A model generated the notes under the pieces. That model worked only from the letters and a program-made list of their open reading frames with translations, ran no database searches and was not told the origin of the DNA. Of a DNA stretch of 20,150 nucleotides, positions 1 to 20,150 are shown in pieces (position 1 is the stretch's first letter; every line of letters starts with the position of its first letter). The translations under genes and the position numbers were made by a program. This stretch comes from a virus: IMG/VR virus record IMGVR_UViG_3300013120_000203, positions 1 to 20,150 of that record; one strand, 5' to 3'.

Positions 1-87
1 TATTTCTCGATATACTATTTTCGAGTCGGCAAAAGCTAAAGTTGAAACGAGCAAAAAAGCGATAATAACAAGTATGGTCTTTTTCAT
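1..87 (-). CDS. Exported protein, N-terminal fragment (cut by window edge)
   Basis: The reading frame starts at an ATG at 87 behind an AAAGGA Shine-Dalgarno site and runs off the window after 29 codons. The visible residues are a Sec signal peptide: MKK, then a hydrophobic core (TILVIIAFLLVSTLAFA), then a likely signal peptidase I cut after AFA and before DSK. Only about nine mature residues are visible, so the function cannot be told. It follows the 366-residue exported protein by 11 bases, so the two are probably co-transcribed. Two exported proteins in a row after a tape measure gene is unusual for phage structural genes. Confidence 0.7.
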   Translation of the reverse strand, partial: MKKTILVIIAFLLVSTLAFADSKIVYREI

Positions 88-98
88 TTTATTGTCCT

Positions 99-1199
99 TT
101 ACTGTGCAACTTCCCCGGTTTTATTGCCAGTGCCAGAATCCAGTAAGTTAGTGTTGCTTCCTCGTGATACGCCAACAATTTCATTATAATCAGAGCCAGC
201 ATACATCATTATTCCATATCCAGCTGAATCTGTTGATGTAACATCCTTGACGATTGCCCGTATCGAGTTGAAATCTGACACTTGTAGCAGTAATCCGATA
301 ACGTGATGTACGTTCGTGCTGATAGTTATGCCTTCAATTGTTAAATTAATTATTGATTTTTCAACGTCATAACAATAGACTCCCTCAATATAATGATTAA
401 CGTCGCTTAAAGCACAAGCAATCGGTTCTATCAGGAATTTACCTCTAAAATTTTCTACAGTTACAATATTTAATGCTGCAGCCCAATCATAAGTTACTGT
501 AGAAATATTCCAGTCAATAACAATGTCACACCCTATCCCATCAAATCCATCTGTTGAAGTAAATCTAACAAAATAACCATCATACGAACCGGAGAATTTA
601 ACCTTTCCTCGCCAAGTCATATTAATTCCAGTTGTGTTAGATCGACTTGTCGAATTAAACGACACATTTACATTATCCCAATACCACATTTGCCCTGACA
701 AAGACTCAAAATCAGAGGTCTCAGAATATTCGCCCCGTGCGACATAAAAAGTTGAACAGAGATTTATAATCCCGGTCCCAATTGTCACATTATTTTCAGC
801 AACGCCGGAGGCGTTCGTCACTTCAAAGTAATCATCGCCTGATCCCGTAATTATAAAAAAGCCGTTATTAGCAGCGTTGAAATTTTGAGCATTTAAATAA
901 ATCCGGGAATTAATCTGAACAGTCAAGGCCGTAATCCCTGGGTCCGTCCCAGTCGAGTCATATGTATATCTAAATGTCGATCCACTTGGATTAGTAATAT
1001 CAAACTGAGTAGTCGAATCTCCAAGCTCATCACTTGCCGCCGCCGTGGCTATTGACGAATAGCCGAATCTGCCATCGGGAGTGACGACTTTATCGTAAAT
1101 TGCACGAAGCGGATACATAAGCGTATTATCGGCATGAGCAATTCCTGCCGAAAACAAAACCAGGATTATAATAAATAGTAATAATTTTTTAATCTTCAT
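99..1199 (-). CDS. Exported beta-rich protein, possible beta-helix tail spike or surface protein
   Basis: This 366-residue protein begins with a clear signal peptide: MKIKK, a hydrophobic stretch to about residue 21, and a likely cut after AHA (residues 21-23). The mature part is rich in Asn, Thr, Ser, Gly and alternating hydrophobic residues. The second half has short repeated strands typical of right-handed beta-helices (for example INLTIEGITIS, then a closing segment with SGTGN near the C-terminus), as in many phage spikes and carbohydrate-binding proteins. I see no catalytic motif. Its start overlaps the stop of the preceding gene by ATGA, so it belongs to the late operon. A tail spike should not need a signal peptide, so it could instead be a secreted or surface-displayed protein made in the infected cell or lysogen. 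The beta-helix call is by eye only. Confidence 0.6.
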   Translation of the reverse strand: MKIKKLLLFIIILVLFSAGIAHADNTLMYPLRAIYDKVVTPDGRFGYSSIATAAASDELGDSTTQFDITNPSGSTFRYTYDSTGTDPGITALTVQINSRIYLNAQNFNAANNGFFIITGSGDDYFEVTNASGVAENNVTIGTGIINLCSTFYVARGEYSETSDFESLSGQMWYWDNVNVSFNSTSRSNTTGINMTWRGKVKFSGSYDGYFVRFTSTDGFDGIGCDIVIDWNISTVTYDWAAALNIVTVENFRGKFLIEPIACALSDVNHYIEGVYCYDVEKSIINLTIEGITISTNVHHVIGLLLQVSDFNSIRAIVKDVTSTDSAGYGIMMYAGSDYNEIVGVSRGSNTNLLDSGTGNKTGEVAQ

Positions 1200-1528
1200 T
1201 TTTCGCTTTCCTTTTCAAAATAAAACAAAATTCTGTTTGTGTTTACTGTCAGTTTTTTTATCTCGTTTTCCATGGATTTTGAATCAATTTTTAGCTCATC
1301 AATATCGTATCTGAATTTAGCTAGATGTGCTTCCATTAGTTTTAACGGCGGATGAACAGTATCATTTTCTGAATGCCTATCATAACAACCTTGCAACTCA
1401 TTTATTCTAGCTACTACTGGATCAACCTTAACTCCAATTAAAAACCATAGGCCCGCTGTTAACGTCGCAATTATGCCTACAATTGCCGATACTTTTTTGT
1501 AAAATTTAACATCACTTGGTAAAACCAA
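1196..1528 (-). CDS. Single-pass membrane protein with C-terminal coiled coil
   Basis: The protein has about 110 residues. One hydrophobic segment (KVSAIVGIIATLTAGLWFLI) lies near the N-terminus, followed by a polar, heptad-like helical region (LMEAHLAKFRYDIDELKID through MENEIKKL) that probably forms a coiled coil. I place the start at the TTG at 1528 because GGAG lies six bases before it; the frame is open to another TTG at 1540, which has no Shine-Dalgarno site. It follows the tape measure gene and overlaps the next gene by ATGA. The topology fits a spanin-like or holin-accessory protein, or a phage membrane anchor, but no family is recognised. Confidence 0.6.
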   Translation of the reverse strand: MVLPSDVKFYKKVSAIVGIIATLTAGLWFLIGVKVDPVVARINELQGCYDRHSENDTVHPPLKLMEAHLAKFRYDIDELKIDSKSMENEIKKLTVNTNRILFYFEKESEK

Positions 1529-1546
1529 TTGTAACTCCAATTCAAT

Positions 1547-3466
1547 TTATGCGTTAACAACAATTTGAGTACGCCGCCCTTTTGATTCATTTTCAATTTT
1601 CGGAATTATCTTATTTACAATAACCTCATCTAAATCCGCAGCATCAATAGCTTGAATATTAAAATGCAATGTTTGATGAAATGATTGATCTACCGCTTGA
1701 CTACCGCCCTGACCTATTTTCGCGCCACTATTAATAGCATCAAGCACTGAACGGTTACGCCTGGTTCCCGCTGCATTTACTACCATTTCATTTCCGTGCA
1801 ACATTGCGGGCATCGGCTGATTATAACTTGAGCCGCCGGTATAACCGCCAGTCGCAAAAGAAGGAAGGTCTTTTGCCAACCCTCCCTTTTTTCCAAATAG
1901 ACTAAAAAATCCTGTTGACGCCGCCCCTGCCGCTTCACTCGTGCCAAATGAAATAGCCGCCATTGCGGACCGAATTAATAAAACAATGGGAAGCATAAGC
2001 AACAATTGTGCTGTCATTGCAATAAAAGTTTTTAAAACATTTTTACCGACGGTTTCCCAATCCGCCGTACCTTCAACTAAATTTTCAGCAATCCCTTGGC
2101 CAACGCCTGAAACCGCCGCCCCTATTGTGTTCCGGGTAACATCGCCCATGGTCGTCATTTGCCCGACCCAAAAATCAGAAAACTCAATTACTTTCGCTTG
2201 ATAATTTTCAGTCTCTTCTTGAGCCCCCATTGCCATTTCAAATTCAGCTTGACGCAATCCCTGTAGAGCCTGAGTAGTTTCATTTATTGAATCTCTGTAT
2301 TCGTCCATTTGCAGGACTTTGCCGCCGCCGCCACCGCCGTCTGTTGGCGTTAAGCTTGACAATCTACCACCACCAAAAACGCCCGCACTAACGGTAATAT
2401 TTGCCTTTGCCAAACGTGAAGCTATTCGTAGCCCAGCTTTATCAATGTCATTTGCAGTATCAAGAGCCGCGCCGCCTATACCGTCAAGCCTTCCTTTAAT
2501 CGCATCAAGCGGCCCTTCAGTTCCCGCCGCCATTCCGTAAACCTTACTTGCAATCGTCGCAGTTCCAAGAGTTGAAACCTCAAATGCAATTATAGCCGCC
2601 CTTGCCATTTGAGTTAAGTAGCCTGTTAGTGTTGCAGCTGCACTTGCCGTTGTTGTAAAAAATAAAACTGTGTTTACAGTCCATTTCTTGATAGTTTTAT
2701 GTAGCTCCTTTATGTCTTTGTCAGATTGTGACGCCATGGTCCCAATTGATTCAGCAACTATTAAAGCTGCTTCACGAAGTACTCCACTTTGTGTTACCAC
2801 CTTTCCCATAGTTTCAAAAACATCGCCTAAGTTATTTTTTGCAAGACTTACGGCCCCTGCAAATGTTTCGCCCATAGTTTCAGCAAGGCCGCCAAACTTA
2901 CCTTCAAGGGCTTCCGTGATTGCTGCAACTTTTTCTGTTTCTGTTCCAAATTTAATTATTTTTTTGGTTTCTTCATCAAAAACAATTCCATATCGGCGCA
3001 ACATTCCCATTTCGCCCGTCATTGCTTGACCAACCAACTTTGCACCTGTTCGTAAGTCTATATTTGCCTCTGCCATATTTAAAATATGAGGAGTTAATTC
3101 CTTAATTGCACTAATAGACATACCAAAAACAGCCATTTGCTGCTGAGCCATAATTGTTACTTCATCCCCAAATCTTGTGACTCTTTGTAATGCAGCTGCT
3201 TGTTCAAATAGAGCAAGGGTATCTTCTCTTGTTGCACCCGTTGTTGCCGCCAAAGTTGCTAAAAGTTTCTGCTCGGCTGCAATTTGTTCGTTAGAGGCTT
3301 TAATGGCTTTTTTCGTCATAATCGCAAACGCCACAGTAGCTACACCTGTACCCACAGCCGCAACTTTCCCGAATTTTTTAATTGAAGCCCCGGCCTTCGA
3401 CAAGCCCCTCTTGAACTTCTTGTCAACAAGAGATAAAACAACTGTGACTTTGCCTTTTTTAGCCAT
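1547..3466 (-). CDS. Tail tape measure protein
   Basis: This 639-residue protein is expected to fill the tail tube during assembly, set tail length and take part in DNA injection. The N-terminal part (MAKKGKVTVVLSLVDKKFKRGL) and the region of about residues 60-230, with repeated Ala-rich helices and the segments GQAMTGEMGMLRRYGI and AETMGETFAGAVSLAKNNLGD, are typical of tape measure proteins. Hydrophobic segments lie near residues 32-50, 263-285 and 481-502. The C-terminal FATGGYTGG...LHGNEMVVN block (about 537-563) resembles the lambda gpH family C-terminus. It follows the frameshifted chaperone pair, the usual position. At roughly 0.15 nm per residue, unprocessed, the tail would be near 95 nm; this is an inference. 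Confidence 0.93.
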   Translation of the reverse strand: MAKKGKVTVVLSLVDKKFKRGLSKAGASIKKFGKVAAVGTGVATVAFAIMTKKAIKASNEQIAAEQKLLATLAATTGATREDTLALFEQAAALQRVTRFGDEVTIMAQQQMAVFGMSISAIKELTPHILNMAEANIDLRTGAKLVGQAMTGEMGMLRRYGIVFDEETKKIIKFGTETEKVAAITEALEGKFGGLAETMGETFAGAVSLAKNNLGDVFETMGKVVTQSGVLREAALIVAESIGTMASQSDKDIKELHKTIKKWTVNTVLFFTTTASAAATLTGYLTQMARAAIIAFEVSTLGTATIASKVYGMAAGTEGPLDAIKGRLDGIGGAALDTANDIDKAGLRIASRLAKANITVSAGVFGGGRLSSLTPTDGGGGGGKVLQMDEYRDSINETTQALQGLRQAEFEMAMGAQEETENYQAKVIEFSDFWVGQMTTMGDVTRNTIGAAVSGVGQGIAENLVEGTADWETVGKNVLKTFIAMTAQLLLMLPIVLLIRSAMAAISFGTSEAAGAASTGFFSLFGKKGGLAKDLPSFATGGYTGGSSYNQPMPAMLHGNEMVVNAAGTRRNRSVLDAINSGAKIGQGGSQAVDQSFHQTLHFNIQAIDAADLDEVIVNKIIPKIENESKGRRTQIVVNA

Positions 3467-3477
3467 GATTTATAATC

Positions 3478-3846
3478 TCATTCAGAAATGATTTCTTGTA
3501 ATTTTGCGGCGATAATACGAAAAGCGGACATGATATTTGCGGGTTGGTTGGCAATGGTGCCTGGAGTTGGAAGGAATTTGATGGGGTTAATTGTTTCAAG
3601 GATTTTCCCTCCGCTTTTTGTTTCGTATATCGTCACAGGTTTTTTAACTTGAAAACCGCAACACTCTTCATAGAGTTGATAAATTGAAACGCATTCGGGG
3701 TTTTCATTTGTAGAATGAATCGGGCATTTATCAAATAATTCACCGCCCGTTAAATCTGGTTCTTTATTTTCACCATGACAATTCCGGGCTTCTCGCATGA
3801 CTTCATTTTTGTAACACGGCGGCTCATTCAGCCGTTCATCCTCCAT
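3478..3846 (-). CDS. Tail assembly chaperone, frameshift-encoded C-terminal part (gpG-T type)
   Basis: The frame is open from the slippery site at 3909-3903 down to 3478. The first ATG (3846) has no Shine-Dalgarno site, so expression as a fusion to the upstream chaperone by -1 frameshifting is more likely than independent initiation. The fusion would have 311 residues: 170 from the upstream frame and 141 from this one, entering through KLRKVIAALIKCEFSC. By analogy with lambda G and GT, the long product should bridge tape measure and tail tube subunits and be absent from the virion. This part is unusually Cys-rich: eight Cys in about 75 residues including the bridge, some as CEFSC, KCPIH and ECCG, which may bind metal. 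The C-terminal half is Pro/Ile-rich and has few Cys. Confidence 0.8.
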   Translation of the reverse strand: MEDERLNEPPCYKNEVMREARNCHGENKEPDLTGGELFDKCPIHSTNENPECVSIYQLYEECCGFQVKKPVTIYETKSGGKILETINPIKFLPTPGTIANQPANIMSAFRIIAAKLQEIISE

Positions 3847-3851
3847 CTGGT

Positions 3852-3909
3852 GGTCATAACAACTAAACTCACATTTAATTAACGCTGCTATGACCTTTCG
3901 GAGTTTTTT
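3852..3909 (-). promoter_or_regulatory. Programmed -1 ribosomal frameshift element (slippery site plus stem-loop)
   Basis: On the minus strand, the zero frame of the upstream chaperone gene reads AGA AAA AAC, giving the canonical heptamer A AAA AAC at 3909-3903. A 7-base spacer (TCCGAAA) follows. The arm GGTCATAGCAGC (3895-3884) then pairs with GTTGTTATGACC (3863-3852): twelve base pairs, two of them G-U, around a 20-base loop. The zero-frame stop (TAG, 3890-3888) lies inside the 5' arm. Heptamer, spacer length, stem and the open -1 frame all agree with efficient frameshifting in phage tail chaperone genes. A pseudoknot cannot be excluded. Confidence 0.88.
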
Positions 3910-4412
3910 CTTTCGTTCTCCGAAATTGAAGATGCTCCCAATATTTTAAAATCAACTGCAACTGCAATATATGACGGAATTACGTCACATTCTGAAAATG
4001 CTTTCCCGTTTGTAATCGGCTCTCCACCAAGACTCAGATTTTCAATTTTGACAATATGATTCTTTTCAATTTCAGACCACATTTCAGCGGTATCAGTCGT
4101 ATATTCAACGGTCAAAACTCCGGCGTTTTTCGCTAATGTTAAAGCCAGTTCTCTTTTTTCTTCGATAGAATCATCTTTATTATCCGCCGGTATAATTGCG
4201 GTAATCTCATCTTCTGTCATTTTCTCAATCGCTTTTTCGGTATCGATATTATCAACTGAAGTTTTTAAAGCTGATTGCCATTCGCCTAGAAGCTTAGACC
4301 ATTTGCGCCTGACATTACTACCCATTGGCTTAATATAAAATGTCAAGGGGTCTTTTTCGTTTTCTTGCCCCGGTAAAATAAATTTAATTTCCGGGCTTAA
4401 ATCTAAACTCAT
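3888..4412 (-). CDS. Tail assembly chaperone, short form (gpG-like)
   Basis: This 174-residue protein lies between the tail tube and tape measure genes, the standard position of the first tail assembly chaperone. It is acidic and largely helical in its middle (about residues 50-110, with runs such as DTEKAIEKMTEDEI and SIEEKRELALTLAKNAGVL). It ends in ENERKNSERS, where the slippery heptamer encodes the K-N pair at residues 169-170. Most ribosomes should stop here and a minority should shift to make the 311-residue fusion. The start is the ATG at 4412, just after the tail tube stop. I assign it by position and by the frameshift, not by a sequence motif. Confidence 0.82.
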   Translation of the reverse strand: MSLDLSPEIKFILPGQENEKDPLTFYIKPMGSNVRRKWSKLLGEWQSALKTSVDNIDTEKAIEKMTEDEITAIIPADNKDDSIEEKRELALTLAKNAGVLTVEYTTDTAEMWSEIEKNHIVKIENLSLGGEPITNGKAFSECDVIPSYIAVAVDFKILGASSISENERKNSERS

Positions 4413-4413
4413 A

Positions 4414-5790
4414 TTATTGGCCTATCGTCAAAGATGGAATGGAGTCATCCGTGTCATAAAGACAAGCGACACTAGTAAATCCATTAGCCCGGACTTGTCC
4501 CTTTTCTCCGGATTCATCCCGGCTTTCAAACTTCACTTTTGGCAGATAAAAACTTTGGTGACGGGCATCAGTCTGTCCGGCTTGAATGAATACTCTCAGA
4601 GCATCACCACGATCTACCATTGCCATGATTTCCAGATAATTATCATTTACCTTCGCGCCTTCCAGGGATACACTCACTGTTCGATTTGCGGCGTTCTGGA
4701 TACTGTCAATTGTCTCATCGCCAAAGCAAGAAACGCCTTCTGAATTGGATTGAACTTGAACATTAATCGAGTCAACACATATCGCAAAAGCACCGGCTGA
4801 ATTACCAATCCAAACATTCCCGGCAGTAGCAATAATAGTCTGTCCAACTGTTGTGTCAGTATACTTATAAGGTCTGGCTATCGTTGTATCGGCATGAGCA
4901 GCGGCGGCTCCTGCGCCATACGACCTTGTGCAATTCGTGAATGTTTTCCCGTCGGTCGTCGGTCCTAATTTAATAGCCTCATCATTTGTAACAGAGTCCT
5001 CAATGTAAGCAATTGATCCCTCTTCAAAACCTTGCTTTGTAAATGTAACCGTCGTATCCCCAATTAACAAAGCTCCGTCCAGGGTTGTTGTAATTGCTTT
5101 AAATTTTTCTTTGACAATCCCTTTCAAATCAACTTTACCTTGCTGTCCTTTTTCGCAAGACCAGGCGATATCCGTAAGCTTGCAGCCGTTGCCCTGCGAG
5201 CCGTCAACATTATCTGTAACATAAAGTGAACATGAGTCTGTGTTATCATCTTCAAGTTTATAATTCACCATAGCCTTGAGGGCATCACCGGCGGTAGGGG
5301 CGTTGTCAGTCGGCGGCCAATATGTACAAACTCCCGCAGCTTTATCGGTTATCGCCACGGCACGGCGTTCAATTATGTTTCCGTTTACATCTTCAATGTC
5401 GATTTTGACAATATCTCCGACATCAAAATAGTCATCTGCGGCTTTAAATGTAGTTGTAGAAACATCGCTTGCAACTGTAGTTGAAGATAGGGAGTCTTTC
5501 TCAAACATTGTTAATAAAATCGGGTCAATGTCGGGCGCAACCCCCTGCGTACCGCCGCCTAACATATAAGCCGGAATTTCAAAAGTTCCGGTTTTATCAA
5601 GATCATCAACTTCCAGAATATCCCTGGTATCGGGATGATAATCGTCTCGAATTTCACGATTATGAACCTGGTTAATTTTGGGATAATCAAACGGAATTAG
5701 CGCATCGGTAGCTACAGGCTCAACGGCTGTCCCAAATGTAGTTTCAGCTTTGGCGTAAACATGGGTTAAAATCGTCTTTGCAACTGTCAT
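4414..5790 (-). CDS. Phage tail tube protein
   Basis: This 458-residue protein is expected to form the stacked rings of the non-contractile tail tube. The N-terminus (AKTILTHVYAKAETTFGTAVEPVATDALIPFDYP) is typical of major tail proteins, and the C-terminal third (VSVSLEGAKVNDNYLEIMAMVDRGDALRVFIQAG, then LPKVKFESRDESGEKGQ...GFTSV) is like the closing beta-sandwich of tail tube proteins. At 458 residues it is much longer than a minimal tube protein. Residues of about 90-330 are beta- and Thr/Asp-rich and probably contain an inserted domain on the outside of the tube. It overlaps the stop of the preceding 65-residue gene by ATGA. Confidence 0.82.
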   Translation of the reverse strand: MTVAKTILTHVYAKAETTFGTAVEPVATDALIPFDYPKINQVHNREIRDDYHPDTRDILEVDDLDKTGTFEIPAYMLGGGTQGVAPDIDPILLTMFEKDSLSSTTVASDVSTTTFKAADDYFDVGDIVKIDIEDVNGNIIERRAVAITDKAAGVCTYWPPTDNAPTAGDALKAMVNYKLEDDNTDSCSLYVTDNVDGSQGNGCKLTDIAWSCEKGQQGKVDLKGIVKEKFKAITTTLDGALLIGDTTVTFTKQGFEEGSIAYIEDSVTNDEAIKLGPTTDGKTFTNCTRSYGAGAAAAHADTTIARPYKYTDTTVGQTIIATAGNVWIGNSAGAFAICVDSINVQVQSNSEGVSCFGDETIDSIQNAANRTVSVSLEGAKVNDNYLEIMAMVDRGDALRVFIQAGQTDARHQSFYLPKVKFESRDESGEKGQVRANGFTSVACLYDTDDSIPSLTIGQ

Positions 5791-5984
5791 TTTTCAATCT
5801 CCTTTATCTTTTTGATTGCAGGTTTTTTGACATTTTTAACCCGCCTCCACCCTTTTTCGATATATGCATCAAGCTCCGCTTTTTTCACAAAAACAGATTG
5901 CCCTTTTTTGATAGACTTTATGCCCATTAAGCAATCCACTGGAGCTTTGATTTCGATTTTCTTTTCTTCTTTTTTTACATTCAT
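5787..5984 (-). CDS. Small Lys-rich hypothetical protein
   Basis: The product has 65 residues and is rich in Lys and Ile. A central segment (GIKSIKKGQSVFVKKAELDAYIEKGWRRV) resembles short beta-hairpin proteins found beside phage head-completion and tail genes, in which a value is set by a pattern of KKGQ, an acidic helix, then a Trp or Val. The start ATG at 5984 follows a GAGG Shine-Dalgarno site. Its stop overlaps the tail tube start, so the two are likely translationally coupled. The function is unknown; a connector role is inferred from position. Confidence 0.7.
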   Translation of the reverse strand: MNVKKEEKKIEIKAPVDCLMGIKSIKKGQSVFVKKAELDAYIEKGWRRVKNVKKPAIKKIKEIEK

Positions 5985-5993
5985 TTTAAAACC

Positions 5994-6485
5994 TCATGTG
6001 CAAACAGGGTTATATGGATTGTCGGGACGGGTCCAGTATTCTATTGAATAATTCCATTCGATTTCAGTTTCATTAGGCTGTTGGCTTCCATGACCAACTT
6101 TCCAAGGGCGGTCATTACCACGCCTAGTTGTTACTGCCAAATCTCCCCATGTGTCATTGTCGTCAACTTCAAAAAGCGGAATAATAGCTTGTTCTGCTTC
6201 TGCGATTAATGCTTCCAAAGCTGTTTTTGTAGCTGATAAATCCGGGTCTGAGTCTATCCGTGTTGACATTGCGCAAAAAACGGGAAGGTAATTAATATAA
6301 TGACCTATTGCTGCCTCTGATTTTGTAAACCCAAATCCAACTCTCAAATATATTGAACCTGAAACCATATCCTGATTTTGAACTTCCCGTCGATCATCGG
6401 CAACGTCAACTATGTTTCCCGCTATAATTCCCTCAATTCTCGCAATCACGGCATCCTGGATTTGTTTTTCGAGCAAATCAGCCAC
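5994..6485 (-). CDS. Probable tail terminator / tail completion protein
   Basis: This 163-residue protein starts with an amphipathic helix (MADLLEKQIQDAVIARIEGII) followed by alternating beta strands. A WTRPDNPYNPV segment closes the protein. The layout (N-terminal helix, then mixed alpha-beta, just before the tail tube gene) is that of tail terminator proteins, which cap the tail tube and dock it to the head. The start is a GTG at 6485, only one base after the stop of the preceding gene and behind a GGGGA motif. Assignment rests on position and general fold pattern; I recognise no diagnostic motif. Confidence 0.6.
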   Translation of the reverse strand: MADLLEKQIQDAVIARIEGIIAGNIVDVADDRREVQNQDMVSGSIYLRVGFGFTKSEAAIGHYINYLPVFCAMSTRIDSDPDLSATKTALEALIAEAEQAIIPLFEVDDNDTWGDLAVTTRRGNDRPWKVGHGSQQPNETEIEWNYSIEYWTRPDNPYNPVCT

Positions 6486-6486
6486 T

Positions 6487-6903
6487 TTATCCCCAATGCT
6501 TTTTTACAGCTTTAGCTACGGCATTCTCAATATTTTTCTTTCCGATTTTCTCTCGCAGTTTTTCAGCTTTTTCAAGTTCAGGTTTCCTTGGCGGCTTAGG
6601 TCGAGCATAAATAATATTATGAACTAATCGCCACATTCCAATCTCCACTCTCATTGGTGCCGATATTTTTTTAACTGCTTCTTCAGATCGAACTGTGCGC
6701 CGCCCCGGAATTGGCGGGAAAGCTTTCAAGTCTTTTGGATTAGAAACATATCGCCAAACGTCTTTAGAAGTTTTTGCAACTTCCATGACTTTTTCCGCTT
6801 CAATCTGGACAGCTTTATCACCGTCACGTAATACGTTTTTGCCGAGCAATCCAAGGCTTGCTGCTACACGTTCAATACCTCTTGTATCCATTCTGACTAT
6901 CAT
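6487..6903 (-). CDS. HK97 gp10-like head-tail joining / tail completion protein
   Basis: The protein has 138 residues. The N-terminal half reads RGIERVAASLGLLGKNVLRDG and then an Ala/Glu-rich helix (DKAVQIEAEKVMEVAKTS), the pattern of the HK97 gp10 family, which takes part in tail completion. The C-terminal half is basic (RPKPPRKPELEKAEKLREK and then NIENAVAKAVKKHWG). It shares TAATG with the end of the preceding gene and sits just before the likely tail terminator, the usual place for this family. Family membership is by recognition of the N-terminal pattern and is likely, not certain. Confidence 0.65.
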   Translation of the reverse strand: MIVRMDTRGIERVAASLGLLGKNVLRDGDKAVQIEAEKVMEVAKTSKDVWRYVSNPKDLKAFPPIPGRRTVRSEEAVKKISAPMRVEIGMWRLVHNIIYARPKPPRKPELEKAEKLREKIGKKNIENAVAKAVKKHWG

Positions 6904-7109
6904 TAATAGCCATCTCGTTTTAACGGTTTTGGGCCTTGGCGAAAGTTTACCCTTTTATGCGCCGCCTTTTCGATTTTCTCCAAGGCTGCTAGGTGTGCTT
7001 CCTGCTCGGTTCTCAAAGCTCCTGGAACTATTGTAGCCGGTTTCTTTACGCTTAAATCAGCTTCAGTTGCAACCGCTGTTATAGTTGCATTATCTTCTGT
7101 GTCACCCAC
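6903..7109 (-). CDS. Small hypothetical protein in neck gene cluster
   Basis: A 68-residue product starts at a GTG at 7109 behind AAAGGGG. The first 30 residues are acidic and Ala/Thr-rich, followed by a short helix (TEQEAHLAALEKIEKAAHKR) and a basic tail with KPLKRDGY. The gene shares TAATG with the following gp10-like gene. The start context (AGGGG, then TAAATC, then GTG) is almost the same as that of the Lys-rich gene upstream. The function is unknown. Its place between the capsid and tail-completion genes is where small connector proteins are encoded. Confidence 0.65.
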   Translation of the reverse strand: MGDTEDNATITAVATEADLSVKKPATIVPGALRTEQEAHLAALEKIEKAAHKRVNFRQGPKPLKRDGY

Positions 7110-7126
7110 GATTTACCCCTTTCTAT

Positions 7127-7264
7127 CTAGAAACAGGCGGTCGTATTATCGCTCATTTTCAAATCGTCTGTACCGTCGCAATAACACATAAAGTTTGAAG
7201 TGTCATTGTAAAAAATAGCACCTTCTCCAAGAGTCCCGCAAGGGTCCTCCGTTGTAAAGTGCAT
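7127..7264 (-). CDS. Small Cys-rich structural-type protein (CDGT motif)
   Basis: This 45-residue frame starts at the ATG at 7264 behind GGCGGAG and ends 17 bases before the next gene. It contains GEGAIFYNDTSNFMCYCDGT and four Cys (positions 9, 27, 29 and 44). The pattern of a short beta-hairpin, an N-x-x-T stretch and then C-D/N-G-T is a common C-terminal motif in phage and bacterial surface fibre-like proteins. The same frame is open upstream to 7375 and reads plausibly as NNEINLSGLSTLTGGA, but has no ATG or GTG start there, only a TTG at 7291. The real product may therefore be longer, joined to the Lys-rich gene by recoding or because of an assembly indel. Confidence 0.6.
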   Translation of the reverse strand: MHFTTEDPCGTLGEGAIFYNDTSNFMCYCDGTDDLKMSDNTTACF

Positions 7265-7310
7265 TATTGCTCCGCCTGTTAAAGTTGACAATCCCGATAG
7301 ATTGATTTCA

Positions 7311-7454
7311 TTATTTGTTTTTTCCTTTCGGTGTTTTCGGCGTTTTCGATGTTTTAAGTGCTTTTGGCGTTTCCTTCATGCCCTCTTTGGTCTTTGAAAT
7401 TGCCGACGTTTTTCTTTTGCGAAATGGTTTAGCCGGCCTTGATATAACAGCCAC
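7311..7454 (-). CDS. Small Lys/Arg-rich basic protein
   Basis: The product has 47 residues when started at the GTG at 7454, which follows AGGGGGAAATC, nearly the same context as the GTG start at 7109. A longer frame to 7499 would run through the intrinsic terminator just upstream, so I reject that start. The sequence begins AVISRPAKPFRKRKTSA and ends in a (T/S)-K-T-P-K repeat tract with KTPKTPKGK. About a third of the residues are Lys or Arg. The composition suggests binding to nucleic acid or to an acidic capsid surface, but no family is recognised. It lies just after the major capsid gene. Confidence 0.55.
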   Translation of the reverse strand: MAVISRPAKPFRKRKTSAISKTKEGMKETPKALKTSKTPKTPKGKNK

Positions 7455-7467
7455 GATTTCCCCCTTT

Positions 7468-7500
7468 AAAAAAATACGTGGGGTTTTTACGCCCCACATA
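7468..7500 (-). terminator. Intrinsic terminator after the major capsid gene
   Basis: On the minus strand TATGTGGGG (7500-7492) pairs with CCCCACGTA (7483-7475) around an 8-base loop, giving nine pairs with one wobble. Seven T residues follow directly (7474-7468). It lies 17 bases after the capsid stop codon. Partial termination here would keep capsid mRNA in excess over the neck and tail genes downstream. Confidence 0.8.
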
Positions 7501-7517
7501 ATTTTAGTTGTTATTAA

Positions 7518-8432
7518 TTACACACCAGTTGATCCCCAGATACCACGCCAATCTGAAAATCCAACACTGAACCTCATTCTACCCGCAAAACTTTCGACGT
7601 TCCGTGAACCACGTTTGCTTATCTGGCTGTAAGTAGGTTTTACTCTCCAGAAAAAGTTAAGTTCACTAATGGTTTTATCTTGCAAAAACCAAGCAGTAGA
7701 ACTTGTCAGATAAGGCCAAACGATAATTTCAATTCCCTGTCCTAACAATGAGTTTACATCATTGTTAGCAGTACCAGACTGCTGTGCCGACTTCAAAACT
7801 GTTTGAGCTGTAAACTGTAATGCTGGAGGCACAATTAATGATGTCGGCTTTATCATGATTTTCTGCCCGGCATCATCAAGAGCAGCTGTATCACTCATGG
7901 CGATAATAGCATTTTTGAGCTCGGTGTCTGAAAATGCCGCGGTCCCTTTGTTATCTGCGGTTGCAGTATCGCCCGTTCTCGGCTTTTTTAGTGTATGAGA
8001 ATCAGCACAAAGCTGTGCGCTATCCGGTCCGGTTTGCCCGCCGGTAAAAGCGTTGTTCAATACATCAGCCGATGTTGATTCAACAAGCCTTTGAGCGCCC
8101 ATGCCCATTTGCTTAGCCCATTTCTCCATGAGACCATATTTTTTATCTTCCCAAAGAGATAAGCCAATCTCCATGGTTTTGCGATAAGTCTCGTGAGTAT
8201 ATTCAGTTGTACCAATCTCTTCAAACCGATCAAGTGCAATGGCTTCTGTGTCTTCAATTTGATCCCAGGCACCAAGACCGGCAACCGCTAAATCTTCCTC
8301 GCTTGATTGTGTTGAACTGTTTACATTAAAGATTTTCTCCATGACGCCGGGACGGGCGGAAAATCCGGTAAAAAACGCTTTTCTTAATCTCGGAGAAAGC
8401 AGGTTTCCCCAATTCTGTGAAATCATAGCCAT
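7518..8432 (-). CDS. Major capsid protein, Mu gpT-like
   Basis: This 304-residue protein is expected to form the icosahedral head shell. Length and features fit the Mu-like major head subunit gpT family (Mu gpT is of similar size). Visible landmarks are the N-terminal segment with LLSPRLRKAFFTGF, the central EYTHETYRKTMEIGLSLWEDKKYGLMEKWAKQMG, the strand IKPTSLIVPPALQFTAQTVLKS, and the closing FFWRVKPTYSQISKRGSRN...RMRFSVGFSDWRGIWGS. A strong AAGGAGG Shine-Dalgarno site precedes the ATG at 8432, as expected for a highly made protein; a second ATG two codons later is less well spaced. The gene follows scaffold and decoration genes and is followed by a terminator. Confidence 0.87.
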   Translation of the reverse strand: MAMISQNWGNLLSPRLRKAFFTGFSARPGVMEKIFNVNSSTQSSEEDLAVAGLGAWDQIEDTEAIALDRFEEIGTTEYTHETYRKTMEIGLSLWEDKKYGLMEKWAKQMGMGAQRLVESTSADVLNNAFTGGQTGPDSAQLCADSHTLKKPRTGDTATADNKGTAAFSDTELKNAIIAMSDTAALDDAGQKIMIKPTSLIVPPALQFTAQTVLKSAQQSGTANNDVNSLLGQGIEIIVWPYLTSSTAWFLQDKTISELNFFWRVKPTYSQISKRGSRNVESFAGRMRFSVGFSDWRGIWGSTGV

Positions 8433-8443
8433 TGGAAACCTCC

Positions 8444-8863
8444 TTATCCGTTGTTAAATATGTGAGAAGTGGTGATTATCATTACAAGGGTATCCTCGCT
8501 TGCCGTGCTGTATTCTACTACCACAAGGTCGGTGTTAGATGACGCAGCCACTCCGTTGTATGTCCCGTTGATATCCAAAGTATCACCCGGGAAACGCTCG
8601 TTTGCATCTTCAACACGAAAGACAGCATTGCATCCATCAATTACTCGAATGCTTTCACCGTCATCTGTGTTATCAACTGCCTCAGCCGTTACGCCAAGCA
8701 GCGTAGTTGAGCCAGTCGCACCGTTATCTATCTCCTGCGAAGTTACCTCTACTATTTCGCCCTCTGCCATATTTAAGGCATCTACCATGACCATAGGCTT
8801 TAAAACCCTTGCGTCATAGCTGCCATTTTGGTAATAGGCAAATTCAAATCCAGTAGTTGCCAT
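8444..8863 (-). CDS. Probable head decoration / capsid-stabilising protein
   Basis: This 139-residue, acidic, almost wholly beta-type protein lies between the scaffold gene and the major capsid gene, the position of lambda D and similar decoration proteins. Strands such as VLKPMVMVDALNMAEGEIVEVTSQE, LLGVTAEAVDNTDDGESIRVIDG and DLVVVEYSTASEDTLVMIITTS fit a small beta-barrel. A strong AAAAGGAG site precedes the ATG at 8863, in keeping with high copy number. It would bind the outside of the mature shell. The role is inferred from position, size and composition. Confidence 0.65.
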   Translation of the reverse strand: MATTGFEFAYYQNGSYDARVLKPMVMVDALNMAEGEIVEVTSQEIDNGATGSTTLLGVTAEAVDNTDDGESIRVIDGCNAVFRVEDANERFPGDTLDINGTYNGVAASSNTDLVVVEYSTASEDTLVMIITTSHIFNNG

Positions 8864-8869
8864 TTTTAT

Positions 8870-9499
8870 TTACTCCTTTTTCTTTTGCATTTCTTCAAGG
8901 GCCTTGCTTGGATTGTCACGCCACATTGCGTATTCCTCCGGGGTTTGCCCTGACTCTTTTGCCATTTTTTCCTCATCGCTAGTCAATTTAACCGATTCCT
9001 TTTTCTGATTTTCAGGATTAATAACCTTGCCGCCATTCGCATCTTTAATGACAGTTTCTTTAGCGTCTGAAAAAGCCGTTGCAAAATCGTCAACTTGATC
9101 CAGAGATTTAATCAACGGAATAAATTGACTTGGTATTTTTAACTCCTTGGCCTTTTCTTCAATTCGCTTTTTTTCAGATTGATTTGAAATCGTCTCTTTC
9201 AGGCTTTTTACTTCATCCAGGAGCGGTTTAAGGTAATCAGGCATTTCGCTTTGTGCTTTTTGCAACTTTGCCGCTTTTTCCTCAAGAGCTTTTTTTTCAG
9301 ATGCTTCTTTATCTATTGCCGCCTGGCTTTCTTTGAAGTTTTCAACTCCTTTTCCTACCCTTGAATCAAAAAAACTTTTGACATTTGGATTGTTTTCTAT
9401 GAACTTTTCTAAATCCTCGCTAGTCATTTTTTCCGGCTCAAAAGTAGTCTCAGTTTTCTTTCCACCTTCCTTTTTCAAATCATCATTCAAATCTGCCAT
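8870..9499 (-). CDS. Capsid scaffold protein (DUF4355-like)
   Basis: The protein has 209 residues, is highly charged and mostly helical, with long Lys/Glu coiled-coil stretches at about residues 56-120 (including QAAIDKEASEKKALEEKAAKLQKAQSE and DEVKSLKETISNQSEKKRIEEKAKEL). The N-terminal block with MTSEDLEKFIENNPNVKSFFDSRV and the acidic, Lys-tipped C-terminus are typical of scaffold proteins, which guide procapsid assembly and bind capsid subunits through the C-terminus. It directly precedes decoration and capsid genes. It is preceded by a 160-base leader with four 9-base repeats. The exact family is by pattern recognition. Confidence 0.8.
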   Translation of the reverse strand: MADLNDDLKKEGGKKTETTFEPEKMTSEDLEKFIENNPNVKSFFDSRVGKGVENFKESQAAIDKEASEKKALEEKAAKLQKAQSEMPDYLKPLLDEVKSLKETISNQSEKKRIEEKAKELKIPSQFIPLIKSLDQVDDFATAFSDAKETVIKDANGGKVINPENQKKESVKLTSDEEKMAKESGQTPEEYAMWRDNPSKALEEMQKKKE

Positions 9500-9514
9500 T
9501 GTCTCAATCCTTTC

Positions 9515-9608
9515 CAGTATCCCAATTAGATTCAGCGTGCCAAAATTTCCAGTATCCCGACAAATTCAGTATCCCGTAAAAATTGGTGCTTCAAATAATC
9601 AGTATCCC
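9515..9608 (-). repeat. Four direct repeats of GGGATACTG in the scaffold leader
   Basis: On the plus strand CAGTATCCC occurs at 9515-9523, 9550-9558, 9567-9575 and 9600-9608, always in the same direction. Start-to-start distances are 35, 17 and 33 bases, so close to a 17-base step with one step doubled at each end. The copies lie in the 160-base gap between the MuF-like and scaffold genes, with no credible ORF in it. They could bind a regulator or act in the leader RNA. Confidence 0.8.
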
Positions 9609-9659
9609 AGTCTAGTTAATATTAAAAGCCGTTGCGAAATGCCCCGGCTATTTTAGTAA

Positions 9660-11000
9660 TTAAAAGCCTGCTAATTTGTACAACGCCCAATTGCTAAAAG
9701 CTCCTTTGCCATTGCGCCTGTTATAATCTTCTAATAATTTTTTGTAAGCATGCTGAGATTTAATTTCATGTTTTGTTGAAATATAAGCCTTGCGCACCCT
9801 ATCGCCAAGAGACGATGGAGTTCTAGCTTTATACGCATTTGCAACAATAATGCTGTGAGGTGGAGTTGTCCCATATGCCACATGATCCGACAACCTTAAT
9901 TGCTTAGCCCCTTTGCTAATTCCGTTTACGTACGCTGATTGCGTTGACAATGAATAATTAACACTATTGCCGGACAAAGAGGCTATCGTATTAGCTAATC
10001 CGTTTATGCCGCCGTGCTTGTAAGACTCATTTATCAACCTGTCGTTAAGTTCTCTGTTTCGTGATCCTTTTTTTAAGGGCGTCAATTTAAAACCGGGTCC
10101 AGTTCCAGGTATCTCTTTGTGTTTTGATTTATTTTTTTCTTTTTTTATTGTCCTTATTTTTTTTGTTGCGTCTATTTCTCCTCGCCCATACCCGACGATT
10201 ATGCAGTTGCAGTTTGGATGAAAAGGTGGGTCTGGATAATCATTTTTGGGGAAAACTGCTACCTCGCCTTTCGCCACGCCTAACGCATCTTCACAAACTC
10301 CTTTAGGGTCCGGGCCGCTCCCACACCGGATTTTCACATGAGTAATAGATTTATCATTTTGCGCATAGGCGTCTTTAGCCGCTACATCAATTTGAGTTGA
10401 CGTAGTACGAACTATCGTTCTAAGCCTTGCGTTTATTGCTTTAAATGGAATATTTTTACCCGGTTTGACAATCCCAAAAACATTACGTCTAATATTTCGG
10501 GCTGTTTCATCAATTGAAAATCCGCCCGCCTGGCCTGTCAGTATCTCATCACGGATTTTATATCTAGCTGAATTAAGTATCTGCCTGGTTTGAAGTCCCA
10601 TATTATCAGAAATATCTATCATCGAATTAAGCCAAACATCACCTAAATTTTGATTTACATTTGCTGCGATTATATTTTTCATTGAGTCTGTCCCTCGAAT
10701 TAGATTTAAAGGCAGACTGTTTTTTTCAATAAATTTAGAATGATCTTTCATGTATTCCGAAAGCATCATATTGCGGTTCGCTTTTACCAAATATTTCAAA
10801 AGAAAACGCTGTTCTCTTTTCACATCTTTTATCAGCCGTGAATATATTGATATCCCCCTTGCGGATTCAACGTCCATACCTTTGAGTTTTCCGAGTTGAC
10901 GTTCAAGTTTAGCCCGTAGCCGCTTTTCAGTTTCTTTTAAAATTTCAAAATTACGCCTGATTATTTTTGCGTCAATTGAATATAAATCAATAGCGCCCAT
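9660..11000 (-). CDS. MuF-type head morphogenesis protein with long C-terminal extension
   Basis: A 446-residue minor head protein (SPP1 gp7 / Mu gpF family), expected inside the head near the portal. The MuF domain is visible at about residues 130-270: helical region, then NARLRTIVRTTSTQIDVAAKDAYAQ, then the Cys/His part with RCGSGP, VCEDALG and the closing PPFHPNCNC (residues 258-266). An N-terminal coiled coil (about 10-75) precedes it. Beyond residue 275 lies a Lys-rich linker (KKIRTIKKEKNKSKHKE) and about 140 further residues with no recognised fold, ending NWALYKLAGF. MuF proteins in many phages carry C-terminal effector or toxin domains, so this part is a candidate passenger domain. 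Its start shares one base with the portal stop. Confidence 0.85.
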   Translation of the reverse strand: MGAIDLYSIDAKIIRRNFEILKETEKRLRAKLERQLGKLKGMDVESARGISIYSRLIKDVKREQRFLLKYLVKANRNMMLSEYMKDHSKFIEKNSLPLNLIRGTDSMKNIIAANVNQNLGDVWLNSMIDISDNMGLQTRQILNSARYKIRDEILTGQAGGFSIDETARNIRRNVFGIVKPGKNIPFKAINARLRTIVRTTSTQIDVAAKDAYAQNDKSITHVKIRCGSGPDPKGVCEDALGVAKGEVAVFPKNDYPDPPFHPNCNCIIVGYGRGEIDATKKIRTIKKEKNKSKHKEIPGTGPGFKLTPLKKGSRNRELNDRLINESYKHGGINGLANTIASLSGNSVNYSLSTQSAYVNGISKGAKQLRLSDHVAYGTTPPHSIIVANAYKARTPSSLGDRVRKAYISTKHEIKSQHAYKKLLEDYNRRNGKGAFSNWALYKLAGF

Positions 11001-12415
11001 TATTCAGACTCGCTTTCATCGTCATTATCATCGTTTTTTGATTTCTCGTACTCGGCTTTTACGCTATCAAATAATTCCTGGTTTGCAGACTCTCTCTCGT
11101 TTTCCTGTGCTTCGATCATCGCCACTATTTTATCATCATCAAAACCGATAGCCTTTAAAGCCTCTTCAATAAATCCCTGTCCGGCCAAAAATTCGGCACG
11201 TTTAAGTTGTACTGTCGGGTCCTCAGTGTCGAGACTCGGAAATACTACGTTTATATTATAGTCATCGGGTTTTCCGTTATCGATCAAAGACAATACCAGT
11301 TTCATTAATTGAGCCGTACTAGACTCAATCCGAGTCATAAATCGCCTGACATTTCGTTTACCGGAAGCATTCAAAATGACAAGAGATTTACCGCTGCTAT
11401 TCGGGCTATTTGATATAGCTTCTTTCGTTGAACGACGCACCCCGATTGCTTCCCAAACCCCATCTTTTGCAGACTCAACTTTGTCAATTACAGATTGCGG
11501 GGCACCGTTTAAATTCAGACTTCCGACTGGCCATGGAATATAAGAACCGCCATCTAAGCTCATTTCCGTGCGTGTTGAATCACTGCCATCTTCTGCGTTT
11601 TGCTGAAAAATAACTGAAAAAGCACCGAGCTTATTAGCTTGCATTTCTTGACAAAGATACGTCGATAAAATCAGTTGAGCTTCAATAGCATCTGACAGCC
11701 CGGACCGCCCGTGCTTTTCGTTTTGTACATCTTCATATTTGAAATTAATTAATGTAAATTCGCTTAAACCATGGCTCCAGGTTGATTCCGGGTCCGTTAT
11801 GCCACCAACCGCAAAGACATTCCCATCCCTGGTAATAGTCTCTGTCACTTCAACAGTTGAAGTAGCGTCTTGGCCTGTTTCAATCGTTAAGTTGTACTTA
11901 GCAACATAACCGGTTATTTCGTTTACATTATCTAAGTCAGATAGAATATCGAAGTTGATATCGTCAATCTCAGTTACAATCGGCATGCCAGCTTTTTTTG
12001 TGACTTTCGCCGGAAATTCGCCATCACGAAAACATTTCATTATTATCGTCGATAGATATTCCTTGAACTTTTCAGTATTACCGCAATGAGCGCCTTTTAG
12101 CCAGTCCTGCAAAATCGTATTAACCCGCTCATCTTCTAGCCCTTCTTTGTCAGTAGCCGTTATCTCAATTTCAGACGCCGGGATAATCGAAAGAAAAGCT
12201 TTACCTGCCTTTTTTAATTCATTCTCGAAAGGCACTTTTTCTTTTGTGATCTTATCAGCATCGGCTGTATCTTCATTAACCCATCGGGTTTTAAACATTT
12301 CAAAATGTATATCTATATCAGTGTCCCAAAGGCCGCGATAGTTTGCTAAATCTGTTTCGCGATTTGCGACGCCGCCTTTTAAGCTGCCTACAGTCTCATC
12401 ATTCGTGTCTGTCAT
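11000..12415 (-). CDS. Portal protein
   Basis: This 471-residue protein is expected to form the dodecameric ring through which DNA enters and leaves the head. Position between terminase and MuF genes is the standard one. Visible portal-like features are an N-terminal acidic lead, the segment with LSIIPASEIEITATDKEG and the central EKHGRSGLSDAIEAQLILSTYLCQEMQANKLGAF (about residues 233-266), then a long helical region with SSGKSLVILNASGKRNVRRFM. The C-terminus is strongly acidic (YEKSKNDDNDDESESE). Family assignment is by gene order and the GRSGLSDA helix; I cannot say which portal subfamily it belongs to. Confidence 0.8.
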   Translation of the reverse strand: MTDTNDETVGSLKGGVANRETDLANYRGLWDTDIDIHFEMFKTRWVNEDTADADKITKEKVPFENELKKAGKAFLSIIPASEIEITATDKEGLEDERVNTILQDWLKGAHCGNTEKFKEYLSTIIMKCFRDGEFPAKVTKKAGMPIVTEIDDINFDILSDLDNVNEITGYVAKYNLTIETGQDATSTVEVTETITRDGNVFAVGGITDPESTWSHGLSEFTLINFKYEDVQNEKHGRSGLSDAIEAQLILSTYLCQEMQANKLGAFSVIFQQNAEDGSDSTRTEMSLDGGSYIPWPVGSLNLNGAPQSVIDKVESAKDGVWEAIGVRRSTKEAISNSPNSSGKSLVILNASGKRNVRRFMTRIESSTAQLMKLVLSLIDNGKPDDYNINVVFPSLDTEDPTVQLKRAEFLAGQGFIEEALKAIGFDDDKIVAMIEAQENERESANQELFDSVKAEYEKSKNDDNDDESESE

Positions 12416-12417
12416 TA

Positions 12418-12672
12418 TTAATATGCACCTTTGATTTTAATTGCTTTTCCAGGCTCATATGGTCTTTTTTTCAAAGTCAAAACATCAGATTTTAAAAAAT
12501 ACCATTCAGCATTTAGGGCCGGAGCTTTGACGATGTAGTGTAATTCATTCTCGCTGATTTTTATTTTTTCAGCTTTGATAATCGTAGGCTCTGAACGGCC
12601 CTTGATATGCACTTTGAGAGACACCATTCTTTTCGGCTGTGTCACAAAAAAATTTTTAAATCGTTTCAACAT
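12418..12672 (-). CDS. Small basic protein between TerL and portal, unknown
   Basis: The product has 84 residues and is basic. The first 16 residues (MLKRFKNFFVTQPKRM) form a possible amphipathic helix, followed by short beta strands (SLKVHIKGRSEPTIIKAEKIKIS and ELHYIVKAPALNAEWYFLKSDVL). The start ATG directly abuts the TerL stop and the end lies two bases before the portal start, so translation is coupled. The strand pattern suggests a small beta-barrel or SH3-like fold, but I recognise no family. Confidence 0.65.
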   Translation of the reverse strand: MLKRFKNFFVTQPKRMVSLKVHIKGRSEPTIIKAEKIKISENELHYIVKAPALNAEWYFLKSDVLTLKKRPYEPGKAIKIKGAY

Positions 12673-14097
12673 TTAATAACCTGCATATCTCATCGGCTTT
12701 TGTTTGCGCATATAGGCCGGGAAATCTCTTACTACCATGTAACCAAATCCATCCGACGTATGAGAGCGTTTTAAGTCTGATTTATCAAGCTGCCTCGTAC
12801 CTTCTTTAAAACTCATTTGCTCAAAGTCGGCTGAAAGCTCTTTCAGCTTTGGGCTTATCCTGATTCCGATTTCGCCTTTTGCGTTTACGAGCTTAGCATT
12901 AACCGAGGCCACTCTGTCAATTACCGCCGGGTTTGCTTTTGGAACTCTAATATCTCGAAATCCGTTTTCTCTAAAAATAGCATAATCAGATTTCGCCGTT
13001 CCTCTATTTCCAGAAGCATCACCATAAACCACGGTCAAACGCTTGTCATATCCACGCGCCAAATATTCGTTTAAAGCTTCCTGTGTGTTTGATTCTTTGA
13101 TTACAATCTCATCAAGAACGTCAATAACAACATCCTGGTATTTTATTTTCTTTCCGCCAATTACAGCGTGGCGTGGCAAGTCCTTTCCTGTGCGTTTAAT
13201 CTGACAGATAACCCATGACATTGGTGTCACGTTAAAGTCGCAACAGAGAAGCACTTCGCAGGAAGGATCATACTTTAAATCCATTACAGTATGAGTCCGG
13301 CGGTTGTAAGCATGGTAGACTTTGCCTTTGCCTATCGGCACCCATCCGCCGTAAATATTCTGTTCAGCTAATTGCGGGTCAAGGTTCGCAAGTTGCGAGT
13401 CAATGTAACCATCGGCTAAATTTGCTTCGTTATGATATGACGTTAATTGCGTACTCCAGCGAGTCTCTTTTAGTTTATCGTTTTTTTCCGGTTCTGCATG
13501 GAAGTAATCATAAAGCCAGTTAAAGCCGTCCGGCCTGGTCGTCACGTCAATCGTCGGGCAGGGTTTCATGTTCGGGCAGGATAACCGAGATAAAACCGTA
13601 TCAAACGCCTCTCGTTTAGTATCCCATGCCTCATCAATCCAAGCCCATCCTAATTCTATTCCTTCAATATCCTCATAGTTTTTCAGAGACCTGGTAAAAA
13701 CCTGCGCTCCCCACTTAAACGTAATAACAGCATCGTGGTTTTGAAACCGGCTTTTCACGTTCCATGCCGCCGGAGGCATGGTATTGAAAACATATCGCCC
13801 GCCCGGATTTCCTCTTGGAGAATATTTTGAAATCTCGTAAAATTCCATCAACATTTTCCAATAGACCGGTAACGTCGAATGGTGCAACTGCTTGTAGCTA
13901 TTGGCTGCAATTAGCCCAACTGAATTAAAATGATCTATTGACTTTTTAATTGCTTTAAAAGCACCTATCCAGGTTTTTCCGGATCGCCACCCGCCACATA
14001 TCAAATTATGAGGTTTTTTAGAATCACGGAATAGCCTCTGTGGGCGGCTCATTCTCAGATCATGCGCAAGGTCTTGATACGAATTAACTTGAACCAT
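12673..14097 (-). CDS. terL: Terminase large subunit (ATPase and nuclease)
   Basis: This 474-residue protein packages DNA into the head. The ATPase domain has a Walker A GGWRSGKT at residues 35-42 and a Walker B WAWIDE with D155 and E156 at about 151-156. The nuclease domain has the RNase H-like acidic sites CCDFN (D287), VVYGDASG (D360) and a later SHTSDGFG Asp near residue 451. Length is typical for a headful or cohesive-end terminase. The gene overlaps terS by 14 bases. The motor would dock on the portal encoded just downstream. Confidence 0.93.
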   Translation of the reverse strand: MVQVNSYQDLAHDLRMSRPQRLFRDSKKPHNLICGGWRSGKTWIGAFKAIKKSIDHFNSVGLIAANSYKQLHHSTLPVYWKMLMEFYEISKYSPRGNPGGRYVFNTMPPAAWNVKSRFQNHDAVITFKWGAQVFTRSLKNYEDIEGIELGWAWIDEAWDTKREAFDTVLSRLSCPNMKPCPTIDVTTRPDGFNWLYDYFHAEPEKNDKLKETRWSTQLTSYHNEANLADGYIDSQLANLDPQLAEQNIYGGWVPIGKGKVYHAYNRRTHTVMDLKYDPSCEVLLCCDFNVTPMSWVICQIKRTGKDLPRHAVIGGKKIKYQDVVIDVLDEIVIKESNTQEALNEYLARGYDKRLTVVYGDASGNRGTAKSDYAIFRENGFRDIRVPKANPAVIDRVASVNAKLVNAKGEIGIRISPKLKELSADFEQMSFKEGTRQLDKSDLKRSHTSDGFGYMVVRDFPAYMRKQKPMRYAGY

Positions 14098-14641
14098 CGC
14101 CCTGAGCTTTCTTGTTTATCCGCTCTAAAATCTCATCGGCTAAGTGGGTTTCTTCAACTGTAAACGTCACTTGCGGTCTGCTCGTTTCGTTATCTTTTAC
14201 GTCACCTTCCAGCATGGGCTTTACCCGGTCATAAGCCATGTTTACCGTTTCACATGAGTGTTTTAAGCGCATCGGGTCCTTTTCGGTTTCAGACAACAAA
14301 GACGCCCTTTTTAAGATTTTCATTTGCGCTGTCAGATAAAAAGAATCAATTTTTTCACGCCATGTTTCAATTATCGTATGACTTTTTTTTTCTGCTTTGG
14401 CGTCCTCTTTTAGCCTTGTTTTTTCTAATAATTTAAGTTTTTTTTTCAGATATTCTTTCCGCTGATCTCCCCATGTTCCCCGACCTTGCCGCTTATCTTG
14501 ACCTGAAAATGCAGTCAATGTCGTAAAATTTATTTTTGTAGTTTTCGCAGTTTCTTTGAAAGTATAACCCTGAAATACAAACAGGTCATGCGCTTTTTTT
14601 TTTCGCTTTTGCGAGATTTTTTTTGCGCCGTTGTGTTTCAT
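14084..14641 (-). CDS. terS: Terminase small subunit
   Basis: The 185-residue protein has a Lys-rich N-terminus, then a helix-turn-helix at about residues 20-50 (AHDLFVFQGYTFKETAKTTKINFTTLTAFS), then long helices (EYLKKKLKLLEKTRLKEDAKAEKK and later) that would form the oligomer, and a C-terminal tail (ETHLADEILERINKKAQ) that could bind the large subunit. It overlaps TerL by 14 bases in the usual terS-terL order. It would recognise phage DNA for packaging. The Shine-Dalgarno site is weak, which may keep its level low. No close family is named with certainty. Confidence 0.8.
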   Translation of the reverse strand: MKHNGAKKISQKRKKKAHDLFVFQGYTFKETAKTTKINFTTLTAFSGQDKRQGRGTWGDQRKEYLKKKLKLLEKTRLKEDAKAEKKSHTIIETWREKIDSFYLTAQMKILKRASLLSETEKDPMRLKHSCETVNMAYDRVKPMLEGDVKDNETSRPQVTFTVEETHLADEILERINKKAQGDGSS

Positions 14642-14686
14642 AATTTTTCACATATTCCAAGGTTTTTAATCGTCAATCTGCATTTA

Positions 14687-14854
14687 TTATTTATCTTTCT
14701 TTTTCGTAATTTGTCTGTAAGCAGTATAACTGCCGGCAAGAGCCACAATAGTTGAAATAGCTATTTCGCCTGAGATTTTATCAAAGCATGCAAGAATCGT
14801 AATACAGATAACTGCAATCAAAACGATTATGAGCTTAGAATTGAAGGTTTTCAT
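14687..14854 (-). CDS. Small two-helix membrane protein, holin-like
   Basis: A 55-residue frame starts at ATG 14854 behind TTGGAG. It has two hydrophobic segments, residues 8-23 (LIIVLIAVICITILAC) and 31-46 (IAISTIVALAGSYTAY), split by a short DKISGE turn, and ends in a charged tail QITKKKDK. Short length, two membrane spans and a Lys-rich C-terminus are typical of class II holins. It sits between a terminator and the terS gene. Holins close to terminase genes are known in some phages, but no endolysin gene is visible beside it, so the lysis role is inferred. Confidence 0.65.
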   Translation of the reverse strand: MKTFNSKLIIVLIAVICITILACFDKISGEIAISTIVALAGSYTAYRQITKKKDK

Positions 14855-14865
14855 TGATCTCCAAT

Positions 14866-14908
14866 AAAAAGCAGGAAGTCCCGGGAGTTAACCCGCTTCC
14901 TGCTTTTT
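14866..14908 (-). terminator. Strong intrinsic terminator before the late genes
   Basis: A perfect 13-base inverted repeat spans 14866-14878 and 14896-14908 (AAAAAGCAGGAAG with CTTCCTGCTTTTT), with a second inner stem CGGG/CCCG. On the minus strand the T tract (14870-14866) follows the stem, so it would stop transcripts coming from the replication genes. The plus strand also ends in T residues, so it may work both ways. It ends 11 bases before the start codon of the holin-like gene. Confidence 0.88.
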
Positions 14909-14918
14909 GCGAAGTTAC

Positions 14919-14993
14919 GCGGATAAGTTTTTTTGTCTCGATAAAGACATACCCGCTCTCGAACGTGTAAAGAACTAATCAGCCTGTTGGCTG
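14919..14993 (-). other. Hairpin-rich non-coding segment upstream of the terminator
   Basis: On the minus strand CAGCC-AACA-GGCTG forms a 5-bp hairpin at 14993-14980. Next, GCGGGTA (14956-14950) pairs with TATCCGC (14925-14919), and directly inside this the arms TGTCT and AGACA (14949-14934) pair around a 6-base loop. The 190 bases between the small HExxH gene and the holin-like gene contain no credible ORF. Stacked hairpins just before a terminator could be a regulatory RNA, such as an antitermination signal, or a small RNA; nothing proves this. Confidence 0.5.
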
Positions 14994-15034
14994 TGTTGCG
15001 CCTTAGTTATTTTAGTCATGATTCTTTTATTATT

Positions 15035-15047
15035 ACATAATTTATGT
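15035..15047. repeat. 13-base palindrome ACATAA-T-TTATGT
   Basis: A perfect inverted repeat with a one-base centre overlaps the stop codon of the small HExxH gene. Its length and AT-rich symmetry fit a protein-binding operator, but no regulator is encoded nearby and short palindromes are expected by chance in AT-rich DNA. Confidence 0.4.
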
Positions 15048-15397
15048 CATTTTCTTTTTTTCGTGTCAAGAATATTTTTTCTATATTCTCGAACATCGAT
15101 TAAATATTCGAGAAATCCAGGGCTTTCCAAAAGCACACAAAGCATTCCCGCTGATCTGACTTCAATTTCAAGCTCCTTACTTTTTACAATATAATAACAC
15201 TCTTCTATTCCGTGCATTACTTCATGTAAAAGCGTTTGTGCTTCGATTTCCGGACTTGTTTCATCCAACAATATTTCAGGATTTCTATAGTCAATGGTCC
15301 CTCGTGCCTCTTTTGCGTCTAGTATCTTTTCATTTCTACATATAGGAAAAACTATATGATTTATTTTAATGTTTTTTGGCAATTCTGGCTTTTTCAT
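15047..15397 (-). CDS. Small HExxH metalloprotease-like protein (ImmA/IrrE-like)
   Basis: This 116-residue protein has a zinc-metallopeptidase helix TLLHEVMHGI with H58, E59 and H62. A later acidic helix (KELEIEVRSAGMLCVLLESPGFLEYL) supplies a likely third ligand among E77 and E79 and matches the common pattern of small phage HExxH proteins related to ImmA/IrrE. It is short for a full ImmA protein and has no helix-turn-helix or other domain. An AAAGGAG site precedes the ATG at 15397, which overlaps the previous gene by 32 bases. Substrate and role are unknown; it is the last gene before the terminator. Confidence 0.7.
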   Translation of the reverse strand: MKKPELPKNIKINHIVFPICRNEKILDAKEARGTIDYRNPEILLDETSPEIEAQTLLHEVMHGIEECYYIVKSKELEIEVRSAGMLCVLLESPGFLEYLIDVREYRKNILDTKKRK

Positions 15398-15818
15398 TCT
15401 CTCGAAACTCCTTTATTTTTTGATTTATTGTTGCGACAAGTCCGCCACCTGGTACCCGTTCAAATTCCATTTTATGCCAAGTTAAAGTTCTGGTCTGTGA
15501 TAACAGTCCCGCAGTCTTAAAAGCTTCGTAACACTTTCGTAGACCCCGGCTGTAGGCTTTTTGATCTTGAGCCATGATCTTCTTTTTGTGGTCCGGGCAA
15601 AGAATAGCTTTTATTCCTGACCATTCTAAGTCTGTTAAGTTTGCCGCTCCTGATTCCAGGATTTTTGCGACATCGAGAGCGTCATTGATTAATTTATAAG
15701 GGTCTGATTTTGCAATAAAAACCATTGAATCGGGGTCCACATAAATAGCTGACTGCCCGCCGGTTTCCTTGAGTTTAAAATAGAGACTCAGCAGATATTT
15801 CGTTTTTTTTAAGTTCAA
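15366..15818 (-). CDS. Hypothetical protein of the replication module
   Basis: A 150-residue product starts at a TTG (15818) directly behind a near-perfect GGAGGTG, inside the end of the RusA-like gene. The N-terminal part (YLLSLYFKLKETGGQSAIYVDPDSMVFIAKSDPYKL) is followed by helices. A lone CPDH (Cys-Pro-Asp-His) occurs at about residue 75 and the C-terminus is charged (INQKIKEFRENEKARIAKKH). I recognise no family. The tight overlap with a resolvase and a small protease gene puts it in the replication or recombination cluster. Confidence 0.7.
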   Translation of the reverse strand: MNLKKTKYLLSLYFKLKETGGQSAIYVDPDSMVFIAKSDPYKLINDALDVAKILESGAANLTDLEWSGIKAILCPDHKKKIMAQDQKAYSRGLRKCYEAFKTAGLLSQTRTLTWHKMEFERVPGGGLVATINQKIKEFRENEKARIAKKH

Positions 15819-16239
15819 GAATCACCTCCACTCTTTCTCCTTTGCCGTCATCATATCGTTTTTTAGCTGAAATGTCCGAAATTTGACCGTCATCTTTAAA
15901 TGCCACGCCGTTTAAAGCGTCCAATATGCTTTTGACCTGGTTGTCTAGGTCCGGCTTAGTTGCCGGAATAATATACCCTTTTATCATTAATTGAATTTTC
16001 TTTTTTGATGTTTTAAGAAGTTTTCTATAAATTGTTATTTTTGCTTTTACCGGACCTTCCAAGGGCTCCCAATGGTTTTTTTTCATCTGAATATATGCCA
16101 AAGCATATATATTACTTTCATATTTATCAGATTTTGGGTCGGGATAAATTCGTATATGTTTACCCATTTTTGTTGCGCGAGGTCTGCCCTTCGGCTGGCA
16201 TGACCCAGGGAAAATAAATTTAATCTGAGTTGAATTCAA
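15775..16239 (-). CDS. rusA: RusA-type Holliday junction resolvase
   Basis: The 154-residue protein would cut branched DNA made by replication and recombination, clearing it before packaging. It has the family layout: an N-terminal PGSCQPKGRPRAT loop (residues 11-23), the acidic catalytic core KPDLDNQVKSILDALNG (D97, D99) and a second acidic pair FKDDGQI (D116, D117), then a Lys/Arg region and a final ERVEVILE strand. Length fits a RusA monomer; the enzyme is a dimer. The start is a TTG at 16239 sharing TTGA with the helicase stop, behind AGGAGGA. Confidence 0.9.
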   Translation of the reverse strand: MNSTQIKFIFPGSCQPKGRPRATKMGKHIRIYPDPKSDKYESNIYALAYIQMKKNHWEPLEGPVKAKITIYRKLLKTSKKKIQLMIKGYIIPATKPDLDNQVKSILDALNGVAFKDDGQISDISAKKRYDDGKGERVEVILELKKNEISAESLF

Positions 16240-17669
16240 TATAAGTCCTCCTGTTCCGGCTCATAATAACTTTCCGCTTCATTTTCTTCATAATCCTGAG
16301 TCTCAGAATAAAATCGGGATTTTAATCCATTCCAGCGCAAGTCACCTTGACTGAGTGGGCCGTTGCGATTTTTTTTGATAGACCAGGAGGCTACATCCGT
16401 TAAATCCACCGGGCAATCCTCATTTTTATTTTCGTAAGCTTTTTTCCAGCGGACAAAAAATAGAATAATATCGGCATCTTCCTCAAGCTTCCCGGACTCT
16501 CGCAAATCTGAAAGAAATGGCATTTGGTTTGAAGGTTCACGCATATCTACATTGCGATTCAGTTGAGATAAAACCGCAAGATGGATATTCAGGTCTTTTG
16601 CCAATTGCTTGAGCCCTGATGAAATATAAGATATCCTCTCGTAAGGGCTGTTTATGCCCTCTTTAGCTTGCATAATCTGCAAATAATCCACAAAAGCAAC
16701 TTTAAAGGGTCCATATTCAGCTCTTATCTCGGTTAATTTGCTTCTGAGATATTCCAGAGTTGGGCTTGAATGATCATTAATAATTATCGGCAAAGTTTTA
16801 AAGTGTGACGCTGCTTTATATATTTGATTTTTGATTTCATCAATTTCAGTATACTCGTTAAATTTAGACATTCTTGAATAAGCTTTTAAAAGCCCAAATT
16901 CAGATTGTCCTGACCTTCCCAAAATCAGACGTCGTATGAGCATTTGCTTTGTCATTTCTATCGTGAAAATTGGAACTATTTCGCCACGCTTTGCTATGTT
17001 TTCAACTATATTCATCATCAATGATGTTTTACCCATAGACGGCCTGGCCGCCCACAGCGAGTATTCCCCAGGTCTCAAAGATATTACTCTATCAATTCCG
17101 TTAAATCCGGTTCGCACCCCTGGCGGGTTTCCGTTTTCTAGCATATCAATTATTGAATTTGTGGCTTTATTTAATTCGCATTCTTTTGATGTATCTTTAA
17201 AATTCGATGTTGTGTTTTTTCCGTTATCTGAATTTAATTCTATTAGTTTTTCCTGGGTTTTTTGAATAATATCAAAGGATTCCAGACTAGCCATACTATC
17301 ATCAATTACATTCCTGCCTACTTCAAAAATACTCCTTAATTGCGACTTCTCTTTTATTATTTTTGCGTAGTTTTTAATGTTATAGCTTGTAGGTACACTT
17401 TCAGTAAGCTCTGAAAGATAAATTATTCCTCCAGCTGATTTTAAATTATTTTCATTTTTCAGGAATTCCGAAATCGAAACCAGGTCAATAAAATCGCCCC
17501 GTTCAGATATGACTTTCATGGCTTCAAAAATCATGCGATTTTGGGCTTTAAAAAAGTCCTCATTTTTGACCATATCCAAAACCTGATTTATAGCAGGCGG
17601 CCGGAGCATGATAGAACCCAATAAAGCTATCTCAGATTCAACTGAATTTGGCAATTCTCTATTTTTCAT
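16236..17669 (-). CDS. dnaB: DnaB-family replicative DNA helicase
   Basis: This 477-residue helicase has an N-terminal domain (about 1-150: SVESEIALLGSIMLRP, then FFKAQNRMIFEAMKVI and TSYNIKNYAKIIKEKSQLRSI) and a RecA-like C-terminal domain. Walker A is ARPSMGKT (residues 208-215), Walker B is VAFVDYLQIM (about 324-333, D328), followed by LAVLSQLNRNVDMR and SDLRESGKLEEDADIILF, all typical of DnaB. It would unwind DNA at the phage fork, loaded by the initiator-like protein or by a host loader. The start ATG at 17669 follows GAGGA. Length is normal for the family. Confidence 0.95.
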   Translation of the reverse strand: MKNRELPNSVESEIALLGSIMLRPPAINQVLDMVKNEDFFKAQNRMIFEAMKVISERGDFIDLVSISEFLKNENNLKSAGGIIYLSELTESVPTSYNIKNYAKIIKEKSQLRSIFEVGRNVIDDSMASLESFDIIQKTQEKLIELNSDNGKNTTSNFKDTSKECELNKATNSIIDMLENGNPPGVRTGFNGIDRVISLRPGEYSLWAARPSMGKTSLMMNIVENIAKRGEIVPIFTIEMTKQMLIRRLILGRSGQSEFGLLKAYSRMSKFNEYTEIDEIKNQIYKAASHFKTLPIIINDHSSPTLEYLRSKLTEIRAEYGPFKVAFVDYLQIMQAKEGINSPYERISYISSGLKQLAKDLNIHLAVLSQLNRNVDMREPSNQMPFLSDLRESGKLEEDADIILFFVRWKKAYENKNEDCPVDLTDVASWSIKKNRNGPLSQGDLRWNGLKSRFYSETQDYEENEAESYYEPEQEDLY

Positions 17670-17688
17670 ATAATCCTCAGAATCGTTT

Positions 17689-17793
17689 CTAAGCGTTTTT
17701 TAGAGCTGAGGTACGCAAGATAAGAGCAACATATTTTAAATGCAACCTACCCATGGTAGCTTTACGATTTTGATATGTTTCAGCATCACTCAT
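17689..17793 (-). CDS. 34-residue protein between initiator and helicase genes
   Basis: The ATG at 17793 overlaps the stop of the 339-residue gene as ATGA, a strong sign of coupled translation. The product, beginning MSDAETYQNRKATMGRLHLK and ending VALILRTSALKNA, is basic and could be an amphipathic helix. It fills most of the 120-base gap before the helicase gene, whose Shine-Dalgarno site lies after its stop. No family is recognised; a helicase loader would be much larger. A leader peptide or small adaptor is possible. Confidence 0.5.
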   Translation of the reverse strand: MSDAETYQNRKATMGRLHLKYVALILRTSALKNA

Positions 17794-18809
17794 AGCCCCG
17801 CCCTTGCTATTTCCTGACAGATTTTAATTAATTTGAGTCTTGCCATTGCTGGTGACTGCGAATGAAGCTTCCTGATTTCGGCAAGATTTACAGCCCCGGA
17901 TTGAAGTGTTTTTTTAGCTAATTTTGATATCGGCTCGGGCTTCTCATTTTTATCCGAAATTGAAGCTAAAATTTCACTCGCCAATTTTTCAGCATTTTCG
18001 TTGTTTTTTGAATCAATGTTTTCTTCTGGATTTACGAATTTCCTCAAGCCGGTTTTTTCGCGAGACATGAAAGTCTCAAAATTCCAAGCACAAAAAGTCC
18101 ACTCGCTTCCATTCCATGATTTTTTTCGACAAGCTTCATGATAATTTTCGATTGCTTGAATTATTTGAGTTGAGTTAAATCCGGTTTTTTTCATTTCGGT
18201 TTTAATCAGGTCGTCAACTGATTCAAAATTAGTTTGTATTTCCGGATGATGTTTCTTCCAGGTTTCAAAGATTATTTTGCTGTCTGAAATTTTGGATTTG
18301 GAGTGCCGCTTTTTTGCTTCCTTATTTTTACATCCCTTCCCATTTTCAAGCTCCCCCTGGGGGGGTTTGGGGGGGATTCTCTTCTCTTCTCTTCTCTTCT
18401 CTTCTATACACCCAATTACACCTGATTGCACTTCGATTACACCCGATTGCACTTCTCTTGAATTATCATATAGTTTTGACTTTTTCCGATGCTTTCCTTG
18501 GCCGGGCGGTTGACGCTCTAAAAAGTCCGAAATTTGAAGAAATCGGGCGTCGCACCCAATTACACCCAATCGCACCCTAATTAAACCCACCTCAATTAGT
18601 TCCTTCAAATAACTCTCAACTTTAGCCTCTGTCCACCTTCGACGAGGTACGACTTTTGCCAGAATATATCCCGCCTCTCCTTGGAGCATTCCCCAATCAT
18701 CGGCATGTGGATTCATCCAGGTCCAGAGTAAAGCGGCCTGATCTGATACTTTTGATAATTTATTTGAAATTGAAACATCTGACCAAAGACGCCGCCATTC
18801 CATTATCAT
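17790..18809 (-). CDS. Phage replication initiator / replisome organiser-like protein
   Basis: This 339-residue protein lies just before the helicase gene, as lambda O-type initiators do relative to helicase or loader genes. The N-terminal 100 residues (EWRRLWSDVSISNKLSKVSDQAALLWTWMNPHADDWG and then AKVESYLKELIEVGLIRVR) look like the winged-helix domain of phage replisome organisers. The linker (about 110-165) is low-complexity: EVQSGVI occurs twice, then EEKRREEKR and PPKPPQGE. The C-terminal part (residues 170-250, with SKIIFETWKKHHPE, QIIQAIENYHEACR and WTFCAWNFETFMSREKTGLRKFV) is the typical C-terminal block of such proteins. The start is ATG 18809 or, two codons on, ATG 18803; neither has a strong Shine-Dalgarno site. 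Confidence 0.72.
   Translation of the reverse strand: MIMEWRRLWSDVSISNKLSKVSDQAALLWTWMNPHADDWGMLQGEAGYILAKVVPRRRWTEAKVESYLKELIEVGLIRVRLGVIGCDARFLQISDFLERQPPGQGKHRKKSKLYDNSREVQSGVIEVQSGVIGCIEEKRREEKRIPPKPPQGELENGKGCKNKEAKKRHSKSKISDSKIIFETWKKHHPEIQTNFESVDDLIKTEMKKTGFNSTQIIQAIENYHEACRKKSWNGSEWTFCAWNFETFMSREKTGLRKFVNPEENIDSKNNENAEKLASEILASISDKNEKPEPISKLAKKTLQSGAVNLAEIRKLHSQSPAMARLKLIKICQEIARAGL
18377..18405 (-). repeat. Pentanucleotide repeat (AGAAG)n in the initiator gene
   Basis: On the plus strand CTTCT is repeated five times in tandem at 18381-18405, preceded by a partial unit TTCT. On the coding strand this gives AGAAG units that encode EEKRREEKR. Two runs of seven identical C/G bases lie next to it (18359-18365 and 18369-18375). 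Loss or gain of one unit would change the reading frame. Confidence 0.85.
18407..18591. repeat. Helically phased decamer repeats, candidate replication origin
   Basis: Two groups of 10-11-base units with consensus YRCACCCRAT lie inside the initiator gene. Group one, plus strand: TACACCCAAT 18407-18416, TACACCTGAT 18417-18426, TGCACTTCGAT 18427-18437, TACACCCGAT 18438-18447, and the degenerate TGCACTTC from 18448. Group two: CGCACCCAAT 18551-18560, TACACCCAAT 18561-18570, CGCACCCTAAT 18571-18581, and a degenerate TAAACCCACC. Steps of 10 or 11 bases put the units on one face of the helix. In lambda, iterons bound by the O protein lie in the O gene linker, so the setting matches an origin. Origin function is inferred. 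Confidence 0.6.
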
Positions 18810-18816
18810 AATTATC

Positions 18817-18972
18817 TCATTTCAGTTTTTTATTTTGTGCTTTTTTACGTTCCTCATCCCAATAACGAGACTTACATTTCGGACATTGAACCGGCTTTTT
18901 TGATAATGATCTGCTAAGCCAGTTATAGCCGCATCGCAAACAAATATTTGTTAATGACTCTGTTTTTTGCAT
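18817..18972 (-). CDS. Small zinc-ribbon protein
   Basis: A 51-residue frame starts at ATG 18972 behind GGAGGG and ends seven bases before the initiator-like gene. It has two CxxC knuckles, ICLRCGYNW (C11, C14) and VQCPKCKSRYW (C30, C33), with a basic stretch between and a Lys-rich tail. This is the usual four-Cys zinc ribbon of many small phage and bacterial proteins. A nucleic acid-binding or protein-adaptor role is likely, but no specific function can be given. Confidence 0.8.
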   Translation of the reverse strand: MQKTESLTNICLRCGYNWLSRSLSKKPVQCPKCKSRYWDEERKKAQNKKLK

Positions 18973-18990
18973 TTTCCCTCCAAAATTAAT

Positions 18991-19779
18991 TTAACTATGA
19001 TATTCAACTTTTGCTTGCTTGTCAAACATTTCATTCACCATATCTTTTGACGCCTCAAAAGCTTCACCGTCACCCTGGAGCACTTCTTCCTCATCATTGT
19101 TTTCTTCTCGAATGAAAATTTTATCATCATCTATGAAAGTGATTTTGAAAATGGTTCCCCTTTTATAATCTCCGAAATCTTCCTTGAGTTTTATAAATTT
19201 GCCTTCGTCTAAAGTGACAAAGAGGTTTTCATCAATGGCGCCGTCATCATTATCATTGTCTACCTCATCATCACTTAAATTAATTTTCTGAAACAAATCA
19301 AGCTGTTTCAAATCTTTCTCAAGCAATTCCAAGTCTATATTCCAGGCACCATATAATTTATATTCCTTTCGGAAAAACTCTAAGTCATGACCAACTGTAT
19401 TTAAATTGTTATCCTCATCATCAATGTTAATATGCGATAATTCGTGATAAATTAAAGCTTCTCGCTGTTTATAGTTCAACCGTTCCCAAACGTCCCAGGA
19501 CAGAATTATAATATAATCTTTATTGTTAAGGACTTTATTTTTATCAGAAACTTTTTCGCAAGAGCCGTAAATAATCCGGCCCTTGGAAGTCGTATGTTTT
19601 TCTCGAAAAAGGAAAGCAATTCGCAAAGCTCCAAATTTAGTAAATTTTTCATACATTAGATTTTTTAATGCTTTTTTAAACTCATTACTTTCAATTTTCC
19701 AAAACTTCTCCTTTCCTTCAGGGGCGTCCTGATTTGCGTCATAATCTTTAAAAAAAGTACCGATGCTTCCTTCACTCAT
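18991..19779 (-). CDS. Putative phage metallopeptidase with acidic C-terminal extension
   Basis: This 262-residue protein has a zinc-binding helix with REALIYHELSHI (H112, E113, H116). Further on come VGHDLEFFRKEYKLYGAW (H131, D132), which fits the third-ligand region of the putative phage metallopeptidase family. An upstream strand block (KGRIIYGSCEKVSD, then DYIIILSWDVWERLN) also fits this family. Residues of about 165-262 are very acidic (DDEVDNDNDDGAIDE; EENNDEEEVLQGDGE) and form an extra domain with short strands. The start ATG at 19779 follows AAGGAGAAAATGAA. The substrate is unknown; the protein is encoded next to the GyrA-like gene. Confidence 0.75.
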   Translation of the reverse strand: MSEGSIGTFFKDYDANQDAPEGKEKFWKIESNEFKKALKNLMYEKFTKFGALRIAFLFREKHTTSKGRIIYGSCEKVSDKNKVLNNKDYIIILSWDVWERLNYKQREALIYHELSHINIDDEDNNLNTVGHDLEFFRKEYKLYGAWNIDLELLEKDLKQLDLFQKINLSDDEVDNDNDDGAIDENLFVTLDEGKFIKLKEDFGDYKRGTIFKITFIDDDKIFIREENNDEEEVLQGDGEAFEASKDMVNEMFDKQAKVEYHS

Positions 19780-19808
19780 TTCATTTTCTCCTTGTTTGTT
19801 TAATTAAT

Positions 19809-20111
19809 TCAACAAATAGCGACAACGGCGTCTGTCGGATCAACATTCATCAATTTCATGCCCTGACCGCCCCTGCCCTGCGACCTGATGTTGTCAACCA
19901 AAAGCCGCAAAACCTTTCCGTCTTCTGTGATAATGACAATTTCTTCATTATCTGTGTAAATTTGAGAAGCGACTACCGGCCCTGATTTGTCAGAAGTCAG
20001 CATACCTCTGACTCCTTTTCCGCCACGGCATTGAAGCCGCAACTCATCAAGCTCAAACTTAATTCCGTATCCGTTTTTTGTAATCGCGATAATATAAAGT
20101 TTTTCACCCAT
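19809..20111 (-). CDS. Stand-alone two-blade DNA gyrase A C-terminal-type protein
   Basis: This complete 100-residue gene has its own AAGGAG site and ATG at 20111. It consists of two repeats about 51 residues apart, each ending in a GyrA-box-like motif: QCRGGKG at residues 27-33 and QGRGGQG at 78-84 (canonical box Q(R/K)RGG(R/K)G). Blade strands are also clear (ITKNGYGIKFELDELRL; IVIITEDGKVLRLLVDNIRS). In gyrase this beta-pinwheel domain has about six blades and wraps DNA; here only two remain and no breakage domain is present. It could dimerise to wrap DNA or interfere with host gyrase. TATAAT at 20138-20133 may be a -10 site, with its -35 outside the window. Confidence 0.85.
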   Translation of the reverse strand: MGEKLYIIAITKNGYGIKFELDELRLQCRGGKGVRGMLTSDKSGPVVASQIYTDNEEIVIITEDGKVLRLLVDNIRSQGRGGQGMKLMNVDPTDAVVAIC

Positions 20112-20150
20112 GATTCTTTCTCCTTTTTTGTAATTATAACTTAAAATTAA

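Follow-up and report, generated by a model that had tools for sequence, protein, structure and literature searches.

The DNA-wrapping domain of the gyrase A subunit (the GyrA CTD; PF03989, a β-pinwheel) normally has six blades and is joined to gyrase, in which blade 1 with its canonical GyrA-box is needed for wrapping. Neighboring blades of the pinwheel swap hairpins (PMC3797127), and the blade-5 box matters for supercoiling and decatenation in M. tuberculosis (PMC4643928, PMC4585971). Apart from the protein reported here, the only free version of the domain met in this work is Gac of Borrelia burgdorferi, a whole GyrA CTD of 30–35 kDa that is translated from its own ribosome site inside the host gyrA; Gac binds and wraps DNA, complements certain HU features in E. 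coli, and is an HU-like DNA-wrapping protein and repressor (PMC10127594). Also connected with gyrase are the small phage proteins Gip and Igy, which have a length of about 50 residues and are not described as gyrase parts (PMC10886550). Large phages also carry GyrA blades within full-length GyrA proteins (phrog_551; IMG/VR L003–L052), which in the IMG/VR loci are complete subunits of about 700–810 residues.

The gene described here lies in a window that is an entire 20150-bp virus record, linear by IMG/VR classification, with the contig incomplete on the side of the gene (Table 1). Blades 5 and 6 of GyrA make up the whole of its 10.9-kDa product. It resembles the GyrA CTD in sequence, in the order of its blades, in fold, and in its box loops, and is unlike it in having two blades rather than six, in lacking the gyrase core and the canonical blade-1 box, in carrying an RGG box on blade 6, and in the loss of lysine 17. 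As with Gac, GyrA CTD sequence is produced here as a protein in its own right, with a dedicated ribosome site; unlike Gac, the phage protein is confined to two blades and is encoded by a separate gene. We conclude that this is a real, unusual gene: a free GyrA wrapping domain is already known from Gac, and the two-blade phage version was seen in no other virus searched.

Table 1. Features of the two-blade gene and its replication-cluster neighbors (window positions)
Feature	Position	Strand	Evidence or remark
Two-blade GyrA gene, 100-residue product	19809..20111	-	ORF, Pfam, PDB matches, TIGR01063 alignment, blade profiles
Shine-Dalgarno AAGGAG, 8 nt 5′ of ATG	20120..20125	-	Same motif in leader of next gene
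First repeat, residues 1–52, blade-5 type	19956..20111	-	Blade 5, 54.7 bits; next blade 1, 31.0
Second repeat, residues 53–100, blade-6 type	19812..19955	-	Blade 6, 57.5 bits; next blade 1, 31.8
Box QCRGGKG, residues 27–33, blade-5 repeat	20013..20033	-	Equivalent of the GyrA-box-like motif of GyrA blade 5 (PMC4643928, PMC4585971)
Box QGRGGQG, residues 78–84, blade-6 repeat	19860..19880	-	GG at residues 81–82 in 0/80 GyrA
Putative phage metallopeptidase (PF18894), HELSH motif	18991..19779	-	29 nt 3′ of the two-blade gene, same direction
Replication-initiation-like protein	17790..18809	-	Same operon direction as the two-blade gene
DnaB-like replicative helicase	16236..17669	-	

In terms of homology, Pfam finds two DNA_gyraseA_C (PF03989) repeats in the protein (E 3.3e-24; 84.5 bits vs a cut-off of 27), and a phmmer search of the PDB matched 13 distinct sequences, every one of them GyrA or topoisomerase IV, so the match to GyrA is not due to chance. 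The NCBIfam gyrA profile TIGR01063 aligns over columns 696–795 of 800 with a score of 75 bits; the >877 bits and the catalytic core of full-length GyrA are absent, as are four of the six blades of the complete β-pinwheel. When scored with blade-specific profiles built from 34 bacterial GyrA proteins with six blades, the first repeat is of the blade-5 type and the second of the blade-6 type, which bears out an earlier note, made from the sequence alone, that had read two GyrA CTD blades in this gene. The profile columns and the blade-specific scores together show that the protein corresponds to the final third of the GyrA wrapping domain, with the blades in order. Its closest relatives are bacterial GyrA proteins, at up to 48% identity among the matches listed, whereas the blades of full-length phage GyrA are more distant (25–36%).

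The predicted structure agrees with this assignment. For an AlphaFold2 model, the protein was aligned with 67 segments covering GyrA blades 5–6; the model has a mean pLDDT of 92.9 and a pTM of 0.83. It superposes on GyrA CTD structures, 5ztj and 1zi0 (99 residues, 1.8 Å, Z 15–16), with residues 739–837 as the matching part of E. coli GyrA (Z about 15). Since the input alignment was made of GyrA, a pinwheel fold is to be expected and is not independent proof; the blade fold, whose absence would have spoken against the earlier reading, is nonetheless present in the model, and the hydrophobic blade core is apparently kept (pLDDT 93).

A GyrA-box-like motif had been proposed for each blade, and both motifs are present, with the correction that only the second is unusual. 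The blade-5 box of GyrA reads QGRGGKG in 60 of 80 proteins, and the phage motif QCRGGKG is ordinary for this position. At the site of the phage QGRGGQG motif, GyrA has GRNTQG or a similar sequence, and the blade-6 loop of the phage protein is thus altered to a second RGG box. The RGG arginines 29 and 80 and K32 are retained; the canonical blade-1 GyrA-box, Q(R/K)RGG(R/K)G, is missing along with blade 1, and lysine 17, invariant in the 67 GyrA segments, is replaced by isoleucine. The phage protein has a net charge of 0 and a pI of 6.2, compared with a median pI of 8.9 for the equivalent GyrA segments, 28% of which also have a net charge of ≤0. With this charge and pI and with lysine 17 lost, the protein does not fit the simple picture of a strongly basic protein that coats DNA.

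The open reading frame, its length and strand, the Shine-Dalgarno site, and the two box motifs are as previously described; the statement that both ends are clean holds for the 3′ end, where the stop codon follows the last strand at the end of blade 6, and is not borne out at the 5′ end, where the contig stops before closure becomes visible. Between the ATG and the contig edge there are 39 nt, 13 codons of the same frame without a stop, so a clean 5′ start cannot be read directly. The start at position 20111 is, however, strongly supported by indirect evidence from the sequence. Homology to TIGR01063 covers residues 13–112 of the 113-residue open frame, in which the ATG is residue 14; the 39-nt leader has a G+C content of 18%, vs 45% in the gene; it carries the AAGGAG motif, which recurs in the leader of the next gene; and in an edge-cut gyrA with the same blades (L153), GyrA similarity continues to the contig edge as GVRGMVLDKGDYVIGMEMV. 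The coincidence of Shine-Dalgarno site, ATG, and homology boundary points to a separate protein with its own start, as in Gac, with no upstream stop visible within the contig. Codon use in the frame of the gene matches that of other phage genes. The gene is probably free-standing.

Relatives of the same length in other phages, which the earlier note had proposed looking for, were found in none of IMG/VR, INPHARED, and BFVD. In IMG/VR and 84,980 species genomes there was no tblastn-confirmed close relative of the two-blade protein, and four scans of IMG/VR, in which the pattern scans require near-exact box motifs, returned no free-standing relative: the box-5 patterns retrieved GyrA only, in frames that were full-length or cut by contig ends, and the box-6 pattern gave no confirmed relative. 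A tblastn search of INPHARED up to E 10 matched 39 records, and the 11 frames measured were all 400–890 residues long, none of them free-standing. A BFVD fold search likewise gave no free-standing viral match, with confident matches of about 750–1370 residues. Among the matches listed for about 1,900 genomes of seven phyla there was no free-standing copy, all frames exceeding 590 residues except two, of 132 and 300 residues, each on a contig ending just upstream. In six of these phyla the matches listed were those of E 1e-19 or 1e-20 and better, and as mainly very strong matches were thus listed, diverged short genes could be missed in this survey. The literature searched holds no report of such a phage two-blade gyrase gene, and no relatives of the neighboring metallopeptidase were found in IMG/VR.

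Several candidates were set aside in the course of these searches. A Halorhabdus plasmid protein annotated as a C-terminal β-propeller protein has about 525 residues and hence is not a two-blade protein. A weak match to phrog_19787, a 92-residue phage family, was ascribed to chance, its sole other match in the eight records searched being to a frame of 170 residues that does not lie at gyrA. Duplication of the end of a host gyrA at a prophage att site is unlikely, given that the best identity to GyrA found is 48% and that the start of the gene coincides with a domain boundary and has a Shine-Dalgarno site before it. GyrA genes themselves are common in IMG/VR contigs (L003–L052, L154–L171), many of them >100 kb; uncut frames are about 700–810 residues long and keep the QGRGGKG box in the wrapping domain. 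Several unannotated “Bacteriophage sp.” faecal clones in INPHARED (L145–L151, L172; MT83xxxx) carry a full-length gyrA of bacterial appearance; these clones probably represent bacterial DNA within a phage collection.

All recognized phage genes of the window are on the minus strand. Read from right to left, the two-blade gene is followed by the PF18894 metallopeptidase, the replication-initiation-like protein, the DnaB helicase, and a RusA resolvase, and then by the terminase subunits, a probable portal, a MuF-like head protein, and further probable structural genes. The phage location and the adjacent metallopeptidase reported earlier are therefore both confirmed, and the two-blade gene comes first in the replication gene cluster as far as the contig shows it.

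The reading we favor, at a likelihood somewhat short of even, is that of a domesticated GyrA blade 5–6 fragment serving as a DNA-binding or DNA-bending accessory protein in the replication operon. A bacterial-type 3′ piece of gyrA would have been taken over by the phage and expressed as its own protein, which, by analogy with Borrelia Gac, would bind or bend phage (or host) DNA during replication. It is this analogy and the position at the head of the replication cluster, next to the genes for the replication-initiation-like protein, DnaB, and RusA, that favor the accessory role. The zero net charge, the pI, the lost lysine, and the absence of blade 1 with its canonical box count against DNA binding, and the gene is a single instance in one incomplete genome, with no conserved relative in the databases searched. 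Because blades swap hairpins with their neighbors and two blades leave unpaired edges, the protein is probably an oligomer rather than a monomer, and three copies would supply six blades. That three copies indeed swap hairpins to re-form the ring of six blades, with as many as six RGG boxes, and thereby supply the phage with its own DNA-wrapping nucleoid protein or a gyrase helper, is doubtful; if true, only a third of the usual domain would be needed to make such a protein. Interference with gyrase ranks close behind the DNA-binding role and is nearly as likely, while in itself still on the unlikely side: the protein would pair or compete with the host GyrA CTD, by hairpin exchange or by occupying the wrapped DNA, and so lower or redirect host supercoiling for the phage. 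The model suggests a close structural copy of the last two blades of GyrA, and the low net charge would suit both protein pairing and DNA binding. Small phage inhibitors of host gyrase are known in Gip and Igy, but these have about 50 residues and are not described as copies of the gyrase wrapping domain (PMC10886550).

A captured gyrA fragment that is translated and either functionless or on its way out would account for the single instance without a conserved relative in the databases searched and for the loss of the invariant lysine, and is nevertheless improbable, as the good start signals, the exact domain boundaries at both ends, and the apparently intact hydrophobic core of the model argue otherwise. 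The earlier view that this is no decayed gyrA is upheld, for the frame has neither a frameshift nor an internal stop, and a second RGG box has been newly made rather than lost. In T4-type phages, topoisomerase is split over several genes, and with the contig incomplete on this side, the N-terminal part of GyrA and GyrB could be imagined upstream, past the edge. Such a split enzyme is very unlikely: every uncut phage GyrA frame found was full-length, about 700–890 residues, with the CTD attached, the set of genes looks like that of a small tailed phage, and a piece holding only blades 5 and 6 would require blades 1–4 to sit on the other piece. Least probable of all is that a full-length gyrA was truncated by the end of the assembly, leaving its 3′ part as the gene seen here. 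The frame is open to the edge, as such an artefact would have it, but GyrA similarity ends at the ATG, whereas in the edge-cut L153 it reaches the edge, and the AT-rich leader carries a Shine-Dalgarno site; the assembly fragment of a host gyrA that had been named beforehand as one refuting outcome is disfavored on these grounds.

A phage gene reduced to two blades would show how far the DNA-wrapping module can be pared down, and it would suggest that this phage targets host supercoiling. It would also provide a natural construct for testing DNA binding by single blades and RGG boxes, and pinwheel assembly from separate pieces.

Some further features of the phage were observed. Two different HExxH zinc-peptidase-like proteins occur in this one small phage, the PF18894 protein, whose C-terminal part of about 110 residues is acidic, and a protein with the motif HEVMH (15047–15397, minus strand). 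About 400 bp at 14642–15046, just upstream of the putative small terminase, hold no recognized gene, and no tRNA or Rfam match was found in the window. Nearly the same phage is represented by another record, IMGVR_UViG_3300009314_000323 (L054, L064; 98–99% DNA identity), which spans window positions 1–15812. The putative capsid protein (7518–8432) is among the least conserved genes between the two records (97%), and the second record extends about 2.7 kb past the left end, adding a 794-residue protein.
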